DNA of 64,000 nt from assembly GCA_947179485.1 (NCBI GenBank), contig OX359246.1, positions 28,148,001-28,212,000 on the forward strand, given 5' to 3'. This stretch comes from Allacma fusca (taxonomy: Eukaryota; Arthropoda; Collembola; Symphypleona; Sminthuridae). The position numbers were made by a program, and so were the translations under genes. Of this stretch, positions 1 through 64,000 are shown piece by piece (position 1 is the stretch's first letter; every line of letters begins with the position of its first letter). The notes under the pieces were generated by a model. The model made no database searches. It worked only from the letters and a program-made list of their open reading frames with translations, and was not told where the DNA came from.

Positions 1-1642
1 TAAGACTTTTCCTTGTTCATTTCGCAACTGGATAAAAGATTTACTCCAAACTGTAACTTCTACAGGTTCAATCTACTCCATAGAACACTAACTCTTTAAC
101 GTTTCTCAATTTCCGTCTACTCCGGCTTGTAATATCCTTCCTCTCTCCTTTGAATGTAAGATTTACTAAACATTGACGGAGAACACAAACACTAGTATTT
201 TTCTTACAAATCCTCAAACTGAGAGGACAACCTTTTTCTCTTGTGTGTGAGTTAGCGACTTGAACCATTTACAAGTTCTGCGTTAAAGTGCTTCGCCCTC
301 AAACAACGGCAATTAGTACTTTTTCATATTAGACGGCAATCTGCAATACCAGGGAAACCACAAGTTTACAAGGGAGAAAATTACAAGTCTACAAGGAAGA
401 AGACCAAAATCACTGGGACATTCTCACTTCAGTCTTCAAGTGACTCAATCACGGAAATTGCAAAGCAGCCTTTGAAAAGGATCACCATCACTCCTACATC
501 GTAAGAAGCCGCTTATTCCGGAAGAATTCTCAGTGACATGACCTGAACTTGTGTGCAAACTCACCCGAACATCCGATTCCCTGATTCCCGAAGATCAAGC
601 AAAAGTGTCGTACAAAAACCGTATCTATCCAGAAAAATCTAAAAGGATTTCTCACTGTAAGATCGTATCTTTTCATTTTTCATTTTTCATTCTTATTTCA
701 ATTTTGCTCGAGTTATTAGGGGCAAAATTCTCATTCTTCCTTTACTTCCCTATATACTTTCAGGGAAACAGAATTATTCTTCACCTCTAGTATATTAAAA
801 TATCGAATGAAAGTATATCATTAAAATGAATGTATAACATAAATATGTGTGTCTAAAAGTGCAAAACTAACATTGTGAATGTTTGTCGTATGGTTATGGG
901 ATTAGAATATTTGTTTGTATATGTCTTATGAATGTTTTGTCTCAACTCTCCCCATAAACTAGATTCCCTTATCTATAAGAATTTGGTATGGTAAAAGACG
1001 GGAAATAAGTGTCTTTAACGCTTCTATTTAATTTCCCTCTAAGGTATCTTAACACTCCCCATTATTTCTCCTTCAAAAAGTTGTAACTTTCCTATCCACC
1101 CAAAAACCTCTTAACGCTTTTTCTTGTATTATCCAAAATGTGTATTGGAGTATAACACTCCGGATGTAAACCATGTATTGAAGTCTCACTCCTCGTGAAA
1201 CCATTAAAACCCTCACCCAAAAATCCTGTGTAACATAAAAATTAATATTCTTAATATAACAATCTCGTATTAATCAACAATTAAGATATTAATCGCATGA
1301 AGCATATTAAGACTAGCAACGGGTTATAACGTTGCTGTATCAACATCATTTGAGGGGTAATTTTAAGTAGCTTCATAATACATGAACCATCAATAGAGCA
1401 AGAACAATACCGAGAACTCAGCCTCTGAAATATCTTTCTCGCAACCCTAATTTCATCTCGACATTTATGACTAAGGAAAACTTTATTTTCAAATTCAGTC
1501 AGAATTTTAAGAAATATCTACCTTCAGCTTAGCCATTTGTCTGCTAAGTCGCTCAATATCTTTTTCCAATTTTCCAACTTGATACTTTCAAAGGGAAAAT
1601 TGTCCTCGCAATTTTTATGACTGTTGTTAATATTCAAACAAC
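1..1642. other. non-coding, AT-rich stretch
   Basis: No convincing gene is seen on either strand; the short open frames here (for example 551-790 on plus) have no recognisable domain. The only structure noted is a 30-bp core near 168-197 that recurs near 5227-5256 with three differences. It may be internal sequence of the element that ends at 6660. Confidence 0.5.
166..212 (+). repeat. short direct repeat, copy 1 (partner at 5225-5270)
   Basis: The core ATTTACTAAACATTGACGG and the following AGAACACAAAC recur at 5225-5270 with three substitutions. The two copies bracket the six-ORF array and lie in the same orientation. They may be a shared control site of one element or the trace of a short duplication. 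Confidence 0.6.
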
Positions 1643-2055
1643 TCAGAATACTCCACAAAAATTTTTCCAGTTGAACTTTTTAGCATCAATCATCGAAGAA
1701 AATTTAAGGGATTTGGAATCGATGATTAGCTCAAATTCAAGTTTGAATTTATGGGATTTGCGTATATAATAACTCAGTTTCAATCTTGACACGTGAACTG
1801 TTAGGGTTTTAACTGTGTTACCAACAGTAATGTTCCCTGAGACTTTAACATAAAAATTATGAAAGGCAAGCAAAACTTTGCATTTTGGGACTGGAATTTC
1901 TGAATCAGTTTTGGAATCCCGATCCTCAGGAATGTATTTTCATCATAATTGTCTTCCTGAAAATAACATTTGAATAGCTCCCTGATAGGTTTTTCTTTTC
2001 CAAACAGAAATACAACAAACAGGAAGAAACAAATTTTTATTTCGAGTTTTTCCAC
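1643..2055 (-). pseudogene. small secreted protein, frameshifted; faint takeout/JHBP-like resemblance
   Basis: Reading from 2055 leftward, the frame opens with a hydrophobic signal-like start (MEKLEIKICFFLFVVFLFG) and continues through a GIP-containing segment. Near 1873 the plausible continuation moves to another frame, giving LLAFHNFYVKVSGNITVG and a beta-strand-like tail ending at 1643. One frameshift in the run around 1875 would join the two frames. The order (signal peptide, Cys, GIP motif, then a VKVSG strand and alternating hydrophobic strands) is loosely like the takeout/juvenile-hormone-binding family, but only by eye. It could also be an unrelated secreted protein, or a gene with a short intron there. 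No upstream exon or poly(A) signal was identified. Confidence 0.3.
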
Positions 2056-2676
2056 TCTAATAAGTCAGATTTCAGGAGACAAAGTCTAACAAAATTCGTT
2101 CTCGTTACGACCGTAAATTTCGGAATTTTGAGAGAGTCCCACTACATTATTTACATCCGTTTTGAAAACTCGATCCTCAGGGTGAGTGATCAATTCTATA
2201 AGTATCGGGAAAAATAGAGGAGTAGGAACTAGCAATTTCCCCTCTCTTTTTTGTAAAGTAATAGATGTTATTCCAAGAAATCATTGATAGCCAATAGTAA
2301 CGAAGTTCGAATCATTAACAGGCATCAATTTTGAGTTTATGATTCAGAAATAGAAGGCTTCATAACTTAACGTGACGTTGCAGTAATAGGCTAGAAAGTT
2401 TTTTTCTATCTTCACAACTCTACAAATATTATTTTACAGTATGGAATATACTGAAGTCATATCTCATTTTACGTAATCTGAATCATTGAAGCCAAGGTCA
2501 AGAGAATTAAGTCCTTCCGACTCCCATAATGCTTTCCGAAACTTATATCCCAATTTAGTTTCCAGAGTAAAACAATTTTCTAGCGTTTTTGAATTATAGT
2601 TCATTAGGGTTAAAAGCAAAGGAATTTCGGTATTCTCTTAACAATGTACGTAGTTTAAAGAGTTTTTCAATTTTCA
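2056..2676. promoter_or_regulatory. leader region upstream of the six-ORF array
   Basis: No ORF of note. A five-codon upstream ORF (ATG at 2643, stop TAA at 2655-2657) ends 19 bases before the first ATG of the array. It could affect scanning if the array is transcribed from here. No clear TATA box is seen at the expected spacing. Confidence 0.3.
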
Positions 2677-2973
2677 ATGTGGTCACCTGCTGATAATAAT
2701 TTAGCGGTTGAAGCAACACTTTGTTTACTCTCAAAAACAACACGAATTGTTCTTTCAACTGCAAACAAGCATTACATTACAATTAGTGAATACGACGCCC
2801 CAGACACACATATCTGTAAGTTAAACGTTATTAAGGATAATACTCTCCATCAGAAAGTATTTGACACTATTGGAGAATTATATCTCTTTATGTTAACGAC
2901 CCCTAACGTACACCTTGGTAATCAAATGGAACTAAATACCACTCATGCCCCAATAGTCCACTTCATGGGCTAG
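2677..2973 (+). CDS. array ORF A, 98-aa protein of unknown family
   Basis: First of six consecutive same-strand ORFs that encode related proteins. The C-terminal half carries the shared block: a beta-like strand (CKLNVIKDN), a hydrophobic LYLFMLT segment, then TPNVHLGNQM. It is the longest member, with extra residues at both ends, and the TPNV..G..M motif lies about 20 residues before the end. It has no signal peptide or membrane segment. The next ORF starts 37 bases downstream. I recognise no known domain. The relation among the six members is visible directly; function is unknown. Confidence 0.6.
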   Translation: MWSPADNNLAVEATLCLLSKTTRIVLSTANKHYITISEYDAPDTHICKLNVIKDNTLHQKVFDTIGELYLFMLTTPNVHLGNQMELNTTHAPIVHFMG

Positions 2974-3010
2974 CCCAATAAGTTGCCCTCAAAATTTCTC
3001 TTTCATCCGC

Positions 3011-3238
3011 ATGAATATCACCGCCGGACAAAAATATAGGTTAGACGGTGACCCCAATAATTACGTAAAATTCGACATCCGATACACAACTATTTTTCCC
3101 CTTCCAGACTATATTTTGACAGTCAAAAGAAATTCTCAAATTTTTCAGAAAACATTCCCCAACTGGGAAGAATTATTGATTTTTACACTACGAACTCCCA
3201 ATGTCAATCTAGGAAATAAAATGACTAGAGTCACATAA
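3011..3238 (+). CDS. array ORF B, 75-aa protein, paralogue of A and C-F
   Basis: It has the full family pattern: YILTVKRNSQIFQKTF, a spacer, LLIFTLRTPNVNLGNKM, then a five-residue tail. The start at 3011 is the only ATG that keeps the N-terminal part, and no purine-rich Shine-Dalgarno-like stretch precedes it. It lies between A (37-base gap) and C (23-base gap) with no room for separate promoters. The protein is small, soluble-looking and of mixed charge. Confidence 0.65.
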   Translation: MNITAGQKYRLDGDPNNYVKFDIRYTTIFPLPDYILTVKRNSQIFQKTFPNWEELLIFTLRTPNVNLGNKMTRVT

Positions 3239-3261
3239 GAACATTCTTTCATTATATTTCC

Positions 3262-3513
3262 ATGGCTTACCTAGAAAAACAGCCAGGCATTGTTACCAGT
3301 TTCGAAATCCCAGCATCAGATAACCCCATTTTCTGTACAGACTGCATAGAATTTGAACAAATTCTGAGAGCAGACGGTACCACTTTCCATCTATTAAGAG
3401 TTAGAAGAGGAGCACAAGTCTTCCACAAACAATTTACAACTCACCAAAAACTTATAAATTTTTTGTGTACAACCCCTAATGTTTCACGTGGTTTTAATAT
3501 GTCAGAAGTATAA
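3262..3513 (+). CDS. array ORF C, 83-aa protein, paralogue
   Basis: It begins with a good eukaryotic initiation context (ccATGG). The N-terminus contains PGIV followed by FEIP, a pattern shared with D and E. The C-terminal block is LLRVRRGAQVFHKQF, then LINFLCTTPNVSRGFNM. Its stop codon TAA (3511-3513) is followed at once by the ATG of ORF D. Cysteines near the middle (CTDC) are not shared by the other members. Confidence 0.7.
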   Translation: MAYLEKQPGIVTSFEIPASDNPIFCTDCIEFEQILRADGTTFHLLRVRRGAQVFHKQFTTHQKLINFLCTTPNVSRGFNMSEV

Positions 3514-3759
3514 ATGAGTAACTTTCGACCCGGAATTGCTTACGAGTTTGAAATTCCCCTCAACGAAATTACTATTTCCCCCAACTATCCCATTGCTACT
3601 TCTGAGCTTTTACAAAATATAAATAACTATGTGTACATTTTAAGAATACGAAAAGGGAGCGAGATTGGAGAAAATTATTTTAATTCTCACCAAGACTTAA
3701 TCAATTTTCTTTCAAACAGTCCCCATCTAAGTTTTTCCCCTCCAGCCAATGAGGAATAA
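3514..3759 (+). CDS. array ORF D, 81-aa protein, paralogue with degenerate motif
   Basis: It starts on the base after the stop of ORF C (TAAATG). The N-terminus has PGIA and FEIP like C. The block YILRIRKGSEI then LINFLSNSPHLS matches the family, but the otherwise conserved PNV..G..M is replaced by PHLSFSPP, so this member is the most diverged at the C-terminus. Its last 11 bases overlap the start of ORF E in another frame. Confidence 0.65.
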   Translation: MSNFRPGIAYEFEIPLNEITISPNYPIATSELLQNINNYVYILRIRKGSEIGENYFNSHQDLINFLSNSPHLSFSPPANEE

Positions 3760-3979
3760 TTTACCTGGCATACAGGAATATTTAAAAATTCCTCTGGAAA
3801 ATAGTGACTGTGCTGAGTATGAGTTAATTCGACTTTATGACGACTCCCTCATACACCGCCTCACTCTTACAGTAAATTCTAAGAAATTCGAAAAAGACTT
3901 TACTTCCATCACACTTCTCCTCAAATTTATCTATTCCCACCCTAACTTATTTAAAGGTTATTGGATGCTAGAAATATGA
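3749..3979 (+). CDS. array ORF E, 76-aa protein, paralogue
   Basis: The ATG at 3749 lies inside the end of ORF D (11-base overlap, +1 frame). The N-terminus carries PGIQ and LKIP, equivalent to PGI..FEIP in C and D. The C-terminal block is RLTLTVNSKKFEKDF, then LLKFIYSHPNLFKGYWM. The stop TGA at 3977-3979 shares bases with the ATG of ORF F (ATGA). Confidence 0.65.
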   Translation: MRNNLPGIQEYLKIPLENSDCAEYELIRLYDDSLIHRLTLTVNSKKFEKDFTSITLLLKFIYSHPNLFKGYWMLEI

Positions 3980-4212
3980 GAATTAACACTTTATTCTATT
4001 ATAAACACCCCTTAGTTTACCCCATCACCCGCAAATCAGATTACATAGCTTATGAAATTTATGGATCAGACCTTAACTGCGCAATACATATTTTAACTCT
4101 ACAATATCAGGAGAATAAATTTCAACGTCAGTTCCCTTCTTATAAAGCCCTTATGGAATTTGTAAGAATAACTCCAAATGTAACCACAGGTCAAGGAATG
4201 AACCCTGCATAA
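3976..4212 (+). CDS. array ORF F, 78-aa protein, last paralogue
   Basis: I start it at the ATG at 3976, which forms a four-base ATGA overlap with the stop of ORF E; an in-frame TTG at 3961 would add five residues. The family block is IHILTLQYQENKFQRQF, then LMEFVRITPNVTTGQGM, ending four residues later. It closes the array: the next 1.2 kb contains no similar ORF. A CTCF-like motif lies about 40 bases downstream. Confidence 0.65.
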   Translation: MRINTLFYYKHPLVYPITRKSDYIAYEIYGSDLNCAIHILTLQYQENKFQRQFPSYKALMEFVRITPNVTTGQGMNPA

Positions 4213-4249
4213 GTAAAATCTTATCCGTATTTTCATTTAAGGTTTATGC

Positions 4250-4263
4250 GCGCCATCTAGTGA
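4250..4263 (-). promoter_or_regulatory. CTCF-like binding motif
   Basis: The minus strand reads TCACTAGATGGCGC, which fits the animal CTCF core (CCASYAGRKGGCRS) at 13 of 14 positions. It lies just past the end of the six-ORF array. With one mismatch allowed, a chance match somewhere in a window this size is not rare, so the call is tentative. Confidence 0.25.
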
Positions 4264-5224
4264 TAAAATATAATACTCACTCAACTACTTGAATTTCTAG
4301 ATTTATATGCTTTCAATAATTTCCCCTTATTTTCTCTTTCAGTTTTTTTTTGTTTTTACATGATTTTTCGTTTATTACATCAATTTTTAAAGAACTTTTG
4401 CTCACAATTTATCTTCGCTTCAAGGATCAATCCATCTTCCACATGGTAGCGTAACTAAAGTAAAACACTACATAAGTCTAGGTTAAAATCACAAAGGTAA
4501 AATTACTTGGCAAAATAATATTAACAACTAGCTCTAACAAGAACCTGAAAACGCGGGAAAATCTTTTGCTTTGTTTTTTCTTGGATATATATTTAAGCAT
4601 AATCTATTAACGAGTCAGTAGCTTCCCACAACATCGTGAAGTAGTAATAAGTAGTATATGGTATATATTTTTAAGGAGTATCCAGTTATAATTACCTTTA
4701 AACTATAAGTATCTGACATCAAGGGTATATGTAGGGAACACACAAATACAAATACCATTTTTCTCACTAGAATATGAACAAAGGAACTATACACACCTAT
4801 AATTAGCGGATAAGGTATTTTAGGACTACACATAACATAATCGAGTTGGTTACTTCCATATATAACGTTGATTCTTTACAAGTATTTCATTCTTCAAAAC
4901 TCTTCTAATAATGACATAAAGGTATAATAACATCAAGTTTTAAATATATGGTCATAAGTAGAAATATGTCGTGCTACTGCTGAATTTAGGCTAATGTATT
5001 AACATTTCATACAGAATTTACCCTAATTTTTAGGACAATTTTATGTATTTTCTTCGAAGTTTTTAAGAACAGTGTTAAAGGTTTTTAAGTACTGTTTACC
5101 CGAACTGAGTGCATTTAGATCGTAGAGGTTTCAGTAACAGAGATTCTAGGAATCACCCGGTCTTCCTTCAGGTCAAACTATTAATAGTTATCGCCTGGTT
5201 TTGTATATAAAAATTGTTTCAAAA

Positions 5225-5270
5225 CATTTACTTAACATTGATGGAAAACACAAACTACTAATAATTCCTC
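5225..5270 (+). repeat. short direct repeat, copy 2 (partner at 166-212)
   Basis: Matches 166-212 with about 27 of 30 core bases identical, same orientation. It lies about 140 bases upstream of the ORF at 5411. Confidence 0.6.
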
Positions 5271-5410
5271 GTTTCATTTTTTGTATTATAATAATTATTG
5301 ACCCCAATACTGTCTGGAGTATTATACAGCAATTGATACCTTAAAACTGAATATAAACATATCATATGTAAAAAGTCACAAATTTTGAGTGTATAAATAG
5401 TGCAAGCAAC

Positions 5411-5830
5411 ATGAGTGCGCGTCCTTCGAGCAGTCACCAGTCTATCCCCAACCCTCCACCACAACCACCGAAGAATGTTCCAGACAAGATAGGAGACATC
5501 GGTCCTTCAGCAATTCAGCTCCTCCGGTTACAGCTAGATATTCAAAAGACCATTGAAAACATCACTCCATTTGAACAAACACTCCCATACCAAAACATTC
5601 TAATCAACAGATTACTAATAGACTGTGTAAAGTTTATTCTTTCAGCCAATGGTTTGATCAGAGCTCATTACACTGACAATTTTGAGATTTATGCCCAAAC
5701 TATGAATAATATTTTGCACCTGCTCGAGACAATCAATCCCGATTTCCCATATTGCGAGTGCCTTCCGTGGCAAGTAGCCAAATACCAGGTCACCCCACCC
5801 ACTCACCCACCAGCGCCCCCGCAGCTATAA
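5411..5830 (+). CDS. 139-aa proline-flanked protein, unknown; possible retroelement ORF
   Basis: The protein has a Ser/Pro-rich N-terminus (residues 1-25), a central region with several amphipathic helices (about 35-115), and a Pro-rich tail (about 125-137). The layout is loosely like a small structural or matrix protein, but no family is recognised. It overlaps the upstream end of the next open frame. Its position just before an LTR-like end suggests it belongs to a retroelement; it could also be the 5' part of an envelope-like gene now broken. Confidence 0.45.
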   Translation: MSARPSSSHQSIPNPPPQPPKNVPDKIGDIGPSAIQLLRLQLDIQKTIENITPFEQTLPYQNILINRLLIDCVKFILSANGLIRAHYTDNFEIYAQTMNNILHLLETINPDFPYCECLPWQVAKYQVTPPTHPPAPPQL

Positions 5831-5859
5831 GTCCGTTCCAGCGCCAAGCATACACGAAT

Positions 5860-6123
5860 ATGACCACAATATTTTTCACCCATCCCATTGTGCATCGACT
5901 ACTTAACTCAGAATCCACAATGTCAGTTCTGTACATTATATTCATAGTATTGCCCTATTCAGTAATTGGATTCTCAATCTTCTTTGTGATTTGCAAGTTT
6001 TGTGTCCACCCATATCTCCAGCGCCGACTGTTCCGTCAAACTCCAGTGTGGACACCTCCCGGTCATTTCACTACCGAACCGTCTCAGTATGATTTTTGTC
6101 CACCTCCAATAAGTGCAGTATAG
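5860..6123 (+). CDS. 87-aa single-pass membrane protein; env-like C-terminus next to the LTR
   Basis: The frame is open from 5752, but the first plausible ATG outside the preceding ORF is at 5860. After about 27 residues comes a strong membrane segment (SVLYIIFIVLPYSVIGFSIF), then a basic stretch and a Pro-rich cytoplasmic-like tail. A membrane anchor with a short tail ending 35 bases before a 3' LTR is where LTR elements with an env gene place the end of env. No surface domain, fusion peptide or furin site is visible. If it is an env remnant, the rest has been lost or recoded. Confidence 0.4.
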   Translation: MTTIFFTHPIVHRLLNSESTMSVLYIIFIVLPYSVIGFSIFFVICKFCVHPYLQRRLFRQTPVWTPPGHFTTEPSQYDFCPPPISAV

Positions 6124-6158
6124 GCTGGTTGAGGACAACCAGTAGCCAAGAAAAGCCA

Positions 6159-6660
6159 TGTTAAGGCTAAACTTACGTCATGACAAACAATCATATGAGA
6201 GCATCCAAGTACAGGTGTACCGAGAGTGGGCATGACTTCCGTCTTCAAGAGCGCCTATGAGAACTCTTTTAAACAGACGCTCATCTCAGCCCACCACTAA
6301 AAGATCAACAGGGATCTCTCAAGCTCCCCACAAACCTAGAACCTGTACTAAAGGTAGCCAAATTAAGAAGGTGAGATCTCCAAGAGGAGGAGAACTTGAA
6401 GCCCTATATAAACATCTTCCAACACGGAGAGCAGAGCTCGCCGATACGGAGTTCAACCTCTCACCACTCAACTCAATACTATCTTCTTTACAGCCCTCAC
6501 TCCCAGTGCTATTTTCTACAAAGTTCCAATCTCATAATTTCGAGATAAGTGCAAAATAAAGACTCTGAATATTTTACACTTCGAGACTCAAGTTGCCCCA
6601 TCATGTGCTAAGAGTCCATACAAACTTTACAACTACAAAGAGACACTTTTACTTTCAACA
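6159..6660 (+). mobile_element. LTR-like sequence (502 bp), probably a 3' or solo LTR
   Basis: It begins TGTTAAGG and ends TTTCAACA, so the ends form TGTT...AACA. It is preceded by a purine-rich stretch (AAGAAAAGCC) in the place of a polypurine tract. Inside, in the expected order, are a TATA-like box (TATATAAA, 6405-6412) and a poly(A) signal AATAAA (6555-6560). No partner LTR was found in the window. The 5' LTR and any gag-pol would have to lie left of position 1. No primer binding site follows at 6661, which argues against a 5' LTR. Confidence 0.5.
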
Positions 6661-7651
6661 TGAAAAGGAAGGAGAGATACAAGCCCGACCACCGCATGTG
6701 TTCCCCTTCGTGAAGTTCACTCTCTCTCAAAATAAGACCTTTTTACACAACTCACAAGTGTGCGGCCTATAACTTACATGAAGATACATTCGTCACCCCT
6801 GCTCATCGCTGCCTCTTCAGTTCCCCTTTTCCAACCCTCACGCGACTTGGCTGTGTGACTGCCCGGTATGTCTATGTAAAGTTATTATGTTGTGCCTGTA
6901 AATTAATGTACATTCTTTGTTTTACTTTTGTTTTCACTGTAGTTAAACCCATAGGTTTGAGGTCTTCCTCCTCACAATTCAATTCAATTTATGTTAGGTG
7001 ATTTGGGGAAGGTCTCCACTATGGATGACATTTGCATGTAACTAAACCACGAACTAGCAGTAAGAGTCAGTTAGGTTAAAGTGCTTGTTTTAACATTTTA
7101 ATATATGGAATATTTGCAGTATGCTATTCTAGAACATCCAGAATAATATTGTCTGCGGACATTAATAAACAGTTTTCATACCTACAATTTACACTATATT
7201 TCTGTAGTTTATCAGAGTACATTTGTCTAGATTAAGAAGGGAATCCTACCTCCCTCACAAAGGTAGAGACAGTTTAACACTCAGATTGGACCCTAGAATA
7301 AATATGAAGGTTTAAGTAATGGAATTCAATAAAGTAATGTCGTGTTAAAAGGATATGAACAGAATCATTTACAATTATTCTTTTCATCCATTTTATTTAT
7401 ATCATTCTTAGAATAACTCTCATTTACAAACCACTCATTTGTGTTCCTGGTTACGGATTCGACGGATGCCTCAACCTTGCCCGTGCTCATGTTTTCCCAA
7501 AATCCACTACACACTTTCTTTTATTTCTCCGTTTTCACAATATTCTTTCCACTTTAGATCCGTCTGGTTGGTTATTTCTTGAGGCGAGGTAACCAATTCA
7601 ACAATATAGTTATAATTGTAAGCGTCGAGTTGGTATTCTTACGAATTTCAG
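6661..7651. other. non-coding, AT-rich
   Basis: No gene, RNA or repeat recognised. It separates the LTR-like end from the orphan receptor exon. Confidence 0.5.
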
Positions 7652-8028
7652 AGCCTTTTAATTTTGTTGGATCTTCATTGGTATCCGGGGGTCTTTTTTT
7701 AAGCTACTGGAATCCGAAGATACAACGATATCAGACAGCCAAAGGTCAGCAGTATGCTAAGCTTCATGTGCGTACACACAGGTACTATGAAGGGAAAGGA
7801 AACAAAGCTCCCTCTAATCGTCAAATCGTAACTTTGTCATACACACTTCTTATATACGGATTAATTAGTTCTCTTGGTATGTTCGTGCTGGAGACGGCCA
7901 TATTCAATAGACGACTGCTTTACACTACACTGTTATATTTTTATTCATTCCAATGTTCACATCATTTAAATTGTAAACTGACAAACACCGTAATTTCTTT
8001 GAGAACAAGAAAAGCATCAAGTTTTTAA
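7652..8028 (+). pseudogene. orphan last exon of an ionotropic-receptor-like gene
   Basis: It is preceded by a good acceptor (ATTTCAG) and homologous to the last exon of the intact gene at 15965-16314 over most of its length: EPFNFVGS, LVSGGLFLSYWNPKIQ, GQQYAKLHVRTH and LLIYGLISSLGMFVLE are shared. That exon carries the final membrane segment of the receptor. The two upstream exons are absent, and the C-terminal tail after the membrane segment has diverged. The 1 kb downstream is also homologous to the spacer after the intact gene, so this is a segmental duplication copy that lost its 5' part. Confidence 0.8.
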
Positions 8029-9063
8029 AAGCTGTTGAGCATTAAATATTTATTCGTTTTGCACTTGTTGCAATTTTATAGTCGTTTATTGTGCAGCAAA
8101 AACTGTTGCATGACAATAAATTAAAAATTAAATCGATTTGAGTAAATTGAATGCAAACAAGACGGAACTTCCCCTATTGAATATTATTACAAGTACTTGT
8201 CCAATTCATTTTATCATGTTCGATGTGTGAACGTGTGAAGTATCTTATACATACATTAACGTACACATTTACAGAACTGCAAATCTTTAAAATCTGTAAT
8301 ACTTTTAAATCTTTGAATCAAAGTAAGAAAGGCGATGGAAGACTGGATACATCATAAATTGCAACTAAATATATTCATAACCGATTAGAAACCTTATGTA
8401 TGCAAATCGTAGTGTTACAATAGTATATTGTAAGTATCTACATTTCCAATACATACAGTGAAACAAAATCGTTGCTATATACTGTGATTTATATTTCGGA
8501 ATACATGCAACAGGGATTCCGAATTCCGGTGAACAGGTTCAACGTGGTAATAAGTACTAAAAGGAATAATTATTTTGGTAGCTCAAAGTTATTCCTTACA
8601 ATGAGAAACATTGCTATTACGCATGCAACATTGCACAATACTAATAATAATATTGGAAGGCTAAAGTTAACCACAGAGCCTAAATATAATCAACGAAGAG
8701 GAGCTTATTTAGCAAGAACACGTAATGTCAATAAGACCTGGAAACAATAAATTATTAATTCAACCTTTAAGTAAGAGAAAACTCACTACTGAGATTGTCA
8801 GTAGAGAGCGACTGGATTTCAGGTTAGAGAGGCCCAAAGAGACAGCAACAAGGTAACTCTACTCCGTAGCTATAACAAATAGTAATGGATATTAAAATCC
8901 TTCACAGTACGTAATCTCGAATTTATTAAAGAATGAATTGTTATAACATGTCGTTTTCCCAATTGCATCGAATGTTTACATTTTGAAAACAACACTACGT
9001 GTCAACCATATTCAGCTCGAAGTTTCATGGTGGCCAGAATCTTTGGTCACTGAGTAAATTATA
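8029..9063. repeat. duplicated spacer, copy of 16315-17410
   Basis: Blocks such as ATTAAATATTTATTC, TTAATCGATTTGA-like sequence and ATTTATTAAAGAATGAATTG recur in the same order after the intact receptor gene 1. It holds no gene. The match resumes at 11175 after the Helitron insertions. Confidence 0.7.
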
Positions 9064-10218
9064 CTAGTAAAAGCCCCGTGCTTCGCACAGGAGCAATTAC
9101 TTGTGTAAATAAATAGTGTAAATAATAAAAGTGTAAATGACAATAGATCTCGTATCAAGGCCTGTCGAGAAGGCATAATATTAATATCCCGCTTCGCCAG
9201 GCAAAGTAATCTCATATAAGACGTGAACTATTAACTGTAAGACTAACAATTTGTTTCATATAGGTAGTTGGCAATTCATCATCAAAATATTATGGGATAA
9301 CAGCTTCCGGCCCACTAAAGGTTTCTCTCAAACTCAATATTTGGCTATACACGTGGAATTTAACTAATCGCTTGATCAATTTAATACCAACGTCGTTATT
9401 AAACCTTGCTGTTGCATCACTGCATGGTGCTTCACCCCTTAGTGGATCACCACAACGTGCTGATCAAATATGATTTTTTATTATTTTATAATTTATATAT
9501 AGATCCGTTGTACCGCAATATTGTAACTGAAGCCTCAGACACTGGACGCACTGATTATTTAAAATAGAAAAAATGAAAGGATTTCATATTAGCGCAACAC
9601 ATTTAACTTGCTATAGTTACTAAAGTCCATGGTTCCTACAAATCAATCCTTACTTCCTTAATGATATTTTTAGGGATATAAAGATCAAAACTCTGGATGC
9701 TAAGACTTGTAATTATTCTTCCTATTAAGAATCCCACACGAATGTGAACTAAGTTCAGCCATTAAAATTCTCCTCTTATCAAATTCTTCAGTGGTGTAAC
9801 CGAACGTAGTTTTTCTCACTACCACTCTTAATTTAATCCAAATTTGATGATTTATGTCTAATGTTATAATAATTATGATTAGCGCTTTTAAGTGATAATC
9901 TAAAATGGCGTAATATTGCGAGGTTTCAGTAGGCTGCAAGCAGTTGGTATATATCCGAGAAGCAAAGCGAGCTGAGCGAGCTGAAAAAGCTCTCCTCTGC
10001 GACAGAGTCTCATCTTTCAGCTCGCTGTGCTTCTCGGCTTGTTGTATATACCACCGACTTGCTTGGACATATAGTGAAATAATATAGTACATACCGGCTT
10101 CCTATATAGTGAAATAAGCCTGGAAGGTTTGAATTCGTGAAATAAGCCGCGAAGGTTTGAATTGTAAAGCCAAGGCCGCGAAAGTTTAAATCATAGAAAG
10201 TGGTCAATAATAATAAGA
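9064..10218 (-). mobile_element. Helitron-like non-autonomous element, copy 1
   Basis: On the minus strand it ends with a small hairpin (GTGC loop GCAC within CCTGTGCGAAGCACGGGGC) followed within six bases by CTAG and a host T, the expected Helitron 3' end. The opposite end begins TC on the minus strand. There are no terminal inverted repeats or long ORFs. It lies head to tail with copy 2, one base apart. An internal inverted repeat at 9936-10064 can form a long hairpin. Confidence 0.65.
9936..10064. repeat. long inverted repeat inside Helitron copy 1
   Basis: The arms run from GCAAGCAGTTGG and CCGAGAAGC on the left to the reverse complement (GCTTCTCGG, GACTTGCTTGG) on the right. They are about 50 bp each with some mismatches around a central TCTCCTCTGCGACAGAG. 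Confidence 0.7.
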
Positions 10219-10219
10219 A

Positions 10220-11174
10220 CTAGTAACAGCCCCGTGCTTCGCACAGGAGCAATTACTTGTGTAAATAAATAGTGTAAATAATAAAAGTGTAAATGGCAAT
10301 AGATCTCTTATCAAGGCCTGTCGAGAAGGCTTAATATTAATATCCCGCTTCGCCAGGCAAAGTAATCTCATATAAGACGTGAAGTATTAACTGTAAGACT
10401 AACAATTCGTTTCATATAGGTAGTTGGCAATTCATCATCAAAATATTATGGGACAACAGCTTTCGGCCCACTAAAGTTTTCTCCCAAACTCAATATTTGG
10501 CTATACACGTGGAATTTAACTAACCGCTTGATCAATTTAATACCAACGTCGTTATTAAATCTTGCTGTTGCATCACTGTATGGTGCTTCACTCCTTATTG
10601 TTAGTGGATCAGCACACCGTGCTGATCAAATATGTTTTTTATGTTATTATAATTTGTATATAAATCCGTTGTACCGCAAATATTGTAACTGAAGCCTCAG
10701 ACACTGGACGCACTGATTATTTAATTTTTCCTGGTAAGAATCCCACACTAATGTGAACAAAGTTCAGTCATTAAAATTCTCCTCTTATCAAATTATTCTG
10801 TACTGTAACCGAACGTAGTTTTTCTCACTACCAGTCTTAGTTTAATCCAAATTATTGATGATTTATGTCTAATGTTTATATAATAATTATGATTAGCGCT
10901 TTTAAGTGATAATCTAAAATGGCGTAATATTGAGAGCTTCCCTTCCAGTAGGCTGCAAGCAGTTGGTTTATAGCCGAGAAGAAAAGCGAGCTGAGCGAGC
11001 TGAAAAAGCTCTCCTCCTCCTCTGCGACAGAGTCTCAGCTTTCAGCCCGCTGTGCTTCTCGGCTTGTTGTATATACCACCGACTTGCTTGGCTTAAGCCG
11101 GGATGGTTTGAATTCGTGAAATAAGCCGCGAAGGTTTAAATCAAAGGACAGGTCGAGAGCAATAAGAAGAAGGA
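10220..11174 (-). mobile_element. Helitron-like non-autonomous element, copy 2
   Basis: Same family and orientation as copy 1, with an internal deletion of about 200 bp relative to it. The 3' end hairpin and CTAG are at 10220-10240. The left boundary in the minus-strand sense is set at GA/T (11173-11175) to keep the A/T insertion rule; the exact base is uncertain by a few positions. Confidence 0.6.
10955..11090. repeat. long inverted repeat inside Helitron copy 2
   Basis: Equivalent of the hairpin in copy 1, with a few bases inserted in the loop (CTCCTCCTCCTC). Retention of pairing in both copies is visible by eye. Confidence 0.65.
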
Positions 11175-11249
11175 TTAGTATATCCCTTAAAATATCTGTG
11201 ATTAATTTTTTTAAATTGCAAATAATTCCATTTTATTTTGTGAACAAGG

Positions 11250-11285
11250 ATGAAATTACTAAAGTTCATGGTATCGTATCATATC
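11250..11285 (+). pseudogene. start region of a lost ionotropic-receptor-like gene
   Basis: The sequence TTTTGTGAACAAGGATGAAA followed by a TACTAAAGTTCAT block matches the leader and start of the intact gene at 17461 almost exactly. The similarity stops about 20 bases after the ATG. The frame closes after about 58 codons with no receptor features. With the orphan exon at 7652 it marks the two ends of a duplicated exon-spacer-start segment. Confidence 0.6.
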
Positions 11286-12084
11286 ATCGGTCAGGTATCA
11301 AATACTATAACTTTTATAGCAGATTTATGCTACTATGCTGTCCAATGCAAGTTAATTCGGCAATTTAAATCAAATGCGCTTAGATGTTGCTATAATGGAC
11401 GTTACAAATTTTGTGAAAAATGAGCTCATGACAAGCCAATGCTTGGAAGTGTGTAATCTTTTCTGATTTTTTAAAATTTCTAAACTTCAAAAAAAGAAAT
11501 TATTTTCCAGACTATTGATGACTTAAAATTATTTCCTACATACTGGACACATGAAAATATGCTTGCACATGTACGTATATTACTAGTGGGTGTTCAGATA
11601 TAATCAATAGTAACCCTCACAGTAATGTTTTCTTAGCACATGAAATTACAAAAAACAAACTCATTATAAGTATATTTGTTGTTGTTAACAACATTTATTT
11701 GATGAGGGTGAAAAAGTATACCGCAACTCACGGTTTTAAAAATAAATTCGTTTGACGATCATATATTTAAGCAATCTAAACAAGTGTTTACATTTTGGTG
11801 CTCAAAAACTATTTTTCAGCATCACAAGGAATTTTTAAACTGTGATAAGTCTCAAAATGTCCAAGCTGCACTGCCTAAAATACACAAAAACATGGCATGT
11901 GGGCAGGTGTTTTTAGTTGGGTAGAAAAACACTGCATGAGTTTCAATCGACACCCTAACAATAGCAAAAGTTCAAGGATTGAAATTTATGGCCATACAAA
12001 TTACGTTATTTTATGTACATACATATTCCGAGCTAGTGACATAAGTGCCTTGAGAAACATTCAGTAGTTATTGAGATTTTCGAC

Positions 12085-12295
12085 TTGCTGGTTTTTGACT
12101 TGAAGTCAAAAAGTCAATACAAGAATTTGTTTCTCAAAAACTATCCGCCCGATTTCACCAAAAGAAGAACTCGGTCTTACTTTTGACACAAGTATTGTCC
12201 ATAACAAATTTCATTGAAATCGGTTAATGAATTTTTGAGTGAAGACACGGACGTACGGACAATGCTATTTTACTGGGGGGATGACGCTACCCTAA
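12085..12295 (+). mobile_element. Tc1/mariner-type MITE fragment (GGGTGGCRTCAG family)
   Basis: Shares the internal blocks CATTGAAATCGGTT and GACACAAGT with the copies near 28870 and 61133. It ends GATGACGCTACCCTA, the family right end next to TA. Its left end is not recognised. Confidence 0.6.
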
Positions 12296-13236
12296 ATACG
12301 AAATGACATTGTTCACTCCAATCTTCCTGTTTTGAAGATTTTGTAATGACACTGTTTTTATATTTTGATTTGCACTGTTACACTAAATGGATCCTGTAAT
12401 GTCAGGGATGAAAACCAACATATGTATTGACTCCTTTGACATTGAAATAAAAAGTAATATTAACAATAACAATAACAATATGCACATGTAAGATGCAATG
12501 ATTGTATTGTCAACATTAGAGAATACCAAAAGCACAGTTATGGCAATTTAAACGCATGCAGTGTACTCTCACTATGATGGCATTTTATGCATATTTATGA
12601 AATAAATTATTTATGGGGTCATTATATATACGTGTGCTATTACACTGAAAATACACTGCATGTTTAAAACTAATTAAAATAGTAGCTATGTACGCACAGT
12701 TCGGAGAGTAAAATCATGTCCGTGCTATAATTACTTTTACTAGTTTTAAATGTAATGTTTTGAGTAATTATACACGAGTCTCACTAAATAATGAAAAAAA
12801 ATGTGATTTTTTTTCAATAACCTATATTAATTTTGCGGATTTTATGCGAATAATACACTAGCAAAAGTAGTAAATAAAAATATTTAATGGTATATTTCAC
12901 GGATACTAAGCTTGTTTATGAAAATCGTGTAATTTACGCTATACTATACGTTCAAATTTGGGACATGTTTGGACGTCTTTTACTGCTAATATTTGGGTGA
13001 TTCACAAACGTTATCAACTTCACCGTTCTGAAACATTTAAAATCAGTACATGTACTCCAAGTATTCTCGAATATTAATATACCATCAACCTTATTTGAGA
13101 AAATCAAATTCAGTGACTGACGTCACCATTTGAAGCAATTTATCAAAATATGAATTCAGGATTTTCATAAAAGAAACTTCAAATAAAAATGTGCTTATTA
13201 TTCTACCATATTTGAGAACATGAACTTTAATGATAC

Positions 13237-13780
13237 GTCCCTATTAGCAGCGATTTAGTAATATTCCAGGTATTCGGGTTGTGCTGCCCAGAAATAAAAT
13301 TCAAACACTTACAGCAAACGAATTTACAATTCTCGCTTTTACAAACAATACGCGAACGGAATTGCGTTCTATCAATAAATACTAAACAGTGTAAATATGT
13401 TTGTATACAGTAGGTCATTGATTGTATCTTGCATCACATTCAAATATCAACCATGGTTGTAATACGTTTTACTACTTAAGGAAAGTTCGTTAAACATTCA
13501 GTAGTACACACATAACACGGCCACAAAAGCAGCGATTTAGCAAACTAGAGTTCCAAGTCATGGGGTTGTGCTGCGCAGAAATAAAATTCAATCACTTACA
13601 GCAAAATAATTAACAACTATGGCTTTTACCAACAATACATAATTCCGTTCGATCAATAAATACTGCAGAGTTTTCACTTTAATGTTTTCACAATAGGCCA
13701 TGTAACTTGCATCTCATTCAAATATCAACCAAAGTTGTCACTTATTGTATACTTAAGCATTGTTAAACAACTAGTAGCAT
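13237..13780 (+). repeat. tandem direct repeat, two diverged ~270-bp copies
   Basis: Copy 1 is 13237-13507 and copy 2 is 13528-13780. Shared blocks in order: AGCAGCGATTTAG, GGGTTGTGCTGC, AGAAATAAAATTCAA, ATCAATAAATACT, CATTCAAATATCAACCA. The second copy ends about 280 bp before the start of receptor gene 1, so it may carry duplicated promoter sequence. Confidence 0.7.
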
Positions 13781-14058
13781 ACAAGTTACTTTTGCATGTC
13801 ATAACAAAAGCCTAAATTATTCAATCATTTGTATGCCACGACCTGTATTATGCTTCAGACAAACGTATTCAAACTTGTATGCTCACTGTGCGCAATTAGT
13901 GCTCAAATTATTTATAGAAATTAATTTTTGTGATGGTTACACTTGTTTCAAAACATCTTAAAATACCACTAACCGCAAACACTTAAAGCCCGAGTGGAAG
14001 TGTTCCTACGAAATTTTAAAGATAAAACCATTTGTGACACTGCAAAAATAGCTCTTAT

Positions 14059-16314
14059 ATGTATAAATTTACTTTTGCAGTTAGTATGCCTTACACCACA
14101 AAAATCAACGTAATTCTGCCACTGCTTTTCTGGGGATTGCATACATTCGTAAATGCGAATACAACTAATCTCAACAAACCTGACTCGTTGTTGTCAGAGA
14201 CAGCGGTTCCGTTCATCCGTTTTATAAATTCTTTTCAAATTTCGATCCTCCCTCAGTGTCAGTATATGAACATTGTCTTGCTAAATTATTTTACTGATAA
14301 CCCCGTTAGCACTTTAAGTGTACAAAATCAGTTTCAGATATATTCAATTTTTTATATTTATTCGTCCCAAACCTCAAATGTCACACAAATTCCTGTGTTT
14401 AGGCATAGTTTTGCTTGTGTAATGTTTCTAGTAAATATGCACAAAGATATGTTAATTCCAAAAGGATTTACAAACTTTGATATCTTAAATGGTCATTTTA
14501 TATTTGTTTTTACTAATGACTTCCCATCAGACACAATTACAGATCATGTGACTCGTCTAGGCGATTCAGCACGAGCCTTCTTAAAAGCTGTGCTTCTATT
14601 CACATCTGCAGCCAAAACACAAGCCTTTGTCCCCTCAGCACTAAAAGCTGGCCAAGTTCAAAAAGCTTACGATGTTTCAAATAGTTTAAAAGATACCGGC
14701 CTTGTACAAATCAGTCAAGAAAGTTCCATAAAGATTGATTTGCAACGCAGACCAGTTAAAGTTTTAGTGTGTGCGGTATGCGATCCAACAGCGCAACAGC
14801 AGGTTTCATCACCTTTGATTTTTGTATTTGCCAATTTTGTTTCTTTTATTAATGCAACTCCGGAATATGAAACCCTATTTGCTGAGATTAGTTCAGCTGA
14901 CTGGAAAAACCCTTTGATAGATGGCACTGCGGCCATGTCTATACCTTTGATCCTCGATGATGGAGTACTTGATTATCATCCATCCTCTTTAAACTTATTC
15001 CTAGGCAATATCTTTGTCACGGCACTCCCCAAAACAAGGGAGTACAGCTCAATGATACAATTGTGTCATCCTTTTAGCCCTGCTGTGTGGGCGATGACTC
15101 TAGCGTTTGTCATGGTAGTTTACGCGTTTCTCGAATTCATGTTCTATTTTAAAACGCGCATAAGTACAGGAAAACTGCATATCGGTGTGGATGTAACATC
15201 TCGTCAAATGTATGCCAATGGATTCACACACCTTATCACGTGTCCGGTGCTACTAAAACCCTTCTTTGACCAGTCAATTGAAACGAAAATTCTTGCACAT
15301 TCGAGGCGCAATACTTGGAGTCAAGTAATTTTAGCAATTTGGCTGCTCGTACTAATTGTGCTGGGATCGGGGTACAAAATGAAGCTTCTGGAAATGGTTG
15401 TTCTCCCGTACTATGTATTCCCGCCATCCACCTTCAATGAGCTGGCAAAGTCAAATTACCGAATTGGTATATTGTCACACGAGAAAATAAAAGCGGATTT
15501 AAACTCATCAAAGAGCAGTGTGTCTAAGGCAATCGAGCAAAGATACATAGAATTTGAGTTTGTGGATTCAGCTGTAAGATAACCATTTTGTCAATGCTAG
15601 AATAATTTATCATACGGTTTTGAATGTGTTTCTATTTAAATTCCAGTGTTATCAAAATATATTTGAGGAAAATATGGCATGCATTGGACCAAATTATGCA
15701 TTTGACTTCCTTGGGACCCCATATATGACAGATGTTCACAAGCAATTACTTTCACAGAGATCTAAAGACACATTATTCGATCAGTTAATAAGCATTGGCA
15801 TCAGCAAATTTTACCCCCATTTAATTGGTACTATTAAGCTCTATTAATAATTATTCTGAGAATACATGCCTTTCTGAATATATAGACTTTTTGATTAGAT
15901 TATTGGAATAATCATTGCAAGTTGTAGGAACTAAGTATCCATTTGACATTCTCATAAATTTCAGAGCCTTTTAATTTTATCGGGTCTGGATTGGTCTCCG
16001 GAGGTCTGTTTTTAAGCTACTGGAATCCAAAGATACAACGACTCAAGACAGATGAAGGTCAGCAGTATGCTAAGCTTCATGTGCGTACTCACCCATACTA
16101 TGAAGGGAAAGGAAACAAAGCTATCTCTAATCGACAAATTATAACTTTGTCGTACAAACTTCTTATTTACGGATTAATTAGCTCTCTGTGTATGTTCGTG
16201 CTGGAGATGGTCATAACTAGTATAGGACTTGCCTATACTGCGCTGTTACATTACCATTCGAAGGCTGTAATAAATTTAGAAGAAAATGTGGTAACCCCAG
16301 AACTAAATATATAA
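14059..16314 (+). CDS. ionotropic-receptor-like chemoreceptor 1 (three exons)
   Basis: Exons 14059-15573, 15647-15827 and 15965-16314 join in frame (phases 0 and 1) to about 681 aa. Introns are 73 and 137 bp with good GT-AG sites. A signal peptide ends near NA-NTT (residue 34); a second ATG at 14086 gives a more typical one. A long divergent extracellular region follows, then the first membrane segment (about 343-365, AVWAMTLAFVMVVYAFLEF), a pore-like stretch, a second segment (about 422-443, ILAIWLLVLIVLGSGYK), the second ligand-binding lobe, and a last membrane segment near 628-650. The order matches the IR branch of ionotropic glutamate receptors: ligand-gated cation channels of sensory dendrites. 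The ligand is unknown and no close orthologue is named. Confidence 0.85.
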
Positions 16315-17460
16315 TGTAAACTGTAACTAATGTATTATCACAAGTAAGGCTGACAAGTTTGAAATGTGACAGTCAAGCAAGTCGTGTACGTACATGCGTA
16401 ACGTCATTGGGGAAAGCAAACAATTTTGTATTGTTCTCATGAGTTAAACTGTAAATTAATTAATTATTTAATTTCTTTGAAAACAAGGAAAACCCTCAAG
16501 TTTTAAAGAGCTGTCATTAAATATTTATTCATTCTGCATTTGTCGCTACTCTCCAAACGTGTATTGTGTATGGAAAACAATTGCATGTCAATTAATTCAC
16601 AATTTTAATCGATTTGATTAAACTCAATCTGAATAAGACGGAATACCTCATATCGCATATTATTAGATGTACATACATATGTACATGTCCATTTTATTCT
16701 AGCATATTGGATTTTGTGAAGGATCTTATTCATTAACGTAACACATCTACAGAAACACAAATTTTTAATATCTGTAAAGCTTGCAAGTCACAGCCAAAAA
16801 TTACAAAAAAGGATGCACGACTCGTTAATTGAAATCAAATACATTCTTAAAAAATAAAAAACGTGATTTGCAACTGTACAAAGCAATACTTAACATAACA
16901 CTGAAACGAAATCGTTGCTCTATATTTTGTTGTATTTTGCCTGTATGGAATGCAATAGGGTTGTTTTTTTTCAGCTTAATGGAAATCAAGTCAAGATGAT
17001 TTCTGTGACAATACAAAAACAGTTTTAAGTCCGAAGTACGAAGTTTGCTTAAATACAGCAAATATAGCTATCATAATTTCATAACAAATGGATACAAAGA
17101 ATGTGTCAATAAAAGCAATCAATCGTCAGTACACAATACAATAGAATGCAAGTATAACTTATTGTTAGGATATGTTTCATTCAGTCCAAATTTAGGTTTC
17201 TTGGTAAAAGTATGTATCTCACGCATTCCAAGAGTAAATCTATACTGTCGCGTCGTAATAAATACATGACCTCTAATTTATTAAAGAATGAATTGCAATG
17301 AAATCATATCGGCCGTGTTTAACTTTTGCCACAACCCTCCGTGGCAAACATATTCATCTGAAGGTTCCATGGCCGCGTAATTTAACACATTGGATACGGA
17401 GTAAATAATATGATATCCTTGAAAATATCTGTGACTTCCAAATTAATTTTGTGAACAAGG
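16315..17460. other. spacer between receptor genes 1 and 2
   Basis: Non-coding. It is the intact counterpart of the duplicated spacer at 8029-9063 plus 11175-11249. It probably includes the gene 1 3' UTR and the gene 2 promoter. The block ending GTGAACAAGGATG, which spans the start of gene 2, is the best conserved part. Confidence 0.6.
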
Positions 17461-19663
17461 ATGAAAATACTAAAGTTCATTATTTTCCCATTTTGCTTTT
17501 GTCATACAGCAAAGTCATTCCTCATCAATCAGCTTCTCAGCAACTTTATAAAGTCATTTTACTCATCTGTTTCGGAACAGTGCTCAAGTTTAGATTTGGT
17601 TTTTTATGGTGACTTTAGCACATTTACTACATCTCAATCTGTAGATCCGTTGGTCCCGGAACAATTCTCTCAATTTCGAATTCTTCAAATTTTCCAGCTT
17701 AATAGAAGCAAACCCCTGAGTCGATTTTTAAAACATTTCGGTTGTCTTACCTACTTCAGTCAAGTAGAGAATATGAGTACATTTTCCTTGACACCCGTTG
17801 CAACATTTGGGGAATATTTTTACTCTTCCTTTTACTTTTTCCTTCTCCCCATCCATTCATTGAAAGATTCTACAGAAGACCTAACACAGCTAGCTGAACT
17901 TACTAAAAGTATAAAAAAATCCGCATTTCTCACACTAACCATAAATTCCTTACGTGCTTTCATAACGGAAGGACTAAGTGATAAAACCATGATACAAGTA
18001 TTCGAATCAGAAATATTGTCGGAGGAAATAACCCCCAAGATTGTGAAGAGGATACAGGAGTTTTCATATTTTAATAAACAGAGAATCAATTTGCGCCAAG
18101 AGGAACTTAAAAGCCTGGTATGCGCAGTATGCATGCCCAAGGAGGACGTAGTGGAACACCCAATCCCGATTTTTAACACATTGTTTACATTCATGGACTA
18201 CATTAATGCAACATTGATAATGGAGCCCATATTTTCGGATATGAATGACGGGAACAATTTCCGGGATGGGGAATGGGACGAATGGGTGGAGCCGTTGCTC
18301 GATGGGACTGCAGCAACTTCAATGCCATTAAAGCTCGTTCCAGGACACTTACAAATATTTTACCCCACAAAAGGTTTTTTCTTACGCGTTACATTCCACA
18401 CTGGCCGGCCTAGAAAAGCCGGTTTTAACTCCTTAAGGCAACTAGCGGACCCTTTTAAAATCTCCGTTTGGATTCTAACCATTGTATTTGTCCTGGCTAC
18501 TTTTATTGTCCTGGAATTAATCCCATATGTTAAATCCAAGAATGAGTTTCAGTTTCCAGGAATCAAAATAAGGGAGGATGGTCCGTGTTCAAGATTTATA
18601 ATGAGATTTAAGAGTATTTTTAATTTTTTATTCCTTTTGCAACCCATGGTGGATCAAGCTTTGGCGCTAAAGATTGTGTCAGCCACAATGCAACATGGTT
18701 TAAGTCAAATATTGCTTGTGTTGTGGCTTTTACTGTCAATAGTATTAGGTTGTGGATACAAATCCCAGTTACTTGAAACGATTGTGCTGCCCCAGTACAT
18801 CCCTCAACCCACAACATTTTATGAGCTTGCAAAATCCGACTATAAAATCGGGGCAATGACTTACTCCTCAAAAATTCAGCCGGCGTTGATAGCCCTTAAT
18901 AACAGTATGGGCAGAGCCATTCAGGAAAAAGTTACTGAGTATCCGTTTCAGGACCCGGAGGTAATTATGATATCCCTGTGTTCATGTACAAGCCTCCCTA
19001 ATAAAGTTCACTCATATAAAACCAACTTAATAATTTAATTGTGAACTCAATTACATTGTTCCAGTGCTACCAAAAAATTTTAGAGGATGAGCACATGGCA
19101 TGTATGGGACTTGAGGTTGCTTTTGACTACATTGGACTCAAATATTTGGTAGACGTGAACAGAAGAAAGTTATCAGTTGAAACCCGACAGCCGATTTTCC
19201 CACAATTAATAAATGTCGGCATCAGTAAACAATACCCACAGCTTGTTGGTAAAATAATATTTTCCGCCCAGATTTAAAACAAGTGTCTATAACTCCAAGA
19301 TCTCATAATCTGTAAATTCCTGGGTTTGTAATTTTTCTAGATCCTTTTAATTTCATAGCCTCTGGAATTGACAACGCAGGCTTGTTTAGTTACTACTGGG
19401 AGTCACGAAAACATGAAGAGAATATCCGAAAAGGTCAGGAATATGCTCGACGTAATTTTAAGACCAAGCCATACTATGCTGGTAAAACAGACAGGGATAC
19501 TTCTAACAAGCAAGTCTCGGGGCTGTCACTTCAACTGCTTATTTGTGGCCTCGTTTCTGGTGCTATTATTTTTGCAGAAGAACTGATTCAGTTTTACTTC
19601 CATCGTACTTATAATAAATTAAATACCTCGGATGTTATAATAATTATACAACAGTTACATTAA
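17461..19663 (+). CDS. ionotropic-receptor-like chemoreceptor 2 (three exons)
   Basis: Exons 17461-18960, 19065-19248 and 19341-19663 join to about 668 aa, with the same intron positions and phases (0, 1) as gene 1; introns are 104 and 92 bp. The signal peptide is about residues 1-19. The first membrane segment is near 333-357 (SVWILTIVFVLATFIVLEL), the second near 415-438 (LVLWLLLSIVLGCGYK), the last near 623-645 (LQLLICGLVSGAIIFAEEL). Conserved with gene 1: VCAVC, the LLDGTAA block, LPQY/LPYY, FxELAKSxYxIG, and the CYQ start of exon 2. It is a tandem paralogue in the same orientation, about 1.15 kb downstream of gene 1. The likely role is a divergent chemosensory channel. Confidence 0.85.
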
Positions 19664-20074
19664 TATTATATAATTTCCCTGCCATTACAATTAAATGTGT
19701 ATCTCTTGAGTTCCTTCATCCTACTTTGGTCGCATGCATAGATATATATACATATGTTTATGTACCCATAAAAAGAGGTAGTACGATTTTTATTTTAATG
19801 TAGTCCAGTTTGTGGTTGCGTGGAATTCTCAAGCCGAACTCGAACCCATCAAATAATTCCTGAGTCTTTCCTCCAGAAACTCTCTTGTCCCTGTATCAAA
19901 TCCTGTTGCTGCGACAAAATTAGAGTTAATGGGAGGCTTGCTGGGAGGATTTTTTTCCACGCATAATGGAACAGAAAAAGATTTGGATTTTTGGTTCTGG
20001 AGATTGGACAAGAACGGTCGGATGGCTTCAAGTTGTAAGCAATACACTGTATCTTGCAGTACAATATATTAGAT
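19664..20074. other. short intergenic region
   Basis: Contains the 3' flank of receptor 2 and the promoter side of the next gene. No repeat or RNA gene recognised. Confidence 0.5.
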
Positions 20075-20828
20075 ATGATTTTATATAATATCCCACACTC
20101 ATACTACTATTCTGAACATAGGAAAAATAAATGGTGTTTTGTTCAAAATTTTGTCAAAATTCAAAAATTAAAGGTTGGATCCATTCTTCTAATTATATCT
20201 TTATCTTGGAATATTTACAACTCTTCGTTTACACGTGATCAGCTCAATTCCATCCTGAATGAAACTCAAGATGATATAAGACTACAGCAGAAGATAGAGT
20301 TAAAGTTCCGTAAGTTCCATAGATTAATTTTTTGTATCATTACCGTTGATACGTAAGTCGGCATGAAACTAATATTTCTGTCGTAACTCTTTCAGTTAAT
20401 TACTATTTGACGAGCTCTGCAATTTGCCTCATACTTGCCTTCCTGTATTTGGTTATGGGGGGATTTTTACTACGAGGAATTTATAGTGTAAGCTTCAGTC
20501 TACAATACTACGATACCTGAAATATTTTTACAGTGTATTAACTAAAGGGAGTATTCACAACATATTTCTAATTAATTGTTAATGGAATGTTGGTTTCCAG
20601 AAAAATATACATTATTTACAAGCCTGGATAGTTTACACGGCCATGAGCTCCTTCATTTTGACAATACAGGCACTGGTCATATTTTCTGTTGCACCTTCGT
20701 GTGAAATAATAGCTACAACTCTGCTATTTCTAATCTTCTTCCTGACAGTCCAGGGATTCTGCTCGTGGGTTGTGGGTATTTACAAAGACGATATTGAAGC
20801 CTATTTATCAGGTTTTGTAAAAGCTTAG
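20075..20828 (+). CDS. small four-helix membrane protein (three exons), DUF4728-like by layout
   Basis: Exons 20075-20309, 20396-20487 and 20601-20828 join in frame (phases 1 and 0) to about 184 aa. Four hydrophobic segments are visible: VGSILLIISLSWNIYN, AICLILAFLYLVMGGFLL, SSFILTIQALVIFSV and IATTLLFLIFFLTVQGF. A short cytoplasmic start has Cys and Lys before helix 1, and the tail (YKDDIEAYL) is short. This layout resembles arthropod four-helix proteins of the DUF4728 type, whose function is unknown. The start is the ATG at 20075; a further 5' exon cannot be excluded. Frame continuity over three exons with GT-AG sites supports a real gene. Confidence 0.7.
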
Positions 20829-21723
20829 TATTTTTTATTAAACCGTATTGGTGGGTAGCAGGAGGTGGAAAGGATTTTTAAATGATGTAAGTAATTATTA
20901 CAATTCCATCAACCGTAAATTGAAATCAGGCAAGTGATAGATATTTTGAACGGAGATACTTGTGTAGTTATCTGTAGGCAAAAATCTCTACCATTTAAAA
21001 TTATTGTTACATATAGACACTTACATTTGCATGGTTTAGATTCCTGTATTATGTACTTAATAAACACAACTTGAATACAAAAAAAAACCTGGTGGAAAAT
21101 GCCTACTGTAATACTGCTTGCATATATGGAAATATAAAAAAGTCCATTATTTGTGCGTGGCCTGGCCTCAAGGAACAGGAAGTGAGCAGATTTGGAGTTC
21201 CTAACCCAGTAATCTACTTTTGAGCGTAATAATCGGTTTAAGGAAAAATCAGAGTACACATGCATATGTAGGTATGCACGTGATGAGACAACAACCTATC
21301 TGTAATTAATACGTATACATTTGAGTGTAAACACATTTACACTACGGACACTTCACTCTAATTCATTAGAATGTTCTTGTTTTCATAAAATGAGAAAAAC
21401 TATAACAAGTTGTACTAAATAATATGATACCACAAATGGGTTTAAATTTTTTGTTATGCATGTTACAACACATGTTTTTTAATCCTCATTGTTGAATTAT
21501 TCATATAAGGTAGCAGGCATTCCGGATTAACGATGAGCAGATTATATTTAAGCTTTCAAGTACACGTCCTTTAAATATTAGTTTAAAATGAATAACATTA
21601 AGAAACAAATTCGACGACAAAATAATTATTGACACTACAAATATGGACAAAGTATTCACCGAAATTGATTATAGTGAATACAGTGGAAGAGCAGGGCGAC
21701 ATGATGTATTAAATTAATTATTA
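20829..21723. other. non-coding, AT-rich
   Basis: No supported gene. The minus-strand open frame at 20909-21265 has no recognisable features. Confidence 0.45.
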
Positions 21724-21990
21724 TTGCGGAATTATTTTTTGAGACGAAAGTATGGTTTGAAAGCAAAGTTCAACTGCAAGGAAAGTACAGTGCGCATATC
21801 CACTGTTGATAACAACACTTCGGGGTTAACAAATCATCTACAAAAAGTGCACAAAATTGATTTGATTGTTACGACCCCGAATTCTGACGGCAATTACGAT
21901 ATTGAATGTTGGCGATATGTAGACAACGTGCGATATATCGTCAAAACTATTTTTGACGATAGCGATATTTCCGATATGAGCAAAGTGTAA
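21724..21990 (+). pseudogene. BED-type zinc finger relic of a hAT transposase
   Basis: An 88-codon frame carries the end of a BED finger: RNYFLRRKYGLKAKFNCK, then NNTSGLTNHLQKVHKI. The first Cys of the usual C..C pair is Phe (KFNC), and no ATG in a good position precedes it. The remainder of a transposase (catalytic region, dimerisation domain) is not found downstream, so this is an N-terminal fragment. Confidence 0.6.
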
Positions 21991-24900
21991 CAAGTTACAT
22001 TTGTCAGCGTTAGTTAATGCGGATAAACAGATTAGTATTTTTGAAATAATTATTATACTACATGCTTAATTAAAGTTGAACAAAGGATTTGCTATTGAAG
22101 AATTAATCAGGGGGGTTGACTCTTCCAGGTCCAAAATAAAAGTACGGATCTTTGAACGTTGTTCAAAATATGTGTATGCATATACACAGTTACATTTCTG
22201 ATTTGATCAAAGATTTATAAACTGCTTTATAAAATTTCTGGATTATTGCATTCGGAATAGCAGCACTGAATAGCTGCATAATAACACAAGGACCAAACTA
22301 AGTAGGTTGATTGTTGATGCAAATGTCCTAGGATACTGAGTGTGAGTGAGTGATGAGTTCATTGGTTTGACCTTAAAAACTTTGTAAGAGCAATCATTGT
22401 ATGTATAATAATACGCGATCTTACTATATTCACAGACGATAATAATAATAATTGTAAACAGAAAAATAATAAATTACGAATTATGACATTTAACCTGCGT
22501 GTGTGTACACATTACTTTTAAGACTTTAATACATTATGTACATTCATATATAGTCGCAGAAAATACGTGACATTGGAATCATGGCCTGGGTACTTACAAC
22601 TCCATATTGACCCAAATAACGTCTGAAAAAATTTTAGAGACCGGGTTTTCAGCCAGTTTGGGTGGTAACAAAATTTTCAAGACAGAATTTTCAGCGGGTT
22701 CGGGTGATAAAAATGTTAGAGACTGGGTTTTCAGGGGTATCGAGTCGTACAGAAAATTAATGATCTGGTTTTCATGGGGTTCCGGCTTGATTACATGTGT
22801 GGAAAATAAAGTCAGCTAAATACAATTTAACCATTTGGCGGGTTGGGTAGGGCATAAAAAATTTGTTGGTTTCTTCTGGGTTGGTGCTAATATTTAAGCC
22901 CGAATCCCAACTCAATTTGAAGTTAAGTTCGAGTTCCAGTGTATAGTTTTAATTTTAAATTTGAACTAAAATAAAACTTATTAATTTCTAAAGAAAATCG
23001 TATGTTATATTTATTATAAATTGTATCTAAATCATTTTGCTTTTAAACTTGCATGAACTTCATTTTGATGCGGAGGTTTTGATTTGGAGATGCACTCAGG
23101 TCATTTCATCTTTTCACCGGCTATATGCACTCACGTTTGCAATATAGCAAAAGGTCGTTACAGGTAACATTTGCCAGTATTAATTAATGTGATTAATAAG
23201 TAGTACAATAATTAAAGTAAATGTATCCTCAAAATACATGCAAAAATTGCCTTTATTTCTTAACGAGATCCATTGTATAACTTGCAAATGCGTTCTTAAG
23301 CAGATTGAGTTGGCAGGGGTAAAAATCAATAAGCAATAAAAAACATGTAAAAGTTTTAACGGACTGAGGCTATGCAACAAGGAATTGGCAGGGTAGTAAG
23401 TTCATTGGGAAACTGTTAAAAACTCGCCAGAACCAAACAACCCTCACTCATTCCACGCCTCGAAAAGTACATGCTGTCGAACAAACTTGTTCTACACTAA
23501 TCAAATTGCTAATTTATTATACTTATTTATACTTATTAAAGTCTTGTTAACTTAAACAGCAGGCAACTAGCCATTACTTATTCATTGGCAGGTAAACACT
23601 AATTTTTCAAGCGTCTGTATTCCATTGAACTTTGAAGCGTACGTACATAAAAATCTCATGTTTTAGGTAATTTGGATCAAATAATTATCATAATTCAATT
23701 ACAGTAGAACTATGACTTGAATTTTAATATGCCATTAATGACAATAACAAAATTCTAATTTATTGTAAATGGCATTTGAACTTGAAAGCATTTACTGCTG
23801 TAATAAAAAAATAATCCTCTCAAATATTCCTTATTATAAATGGACGAATGCCGTCAGATAATTAACACATGTTATTCCAGTAATTTTATGGAAACCCTAA
23901 AATTTGAGTTGCTACAGTAATTATGTACTATGTCTACACATAGAACTTACCTATAGGTACATAGTATTGTGGATGCAGTATTATTATGAGCTGGAACATT
24001 CCATTTTATTTGTCACAAACCCAAGGGGAATCTTATCTTTTCATGGATACCCACAATATTAAGGATTTACATTGCAGTGACCGGCAATTAAAAATTATGC
24101 ATGGGCATCTATATATGTATACATGTGCAATTATAAGAAAACGTTTCACTACTGACGGTATGGAATAATATTATTTCATTGATAATAGCTTTTCCAAATC
24201 TCTGCTCCAAATCTATCAACCATATACCTACTCTAATTTGATTTAATATTAACCCCCATACATTAATAATTCCTTTCCAATTCCAACAACATTTCCTTGG
24301 GAAATTACAGAGCAATAATTACGCCCTTTGCTATAAGAAATTAAGAACGCGTAAAGGAAAAATGAAACGAGGGAAATTATTGAATGCCAAATTAAACCTA
24401 TTGGGGTTACAATTTATATCTCCCGTCAATCCTCTCACCTAAATCTTGCGTCAATTAAATTCACAAATCCACAAATCAAAATGATCATATGCTTAAATAT
24501 TACAGTAAAATAACATTATACAGAAATGTACTTCCTCAAACAGTCTGCCTAAAAAAATAAAAGTGTAACACGCCTTAAAATATGTTAAAATGAAGAATAA
24601 GGTTTATTATAAAAAGCTACGCCTTCACATTTCTCAATGAATGGAATTTTACAAAGGTCAAGTACAAGAGTAATTAATAAATCAAACAGGAGCACTCCAA
24701 TGTGCATTTATGGTTGTGCTTGCAGTTTTCTCCTTTGAAAATTCCGAAGCCTCGTAAATACCATGAACTACAAAAAAAATTCCCTTTCAAAGTTACACAA
24801 TGGGTAAATGGATGCCGCAATGGAAAAAAATAGATCTTTTACATATAAAAACACCTGTCAAATTAAGTCCTCAGGGAATACAGTACTATTGCTTAATAGC

Positions 24901-25757
24901 TTTTTACAATGTTCAATTTTAAGATGCATGAGCATTCAATGAGCATTCTAATCAGAGCAAAAGATTTTTGCGCCTATTTATACAGTCTACGTTTTGGGAA
25001 TATTTACATTATGAAATAACCTTACAAATTATAGTGTAATATAATGTAAGATTTGAATTCATATGGACTTGTAAATATTGACCATAGCCTTAGCCTTGGC
25101 TTTATTACGAACGGTTGAAAATACAGTAATTTTGACTTTATCGGAGGGAAATCTATAAGAACCATTTAATTTACTATTGAGGCATTCCATATTATAAGGA
25201 TATGTTACATAAACCATTTACAAATATGACAAGACTTGAAATTAATTCTTACAGCTTCAAACTCTATACAGACACATGAACCCTGTTATTAAATACTTGG
25301 CTTTTGTATTTGTATTCTGAATTGATACATTTTAAAGGTATACATAGCTGCTTTGAAAAAAAAACCTGTGTACATACATACATATGTAATTACATATCAA
25401 CGCTGAAGAGGAAAAATGATCTGAATGTTCTACTAAAGTATACACACGTAAAACATTTTGCCGCTTCGTCAAATATATGTAAAGTAGGTAGTTTGGGTAA
25501 GTGTCTACAATCATATGATTTTGTACAGTACTACAGTAGATAAACTATAATAGCTTGTGTAGCATAAGTGCATTTTTTATATATGAATGGTTGTATTTTT
25601 AATGCATGTCTGTACATACAAAAGTAGATGCTATGTACTAATATACACCTGCAAAATTTATACGCACATTAGTGGGTAGGGTGTAGCTATTAAATTATAA
25701 AAGTAATGCAAAAGAAAGTGTATATACAGATACGTAAGTACAAATGGGTTAAATCAC
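21991..25757. other. long non-coding stretch with minor repeats
   Basis: No gene supported. Positions about 22625-22930 hold a loose G-rich repeat (TTTTCAGNNGGTTCGGGTG-like, several copies). About 45 bp near 22005 recur near 23162 (TTACATTTGTCAG versus TAACATTTGCCAG and flanks). The rest is AT-rich with no recognisable structure. Confidence 0.45.
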
Positions 25758-26029
25758 CTAGTGGGAGTCCTAATCCTTGACACATGCTCCAATTCATTGC
25801 CACAGGACGCACCTTTACTTTCGTGAAGTGATATGATTCAAAAGACAATGATAACTCCTCCTGAGTATATTGAAACCTGCTATCTATAACTGTGGACCAG
25901 AGAACTTCCATATGGAAATCATAACAATCAATTAAAGTCCGTAAAGGTAGAGCAATTACATGATCAAAATTGACTCCTATCAATGACCCAGACATAGCCT
26001 CCGGCTGGGTCTCAATCACAGCCATGCAC
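25758..26029 (-). CDS. orphan internal exon, product unknown
   Basis: On the minus strand a 272-bp segment is bounded by an acceptor (ATATACACAG at 26030) and a donor (GTGATT at 25757) and stays open in a wider frame from 26061 to 25690. The peptide looks protein-like, not random: VIETQPEAMSGSLIG, LPLRTLIDCYDFHMEVL, LSLSFESYHFTKVKVRP. I do not recognise it. No neighbouring exon was found, so it may be one exon of a larger minus-strand gene with long introns or an exon remnant. Confidence 0.35.
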
Positions 26030-26089
26030 CTGTGTATATATGTACGTACGTATATAGACACACGGTTGAGAGACTATTTACACAAAACG

Positions 26090-26401
26090 TTGTAGGATAG
26101 TTCACTATAAAGGATACAGAGAACTATGGAAGGTACTTTGGAAATTTAATAATATCAGGTGACAACATTCGATTAAATAATTTATTTATTATATTGTACT
26201 AAGAACTCAGCGGAGACTCTGATTCTGAGTCAACATCCAATTAGCTATCTGTATTAACGCATTTGATGGCTCCTACCAACGCCCTGCATGTCAGGAAAAG
26301 ATTGACCCAAGAAAAGTATAAAAGCCGAAAGGCACTGTCAACAAGGCACACTCAGTTCACTACCACTTGTGAGTTTACAACAAGAAGAAAAATATTAAAA
26401 C
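26090..26401 (+). promoter_or_regulatory. promoter and 5' UTR of CPR gene 1
   Basis: Homology with the promoters of genes 2-4 begins at about 26090 (GTTGTAGGATAGTTCACT) and is diverged by some percent. It contains a TATA box, TATAAAAG (26317-26324), and an initiator-like CTCAGTTC (26351-26358), followed by about 48 bases of 5' UTR. Confidence 0.7.
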
Positions 26402-27702
26402 ATGATCGGAAAGGTAAAGGCTGTTTAATTATTTGAAACCCCGAACCTGGTTGAGTGCACATTTTTGTGGAGAATTATATTTTGAAAAAAATATTTTAAA
26501 AGAAATTTTCGAAATCTTTTTAAAGAATACTTTTCATAAATTTTCATTTTTTTTCAAACCTGAAGTAATTTATACTCCAGAACCTCCTGTTGCGCTGAAC
26601 ATTTCAACTTATTAAAAAAAAAAAAATTATATATATCGTTGGCTAAATTTTAAAAAGTACCATTTTCATTTGCGAATCCATTTAAAAAGCATAGGTTGGG
26701 AAATGAAAATGGTACTTTTTAGAATTTAGCCAACGATATATATATTTTATTATTTTTTGTGTTGTCGTCTAGTATTACGTTACAGCAAGATCTTCAAACG
26801 AAATAGGCATCCAGGACAAAAATAATTCAAAGAGGGCAATTACTACGAATAATATGTAAAATTTGCAACATTTGGATTGTGTTTCAGGTTGCCACTTTCT
26901 TGGCCCTCGTGGCTGCTGCCAACGCTGGACTCGCCCCAGCTCTTGGTTACGCTCAAGCTCCATCTGTTACCTACTCCGCCGGACCAGCTATTGCTAGGGT
27001 CGCTGCCCCAGTCGCCTATGCTCAACCAGCTTACGCTGCCTATGCTGCCCCAGCTGTTGCTAAGGTCGCTGCTCCAGTCGCCTATGCTCAACCAGCCTAC
27101 GCTGCCTATGCCCCAGCTGTCGCCAAGGTCGCTGCTCCACTCGCCTACGCCGCCCCAGTTGCCAAGGGTAAATTACAAACTATAATAAATTATAATTTTC
27201 TAAATAAAGGTAAAAATTTGACCCAATTTTTTTTGTTTTATTTAGTAATTTTATATGTAAATTTTGGTTATTCATAGTCGCCGTTGCCGAGCCCTTCGAC
27301 CCCAACCCACAATACTCTTATGGATACTCCGTCGCTGATGCTTTGACCGGAGACTCCAAGACCGCCACTGAGACCCGTAATGGAGATCTCGTTCAAGGAC
27401 AATACTCTTTGGTTGAGCCCGATGGTGCCGTCCGTACCGTCACTTACACCGCTGATGCCATCAACGGATTCAACGCCGTTGTTGACCGTTCTGCCCCAGC
27501 TGTTGTGAAGACCGCCGTGGCTAAGGTTGCTGCCCCAGTCGCCTATGCTCAGCCAGCTTATGCTGCCTATGCTGCCCCAGCTATTGCCAAGGTTGCTGCC
27601 CCAGTCGCCTATGCTCAACCAGCTTACGCTGCTTATGCTGCCCCAGCTGTCGCCAAGGTTGCTGCCCCAGTTGCCTACGCTCAACCAGCTTACCTCGGTT
27701 AG
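26402..27702 (+). CDS. RR-2 cuticular protein (CPR), gene 1
   Basis: Exons 26402-26413 (four codons, MIGK), 26888-27167 and 27278-27702 join in phases 0 and 1 to about 238 aa. The start codon lies in the tiny first exon, a common CPR structure with the intron splitting the signal peptide. The signal peptide is [17 protein letters not shown], cleaved near residue 17. Residues 20-97 and about 170-238 are Ala/Pro/Tyr repeats ([19 protein letters not shown]). The RR-2 chitin-binding domain spans about residues 109-168, with [10 protein letters not shown] and [13 protein letters not shown]. The product is a secreted structural protein of cuticle that binds chitin. It is the most diverged of the four genes, and its intron 1 carries a hairpin insertion absent from the others. 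Confidence 0.9.
26628..26744. repeat. 44-bp-arm inverted repeat in intron 1 of CPR gene 1
   Basis: Left arm 26628-26671 and right arm 26701-26744 are reverse complements with one mismatch, around a 29-base loop. The arms contain CGTTGGCTAAATT and GTACCATTTTCATTT. The insertion is missing from intron 1 of genes 2-4, where the flanking sequence is joined. A small foldback MITE is likely; the transcript would form a long hairpin. Confidence 0.85.
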
Positions 27703-27933
27703 ATTCAGTTCCATCGAGTCTGGAATTGTTTCCTAAAATTAATATATATGACCCTTTTCTATGTATTACTTCTTTTCTTGTGTTTTCTTTCCCACTTCTT
27801 CAAATCTGTTTTCTACCATTTCTTGTACTTTTGATACATTCTGTTCCTTCTTTATTCTGTTACCCTGCGCATTATGTATTTATCTTTTCCCGGAAGGAAA
27901 AGTGTGCATGAACTATTCCCCTATGTTTCTATA

Positions 27934-27939
27934 AATAAA
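27934..27939 (+). terminator. poly(A) signal of CPR gene 1
   Basis: AATAAA in CTATAAATAAAG, about 230 bp after the stop codon. Equivalent sites follow genes 2 (37747), 3 (47560) and 4 (57369). Confidence 0.7.
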
Positions 27940-28286
27940 GATTTTCATCTACAAAAGTATATCACTTTGAGTAAATTCATTCACAAATTTTGTTGGGTAC
28001 GGATATATGTATGTATGTGTAATTGGTGTCACTATGTAATGACGTGTCGCAAGTTTTGCTAGAAGAGACGCATTTATAAGGACATTTTCTTCTGTGGGAC
28101 AAAGTTTGGACACATTTCCATTCCTACGAATGGATTTATCGTTAAGCGTATTTTACTGAGTCATTTTAAGTACGGCTTTTTGATTCTTGAGGCGGTGTTC
28201 ATATACTTATATATATGAAGAGAGTGCACTGTACGAATGCATACATAACCCAAGATTGGTGAAAAACACAATGTAATGTTACGCGT

Positions 28287-28661
28287 TCAGATATTATCTG
28301 CGTTGATTTTAATGGGAGGAAAATTTGCCTGAGTATATATGTACATATAATCAATAATAAGAGCAAGTATGATTGCAAACTGTTGGAAGCTTCTGTCGCT
28401 CGTCAGTATGAGGATAATTGTCTGTGGTTGTGGCACACATAACTTATCGTACTCGTAGTGCTGGCGCTTGAGAGCAAAGTAAGAATAACTGATGAGAGTC
28501 ACGGAAAGGAATGCATTAACGAAGACGATAACTGCAAACGCCAGTCACTCTTTTTGGGCTGCTCCTTTGGACAATCCCGTGCTTAAGCAGGAACGGTAGT
28601 AATACATGCTCAGTGCAAAGATGATTATTAATCCAATTACTATGGTCATGTTTGTGAACAT
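28287..28661 (-). pseudogene. membrane protein gene relic with in-frame TGA, unit copy 1
   Basis: From the ATG at 28661 the frame reads a hydrophobic segment (MTIVIGLIIIFALSMYYY), GLSKGAAQKE, then TGA (28545-28547), then continues open: LAFAVIVFVNAFLS, YFALKRQHYEYDKLCVPQ, and LQ/FQQFAIIL-type helix, to a stop at 28287. The TGA would replace a Trp by one base change. An older, diverged copy (57663-58124) has the same TGA and the same open frame on both sides. Family not recognised; it is a multi-helix protein with some likeness in layout to the gene at 20075. Pseudogene, or a gene read through at TGA-C. Confidence 0.5.
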
Positions 28662-28869
28662 CTATAAAATCGAGAGTCTTCGACAGGTCTGCAGGTGTGT
28701 TTTGATCATGTACATCAGTTAGTATATTAATAGAATTAAATTATTACATTTGAGACTTTCAGTATTTAAATGGTTCAACATTTTTTTTCCGGTTAAATTT
28801 TAAAAGGCATCACTAGCTCATAGGCGGATACATTTAAAAAATCATATTCTTTATAAACTTATGATGGTA

Positions 28870-29046
28870 AGTGGCACTCTCCAACCAAATACGAATAATT
28901 CAGGCTTACGGTTGACACAAGTAGTGGTCATAAAAAATTTCATTAAAATCGGTTCTTGAGGTTTTTGAGACAACATGCGGATGTACACACGGAAATACGG
29001 GTACGGAGAAGGCTGTTTTACTAGGGGGCTGACGACACCATAAAAA
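28870..29046 (+). mobile_element. Tc1/mariner-type MITE fragment, unit copy 1
   Basis: Contains TTTCATTAAAATCGGTT and ends GGGCTGACGACACCATA, the right end of the GGGTGGCRTCAG family. Equivalent copies are at 38683-38859 and 48496-48672. The full-length relative is at 61133-61952. Confidence 0.65.
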
Positions 29047-29073
29047 AGTATGGCTTTAGGATTGTAGAGCTAA

Positions 29074-29980
29074 CAGAGATGCGCATCAGCATATTAGCTA
29101 CGTTACGTTACACTATTACTATAGGTTTTAAAATTGACGTTAATTATCATTACGTTACTAAGTATCGTATGCAAAATTCAGTGTTACCGTTCCGTTACCA
29201 CAAATCAACTGTAATACTCCAGTGTTAGTTTTCGTTACCATTAAAAAATATAAAATAGCCGTAGCTTTCCGTTATTGTTATTATTATGTCCGCTCGTTAT
29301 AAACTAAAATATCAAACATCTAGTGACACCAGACATTCCTGGTAAGCCAGAAATGTTGCGAAAAGGCAATTACAGTTTCTCTGCAGTTCATGGTTCACCT
29401 AAAATGTGATCCACTTCCCGACTACCAAATGTTGTAATCTCGTCATTTGACCTATAATGAAATTCATCTGTATAATTTAACTAGCCCCCGTATTCTCCAC
29501 GATTTGTTTTAATTTACTAAACCCTTAATTCGTAAGCCGATCACACATCCTTTTTTGTGAGCAAAATCATGTGTATTATGCAAGCAAAAGGGTCTATAAT
29601 TTCCTATGGAAATTTGTCCTGTTTTCAATAATGTACATAAATGATAATCAGGGTGTTCACATCCAACTGAAGTTTTTAGTATATCCCCCGTTTATTTACA
29701 TGCGCAGTTACTCCAAACAAATGCAATATTAGCTGCTAATGCGTCATGTAAAAATATATATGTGCAAGCGTATATTGAATTGATAGCGCTGCGTTACGTG
29801 ACAATATCGTTTTCTGTTTACACACGCTTAAACGTTATAGTTATTCCGATAAATGTTTATCACACCCTAGTTCCGTTACCGTTACGTTATTGCATTCTAC
29901 AGATATATGCCGTTACGTTAAAAAACGACGTTATTGCGTTATTGTTGGGTACAAGTAACGTAACGGGCGCATCACTGAGG
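29074..29980. mobile_element. hAT-type MITE (907 bp), unit copy 1
   Basis: The termini CAGAGATGCGC and, inverted, CAGTGATGCGC (preceded by CCT) are hAT-like. They are flanked by near-identical 8-bp target duplications AGAGCTAA (29066-29073) and AGAGTTAA (29981-29988). The interior is rich in GTTACGTTA-type motifs toward both ends. It has no transposase. Confidence 0.7.
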
Positions 29981-30749
29981 AGAGTTAACAGTGGGAAGTA
30001 GTTGGGTTGGGATATATCAGATGTTTATGTACATACGTACATATATAATAAATAGGAATGTGTGAGCGGACTACATTCCCAACAAGGCTATGCAGTCTTG
30101 GACTCACAGGACAGACTGAGTGGATAAACAACAGGACTGACTGAAGACTTGGACTATGACTGATACACAGCTCTATTTTAAAGACTGAGACTGACTGGGA
30201 CTGACACAATTTAAGGCTGAGACTGACTGGGACTTGTTAGGTACACGACTGATGTTTATGTATTCAACTGATTGGGAGTTGCAATCCTCTAAACGATGTT
30301 CACTTCACATTATCCGAGCTACAATGAATGTATATTGGTGCTAGCCTTCCACCTAGCGTTGTATTTGTAAATTAAAAATCAAACGACATGCACTGTCCCT
30401 TTACGGCGAATGAATCCAAATTTAACGAGCGAAGCAGATGAAAACTGTGCCGATATAATTATTCGTGAAAATGAATCCTGATCACCTCTTAAAACCCGGA
30501 TGAAGTTTAAGCGTTTCAACCCGAGTTTCTACATCAGGAAAACAAATGGGTAAGTCTAGGAGATTATTTGTTTACACTCACGAAAATTAAATTTAAATTA
30601 GGAAGTTACATTTCATTCATTGCGCATTTTGAATTTGGCAACCTTGGTCTAGTTTCACCTCAGTCTACTTTTTCATTCCATTTCAGTTTTAAATTGCAAT
30701 AATTAATTATAGTTTTTTAAATTCTTGAATTCCTGTAGAATATACTAGG

Positions 30750-30997
30750 ATGCATCAACCAAATATTACGTCATTCTTGAAGAGACGCGAGAGAACTGAT
30801 TTACAAGGTAAGGTACTAGCTAACTGATTTATAATATGAGCTATCTTATTTTTTATCTAAATTCAAAACATGATATCTTAAAATTTAAGTTTACAATGAC
30901 TCCGGTGGACGTGAGCTAAATCAGAGTAGTCAGTACCTAGCACAATCCAGTTTTCTAACAGACGAAATTCCCAATAAAGTTACGGACGAAATTTCTG
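30750..30997 (+). pseudogene. two candidate 5' exons of the hAT element gene
   Basis: Exon 30750-30807 starts MHQPNITSFLKRRERT and ends at a GTAAGG donor; exon 30890-30997 follows an AAG acceptor and ends at a GTAAGA donor, both phase 1. QPNITSFL resembles a PCNA-binding PIP box (Q..I..F-), a motif seen at the N-terminus of some transposases. They may encode the N-terminus of the transposase whose BED finger starts at about 32055. Copies at +9,813 and +19,626. Confidence 0.4.
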
Positions 30998-31481
30998 GTA
31001 AGATTTAGTTTTTGATGTTACGGTTCTAGAGCTTTGCTCATTAAAAGGAACCAATTATAATTGGTTGAATCGAATTAATTGTTTCTGAGCAAGTCTAGTA
31101 CATCATTAACCGAACATACACTGGGGTGCAATGATAACGGAACAGCGGTGATTAAATTCTTTCAATGACGTTAATGACGTCAGAAGGGTTCGAATTAAAA
31201 AATATTCGATGGCATATTGTTGAGAACTTAATGGCGTTCCCTTGACATGCTTATAATTTGCAATAGCGCCATTAGTAAATTTTAGGCGGGCTTCGATGTA
31301 AACAAAGTCCAAAATAGCCCTTGCATAAGTGATGGAACACGACTGACTATGGTACAATCTGAGATGGATAACTAAAGGTACGTAATTTTATTTTAATTAA
31401 AATAAAGCACAAACACATGTTAGTGCCTTTTAGAATTCCCTTATCCACATATTGGTCAATATGTAACCGCAAAGAAAGGAG

Positions 31482-31649
31482 ATTCCAATACCGGTGAGAG
31501 AGCTAGTGATCGAGAAGTGGAGGAACTACGGTAAAGATCCTCCAACGTATAGGCAGATTGCCAAAGAGGTCCGCCTAAGACCCACAACGGTCTTCAACAC
31601 TATTAAAAAATACAAGAACACTGTTATCGTCGAAAATCGTATAATCTAA
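31482..31649 (+). pseudogene. Tc1-type helix-turn-helix fragment inside the hAT element
   Basis: The open frame (no Met) reads IPVRELVIEKWRNYGK, then TYRQIAKEVRLRPTTV, FNTIKKYKNT and VIVENR, and stops at TAA. This is the N-terminal DNA-binding helix-turn-helix of Tc1-type transposases (compare the usual YREIA..L..S..TV..I..KY, then VENR). A stop lies just upstream, with possible AG acceptors at the boundary. The catalytic DDE part is absent. Either a nested insertion or an exon taken up by the element. Copies at 41295-41462 and 51108-51275. Confidence 0.6.
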
Positions 31650-32113
31650 TACTATATCTTATAATACAATGTTTTTCACATTCACAGAGATTCCACATAA
31701 GCTTTAGTCATGTTTTAAAATTATTGCCGAATGATTTTGAAATAGTAAAAAGTAAGTAAGATATTTCAAATTACTTTTAATGTCTAACATTCTTGAGAAT
31801 TTTGAAACCATATAAAAAATTTCGCTTAGTAATTTTTATAAAGTGACATGTAAAACCTGATAAAAATTAACTAGAACTAATTCTGATTAGCCGACGAATT
31901 AAGTTCAATATGGCTGCTCAAACCTTTGTGGTAGCACTTAACGGGAATACTTTTTTGGACATCCGTAGTAAATGTTGGCACTAATTTAGTACCACATATT
32001 TTTCCTTGCAAATCTATAGCGCTTTGAATCAACGCAATTTATTTTTTGTTTCAGAACAAGGCGACACCGTTGAAGTTTTTTTGTAACAGAGTCGGCCGTA
32101 CCAGGGGCAGAGA

Positions 32114-34013
32114 ATGGAGCAGAACAGGCAGTGTCGACACCACTTTAAAACATTGACCATTCTGAATCTAAGTGATTGTAATTATTGTCAAAAGCGATTC
32201 AAGACAACTAATGCTACTAATGTCAAGAGGCATTTACGAATTTGCAAGCCGGATGTAAGCAAGGATGTGGGAGGGAAAGACATACCAGCACCCAATTTGG
32301 CAAGAACTTTTAAACCTCTATCAGCGGTATCTTTCAGCTAGTATTATCCGCGTAACCATCCAAAGCAATCGAAAAAATCTAGCTTTTCTAGCCGGAGGTA
32401 CATCAGAAGCAAAACGTCTTCTTCAAAGCCTCGAATTTATTTGTATTCATATAGCAGATCCTAAGCTAAGGGTCCCAAATTATCGCACAGTAAATTCTGA
32501 CATTAAAAATTTGTGGCTATTAGTAAAAGCCACATTGAAAAGCTAATAAAACCTATCCGCAGAATGACAATTTCTTCGGATATCTGGTCAAAGAAGGGTC
32601 AAGTGAGCAGCTATTTAAATTATTGCAACATTTTATTGTGATAAACTGAAGAGAAAGGTTGAAGTAGTTTTGTCGGTTTCCTAGATTGAATCGGTTAGTC
32701 ACACAGCGAAGGACATCGTTTGAGAAATGAAAGACGTTATTGCGAAATATGATATCCAACCGCAACAGGTCTGGCGCTGCATGACAGATGGTGCCTCAAA
32801 AATGATTGCTGGTCATCGTCTAAGGAGTCCTGTCTTTAATCAAAAACCTCAAGCAACATCTGTCACTGAAGCAGGAATTACCAATGAAGTTTTTGCATGA
32901 TTATGGAATTGATGAAATCACAAGCGATTCACACGATATTTTGCAAGAAGTGTCAGTAATCCAGGAAAGGCATCGTTTGTCCGATTGTGAATTGCCAAAT
33001 CGTGATGCGCATATTGATTTTCACGGCTGGTATCGGACACTGACTTGTTTCATACATAAATTACTGCGTTGTGTGAGTGTCTGTAAGACAAGCTTTTCGG
33101 CAAAAAAGATCCAACCTGTCATTAAAAAGGCGTGAACTTGTTTCTTTCTGTGAAACTCGGTGGAATTACATTTTAAATGTATTTACACGCCTATTAAGGG
33201 TTAAGCAAGAACTGATTGATATCATAACTCCGCTAAAGAAAGACAAGTATATTATCACTGACGTCGAATGGGAGCAAATTGAAACAATTACGGGATTTCT
33301 AAAACCATTCATTGAATTCGCGAATACTAATTCCAAAGTGCAGGACGTAGTTTCAATAGAAGTAATTGTAACAATAATTCACTTGTACTAGAATCTTGAT
33401 GCTTACGAACCTGATGTATTTTTGGATAATTTTAGTCAGTCAATTAAATTAAAACTAACAGGAAAACTTTCGCACTGGTTTCTCGAAAAATTCAAGCAAC
33501 CATTAGAAGAAACATGTATATGCAACTTTGTTAGATCCTCGGTATAAATGCTTCTTACCAGAAGAAAAACAAAACCTCGCAAAAATATGTATAATTAAAG
33601 CGTTCAATAGTGTGCTGAATGAGTCTCAATCAGATCTTACGACTATTCCCGCCCAGCAACCTTCACAGAGTAGATTGCGAAAATCCAGTGGTTTACCACT
33701 ACTCTCTGGCATTAAATCTTCAGTTCTACTTGCACGATCAACAATTTCACAGACAACTCTAGATCCATTCAAAATAGAATTAAAGAAATATATGGAGTCA
33801 GTAGAATGTGACGAAATTGAAGAACGCTATAATGTTCTGAACTTTTGGGAAGGTATGAAGTATCAGTTTTCACTCCTTTTACCCCTTGCATTGGACACTT
33901 TATCGATTCCATCTTCCACAGCCAATGTAGAGTGTATGTTTTCTACCGCTGGAAGCTTATCCACAAGAAGGCGTTACAGTTTGGAAGGGGAAAACCTCGA
34001 AGACAAGGTTTAG
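32114..34013 (+). pseudogene. hAT transposase, frameshifted, unit copy 1
   Basis: In order: a BED finger (DCNYCQKRFKTTNATNVKRH, closing Cys in place of His), PNYRTVNSDI and MTISSDIWSKKG, WRCMTDGASKMIAGH, CETRWNYILNVFTRLL, LLDPRYKCFLP, and the C-terminal hAT dimerisation block (SSTANVECMFSTAGSLSTRR). The usual ER of that block is EC here. The segments lie in different frames (32114-32341, 32265-32546, 32884-33135, 33077-33391, 33528-34013), with stops between, so it is inactive. All three unit copies share the same breaks, so decay came before the triplication. Confidence 0.85.
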
Positions 34014-34285
34014 TTAACTAAAAATAAGCAGTTGTTGGAAGAAAGTTTAAAAAATGCGAGTAGTCAGTAGCTAGCTTTACTAATATTTGTAGCTAGTTCA
34101 CAGGAGTGTAATATATAATTGTACTAGTTATTTAGTTACAATTGAAATGAGTATATTTTGTAGATCTTTGCAATGTTAATTGTGATTTTATTTTAAGGTT
34201 TGTTACATTACAAGGATTAAAAACAGGTTACATATTCACGATTGGGAATTGTAAATTTCGCTTCATATAATCCCAAAACTGTTTT

Positions 34286-34400
34286 TAGGACGGCGTCAGT
34301 CCCCTTGTAAGATAGTTTTGTCCGTGGGTCCGTATGTCCTTCAGTTTTCCTCCGAAACTGTATAACCAATTTCGTTCACTTTTTAACATTGTTTATGCAG
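34286..34400 (-). mobile_element. Tc1/mariner-type MITE end, reversed, unit copy 1
   Basis: Starts at TAGGACGGCGTCAGTCCCC, the family terminus in reverse orientation, followed by the complement of the ACGGACAAAAC..TATT region. Inserted in the 3' part of the hAT element. Copies at 44099-44213 and 53912-54026. Confidence 0.6.
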
Positions 34401-35435
34401 GAAACTCGTATGAGTTCGTTATTTATTGAAATCGTGGTCGTGTTCGTGTGTAAACCAATTAAATATGTACTTCCGGCACTTTTCCTTCAAAATTGCTCAT
34501 TTAGATTGTGTTCAAATTTTTTGTGAGCATTCTTTTTTCCAATTAGCTAAATGATTTTTTTATTGGTTGAAATCAGTCCTCGTGATAGTAAGCAACAAAA
34601 TTAAATGGAACAAAATCTTTTTTTCTCCCGAACTGTTCCACCGATTCTAATGAAATTTTTATATACCAGTTCATACTAGCACCACTATTTGTTTAAATTA
34701 TGAAAGCATTTTTTTTAAATTTGTAGCGTGCATTTTTTAAATGAATTCAGCATTATACAAAGGAGAAATGGCTGAAGCTGACGCAGTCCTACGCGACAGA
34801 TTTAAATAATCGTGGAGCGATGATTTTTGAAAATTAATTTTGATTCTCGATTATAGCAAATTTCAAACGTTGTTTGCAAATCTATTAGACGGCCAATACA
34901 ATATGGCAATACGGCCTATGCAATAGTATTTCGTTGAATATCTCTATCAGGAGCGGCATTAAAAGGAATGTGAAGAGATGTTGTCAAAAGCTATGACTGG
35001 TATGCAAATTGTTTGACGTGATAAATTAATTATTGCTGTTCAAAAAATTTGGATTTTTTTTTTACCATTCTCATATTCAATCATTTTGTGTTACAGTCAA
35101 CATGGTTCAAATAGAAAAGCATGTTCTTTTCCCGAATTATTTATTAAATTTCTAGCACACAATTGGTTGTAAAATTAGAGTTCGAAAATTAATGAAATAT
35201 TCGAAATTGAGATCACTAAAATGCGTATTCTCAAACTTGTAGTACTCTTGTGGTCTTAAATGCACATGGAATACATAATTGACTGACTGAGACTTTTACT
35301 AAGGACTTTTGGTGAGACTGAGACTGGTAGGGACTGATAAACCGATACAATAAGACTGAGTGGACTGACTGATACAATTCTACTTGCGACTGTTAGAGGA
35401 CTGTGACTGATCAAACCAAAGACTGCTTAGCCTTG

Positions 35436-36238
35436 CTCAATACGTGAGCTCCTGCTCGAAAGCACTCATCGAGTCCGAAGGACGTAATTTTTGATTTATA
35501 AACAGCTTGAACAATGGTTTGACGCTAAACGTGCAAGCATGCTTCACAATGCTTAACCATAGGACATACTATAGCATATGCAGAGTTGACCAAATGAAAA
35601 TGTCCTACGTTTTATGTCTGCCCGTTTGAAAATTCCCTGAGAATGCCAAAAGTACCGATGAAATGCCAAAAAAGCCCAACTTTCAATTGCATTTTGGGCA
35701 ATTTTGGCAAGCATTTAGAGCGTATTCGATTGTTTGTAAATAAATTTTATGCACCGCTCTTTTTTGTAGATTTTTTTGAAATACCTATCTTCATACCAAA
35801 ATTACACATTTTACAGAATGAATTAATCGAAAACAATACAACTTGGTAACTGTTAGTTTTCCTGCATCATAGCTTCCACTGTGTATTCTTCATCTATTTC
35901 ATACTCAACATCTCCTTGTTAGGGTAATAATACTACACGAAACTTTGGTTTTACCAATGTCTGCCAACTGAAGTCAAATATTATATATATTATATATATA
36001 CCCAACAGTTGTAGGATAGTTCACTAAAGGTTACAGAGAACTGTGGAAGGTAATTTGGAAATTTAATAATAACAGGTGACAACATTCGATTGAATAATTT
36101 ATTTATTATATTGTACTAAGAACTCAGCGGAGACTCTGATGTGAGTCAACATCCAATTAGCTATCTGTATTAACGCACTTGATGGCTCCAACCAACGCCC
36201 TGCATATTCATGTCAGGAAAAGGTTGACCCAAGAAAAG
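35436..36238. other. unit segment between the hAT element and CPR gene 2
   Basis: Non-coding. 35440-35590 matches 62135-62275 in the older flanking copy (TTATAAACAGCTTGAACAAT and ATGCTTAACCATAG). 35615-35735 has several ATGCC/TTTTGGGCA motifs reminiscent of the element at 62324. From about 36006 it matches the promoter of CPR gene 1. Confidence 0.55.
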
Positions 36239-36246
36239 TATAAAAG
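36239..36246 (+). promoter_or_regulatory. TATA box of CPR gene 2
   Basis: TATAAAAG, 78 bases before the end of the 5' UTR, with CTCAGTTC initiator-like sequence about 35 bases further on. Equivalent boxes: gene 3 at 46052, gene 4 at 55865. Confidence 0.75.
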
Positions 36247-36323
36247 CCGAAAGGCACTGTCAACAAGGCACACTCAGTTCACTACTACTTGTGAGTTAAC
36301 AACAAGAAGAAAAATATTAAAAC

Positions 36324-37515
36324 ATGATCGGAAAGGTAAAGTGTTTAAATATTTTTGGGTCCCGAGCCTCGCGGAGAGCAATTTTTGTGGAGAATAATCT
36401 TTTGAAAAAAAGATTTTAAAATAACTGTTCTAACTGTCCTAAAGAATACAATTTCAAAAATTACTTTTCATTTTATTCAAACCTGCATGTAACTTATAGC
36501 CCCAGAACCTCCTGTTGCGCTGAACATTTAAAAAAAAATTAATTAAAAATTTTAATTTTGTAATTTATATTGTCGTCTAGTATTACGTTGCAGCAAGACC
36601 TTCAAACGAAATAGGGATCCAGGATAAAAATAATTCAAAGAGGGCAATTACCACGAATAATATGTAAAATTTTCAACATTTGGATTGTGTTTCAGGTTGC
36701 CGCTTTCTTGGCCCTCGTGGCTGCTGCCAACGCCGGGCTCGCCCCAGCTCTTGGTTACGCTCAAGCTCCATCTGTTACCTACTCCGCTGGACCAGCTATT
36801 GCTAAGGTCGCTGCTCCAGTCGCCTATGCTCAACCAGCTTACGCTGCCTATGCTGCCCCAGCTATTGCTAAGGTCGCTGCTCCAGTCGCCTATGCTCAAC
36901 CAGCCTACGCTGCTTATGCCCCAGCTGTCGCCAAGGTCGCTGCTCCACTTGCCTACGCCGCCCCAGTTGCCAAGGGTAAATTATAAAAACAAACTATAAT
37001 AATAATTTTCTGAAAAAATGTAAATATTCCACTAAAATTTTTAAAATTTTTTATGTAGTAATTTTATATGTAAATTTTGGTTATTCATAGTCGCCGTTGC
37101 CGAGCCCTTCGACCCCAACCCACAATACTCTTATGGATACTCCGTCGCTGATGCTTTGACCGGAGACTCCAAGACCGCCACTGAGACCCGTAATGGAGAT
37201 CTCGTTCAAGGACAATACTCTTTGGTTGAGCCCGATGGTGCTGTCCGTACCGTCACTTACACCGCTGATGCCATCAACGGATTCAACGCCGTTGTTGACC
37301 GTTCTGCCCCAGCTGTTGTGAAGACCGCCGTGGCTAAGGTTGCTGCCCCAGTCGCCTATGCTCAGCCAGCTTATGCTGCCTATGCTGCCCCAGCTATTGC
37401 TAAGGTTGCTGCCCCAGTCGCCTATGCTCAACCAGCTTACGCTGCTTATGCTGCCCCAGCTGTCGCCAAGGTTGCTGCCCCAGTTGCCTACGCTCAACCA
37501 GCTTACCTCGGTTAG
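36324..37515 (+). CDS. RR-2 cuticular protein (CPR), gene 2
   Basis: Exons 36324-36335, 36696-36975 and 37091-37515 give about 238 aa with the same phases as gene 1. Signal peptide [17 protein letters not shown]. The RR-2 domain is identical to gene 1. Protein differences from gene 1 are few (Thr to Ala in the signal peptide, Arg to Lys and Val to Ile in the repeats). Intron 1 lacks the hairpin found in gene 1, and intron 2 has diverged. Genes 2, 3 and 4 have identical coding sequences as far as I could read. Multiple identical copies may raise the output of one cuticle protein. Confidence 0.92.
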
Positions 37516-38099
37516 ATTCAGTTCCATTGAGTCTGGAATTGTTTCCTAAAATTAATATATATGACCCTTTTCTATGTATTACTTCTTTTCTTGTGTTTTC
37601 TTTCCCACTTCTTCAAATCTGTTTTCTACCATTTCTTGTACTTTTGATACATTCTGTTCCTTCTTTATTCTGTTACCCTGCGCATTATGTATTTATCTTT
37701 TCCCGGAAGGAAAAGTGTGCATGAACTATTCCCCTATGTTTCTATAAATAAAGATTTTCATCTACAAAAGTATATCACTTTGAGTAAATTCATTCACAAA
37801 TTTTGTTGGGTACGGATATATGTATGTATGTGTAATTGGTGTCACTATGTAATGACGTGTCGCAAGTTTTGCTAGAAGAGACGCATTTATAAGGACATTT
37901 TCTTCTGTGGGACAAAGTTTGGACACATTTCCATTCCTACGAATGGATTTATCGTTAAGCGTATTTTACTGAGTCATTTTAAGTACGGCTTTTTGATTCT
38001 TGAGGCGGTGTTCATATACTTATATATATGAAGAGAGTGCACTGTACGAATGCATACATAACCCAAGATTGGTGAAAAACACAATGTAATGTTACGCGT

Positions 38100-38474
38100 T
38101 CAGATATTATCTGCGTTGATTTTAATGGGAGGAAAATTTGCCTGAGTATATATGTACATATAATCAATAATAAGAGCAAGTATGATTGCAAACTGTTGGA
38201 AGCTTCTGTCGCTCGTCAGTATGAGGATAATTGTCTGTGGTTGTGGCACACATAACTTATCGTACTCGTAGTGCTGGCGCTTGAGAGCAAAGTAAGAATA
38301 ACTGATGAGAGTCACGGAAAGGAATGCATTAACGAAGACGATAACTGCAAACGCCAGTCACTCTTTTTGGGCTGCTCCTTTGGACAATCCCGTGCTTAAG
38401 CAGGAACGGTAGTAATACATGCTCAGTGCAAAGATGATTATTAATCCAATTACTATGGTCATGTTTGTGAACAT
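38100..38474 (-). pseudogene. membrane protein gene relic with in-frame TGA, unit copy 2
   Basis: Copy of 28287-28661; internal TGA at 38358-38360. Confidence 0.5.
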
Positions 38475-38886
38475 CTATAAAATCGAGAGTCTTCGACAGG
38501 TCTGCAGGTGTGTTTTGATCATGTACATCAGTTAGTATATTAATAGAATTAAATTATTACATTTGAGACTTTCAGTATTTAAATGGTTCAACATTTTTTT
38601 TCCGGTTAAATTTTAAAAGGCATCACTAGCTCATAGGCGGATACATTTAAAAAATCATATTCTTTATAAACTTATGATGGTAAGTGGCACTCTCCAACCA
38701 AATACGAATAATTCAGGCTTACGGTTGACACAAGTAGTGGTCATAAAAAATTTCATTAAAATCGGTTCTTGAGGTTTTTGAGACAACATGCGGATGTACA
38801 CACGGAAATACGGGTACGGAGAAGGCTGTTTTACTAGGGGGCTGACGACACCATAAAAAAGTATGGCTTTAGGATTGTAGAGCTAA

Positions 38887-39793
38887 CAGAGATGCGCATC
38901 AGCATATTAGCTACGTTACGTTACACTATTACTATAGGTTTTAAAATTGACGTTAATTATCATTACGTTACTAAGTATCGTATGCAAAATTCAGTGTTAC
39001 CGTTCCGTTACCACAAATCAACTGTAATACTCCAGTGTTAGTTTTCGTTACCATTAAAAAATATAAAATAGCCGTAGCTTTCCGTTATTGTTATTATTAT
39101 GTCCGCTCGTTATAAACTAAAATATCAAACATCTAGTGACACCAGACATTCCTGGTAAGCCAGAAATGTTGCGAAAAGGCAATTACAGTTTCTCTGCAGT
39201 TCATGGTTCACCTAAAATGTGATCCACTTCCCGACTACCAAATGTTGTAATCTCGTCATTTGACCTATAATGAAATTCATCTGTATAATTTAACTAGCCC
39301 CCGTATTCTCCACGATTTGTTTTAATTTACTAAACCCTTAATTCGTAAGCCGATCACACATCCTTTTTTGTGAGCAAAATCATGTGTATTATGCAAGCAA
39401 AAGGGTCTATAATTTCCTATGGAAATTTGTCCTGTTTTCAATAATGTACATAAATGATAATCAGGGTGTTCACATCCAACTGAAGTTTTTAGTATATCCC
39501 CCGTTTATTTACATGCGCAGTTACTCCAAACAAATGCAATATTAGCTGCTAATGCGTCATGTAAAAATATATATGTGCAAGCGTATATTGAATTGATAGC
39601 GCTGCGTTACGTGACAATATCGTTTTCTGTTTACACACGCTTAAACGTTATAGTTATTCCGATAAATGTTTATCACACCCTAGTTCCGTTACCGTTACGT
39701 TATTGCATTCTACAGATATATGCCGTTACGTTAAAAAACGACGTTATTGCGTTATTGTTGGGTACAAGTAACGTAACGGGCGCATCACTGAGG
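38887..39793. mobile_element. hAT-type MITE, unit copy 2
   Basis: Copy of 29074-29980 with the same termini and target duplications. Confidence 0.7.
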
Positions 39794-39895
39794 AGAGTTA
39801 ACAGTGGGAAGTAGTTGGGTTGGGATATATCAGATGTTTATGTACATACGTACATATATAATAAATAGGAATGTGTGAGCGGACTACATTCCCAA

Positions 39896-42800
39896 CAAGG
39901 CTATGCAGTCTTGGACTCACAGGACAGACTGAGTGGATAAACAACAGGACTGACTGAAGACTTGGACTATGACTGATACACAGCTCTATTTTAAAGACTG
40001 AGACTGACTGGGACTGACACAATTTAAGGCTGAGACTGACTGGGACTTGTTAGGTACACGACTGATGTTTATGTATTCAACTGATTGGGAGTTGCAATCC
40101 TCTAAACGATGTTCACTTCACATTATCCGAGCTACAATGAATGTATATTGGTGCTAGCCTTCCACCTAGCGTTGTATTTGTAAATTAAAAATCAAACGAC
40201 ATGCACTGTCCCTTTACGGCGAATGAATCCAAATTTAACGAGCGAAGCAGATGAAAACTGTGCCGATATAATTATTCGTGAAAATGAATCCTGATCACCT
40301 CTTAAAACCCGGATGAAGTTTAAGCGTTTCAACCCGAGTTTCTACATCAGGAAAACAAATGGGTAAGTCTAGGAGATTATTTGTTTACACTCACGAAAAT
40401 TAAATTTAAATTAGGAAGTTACATTTCATTCATTGCGCATTTTGAATTTGGCAACCTTGGTCTAGTTTCACCTCAGTCTACTTTTTCATTCCATTTCAGT
40501 TTTAAATTGCAATAATTAATTATAGTTTTTTAAATTCTTGAATTCCTGTAGAATATACTAGGATGCATCAACCAAATATTACGTCATTCTTGAAGAGACG
40601 CGAGAGAACTGATTTACAAGGTAAGGTACTAGCTAACTGATTTATAATATGAGCTATCTTATTTTTTATCTAAATTCAAAACATGATATCTTAAAATTTA
40701 AGTTTACAATGACTCCGGTGGACGTGAGCTAAATCAGAGTAGTCAGTACCTAGCACAATCCAGTTTTCTAACAGACGAAATTCCCAATAAAGTTACGGAC
40801 GAAATTTCTGGTAAGATTTAGTTTTTGATGTTACGGTTCTAGAGCTTTGCTCATTAAAAGGAACCAATTATAATTGGTTGAATCGAATTAATTGTTTCTG
40901 AGCAAGTCTAGTACATCATTAACCGAACATACACTGGGGTGCAATGATAACGGAACAGCGGTGATTAAATTCTTTCAATGACGTTAATGACGTCAGAAGG
41001 GTTCGAATTAAAAAATATTCGATGGCATATTGTTGAGAACTTAATGGCGTTCCCTTGACATGCTTATAATTTGCAATAGCGCCATTAGTAAATTTTAGGC
41101 GGGCTTCGATGTAAACAAAGTCCAAAATAGCCCTTGCATAAGTGATGGAACACGACTGACTATGGTACAATCTGAGATGGATAACTAAAGGTACGTAATT
41201 TTATTTTAATTAAAATAAAGCACAAACACATGTTAGTGCCTTTTAGAATTCCCTTATCCACATATTGGTCAATATGTAACCGCAAAGAAAGGAGATTCCA
41301 ATACCGGTGAGAGAGCTAGTGATCGAGAAGTGGAGGAACTACGGTAAAGATCCTCCAACGTATAGGCAGATTGCCAAAGAGGTCCGCCTAAGACCCACAA
41401 CGGTCTTCAACACTATTAAAAAATACAAGAACACTGTTATCGTCGAAAATCGTATAATCTAATACTATATCTTATAATACAATGTTTTTCACATTCACAG
41501 AGATTCCACATAAGCTTTAGTCATGTTTTAAAATTATTGCCGAATGATTTTGAAATAGTAAAAAGTAAGTAAGATATTTCAAATTACTTTTAATGTCTAA
41601 CATTCTTGAGAATTTTGAAACCATATAAAAAATTTCGCTTAGTAATTTTTATAAAGTGACATGTAAAACCTGATAAAAATTAACTAGAACTAATTCTGAT
41701 TAGCCGACGAATTAAGTTCAATATGGCTGCTCAAACCTTTGTGGTAGCACTTAACGGGAATACTTTTTTGGACATCCGTAGTAAATGTTGGCACTAATTT
41801 AGTACCACATATTTTTCCTTGCAAATCTATAGCGCTTTGAATCAACGCAATTTATTTTTTGTTTCAGAACAAGGCGACACCGTTGAAGTTTTTTTGTAAC
41901 AGAGTCGGCCGTACCAGGGGCAGAGAATGGAGCAGAACAGGCAGTGTCGACACCACTTTAAAACATTGACCATTCTGAATCTAAGTGATTGTAATTATTG
42001 TCAAAAGCGATTCAAGACAACTAATGCTACTAATGTCAAGAGGCATTTACGAATTTGCAAGCCGGATGTAAGCAAGGATGTGGGAGGGAAAGACATACCA
42101 GCACCCAATTTGGCAAGAACTTTTAAACCTCTATCAGCGGTATCTTTCAGCTAGTATTATCCGCGTAACCATCCAAAGCAATCGAAAAAATCTAGCTTTT
42201 CTAGCCGGAGGTACATCAGAAGCAAAACGTCTTCTTCAAAGCCTCGAATTTATTTGTATTCATATAGCAGATCCTAAGCTAAGGGTCCCAAATTATCGCA
42301 CAGTAAATTCTGACATTAAAAATTTGTGGCTATTAGTAAAAGCCACATTGAAAAGCTAATAAAACCTATCCGCAGAATGACAATTTCTTCGGATATCTGG
42401 TCAAAGAAGGGTCAAGTGAGCAGCTATTTAAATTATTGCAACATTTTATTGTGATAAACTGAAGAGAAAGGTTGAAGTAGTTTTGTCGGTTTCCTAGATT
42501 GAATCGGTTAGTCACACAGCGAAGGACATCGTTTGAGAAATGAAAGACGTTATTGCGAAATATGATATCCAACCGCAACAGGTCTGGCGCTGCATGACAG
42601 ATGGTGCCTCAAAAATGATTGCTGGTCATCGTCTAAGGAGTCCTGTCTTTAATCAAAAACCTCAAGCAACATCTGTCACTGAAGCAGGAATTACCAATGA
42701 AGTTTTTGCATGATTATGGAATTGATGAAATCACAAGCGATTCACACGATATTTTGCAAGAAGTGTCAGTAATCCAGGAAAGGCATCGTTTGTCCGATTG

Positions 42801-45248
42801 TGAATTGCCAAATCGTGATGCGCATATTGATTTTCACGGCTGGTATCGGACACTGACTTGTTTCATACATAAATTACTGCGTTGTGTGAGTGTCTGTAAG
42901 ACAAGCTTTTCGGCAAAAAAGATCCAACCTGTCATTAAAAAGGCGTGAACTTGTTTCTTTCTGTGAAACTCGGTGGAATTACATTTTAAATGTATTTACA
43001 CGCCTATTAAGGGTTAAGCAAGAACTGATTGATATCATAACTCCGCTAAAGAAAGACAAGTATATTATCACTGACGTCGAATGGGAGCAAATTGAAACAA
43101 TTACGGGATTTCTAAAACCATTCATTGAATTCGCGAATACTAATTCCAAAGTGCAGGACGTAGTTTCAATAGAAGTAATTGTAACAATAATTCACTTGTA
43201 CTAGAATCTTGATGCTTACGAACCTGATGTATTTTTGGATAATTTTAGTCAGTCAATTAAATTAAAACTAACAGGAAAACTTTCGCACTGGTTTCTCGAA
43301 AAATTCAAGCAACCATTAGAAGAAACATGTATATGCAACTTTGTTAGATCCTCGGTATAAATGCTTCTTACCAGAAGAAAAACAAAACCTCGCAAAAATA
43401 TGTATAATTAAAGCGTTCAATAGTGTGCTGAATGAGTCTCAATCAGATCTTACGACTATTCCCGCCCAGCAACCTTCACAGAGTAGATTGCGAAAATCCA
43501 GTGGTTTACCACTACTCTCTGGCATTAAATCTTCAGTTCTACTTGCACGATCAACAATTTCACAGACAACTCTAGATCCATTCAAAATAGAATTAAAGAA
43601 ATATATGGAGTCAGTAGAATGTGACGAAATTGAAGAACGCTATAATGTTCTGAACTTTTGGGAAGGTATGAAGTATCAGTTTTCACTCCTTTTACCCCTT
43701 GCATTGGACACTTTATCGATTCCATCTTCCACAGCCAATGTAGAGTGTATGTTTTCTACCGCTGGAAGCTTATCCACAAGAAGGCGTTACAGTTTGGAAG
43801 GGGAAAACCTCGAAGACAAGGTTTAGTTAACTAAAAATAAGCAGTTGTTGGAAGAAAGTTTAAAAAATGCGAGTAGTCAGTAGCTAGCTTTACTAATATT
43901 TGTAGCTAGTTCACAGGAGTGTAATATATAATTGTACTAGTTATTTAGTTACAATTGAAATGAGTATATTTTGTAGATCTTTGCAATGTTAATTGTGATT
44001 TTATTTTAAGGTTTGTTACATTACAAGGATTAAAAACAGGTTACATATTCACGATTGGGAATTGTAAATTTCGCTTCATATAATCCCAAAACTGTTTTTA
44101 GGACGGCGTCAGTCCCCTTGTAAGATAGTTTTGTCCGTGGGTCCGTATGTCCTTCAGTTTTCCTCCGAAACTGTATAACCAATTTCGTTCACTTTTTAAC
44201 ATTGTTTATGCAGGAAACTCGTATGAGTTCGTTATTTATTGAAATCGTGGTCGTGTTCGTGTGTAAACCAATTAAATATGTACTTCCGGCACTTTTCCTT
44301 CAAAATTGCTCATTTAGATTGTGTTCAAATTTTTTGTGAGCATTCTTTTTTCCAATTAGCTAAATGATTTTTTTATTGGTTGAAATCAGTCCTCGTGATA
44401 GTAAGCAACAAAATTAAATGGAACAAAATCTTTTTTTCTCCCGAACTGTTCCACCGATTCTAATGAAATTTTTATATACCAGTTCATACTAGCACCACTA
44501 TTTGTTTAAATTATGAAAGCATTTTTTTTAAATTTGTAGCGTGCATTTTTTAAATGAATTCAGCATTATACAAAGGAGAAATGGCTGAAGCTGACGCAGT
44601 CCTACGCGACAGATTTAAATAATCGTGGAGCGATGATTTTTGAAAATTAATTTTGATTCTCGATTATAGCAAATTTCAAACGTTGTTTGCAAATCTATTA
44701 GACGGCCAATACAATATGGCAATACGGCCTATGCAATAGTATTTCGTTGAATATCTCTATCAGGAGCGGCATTAAAAGGAATGTGAAGAGATGTTGTCAA
44801 AAGCTATGACTGGTATGCAAATTGTTTGACGTGATAAATTAATTATTGCTGTTCAAAAAATTTGGATTTTTTTTTTACCATTCTCATATTCAATCATTTT
44901 GTGTTACAGTCAACATGGTTCAAATAGAAAAGCATGTTCTTTTCCCGAATTATTTATTAAATTTCTAGCACACAATTGGTTGTAAAATTAGAGTTCGAAA
45001 ATTAATGAAATATTCGAAATTGAGATCACTAAAATGCGTATTCTCAAACTTGTAGTACTCTTGTGGTCTTAAATGCACATGGAATACATAATTGACTGAC
45101 TGAGACTTTTACTAAGGACTTTTGGTGAGACTGAGACTGGTAGGGACTGATAAACCGATACAATAAGACTGAGTGGACTGACTGATACAATTCTACTTGC
45201 GACTGTTAGAGGACTGTGACTGATCAAACCAAAGACTGCTTAGCCTTG
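39896..45248 (+). mobile_element. hAT-family transposon, unit copy 2
   Basis: Copy of 30083-35435, with the same nested fragments (exons 40563-40810, HTH fragment 41295-41462). Confidence 0.75.
41927..43826 (+). pseudogene. hAT transposase, frameshifted, unit copy 2
   Basis: Same reading-frame breaks as at 32114-34013, showing it was dead before it was copied. Confidence 0.85.
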
Positions 45249-46136
45249 CTCAATACGTGAGCTCCTGCTCGAAAGCACTCATCGAGTCCGAAGGACGTAA
45301 TTTTTGATTTATAAACAGCTTGAACAATGGTTTGACGCTAAACGTGCAAGCATGCTTCACAATGCTTAACCATAGGACATACTATAGCATATGCAGAGTT
45401 GACCAAATGAAAATGTCCTACGTTTTATGTCTGCCCGTTTGAAAATTCCCTGAGAATGCCAAAAGTACCGATGAAATGCCAAAAAAGCCCAACTTTCAAT
45501 TGCATTTTGGGCAATTTTGGCAAGCATTTAGAGCGTATTCGATTGTTTGTAAATAAATTTTATGCACCGCTCTTTTTTGTAGATTTTTTTGAAATACCTA
45601 TCTTCATACCAAAATTACACATTTTACAGAATGAATTAATCGAAAACAATACAACTTGGTAACTGTTAGTTTTCCTGCATCATAGCTTCCACTGTGTATT
45701 CTTCATCTATTTCATACTCAACATCTCCTTGTTAGGGTAATAATACTACACGAAACTTTGGTTTTACCAATGTCTGCCAACTGAAGTCAAATATTATATA
45801 TATTATATATATACCCAACAGTTGTAGGATAGTTCACTAAAGGTTACAGAGAACTGTGGAAGGTAATTTGGAAATTTAATAATAACAGGTGACAACATTC
45901 GATTGAATAATTTATTTATTATATTGTACTAAGAACTCAGCGGAGACTCTGATGTGAGTCAACATCCAATTAGCTATCTGTATTAACGCACTTGATGGCT
46001 CCAACCAACGCCCTGCATATTCATGTCAGGAAAAGGTTGACCCAAGAAAAGTATAAAAGCCGAAAGGCACTGTCAACAAGGCACACTCAGTTCACTACTA
46101 CTTGTGAGTTAACAACAAGAAGAAAAATATTAAAAC

Positions 46137-47328
46137 ATGATCGGAAAGGTAAAGTGTTTAAATATTTTTGGGTCCCGAGCCTCGCGGAGAGCAATTTTTG
46201 TGGAGAATAATCTTTTGAAAAAAAGATTTTAAAATAACTGTTCTAACTGTCCTAAAGAATACAATTTCAAAAATTACTTTTCATTTTATTCAAACCTGCA
46301 TGTAACTTATAGCCCCAGAACCTCCTGTTGCGCTGAACATTTAAAAAAAAATTAATTAAAAATTTTAATTTTGTAATTTATATTGTCGTCTAGTATTACG
46401 TTGCAGCAAGACCTTCAAACGAAATAGGGATCCAGGATAAAAATAATTCAAAGAGGGCAATTACCACGAATAATATGTAAAATTTTCAACATTTGGATTG
46501 TGTTTCAGGTTGCCGCTTTCTTGGCCCTCGTGGCTGCTGCCAACGCCGGGCTCGCCCCAGCTCTTGGTTACGCTCAAGCTCCATCTGTTACCTACTCCGC
46601 TGGACCAGCTATTGCTAAGGTCGCTGCTCCAGTCGCCTATGCTCAACCAGCTTACGCTGCCTATGCTGCCCCAGCTATTGCTAAGGTCGCTGCTCCAGTC
46701 GCCTATGCTCAACCAGCCTACGCTGCTTATGCCCCAGCTGTCGCCAAGGTCGCTGCTCCACTTGCCTACGCCGCCCCAGTTGCCAAGGGTAAATTATAAA
46801 AACAAACTATAATAATAATTTTCTGAAAAAATGTAAATATTCCACTAAAATTTTTAAAATTTTTTATGTAGTAATTTTATATGTAAATTTTGGTTATTCA
46901 TAGTCGCCGTTGCCGAGCCCTTCGACCCCAACCCACAATACTCTTATGGATACTCCGTCGCTGATGCTTTGACCGGAGACTCCAAGACCGCCACTGAGAC
47001 CCGTAATGGAGATCTCGTTCAAGGACAATACTCTTTGGTTGAGCCCGATGGTGCTGTCCGTACCGTCACTTACACCGCTGATGCCATCAACGGATTCAAC
47101 GCCGTTGTTGACCGTTCTGCCCCAGCTGTTGTGAAGACCGCCGTGGCTAAGGTTGCTGCCCCAGTCGCCTATGCTCAGCCAGCTTATGCTGCCTATGCTG
47201 CCCCAGCTATTGCTAAGGTTGCTGCCCCAGTCGCCTATGCTCAACCAGCTTACGCTGCTTATGCTGCCCCAGCTGTCGCCAAGGTTGCTGCCCCAGTTGC
47301 CTACGCTCAACCAGCTTACCTCGGTTAG
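46137..47328 (+). CDS. RR-2 cuticular protein (CPR), gene 3
   Basis: Exons 46137-46148, 46509-46788 and 46904-47328; TATA box at 46052-46059. Coding sequence, introns and promoter are the same as gene 2. About 238 aa: signal peptide, Ala/Pro/Tyr repeats, RR-2 domain at about 109-168, then repeats. It lies exactly 9,813 bp after gene 2. Confidence 0.92.
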
Positions 47329-47912
47329 ATTCAGTTCCATTGAGTCTGGAATTGTTTCCTAAAATTAATATATATGACCCTTTTCTATGTATTACTTCTT
47401 TTCTTGTGTTTTCTTTCCCACTTCTTCAAATCTGTTTTCTACCATTTCTTGTACTTTTGATACATTCTGTTCCTTCTTTATTCTGTTACCCTGCGCATTA
47501 TGTATTTATCTTTTCCCGGAAGGAAAAGTGTGCATGAACTATTCCCCTATGTTTCTATAAATAAAGATTTTCATCTACAAAAGTATATCACTTTGAGTAA
47601 ATTCATTCACAAATTTTGTTGGGTACGGATATATGTATGTATGTGTAATTGGTGTCACTATGTAATGACGTGTCGCAAGTTTTGCTAGAAGAGACGCATT
47701 TATAAGGACATTTTCTTCTGTGGGACAAAGTTTGGACACATTTCCATTCCTACGAATGGATTTATCGTTAAGCGTATTTTACTGAGTCATTTTAAGTACG
47801 GCTTTTTGATTCTTGAGGCGGTGTTCATATACTTATATATATGAAGAGAGTGCACTGTACGAATGCATACATAACCCAAGATTGGTGAAAAACACAATGT
47901 AATGTTACGCGT

Positions 47913-48287
47913 TCAGATATTATCTGCGTTGATTTTAATGGGAGGAAAATTTGCCTGAGTATATATGTACATATAATCAATAATAAGAGCAAGTATGATT
48001 GCAAACTGTTGGAAGCTTCTGTCGCTCGTCAGTATGAGGATAATTGTCTGTGGTTGTGGCACACATAACTTATCGTACTCGTAGTGCTGGCGCTTGAGAG
48101 CAAAGTAAGAATAACTGATGAGAGTCACGGAAAGGAATGCATTAACGAAGACGATAACTGCAAACGCCAGTCACTCTTTTTGGGCTGCTCCTTTGGACAA
48201 TCCCGTGCTTAAGCAGGAACGGTAGTAATACATGCTCAGTGCAAAGATGATTATTAATCCAATTACTATGGTCATGTTTGTGAACAT
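47913..48287 (-). pseudogene. membrane protein gene relic with in-frame TGA, unit copy 3
   Basis: Copy of 28287-28661; internal TGA at 48171-48173. Confidence 0.5.
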
Positions 48288-48699
48288 CTATAAAATCGAG
48301 AGTCTTCGACAGGTCTGCAGGTGTGTTTTGATCATGTACATCAGTTAGTATATTAATAGAATTAAATTATTACATTTGAGACTTTCAGTATTTAAATGGT
48401 TCAACATTTTTTTTCCGGTTAAATTTTAAAAGGCATCACTAGCTCATAGGCGGATACATTTAAAAAATCATATTCTTTATAAACTTATGATGGTAAGTGG
48501 CACTCTCCAACCAAATACGAATAATTCAGGCTTACGGTTGACACAAGTAGTGGTCATAAAAAATTTCATTAAAATCGGTTCTTGAGGTTTTTGAGACAAC
48601 ATGCGGATGTACACACGGAAATACGGGTACGGAGAAGGCTGTTTTACTAGGGGGCTGACGACACCATAAAAAAGTATGGCTTTAGGATTGTAGAGCTAA

Positions 48700-49606
48700 C
48701 AGAGATGCGCATCAGCATATTAGCTACGTTACGTTACACTATTACTATAGGTTTTAAAATTGACGTTAATTATCATTACGTTACTAAGTATCGTATGCAA
48801 AATTCAGTGTTACCGTTCCGTTACCACAAATCAACTGTAATACTCCAGTGTTAGTTTTCGTTACCATTAAAAAATATAAAATAGCCGTAGCTTTCCGTTA
48901 TTGTTATTATTATGTCCGCTCGTTATAAACTAAAATATCAAACATCTAGTGACACCAGACATTCCTGGTAAGCCAGAAATGTTGCGAAAAGGCAATTACA
49001 GTTTCTCTGCAGTTCATGGTTCACCTAAAATGTGATCCACTTCCCGACTACCAAATGTTGTAATCTCGTCATTTGACCTATAATGAAATTCATCTGTATA
49101 ATTTAACTAGCCCCCGTATTCTCCACGATTTGTTTTAATTTACTAAACCCTTAATTCGTAAGCCGATCACACATCCTTTTTTGTGAGCAAAATCATGTGT
49201 ATTATGCAAGCAAAAGGGTCTATAATTTCCTATGGAAATTTGTCCTGTTTTCAATAATGTACATAAATGATAATCAGGGTGTTCACATCCAACTGAAGTT
49301 TTTAGTATATCCCCCGTTTATTTACATGCGCAGTTACTCCAAACAAATGCAATATTAGCTGCTAATGCGTCATGTAAAAATATATATGTGCAAGCGTATA
49401 TTGAATTGATAGCGCTGCGTTACGTGACAATATCGTTTTCTGTTTACACACGCTTAAACGTTATAGTTATTCCGATAAATGTTTATCACACCCTAGTTCC
49501 GTTACCGTTACGTTATTGCATTCTACAGATATATGCCGTTACGTTAAAAAACGACGTTATTGCGTTATTGTTGGGTACAAGTAACGTAACGGGCGCATCA
49601 CTGAGG
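48700..49606. mobile_element. hAT-type MITE, unit copy 3
   Basis: Copy of 29074-29980. Confidence 0.7.
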
Positions 49607-49708
49607 AGAGTTAACAGTGGGAAGTAGTTGGGTTGGGATATATCAGATGTTTATGTACATACGTACATATATAATAAATAGGAATGTGTGAGCGGACTAC
49701 ATTCCCAA

Positions 49709-52700
49709 CAAGGCTATGCAGTCTTGGACTCACAGGACAGACTGAGTGGATAAACAACAGGACTGACTGAAGACTTGGACTATGACTGATACACAGCTCT
49801 ATTTTAAAGACTGAGACTGACTGGGACTGACACAATTTAAGGCTGAGACTGACTGGGACTTGTTAGGTACACGACTGATGTTTATGTATTCAACTGATTG
49901 GGAGTTGCAATCCTCTAAACGATGTTCACTTCACATTATCCGAGCTACAATGAATGTATATTGGTGCTAGCCTTCCACCTAGCGTTGTATTTGTAAATTA
50001 AAAATCAAACGACATGCACTGTCCCTTTACGGCGAATGAATCCAAATTTAACGAGCGAAGCAGATGAAAACTGTGCCGATATAATTATTCGTGAAAATGA
50101 ATCCTGATCACCTCTTAAAACCCGGATGAAGTTTAAGCGTTTCAACCCGAGTTTCTACATCAGGAAAACAAATGGGTAAGTCTAGGAGATTATTTGTTTA
50201 CACTCACGAAAATTAAATTTAAATTAGGAAGTTACATTTCATTCATTGCGCATTTTGAATTTGGCAACCTTGGTCTAGTTTCACCTCAGTCTACTTTTTC
50301 ATTCCATTTCAGTTTTAAATTGCAATAATTAATTATAGTTTTTTAAATTCTTGAATTCCTGTAGAATATACTAGGATGCATCAACCAAATATTACGTCAT
50401 TCTTGAAGAGACGCGAGAGAACTGATTTACAAGGTAAGGTACTAGCTAACTGATTTATAATATGAGCTATCTTATTTTTTATCTAAATTCAAAACATGAT
50501 ATCTTAAAATTTAAGTTTACAATGACTCCGGTGGACGTGAGCTAAATCAGAGTAGTCAGTACCTAGCACAATCCAGTTTTCTAACAGACGAAATTCCCAA
50601 TAAAGTTACGGACGAAATTTCTGGTAAGATTTAGTTTTTGATGTTACGGTTCTAGAGCTTTGCTCATTAAAAGGAACCAATTATAATTGGTTGAATCGAA
50701 TTAATTGTTTCTGAGCAAGTCTAGTACATCATTAACCGAACATACACTGGGGTGCAATGATAACGGAACAGCGGTGATTAAATTCTTTCAATGACGTTAA
50801 TGACGTCAGAAGGGTTCGAATTAAAAAATATTCGATGGCATATTGTTGAGAACTTAATGGCGTTCCCTTGACATGCTTATAATTTGCAATAGCGCCATTA
50901 GTAAATTTTAGGCGGGCTTCGATGTAAACAAAGTCCAAAATAGCCCTTGCATAAGTGATGGAACACGACTGACTATGGTACAATCTGAGATGGATAACTA
51001 AAGGTACGTAATTTTATTTTAATTAAAATAAAGCACAAACACATGTTAGTGCCTTTTAGAATTCCCTTATCCACATATTGGTCAATATGTAACCGCAAAG
51101 AAAGGAGATTCCAATACCGGTGAGAGAGCTAGTGATCGAGAAGTGGAGGAACTACGGTAAAGATCCTCCAACGTATAGGCAGATTGCCAAAGAGGTCCGC
51201 CTAAGACCCACAACGGTCTTCAACACTATTAAAAAATACAAGAACACTGTTATCGTCGAAAATCGTATAATCTAATACTATATCTTATAATACAATGTTT
51301 TTCACATTCACAGAGATTCCACATAAGCTTTAGTCATGTTTTAAAATTATTGCCGAATGATTTTGAAATAGTAAAAAGTAAGTAAGATATTTCAAATTAC
51401 TTTTAATGTCTAACATTCTTGAGAATTTTGAAACCATATAAAAAATTTCGCTTAGTAATTTTTATAAAGTGACATGTAAAACCTGATAAAAATTAACTAG
51501 AACTAATTCTGATTAGCCGACGAATTAAGTTCAATATGGCTGCTCAAACCTTTGTGGTAGCACTTAACGGGAATACTTTTTTGGACATCCGTAGTAAATG
51601 TTGGCACTAATTTAGTACCACATATTTTTCCTTGCAAATCTATAGCGCTTTGAATCAACGCAATTTATTTTTTGTTTCAGAACAAGGCGACACCGTTGAA
51701 GTTTTTTTGTAACAGAGTCGGCCGTACCAGGGGCAGAGAATGGAGCAGAACAGGCAGTGTCGACACCACTTTAAAACATTGACCATTCTGAATCTAAGTG
51801 ATTGTAATTATTGTCAAAAGCGATTCAAGACAACTAATGCTACTAATGTCAAGAGGCATTTACGAATTTGCAAGCCGGATGTAAGCAAGGATGTGGGAGG
51901 GAAAGACATACCAGCACCCAATTTGGCAAGAACTTTTAAACCTCTATCAGCGGTATCTTTCAGCTAGTATTATCCGCGTAACCATCCAAAGCAATCGAAA
52001 AAATCTAGCTTTTCTAGCCGGAGGTACATCAGAAGCAAAACGTCTTCTTCAAAGCCTCGAATTTATTTGTATTCATATAGCAGATCCTAAGCTAAGGGTC
52101 CCAAATTATCGCACAGTAAATTCTGACATTAAAAATTTGTGGCTATTAGTAAAAGCCACATTGAAAAGCTAATAAAACCTATCCGCAGAATGACAATTTC
52201 TTCGGATATCTGGTCAAAGAAGGGTCAAGTGAGCAGCTATTTAAATTATTGCAACATTTTATTGTGATAAACTGAAGAGAAAGGTTGAAGTAGTTTTGTC
52301 GGTTTCCTAGATTGAATCGGTTAGTCACACAGCGAAGGACATCGTTTGAGAAATGAAAGACGTTATTGCGAAATATGATATCCAACCGCAACAGGTCTGG
52401 CGCTGCATGACAGATGGTGCCTCAAAAATGATTGCTGGTCATCGTCTAAGGAGTCCTGTCTTTAATCAAAAACCTCAAGCAACATCTGTCACTGAAGCAG
52501 GAATTACCAATGAAGTTTTTGCATGATTATGGAATTGATGAAATCACAAGCGATTCACACGATATTTTGCAAGAAGTGTCAGTAATCCAGGAAAGGCATC
52601 GTTTGTCCGATTGTGAATTGCCAAATCGTGATGCGCATATTGATTTTCACGGCTGGTATCGGACACTGACTTGTTTCATACATAAATTACTGCGTTGTGT

Positions 52701-55061
52701 GAGTGTCTGTAAGACAAGCTTTTCGGCAAAAAAGATCCAACCTGTCATTAAAAAGGCGTGAACTTGTTTCTTTCTGTGAAACTCGGTGGAATTACATTTT
52801 AAATGTATTTACACGCCTATTAAGGGTTAAGCAAGAACTGATTGATATCATAACTCCGCTAAAGAAAGACAAGTATATTATCACTGACGTCGAATGGGAG
52901 CAAATTGAAACAATTACGGGATTTCTAAAACCATTCATTGAATTCGCGAATACTAATTCCAAAGTGCAGGACGTAGTTTCAATAGAAGTAATTGTAACAA
53001 TAATTCACTTGTACTAGAATCTTGATGCTTACGAACCTGATGTATTTTTGGATAATTTTAGTCAGTCAATTAAATTAAAACTAACAGGAAAACTTTCGCA
53101 CTGGTTTCTCGAAAAATTCAAGCAACCATTAGAAGAAACATGTATATGCAACTTTGTTAGATCCTCGGTATAAATGCTTCTTACCAGAAGAAAAACAAAA
53201 CCTCGCAAAAATATGTATAATTAAAGCGTTCAATAGTGTGCTGAATGAGTCTCAATCAGATCTTACGACTATTCCCGCCCAGCAACCTTCACAGAGTAGA
53301 TTGCGAAAATCCAGTGGTTTACCACTACTCTCTGGCATTAAATCTTCAGTTCTACTTGCACGATCAACAATTTCACAGACAACTCTAGATCCATTCAAAA
53401 TAGAATTAAAGAAATATATGGAGTCAGTAGAATGTGACGAAATTGAAGAACGCTATAATGTTCTGAACTTTTGGGAAGGTATGAAGTATCAGTTTTCACT
53501 CCTTTTACCCCTTGCATTGGACACTTTATCGATTCCATCTTCCACAGCCAATGTAGAGTGTATGTTTTCTACCGCTGGAAGCTTATCCACAAGAAGGCGT
53601 TACAGTTTGGAAGGGGAAAACCTCGAAGACAAGGTTTAGTTAACTAAAAATAAGCAGTTGTTGGAAGAAAGTTTAAAAAATGCGAGTAGTCAGTAGCTAG
53701 CTTTACTAATATTTGTAGCTAGTTCACAGGAGTGTAATATATAATTGTACTAGTTATTTAGTTACAATTGAAATGAGTATATTTTGTAGATCTTTGCAAT
53801 GTTAATTGTGATTTTATTTTAAGGTTTGTTACATTACAAGGATTAAAAACAGGTTACATATTCACGATTGGGAATTGTAAATTTCGCTTCATATAATCCC
53901 AAAACTGTTTTTAGGACGGCGTCAGTCCCCTTGTAAGATAGTTTTGTCCGTGGGTCCGTATGTCCTTCAGTTTTCCTCCGAAACTGTATAACCAATTTCG
54001 TTCACTTTTTAACATTGTTTATGCAGGAAACTCGTATGAGTTCGTTATTTATTGAAATCGTGGTCGTGTTCGTGTGTAAACCAATTAAATATGTACTTCC
54101 GGCACTTTTCCTTCAAAATTGCTCATTTAGATTGTGTTCAAATTTTTTGTGAGCATTCTTTTTTCCAATTAGCTAAATGATTTTTTTATTGGTTGAAATC
54201 AGTCCTCGTGATAGTAAGCAACAAAATTAAATGGAACAAAATCTTTTTTTCTCCCGAACTGTTCCACCGATTCTAATGAAATTTTTATATACCAGTTCAT
54301 ACTAGCACCACTATTTGTTTAAATTATGAAAGCATTTTTTTAAAATTTGTAGCGTGCATTTTTTAAATGAATTCAGCATTATACAAAGGAGAAATGGCTG
54401 AAGCTGACGCAGTCCTACGCGACAGATTTAAATAATCGTGGAGCGATGATTTTTGAAAATTAATTTTGATTCTCGATTATAGCAAATTTCAAACGTTGTT
54501 TGCAAATCTATTAGACGGCCAATACAATATGGCAATACGGCCTATGCAATAGTATTTCGTTGAATATCTCTATCAGGAGCGGCATTAAAAGGAATGTGAA
54601 GAGATGTTGTCAAAAGCTATGACTGGTATGCAAATTGTTTGACGTGATAAATTAATTATTGCTGTTCAAAAAATTTGGATTTTTTTTTTACCATTCTCAT
54701 ATTCAATCATTTTGTGTTACAGTCAACATGGTTCAAATAGAAAAGCATGTTCTTTTCCCGAATTATTTATTAAATTTCTAGCACACAATTGGTTGTAAAA
54801 TTAGAGTTCGAAAATTAATGAAATATTCGAAATTGAGATCACTAAAATGCGTATTCTCAAACTTGTAGTACTCTTGTGGTCTTAAATGCACATGGAATAC
54901 ATAATTGACTGACTGAGACTTTTACTAAGGACTTTTGGTGAGACTGAGACTGGTAGGGACTGATAAACCGATACAATAAGACTGAGTGGACTGACTGATA
55001 CAATTCTACTTGCGACTGTTAGAGGACTGTGACTGATCAAACCAAAGACTGCTTAGCCTTG
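49709..55061 (+). mobile_element. hAT-family transposon, unit copy 3
   Basis: Copy of 30083-35435, carrying the one base change at 54342 and the same nested fragments (exons 50376-50623, HTH fragment 51108-51275). Confidence 0.75.
51740..53639 (+). pseudogene. hAT transposase, frameshifted, unit copy 3
   Basis: Same breaks as in the other two copies. Confidence 0.85.
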
Positions 55062-55949
55062 CTCAATACGTGAGCTCCTGCTCGAAAGCACTCATCGAGT
55101 CCGAAGGACGTAATTTTTGATTTATAAACAGCTTGAACAATGGTTTGACGCTAAACGTGCAAGCATGCTTCACAATGCTTAACCATAGGACATACTATAG
55201 CATATGCAGAGTTGACCAAATGAAAATGTCCTACGTTTTATGTCTGCCCGTTTGAAAATTCCCTGAGAATGCCAAAAGTACCGATGAAATGCCAAAAAAG
55301 CCCAACTTTCAATTGCATTTTGGGCAATTTTGGCAAGCATTTAGAGCGTATTCGATTGTTTGTAAATAAATTTTATGCACCGCTCTTTTTTGTAGATTTT
55401 TTTGAAATACCTATCTTCATACCAAAATTACACATTTTACAGAATGAATTAATCGAAAACAATACAACTTGGTAACTGTTAGTTTTCCTGCATCATAGCT
55501 TCCACTGTGTATTCTTCATCTATTTCATACTCAACATCTCCTTGTTAGGGTAATAATACTACACGAAACTTTGGTTTTACCAATGTCTGCCAACTGAAGT
55601 CAAATATTATATATATTATATATATACCCAACAGTTGTAGGATAGTTCACTAAAGGTTACAGAGAACTGTGGAAGGTAATTTGGAAATTTAATAATAACA
55701 GGTGACAACATTCGATTGAATAATTTATTTATTATATTGTACTAAGAACTCAGCGGAGACTCTGATGTGAGTCAACATCCAATTAGCTATCTGTATTAAC
55801 GCACTTGATGGCTCCAACCAACGCCCTGCATATTCATGTCAGGAAAAGGTTGACCCAAGAAAAGTATAAAAGCCGAAAGGCACTGTCAACAAGGCACACT
55901 CAGTTCACTACTACTTGTGAGTTAACAACAAGAAGAAAAATATTAAAAC

Positions 55950-57141
55950 ATGATCGGAAAGGTAAAGTGTTTAAATATTTTTGGGTCCCGAGCCTCGCGG
56001 AGAGCAATTTTTGTGGAGAATAATCTTTTGAAAAAAAGATTTTAAAATAACTGTTCTAACTGTCCTAAAGAATACAATTTCAAAAATTACTTTTCATTTT
56101 ATTCAAACCTGCATGTAACTTATAGCCCCAGAACCTCCTGTTGCGCTGAACATTTAAAAAAAAATTAATTAAAAATTTTAATTTTGTAATTTATATTGTC
56201 GTCTAGTATTACGTTGCAGCAAGACCTTCAAACGAAATAGGGATCCAGGATAAAAATAATTCAAAGAGGGCAATTACCACGAATAATATGTAAAATTTTC
56301 AACATTTGGATTGTGTTTCAGGTTGCCGCTTTCTTGGCCCTCGTGGCTGCTGCCAACGCCGGGCTCGCCCCAGCTCTTGGTTACGCTCAAGCTCCATCTG
56401 TTACCTACTCCGCTGGACCAGCTATTGCTAAGGTCGCTGCTCCAGTCGCCTATGCTCAACCAGCTTACGCTGCCTATGCTGCCCCAGCTATTGCTAAGGT
56501 CGCTGCTCCAGTCGCCTATGCTCAACCAGCCTACGCTGCTTATGCCCCAGCTGTCGCCAAGGTCGCTGCTCCACTTGCCTACGCCGCCCCAGTTGCCAAG
56601 GGTAAATTATAAAAACAAACTATAATAATAATTTTCTGAAAAAATGTAAATATTCCACTAAAATTTTTAAAATTTTTTATGTAGTAATTTTATATGTAAA
56701 TTTTGGTTATTCATAGTCGCCGTTGCCGAGCCCTTCGACCCCAACCCACAATACTCTTATGGATACTCCGTCGCTGATGCTTTGACCGGAGACTCCAAGA
56801 CCGCCACTGAGACCCGTAATGGAGATCTCGTTCAAGGACAATACTCTTTGGTTGAGCCCGATGGTGCTGTCCGTACCGTCACTTACACCGCTGATGCCAT
56901 CAACGGATTCAACGCCGTTGTTGACCGTTCTGCCCCAGCTGTTGTGAAGACCGCCGTGGCTAAGGTTGCTGCCCCAGTCGCCTATGCTCAGCCAGCTTAT
57001 GCTGCCTATGCTGCCCCAGCTATTGCTAAGGTTGCTGCCCCAGTCGCCTATGCTCAACCAGCTTACGCTGCTTATGCTGCCCCAGCTGTCGCCAAGGTTG
57101 CTGCCCCAGTTGCCTACGCTCAACCAGCTTACCTCGGTTAG
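55950..57141 (+). CDS. RR-2 cuticular protein (CPR), gene 4
   Basis: Exons 55950-55961, 56322-56601 and 56717-57141; TATA box at 55865-55872; poly(A) signal at 57369-57374. Same coding sequence as genes 2 and 3. It is the last gene of the array: its 3' flank beyond 57284 belongs to an older, diverged version of the unit, so its 3' UTR differs from that of genes 1-3. Confidence 0.92.
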
Positions 57142-57154
57142 ATTCAGTTCCATT

Positions 57155-58335
57155 GAGTCTGGAATTGTTTCCTAAAATTAATATATATGACCCTTTTCTA
57201 TGTATTACTTCTTTTCTTGTGTTTTCTTTCCCACTTCTTCAAATCTGTTTTCTACCATTTCTTGTACTTTTGATACATTCTGTTTCTTCTTTATTCTGTT
57301 ACCCTGCGCAGTATTTATCTTTTCCCGGAAGGAAAAGTGTGCATGAACTATTCCCTTATGTTTCTATAAATAAAGATTTTCATCTAGAAAAGTATATCAG
57401 TTTGACTAAATTCATTCACAAATTTTGTTGGGTACGGATATATGTATGTGTGTGTAATTGATGTCAGTATGTAATGACGTGTCACAAGTTTTGCTACAAG
57501 AGGCGCATTTATGAGGACATTTTTTTCTTAGGGACAAAGTTATTTGGACGCATTTCCATTTCTATGAATGGATTTATCGATTAGCGTATTGTATTGAGCG
57601 TTATTATAGCATATGGCATTTTAAGTAACACATTTTGATTCTTGAGTCAGTGCTCCTATACATTAAATGAAGAGAGTACTGTATGAATGCATATATACAG
57701 AACCCAAGATTGCTAAAAAACACGAGGTCATGTTACGCGTTCGGATATTATTTGCATTGATTTTAATGAGAGCAAAATTTGCCAGAGTATACATACCCAC
57801 ATGCATATAATCAATAATAAGATCAAGTATGATTGCAAACTGTTGCAAGCTTCTGTCACTCGTCAATATGAGGAGAATTGTCTGTGGTTGTGGCATACAT
57901 AACTTATCGTACTCGTAGTGCTTGCGTTTGAGAGCAAAGTAGAAGTAACTCATGAGAGCCATGGAAAGGAATGCATTAACGAAGACGATGACTGCAAAAG
58001 CCAGTCACTCTTTTTGGGCTGCTCCTTTGGACAATCCAATGCTTAGCAAGAATGGTAGTAACGCATACTGAATGCAAAGATATATGATTATGAATCCAAT
58101 TACTATGATCATGTTCGTGAACATCCAAAAAATTTAGAGTCTTCGACAGGTCTGCAGGTGTGTTTTGGTCATGTACATCAGTTAGTATTTTAATAGAATT
58201 AAATTATTACATTTGAGCCTTTTAGTATTTAAATGGTTCAAAATGCTTCATCCGGCTAAATATTAAAAGGCAACACTTGTTCATAGGTGGTTGCATTTAA
58301 AAATCACATTCTTTATAAACTTCTGATGGCAATAA
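57155..58335 (+). repeat. older, diverged copy of the unit's CPR 3' flank
   Basis: Matches 27716-28870, with substitutions and small indels starting at 57285. It shares GGTCTGCAGGTGTGTTTTG and the membrane-protein relic. The match ends near 58335, where about 2.8 kb of unrelated sequence begins. Confidence 0.85.
57663..58124 (-). pseudogene. membrane protein gene relic, diverged copy, same in-frame TGA
   Basis: ATG at 58124, TGA at 58005-58007, then open down to 57663. Compared with the unit copies it has about fifteen substitutions, roughly half synonymous, in the part after the TGA. It has one extra codon and altered residues in the first helix (FIIIYLCIQYALLPFLLS). The frame is kept on both sides of the TGA. 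Confidence 0.5.
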
Positions 58336-59073
58336 GTGGTGCCCTTTAAATTTTATCAACGAGATTTTAAGGGCGAATTGACATAGCATTTCATTATTTT
58401 AATGATACGTTTTGCATTATGTGGTTTGTGTTACGATAACTTTTCATTCGTACACACCCCAAAAATGAAGCAGAGACTTGGGAATAGAAATGATAATCCC
58501 TGTGATTGCCAACCCAATGAAAGTTGTAAGTAGCATCTACTTGGATACAATTGAAGTTTGGAATTATGTTTCTAGTTTTAATGTTAATTAACACATTTTA
58601 ACCATTGTAATATTTATGTCATTAGTATATATGTACATAGAGGGAGTCAAACCTCGGACCAAAATTTTGGTTACTATTCTTATTACAAGATAGTTAAAAC
58701 AACATTTGGTATGTTTGAATTTATGGGGCACAATACTTGGTCAGTCTAGGCTCCGCCAATCTTTGAGCTTTGGCATAAAAATTTGGTTATTTTCATCAAA
58801 TTTTGGCTACTCATAAGACCAAAATTGGACACCTCAAATCAAATCTGACCTACTAAGTTCCAATTACAGATAATCACACTAAATTTACTGATTACCGCTG
58901 TGGGTAATCTGCTTTTTAAAAACTTTTAACAGAGGACTAGGCATTCCTATATATTGACGATGCTGGTGGCTAAGAATGAATAAAGTGTGAATAGTCCCAG
59001 GGAAAATTTAACGTGATTTCTGTTGATGTTATTTCAGATTAAAAATGTAAACCCTCAGAAAGAAAAGTGATGC
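58336..59073. other. non-coding
   Basis: No gene or known repeat. A few AAATTTTGGTTA-type motifs occur near 58660-58830. Confidence 0.45.
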
Positions 59074-59517
59074 TTGGCAACTTTTTCAATGCTGAGAGTG
59101 TCCAAAACTTATTTCGAGATTTCTGGGTGGCATTCCAACACAACGTGTGTACATTGTAAATATATTTTTATGAACCAAAAAATATCAGTATGTGTTTCAA
59201 GTGTAAGTACAGTTTATATAGGAGGGTTATCGTACATTTTAGATAACCTGATAAGTCAAACCTGTCATATTTTCAAACAATATTTTGTTAGCAAAATCGC
59301 CTATGAGTTCAACAAAGGAGCTGTTGATAGAAGTTCGCAGGAAAGCATTGTGAAAACCATTGAATCTGTTGTTCAAAATTATCAAATGCAGTTGTCCACA
59401 GGATCTGTAACGAAGGATTCGTTCATACATGGGCATCCTCACGAGGGAATGAGGGATGGCTCTGTCTCGCTATATAACGCCCTCGCTCTCACAAACTGCG
59501 AGGGTGATGGTGAGTAG
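59074..59517 (+). other. 147-codon open frame, coding status uncertain
   Basis: The second half (YFVSKIAYEFNKGAVDR, then SIVKTIESVVQNYQMQ) looks amphipathic and protein-like; the first half does not. No domain recognised, no splice partner found. It ends in a CCCTCGC/GCGAGGG inverted motif that may belong to a transposable element. Confidence 0.2.
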
Positions 59518-61132
59518 ACGTTGATTTTAGGTGCCCTCATGAACAAGAAGGAGAGGACCTATAGAAAGAATGTGAACGAAAGATGGGGAGGCAAAGCACA
59601 CAAAATCCCTCATGACCTTATCTCACCAGATCCTGTATGCGAAAATCTTACATACATTGTTCTGTAGCAAGCATAACTCTATAACGTCAATTTCATTCAA
59701 AGTAATCAGCGCAAAAATCCAAGGTTTTAAGTTTAAAAAGGTAAACGTTTCTCCTGTTGATCGTAACATTTCTCATGTTAAACTGCTGAATAAATTTTCA
59801 TTTTAGGATTCCTTCGTGAGACTTTGTAATTTGTAACCTAGAACTCTATCTGCGTTTTATATTTGATTAATGCTGTTTTGATATTGAATATTACTCTTCT
59901 GAGGTTAAGGAACTACTTGTGATTAATACTTGCTAATCTGAGGCTGAGAAAACAGCTTTGATCAGTAATAGGCATTTTTTGAGCCACTGACTCGATTAAA
60001 ATGAAAAACTATTGTTAAAAATTGACAATATGTCTTTCATCGCAAAAGAGTGCCATTTCGCCGATAATCAAAATTTAAGGAACACAATAACTTTTTACTA
60101 ACGAATTAGAATTTTTGAACTTCCACGACATTTCTAGGGCAAACCAGCAGGCCAGCATTAAATCGAAAAAAAACTAATATTTTATGGTTTTTATACTTTT
60201 AATAATTATACAAACAGGAAATCTAAAAACATAATTTTGCAACCGCTTGCAGCGAATTAAATGGGCTTTTCAGAGAGATATTAAATACAGTCAGAGATTG
60301 TGGTCAGAACCAAACAAGACATCAAACAAAGTTGAAGCAACTCTACTTCAGAAGCGAAAATCAACAATGATCTCGATACATATCAAAGATGTCATATTTT
60401 GAAAAAGTGTCCGAGAAAAAATTATTGAAATCTTACGGATTATAGGAAATTGTTGGGGGGTTTATTTAGATACGTGTAATATATATAAAATAAGGAAGGC
60501 ACTCATGAGGGCGAGGGAGATGGGTGCATTATAAAATTAGCACCTAGGACGAGGATAATCCTGAACGTATCGCTCGATTGATGCAGAGGGAGAGTGCGAG
60601 TAGGATATATTACATCCCTCGTACAACGAGGCAGGGGAGAGAAAAAAGCCCATCTATTGATTCGTCGGACTCACATATAGAAGTTATTTGAAACGCGGCT
60701 GCTGACCGGATTCAGAGCGAATTTGCCTTTATTACTGAAGTATAGTGCTCATTTTTTAATAATAAAAATTCGACGTATTAAACTTGCTTTATCTTTGTTT
60801 GTGTTATTGCTTTGATGACGTGTACAGGGGAGGGGGTCAGTGAATAATGACGTTAGGATAACGATAGGGTACAAAATTGGGGGAAAAATGAAACGTCATA
60901 TCTAAACACCAATTTACGTAAAAACGCGTGCGCAAGTTACTTCTACACTTTGAGTATCTATTACGGATGCCATTTTAAATTTGAGCATCTGTTACTTTGA
61001 AGGGCAGCTTACACGCACACGTAGTTATACCTTTGTATGTTGTTAAACATGTATGGGTTTTATACATGCTTGGTAAGGAAAACAATCTTCAAAAATAAAA
61101 ATCATCGCTTCGCCATAATTTGAGGCTTCGCG
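59518..61132. other. non-coding, probable decayed repeat
   Basis: The AG-rich segment at 60500-60660 (GAGGGCGAGGGAGATGGG and similar) contrasts with the AT-rich surroundings. It partly mirrors the CCCTC-rich stretch at 59450-59560, so an old inverted-repeat element is possible. No ORF supported. Confidence 0.4.
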
Positions 61133-61952
61133 TAGGGTGGCATCAGCTACCGCCGTCAAAGTACGATAAATTTTGAGTTTTTTTTTCCGAAATTTCAGAT
61201 TTTTTTTGAGAGAACTATGGGGCCGATTTCAACCACATAAGCAATAACCATTGCTATTTACCAGGGGTCGTATTTTTGTAAATCTCCCTGGAAGATTTTT
61301 TCTGAATTTCCCTGCTGATTCAAATGTCCCTGCTGGGAGGTCCAACACAATTTCGAAAATCCCTGCTTAAAAAAAGATTAGCGATTTTCAAAATCCCTGT
61401 TGGAAAAAATATTTTCCCTGCAAGTCGTCAAATCCCTGTCAATTAGGGTCAAATAATCTAAAAATCCCTGTTTGCCTAACAAATTTCCCTGAAACACGTC
61501 AACAAATTTGAAAATCCCTGCTCAAAAAAAGATCAACGAATTTGAAAATCCCTGTACGTAAAATAAAATCCCTTCCCTTTGAGATTATCCCTGCAGGGAA
61601 AAGTTTTTCCCTGACGGAAATATTTTTTCTCTGGGAAGAATCTTCCCGTTTTCCCACAAAATTCCGACCCCTGCTATTTACATAAGCAATATTCACAAAA
61701 AATTTCGATGATATCGATTCAGTTGATTTGGAGATAACTGTCATTTGACTTGAAGTTCGAAATTTCAAGAATTTATTTCTCAAAAACTATCTGGCCGATT
61801 CCAACTAAATACGAATTCAGTCTTAAAATTGACACAAGTAATGTCCCGAAAACATTTCATTGAAATCGGTTCAGTAGTTTTTGAGACATCTTGCGGAAGG
61901 ACCCAAGGGAGTACGTAGAAGGCTATTTTACTAAAGGACTGACGCCACCCTA
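61133..61952. mobile_element. Tc1/mariner-type MITE, most complete copy, with nested hAT MITE
   Basis: Left end TA-GGGTGGCATCAG, right end CTGACGCCACCC-TA: inverted termini with a TA on each side, as in the Tc1/mariner group. It has no transposase. It is split by the hAT MITE at 61262-61673. It is the counterpart of the fragments at 12085, 28870 and 34286. Confidence 0.75.
61262..61673. mobile_element. hAT-type MITE (412 bp) filled with TCCCTG repeats
   Basis: Termini CAGGGGTCGTATTTTTGT and, inverted, CAGGGGTCGGAATTTTGT. A perfect 8-bp target duplication CTATTTAC lies at 61254-61261 and 61674-61681. The interior has about fifteen copies of an AAAATCCCTG-type motif at irregular spacing. Confidence 0.85.
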
Positions 61953-62323
61953 AAAAAATATGATTTCAGGGCTATAGAACTGAGAGGTGGCTGGGTTGGA
62001 ATATATCAGATGTGTATACATACATACACATGTATACAGTAATAAATAGGAATGTGTGCACGGCTGCATGTACTACATTTCCAATGTAGTAGATTTATTT
62101 TATTCTGTTGCTCTCAATATGTATATGTGCTCCTGTTCCTGGACACTCATCGATTTACGTCCGGAGGAAGCAAATCTAATTTTATAAATAGCTTGAACCT
62201 TGAACAATGGTTTGACACTCATCGTGCACTCATGCGTTAAAATGCTTAACCATAGTGCATACTATATGTTATGAATGGCTTACACATAATAATTTATGTC
62301 AATGTTTATTGTTATTTGTAATT
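61953..62323. repeat. older copy of unit flank without the 5.35-kb hAT element
   Basis: 61985-62080 matches 29998-30080 (GGTTGGRATATATCAGATGT, AATAAATAGGAATGTGTG) and 62135-62275 matches 35445-35590. The hAT element of the units falls between these two blocks, so this is a near-empty site. Confidence 0.75.
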
Positions 62324-63341
62324 AGGGATTGTCGATTTGAAAATGCCATGGCATATTGGGCATCATGCCTGCCGAAAATGCCCTGGAATTTTGGGCATTT
62401 TCAACTTTGGGCAAATACGTACATTTTGTGCAAATTCGGCACGGGCATTTTCATTCCTGGGCATATTTGGCATTTTGGGAATATTCAGTTCAAATTTTAC
62501 TGGTTCCTGCTGCTACTTGCACTCGCTACTACTGCAAACTTCCCAGCATACATTGTTATAACTAAAAACGATTACTCGACGTTGTTAACATACAGGTAAA
62601 TAAATCCGGTTAGTAGACAAATTGTAGCAGTTTTGAAACCTCTAACCATTGTTGCTAATTGACGGGTGGTTAAACAGTTCAACATTGAAATTGTTCCCGA
62701 ATTATTTTTAATTTAGTAGTCAAACATAACTCACATTTTGGAATGCAATAAACTCTGCCAACATCGAAGCACTTTTTAGAAAAAGTTGATATGAGAAATT
62801 TTATTTACGCCGATATTATTTCAGTCGAAGCCTGAGCAACGGCTGCAGAGGTTGAAAGTTACACAAATCAAAGTTCTGATGGGAAGGATTTTTTTGAGGA
62901 CGAATTTATCATTGAAGAACCGTACACGTGAGAAGAATTAGAGTATTCTGATTAACGTTAAACAAAATGCAACAGTATTGCATTCCTCAATTCAATATAA
63001 GGCGATTGTATGATACACTTCAAGTATCTTTTGAAATAAAATACATTTGAGCGAAATTGCCATATAGACCTTTTTTATTGAAATTTGAATATTTTATTTT
63101 AATAGTGAATACTGGATTTCTTGTCTTGACTGTATTGCTAAGTTTTGTCTACAAAAAAAACAAATATTCCCTACTGAAAATGCCCAAAATGCCGAATATA
63201 CCCTGTCGACAATACCCAAATTTAGGGCATTTTCCCGATGTGCCAATATGCTAAAAAATATGGCACATTGGCGGGCATTTTGGGCATATTCAGCTTGGCG
63301 GGCATATACATATACGAGGGCATTTTCAATCGACATTCCCT
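62324..63341. mobile_element. TIR element (1,018 bp) with 10-bp target duplication, Mutator-like MITE
   Basis: Left end AGGGATTGTCGATTTGAAAA, right end inverted AGGGAATGTCGATTGAAAAT. The 10-bp duplication ATTTGTAATT lies at 62314-62323 and 63342-63351. Subterminal regions are packed with GGGCAT/ATGCCC motifs. A 9-10 bp duplication points to the Mutator group. The open frames inside are products of the repeats, not a transposase. Confidence 0.75.
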
Positions 63342-63351
63342 ATTTGTAATT

Positions 63352-63798
63352 TTTCTTCTTTTATATGGTAACATATTCCAGGATCCAGCTCATAAACTCA
63401 TGGCGATAAATACGACAATGTTTTAAATGAAATGTTTTAAATGGCAGCAGGTAGAGTCAGGAATTTATCGAATTCATTATTAAAACCAAAAGCTGCAATT
63501 TTCGCTCTCATGATTCGCGTACACAATCAAATGACGACAGATGAGATTTATTGTTGAACTAACCTTAAATTTAGTATCAAAGGAGTCATAAATAGCACTA
63601 GTAATTGTGAAAAGTGTAACGAGGCTAATAAACATTCTTATATGACACACTATGAATCACAGATGAAAACATTAAATTAGACCACATTAATTATGCATAA
63701 AACCACCTACTTTTCCACACGCGCTTCCCAATAAACGTGCTATTTTTACGCAACCTGTAAACCTATGAATTCAAACCGGTTTTACCTTGCATAACATC
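63352..63798. other. non-coding, promoter side of receptor 3
   Basis: AT-rich; no clear TATA box or repeat seen. Confidence 0.4.
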
Positions 63799-64000
63799 AT
63801 GAAGCACTCAACCGTTCTCTTGATCACCACCAATTTTATTCTGCGAACAATGACGTTACCCATACAAGCACTAAAAGATTTCGTGGCATCTTTACAAGTA
63901 TCCCAGCAAATATCCGCACAGTGTCAAAACTTTGATTTTTTCTACTCAATTTACGTAAAAACTGAAACCAGCGACAATATTATATACGGAACGAGAGAAT
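63799..64000 (+). CDS. ionotropic-receptor-like chemoreceptor 3, 5' end only
   Basis: The ATG at 63799 opens a frame that runs to the window edge (67 codons). A hydrophobic, signal-like start (MKHSTVLLITTNFIL) is followed by a stretch that aligns with the N-terminus of receptor 2: a short helix, then SAQCQNFDFFYSIYV here against SEQCSSLDLVFYGDF there. Same orientation as receptors 1 and 2. The remaining about 600 codons would lie to the right. Confidence 0.65.
   Translation, partial: MKHSTVLLITTNFILRTMTLPIQALKDFVASLQVSQQISAQCQNFDFFYSIYVKTETSDNIIYGTRE

What the first reader, a model, noticed from the sequence alone, without database searches (positions are those of the whole stretch)
2677..4212. 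Operon-like array of six paralogous small ORFs in a eukaryotic genome
Six consecutive plus-strand ORFs (75-98 codons) encode proteins sharing a C-terminal pattern: a beta-like strand, an F...F pair, a hydrophobic LxxF helix, and (T)PNV..G..M, which five of the six keep almost intact. C, D and E also share PGI and F/LxIP near the N-terminus. The gaps are 37, 23, 0, -11 and -4 bases, so there is no space for separate promoters or introns. Each unit keeps its own ATG and stop, so this is neither one repeat protein nor a set of exons. A polycistronic array of tandemly amplified small genes in an animal genome is rare and suggests a viral, mobile-element or new micropeptide system.
Basis: partly seen in the sequence, partly recalled or inferred. 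Interest (0 to 1): 0.9.

Follow-up and report, generated by a model that had tools for sequence, protein, structure and literature searches.

The report
Six-gene cassette of giant springtail retroelement
Six related small genes packed head to tail in a springtail chromosome belong to a very large, recently mobile virus-like element, and their proteins are strongly conserved between the copies that were compared.

Summary
Window 1-7603 is the 3' end of a 24,767-bp Ty3/gypsy-type LTR element in a genome that matches the springtail Allacma fusca. The 3' LTR is window 6159-7603; the 5' LTR lies left of the window. The element carries a small-ORF cluster, gag, pol, an 800-aa third ORF, the six-ORF cassette A-F, and two more small ORFs. 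In ten insertions examined, the two LTRs of each are identical, yet insertions differ from one another by 1.8-7.7% in the LTR. Across these ten copies 59 of 60 cassette ORFs are intact, junctions B-C to E-F are the same, and pooled dN/dS is 0.029. So the six are functional genes of a recently mobile element. Stop-start overlaps make translation from one RNA by termination-reinitiation likely; no RNA data were available. The one member modelled has a five-strand-plus-helix fold without a clear relative, and A-F had no homologue in the collections searched. The role is open; my best guess is subunits of a hetero-oligomer. New variant of a known kind (LTR elements with additional ORFs).

The parts
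1..2676 (+). Internal part of the LTR element upstream of the cassette; no recognisable gene found; the 800-aa third ORF ends about 650 bp left of the window
   Evidence: (a selection of stop-free stretches searched against Pfam); strand C-rich except about 1600-2400
2677..2973 (+). Cassette ORF A, 98 aa
   Evidence: dN 0.0009, dS 0.23 over 10 copies; intact in 9 of 10; modelled as 5 strands + helix, mean pLDDT 75
3011..3238 (+). Cassette ORF B, 75 aa
   Evidence: dN/dS 0.007; intact in 10 of 10
3262..3513 (+). Cassette ORF C, 83 aa
   Evidence: dN/dS 0.058; intact in 10 of 10
3514..3759 (+). Cassette ORF D, 81 aa; its ATG abuts the stop of C
   Evidence: dN/dS 0.009; intact in 10 of 10
3749..3979 (+). 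Cassette ORF E, 76 aa; overlaps D by 11 nt
   Evidence: dN/dS 0.081; intact in 10 of 10
3976..4212 (+). Cassette ORF F, 78 aa; ATGA overlap with E
   Evidence: dN/dS 0.013; intact in 10 of 10
5411..5830 (+). Accessory ORF d1, 139 aa, proline-rich ends, probably helical middle
   Evidence: 137 of 139 identical to an A. fusca unnamed protein; dN/dS 0.040 in 7 copies; single-sequence model of low confidence
5860..6123 (+). Accessory ORF d2, 87 aa, one strongly hydrophobic segment
   Evidence: KD19 2.62; open at 87 aa in 7 of 7 copies, dN/dS 0.50
6159..7603 (+). 3' LTR, 1445 bp, TGTTAAGG...TTCAACA
   Evidence: 0 mismatches to the 5' LTR at C8:28130837-28132281
7604..7607 (.). Target-site duplication ATAT, also found before the 5' LTR

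Best explanation
The array is a six-gene accessory cassette of a giant (24.8 kb) Ty3/gypsy-type LTR element of Allacma fusca. SHOWN: it lies between the third long ORF and the 3' LTR; the six members are under strong purifying selection; order and the junctions B-C to E-F are the same in ten young insertions. INFERRED (about 0.75): the cassette is translated from one element RNA, genomic or spliced, with ribosomes terminating and reinitiating at the abutting or overlapping stop-start codons. INFERRED (about 0.3): the six small proteins, one of which is predicted to be a beta-sheet with a helix, are non-interchangeable subunits of a hetero-oligomer that handles the element's unusually long RNA or its particle. 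A fixed set and order, probable co-translation and little amino-acid change fit assembly partners better than proteins in an arms race. The confidence below is for the identity and selection statement, not for the role.
For: LTR pair 100% identical with a 4-bp TSD and a PBS-like site. Gag-like ORF (zinc knuckles 1.3e-12; Retrotrans_gag 1.7e-4, just below its curated cut-off) and pol with RT, RNase H and integrase zinc-binding domain above their cut-offs, protease and integrase core below theirs, in the order protease, RT, RNase H, integrase; best PDB match Ty3 Gag-Pol, 7.9e-96. Cassette whole or decayed in 13 of 15 insertions that have internal sequence next to a 3' LTR, and two more loci at about 71% identity. 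59 of 60 ORFs intact in ten copies, pooled dN 0.0059, dS 0.2028; 160 codons vary and 24 of them change the residue (summed; codons in the two overlaps count in both ORFs). Junctions 23, 0, -11, -4 the same in 10 of 10; no ATG in the A-B or B-C gap in 10 of 10, even where A-B is 111 nt. Control: a chance 100-aa ORF in the LTR keeps its length in 1 of 6 other copies.
Against: No transcript or peptide evidence. No homologue or fold match gives a function. Two of 15 insertions lack the cassette; whether they moved without it was not tested. The A-B gap varies (37 or 111 nt), so tight coupling is not needed there. ATGs are not depleted over the cassette (23 against 20.2 expected; off-frame ATGs 11 against 15.3, reached by 234 of 2000 codon shuffles). 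Divergence is uneven along the element: cassette dS 0.20, d1 dS 0.044, non-coding 4620-5380 94.8-99.6% identical, non-coding 1700-2640 aligning only in pieces at 79.7-93.9%; the simple model does not explain this.
Confidence: 0.93

Rival explanations
1. The six proteins are a panel of counter-defence factors, each binding a different host antiviral or small-RNA pathway component, as accessory proteins of retroviruses do (an alternative role within the same element).
For: Old paralogues, each with its own sequence and each retained; accessory location near the 3' LTR; ten insertions are young, so the element has recently escaped silencing.
Against: Host antagonists usually change fast in protein sequence; here pooled dN is 0.006 with dS 0.20. 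Only E varies noticeably (13 variable residues).
Confidence: 0.3
2. The ORFs are exons of one repeat protein or of alternatively spliced mRNAs, not separate genes.
For: Introns cannot be excluded without RNA; the units are related to each other.
Against: Start codon, stop codon and length of each unit are kept in 59 of 60 cases although synonymous divergence is about 0.20; exon junctions would not need conserved stops. Gaps of 0, -11 and -4 leave no room for introns between those units.
Confidence: 0.05
3. Host gene family or host operon into which an LTR element inserted by chance.
For: In the window alone one sees only a small-gene array in an animal genome. Two cassette relatives (C1:66.5 and 66.6 Mb) were not placed in an LTR context, and a 163-bp piece like F just after the LTR at C1:31.86 Mb was not followed.
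Against: The array sits at the same place inside an LTR pair in ten insertions on three contigs, each with its own target duplication.
Confidence: 0.02
4. Meaningless ORFs that are open only because the insertions are young.
For: LTR pairs show no differences, so the insertions are recent.
Against: The copies differ at 160 codons, of which 24 change a residue; the chance ORF in the LTR is not kept.
Confidence: 0.01

Closest known systems
MDG1-group LTR retrotransposons of Drosophila with sORF1 and sORF2 upstream of gag (PMC11952523; abstract and passages seen)
   Same: Ty3/gypsy-type element without a recognisable Env but with conserved small ORFs, among them a short membrane protein upstream of gag; unspliced LTR-to-LTR transcripts that span the small ORFs are reported there.
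   Different: Their transcripts are about 7 kb with two small ORFs; here 24.8 kb, six small ORFs before gag, six paralogues plus two more after the third ORF. None of the three small membrane ORFs has the N-myristoylation motif described for sORF2. Sequence homology to sORF1 or sORF2 was not tested.
Burro giant gypsy-like elements of planarians and Ogre of plants (PMC6431247; passages seen)
   Same: Giant LTR elements with extra coding capacity; the internal part here is 21.9 kb, above that review's 20-kb limit.
   Different: Burro carries a 4,873-aa polyprotein with several named domains; here gag and pol are ordinary separate ORFs, and the extra proteins are many, small and without known domains. 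Burro is larger in total (over 30 kb), so this is not a size record.
Fish foamy-like endogenous retroviruses of up to 17 kb with accessory ORFs (as cited in PMC6431247, passages seen)
   Same: Size increase through accessory ORFs.
   Different: Vertebrate elements described as more conventional and retrovirus-like; no array of six paralogues is mentioned in the passages seen.
Additional ORFs in plant LTR retrotransposons (PMC7264820; search listing with start of abstract only)
   Same: LTR elements with extra ORFs beside gag and pol.
   Different: Not compared in detail.

Membership tests
Ty3/gypsy LTR retroelement (Metaviridae) | Paired LTRs with TG...CA ends and a target-site duplication | tested here: met
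   10 of 10 examined insertions, 4-bp duplication; two further pairs recognised were not examined
Ty3/gypsy LTR retroelement (Metaviridae) | tRNA primer-binding site directly after the 5' LTR | tested here: inconclusive
   tggtgtttccgcccgg directly after the 5' LTR in 10 of 10; that it pairs with a tRNA (Val) is my recall, not checked against any tRNA
Ty3/gypsy LTR retroelement (Metaviridae) | gag with CCHC knuckle; pol order protease, RT, RNase H, integrase | tested here: met
   protease, integrase core and Retrotrans_gag matches lie below Pfam's cut-offs; best PDB match is Ty3
Ty3/gypsy LTR retroelement (Metaviridae) | Place in an RT phylogeny | not tested
   No reference tree was built
Retrovirus or errantivirus with Env | Env glycoprotein ORF with signal peptide, membrane anchor and cleavage site | tested here: inconclusive
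   800-aa ORF in the env position: no Pfam family above its cut-off, no PDB sequence match, 3 N-glycosylation motifs, one marginal hydrophobic segment, no R-x-K/R-R
MDG1-type sORF elements | Conserved small ORFs upstream of gag including a short membrane protein | tested here: met
   Six ORFs of 53-148 aa, five of them open at the same length in 10 of 10 copies, two with a strong hydrophobic segment
MDG1-type sORF elements | Canonical N-myristoylation motif of most sORF2 proteins | tested here: not met
   0 of 3 membrane ORFs; Stalker1 and Stalker2 also lack it according to PMC11952523
Giant transposable element, internal part over 20 kb (PMC6431247) | Internal region over 20 kb without LTRs | tested here: met
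   24,767 minus 2 x 1445 = 21,877 bp
Known fold family for A-F | Significant structural match | tested here: inconclusive

The most novel reading that the evidence does not exclude
A. fusca is being colonised now by a circulating retrovirus-like agent of about 25 kb without a recognisable Env. Ten young insertions come from diverged lineages, and no donor copy was seen among the listed LTR matches. Its six-paralogue polycistron encodes a hetero-oligomeric machine that lets such a long RNA genome be packaged or moved, while its coding DNA changes at synonymous sites, perhaps to escape small-RNA silencing, with the proteins held nearly fixed. (Odds lowered from 0.15 to 0.1 on checking: the non-coding DNA upstream of the cassette is as diverged as its synonymous sites, so the last part has only one flank in its favour.)
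Probability: 0.1. Interest if true: 0.9.

Novelty: new variant of a known kind. Interest (0 to 1): 0.72.

Why it matters
It shows a natural animal element that appears to express six distinct, old paralogues from one stretch of RNA with stop-start junctions that do not vary between copies, a test case for polycistronic reinitiation in animals. It extends the idea that Ty3/gypsy elements carry conserved small ORFs instead of a recognisable Env to a far larger element in a springtail. Ten young insertions from diverged lineages make it possible to ask whether such giant elements spread between individuals.

Tried and rejected
Pfam and PHROGs with A-F, d1 and d2, and the PDB with the A-F profile: no credible family. 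Protein searches: A-F alignment 0 hits, C alone 0 hits, d1 one hit; this method needs shared 5-residue words and would miss distant relatives. IMG/VR scans with d1, C, B and F (A, D and E not scanned): no relatives. Rfam on the window and, at E up to 1, on 1-8000: none. TATA to AATAAA spacing as a sign of the LTR: dropped, since such pairs are common in this AT-rich window. ATG depletion as a sign of scanning: not found. Relation of the upstream small ORFs to the A-F profile: best E 0.17; u2-u3 similarity is suggestive only (2 of 1000 shuffles reach it), u2-u4 8 of 1000, u1-u6 18 of 1000; u3-u4, u5-d1, u6-d2 and u1-d2 no better than chance. The A entry against L023 rests on a partial hit and is discarded; A survives there only as a 64-nt piece (dN/dS 0.47). 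The upstream 60-nt and A-B gap distances are inflated by insertions or deletions and not used. Foldseek and VIA lists contain no family that stands out from the unrelated rows. Searches for an account in print; no listed paper was about this element, but several lists were shown only in part (20 of 34, 10 of 175, 8 of 42, 8 of 116) and only open-licence PMC papers are held.

Full report
Observation. The six ORFs are real, at the stated coordinates and with the stated gaps. Dinucleotide shuffles never give more than two such ORFs (0 of 500). Leave-one-out profiles recover each member at E 4e-17 to 1e-6, while the best of 5000 shuffled decoys has E 0.021. Pairwise, 13 of 15 pairs beat 99% of shuffles; A-D and D-F do not.

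Where it is. The 139-aa ORF downstream (d1) matches an unnamed Allacma fusca protein at 137 of 139 residues. The genome holding the window has 392,743,791 bases; the A. fusca assembly paper gives 392.8 Mb (PMC10427803, start of abstract in the listing; passages). The host is therefore very probably A. fusca, a springtail. Another A. fusca paper, PMC9630974, was only searched for five words, none of which occurs.

What it is. A genome search with window 6100-7000 found 42 matches, many in same-strand pairs 18-24 kb apart; the tool calls such counts lower bounds. The window's copy pairs with C8:28130837: both are LTRs of 1445 bp, identical, flanked by ATAT, with a primer-binding-like site after the 5' LTR. 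The element is 24,767 bp with a 21,877-bp internal part. Its order, in element coordinates, is 5' LTR 1-1445; small ORFs u1-u6 5371-7154; gag 7155-9956; pol 9957-14213; third ORF 14113-16515; cassette A-F 19841-21376; d1 22575-22994; d2 23024-23287; 3' LTR 23323-24767. Boundaries of gag, pol and third ORF are stop to stop. The gag ORF has zinc knuckles and a Retrotrans_gag match just below its cut-off; pol has protease, RT, RNase H and integrase matches, of which protease and integrase core lie below Pfam's cut-offs. The nearest solved protein is Ty3 Gag-Pol. Gag and pol are in the same frame, separated by a TAG. The third ORF has no Pfam family above its cut-off and no PDB match, and does not look like a standard Env.

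Copies. I examined 10 of the 12 LTR pairs that I recognised. In 10 of 10 the two LTRs have no mismatch or gap and a perfect 4-bp duplication, while 3' LTRs differ by 1.8-7.7% between insertions. The insertions are thus recent but descend from lineages that separated earlier; conversion between the two LTRs of an insertion could also keep them alike, but all ten would need it. I looked beside 21 LTR places (window, L011-L019, L020/L046, L021/L045, L022/L047, L023/L055, L048-L054); weaker LTR matches were not looked at. Fifteen have internal sequence on the 3' LTR side. In these the cassette is whole in 11 (window, L011-L019, L045; ORF A interrupted in L013), decayed in 2 (L050, L023) and missing in 2 (C1:31.86 Mb and C84, which keep d1). 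L045 and L050 keep the cassette but lack d1 and d2. A DNA search with the cassette adds two loci at about 71% identity and a 163-bp piece like F just after the LTR at C1:31.86 Mb, which I did not follow. The locus I read at 71% (L056) has remnants of all six members in order, 51-85% identical in amino acids over the matched parts, some frames interrupted. The six-member set is therefore old.

Selection. Over the window and L011-L019, dN/dS is A 0.004, B 0.007, C 0.058, D 0.009, E 0.081, F 0.013, pooled 0.029. Against L045 it is 0-0.10, against L050 0.03-0.10, against L023 0.05-0.08 for B-F. Other small ORFs: u1 no amino-acid change, u2 0.14, u3 0.08; u5 0.20, u6 0.05, d1 0.04, d2 0.50 (d1 and d2 in 7 of the 10 copies, the u ORFs in 10). 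d2 is thus only weakly constrained by this measure. u4 is 89 aa in the window's copy and 114 aa in 9 of 9 others, and was left out of the ratios. A chance ORF in the LTR kept its length in 1 of 6 other copies and serves as control. Pairs of copies are not independent, so these ratios are pooled descriptions, not tests.

How it may be expressed. C-D abut (TAAATG), D-E overlap by 11 nt, E-F by 4 nt (ATGA), in 10 of 10 copies; A-B and B-C gaps contain no ATG in 10 of 10, even where A-B is 111 nt (L013, where A itself is interrupted, and L016) (in L013 the script places A by its full length). This fits termination-reinitiation along one RNA. By my recall of Kozak rules most start contexts are weak. 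ATGs inside the cassette are not significantly depleted. Nothing here shows the RNA.

What the proteins may be. The model of A (6-row alignment, mean pLDDT 75, pTM 0.64) has five antiparallel strands, a helix and a short last strand; the other members were not modelled. Comparison with solved and viral structures gave no significant match. With no homologue the function is inferred: fixed set and order, probable co-translation and little protein change favour a hetero-oligomer (about 0.3) no more than equally with counter-defence proteins (about 0.3); about 0.4 is left for roles that I have not named.

Unexplained. Divergence between copies is uneven along the element. Synonymous divergence in the cassette (0.20) exceeds that of d1 (0.044) and of the u ORFs (0.05-0.12); the non-coding 4620-5380 is 94.8-99.6% identical to six other copies; but upstream of the cassette, 1700-2640 aligns to nine copies only in pieces, at 79.7-93.9%. 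Recombination between lineages is the plain explanation; selection for new nucleotide sequence is a bolder one with little support.

Known relatives. Drosophila MDG1 elements carry two conserved small ORFs upstream of gag, one a membrane protein reported to enable Env-independent transfer (PMC11952523, abstract and passages). Giant gypsy-like Burro and Ogre, and foamy-like elements with accessory ORFs, are reviewed in PMC6431247 (passages). A cassette of six paralogues was not seen in the paper listings, several of which were shown only in part.

Noticed in passing
C8:28136207-28137990 (L009:4008-5791), left of the window: Second cluster of small plus-strand ORFs (53, 81, 94, 89, 148, 66 aa) directly upstream of gag, two with a strong hydrophobic segment; five of the six are open at the same length in 10 of 10 copies.
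   Followed up: partly
L010:4749-7151: 800-aa third ORF overlapping the end of pol, without known domain and without clear Env features.
   Followed up: partly
L010:590-592: Gag ends at a TAG and pol continues in the same frame, an arrangement that suggests stop-codon readthrough.
   Followed up: no
window 1700-5380: Divergence between copies is uneven: high in the non-coding part upstream of the cassette and at its synonymous sites, low in the non-coding part downstream and in d1.
   Followed up: partly
window 2601-2657: This stretch just upstream of A matches 23 other places at 81-86% without the cassette, so it is probably part of another repeat.
   Followed up: no
G000 C1:31864262-31864424: A 163-bp piece 75% like the region of ORF F lies just after an LTR of this family.
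   Followed up: no
window 26100-58300: Large tandem repeat with a period of 9,813 bp or near it, up to four copies 89-100% identical in the listed parts, holding cuticle-protein-like repeats (name by recall); three copies of an ORF with a hAT dimerisation domain (one tested) share the period.
   Followed up: no
window 14059-15582 and 17461-19038: Two long ORFs of 507 and 525 aa that look like divergent ionotropic receptors (by recall); only the second has a weak Lig_chan match, E 0.026, below the cut-off.
   Followed up: no
window 158-200 and 5223-5266: Two stretches of about 43 bp, 84% alike, both inside the element's non-coding parts.
   Followed up: no
C84:78408-97654 and C1:31.86 Mb: Relatives of the element that lack the cassette but keep d1 next to the 3' LTR; L045 and L050 show the reverse.
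   Followed up: partly
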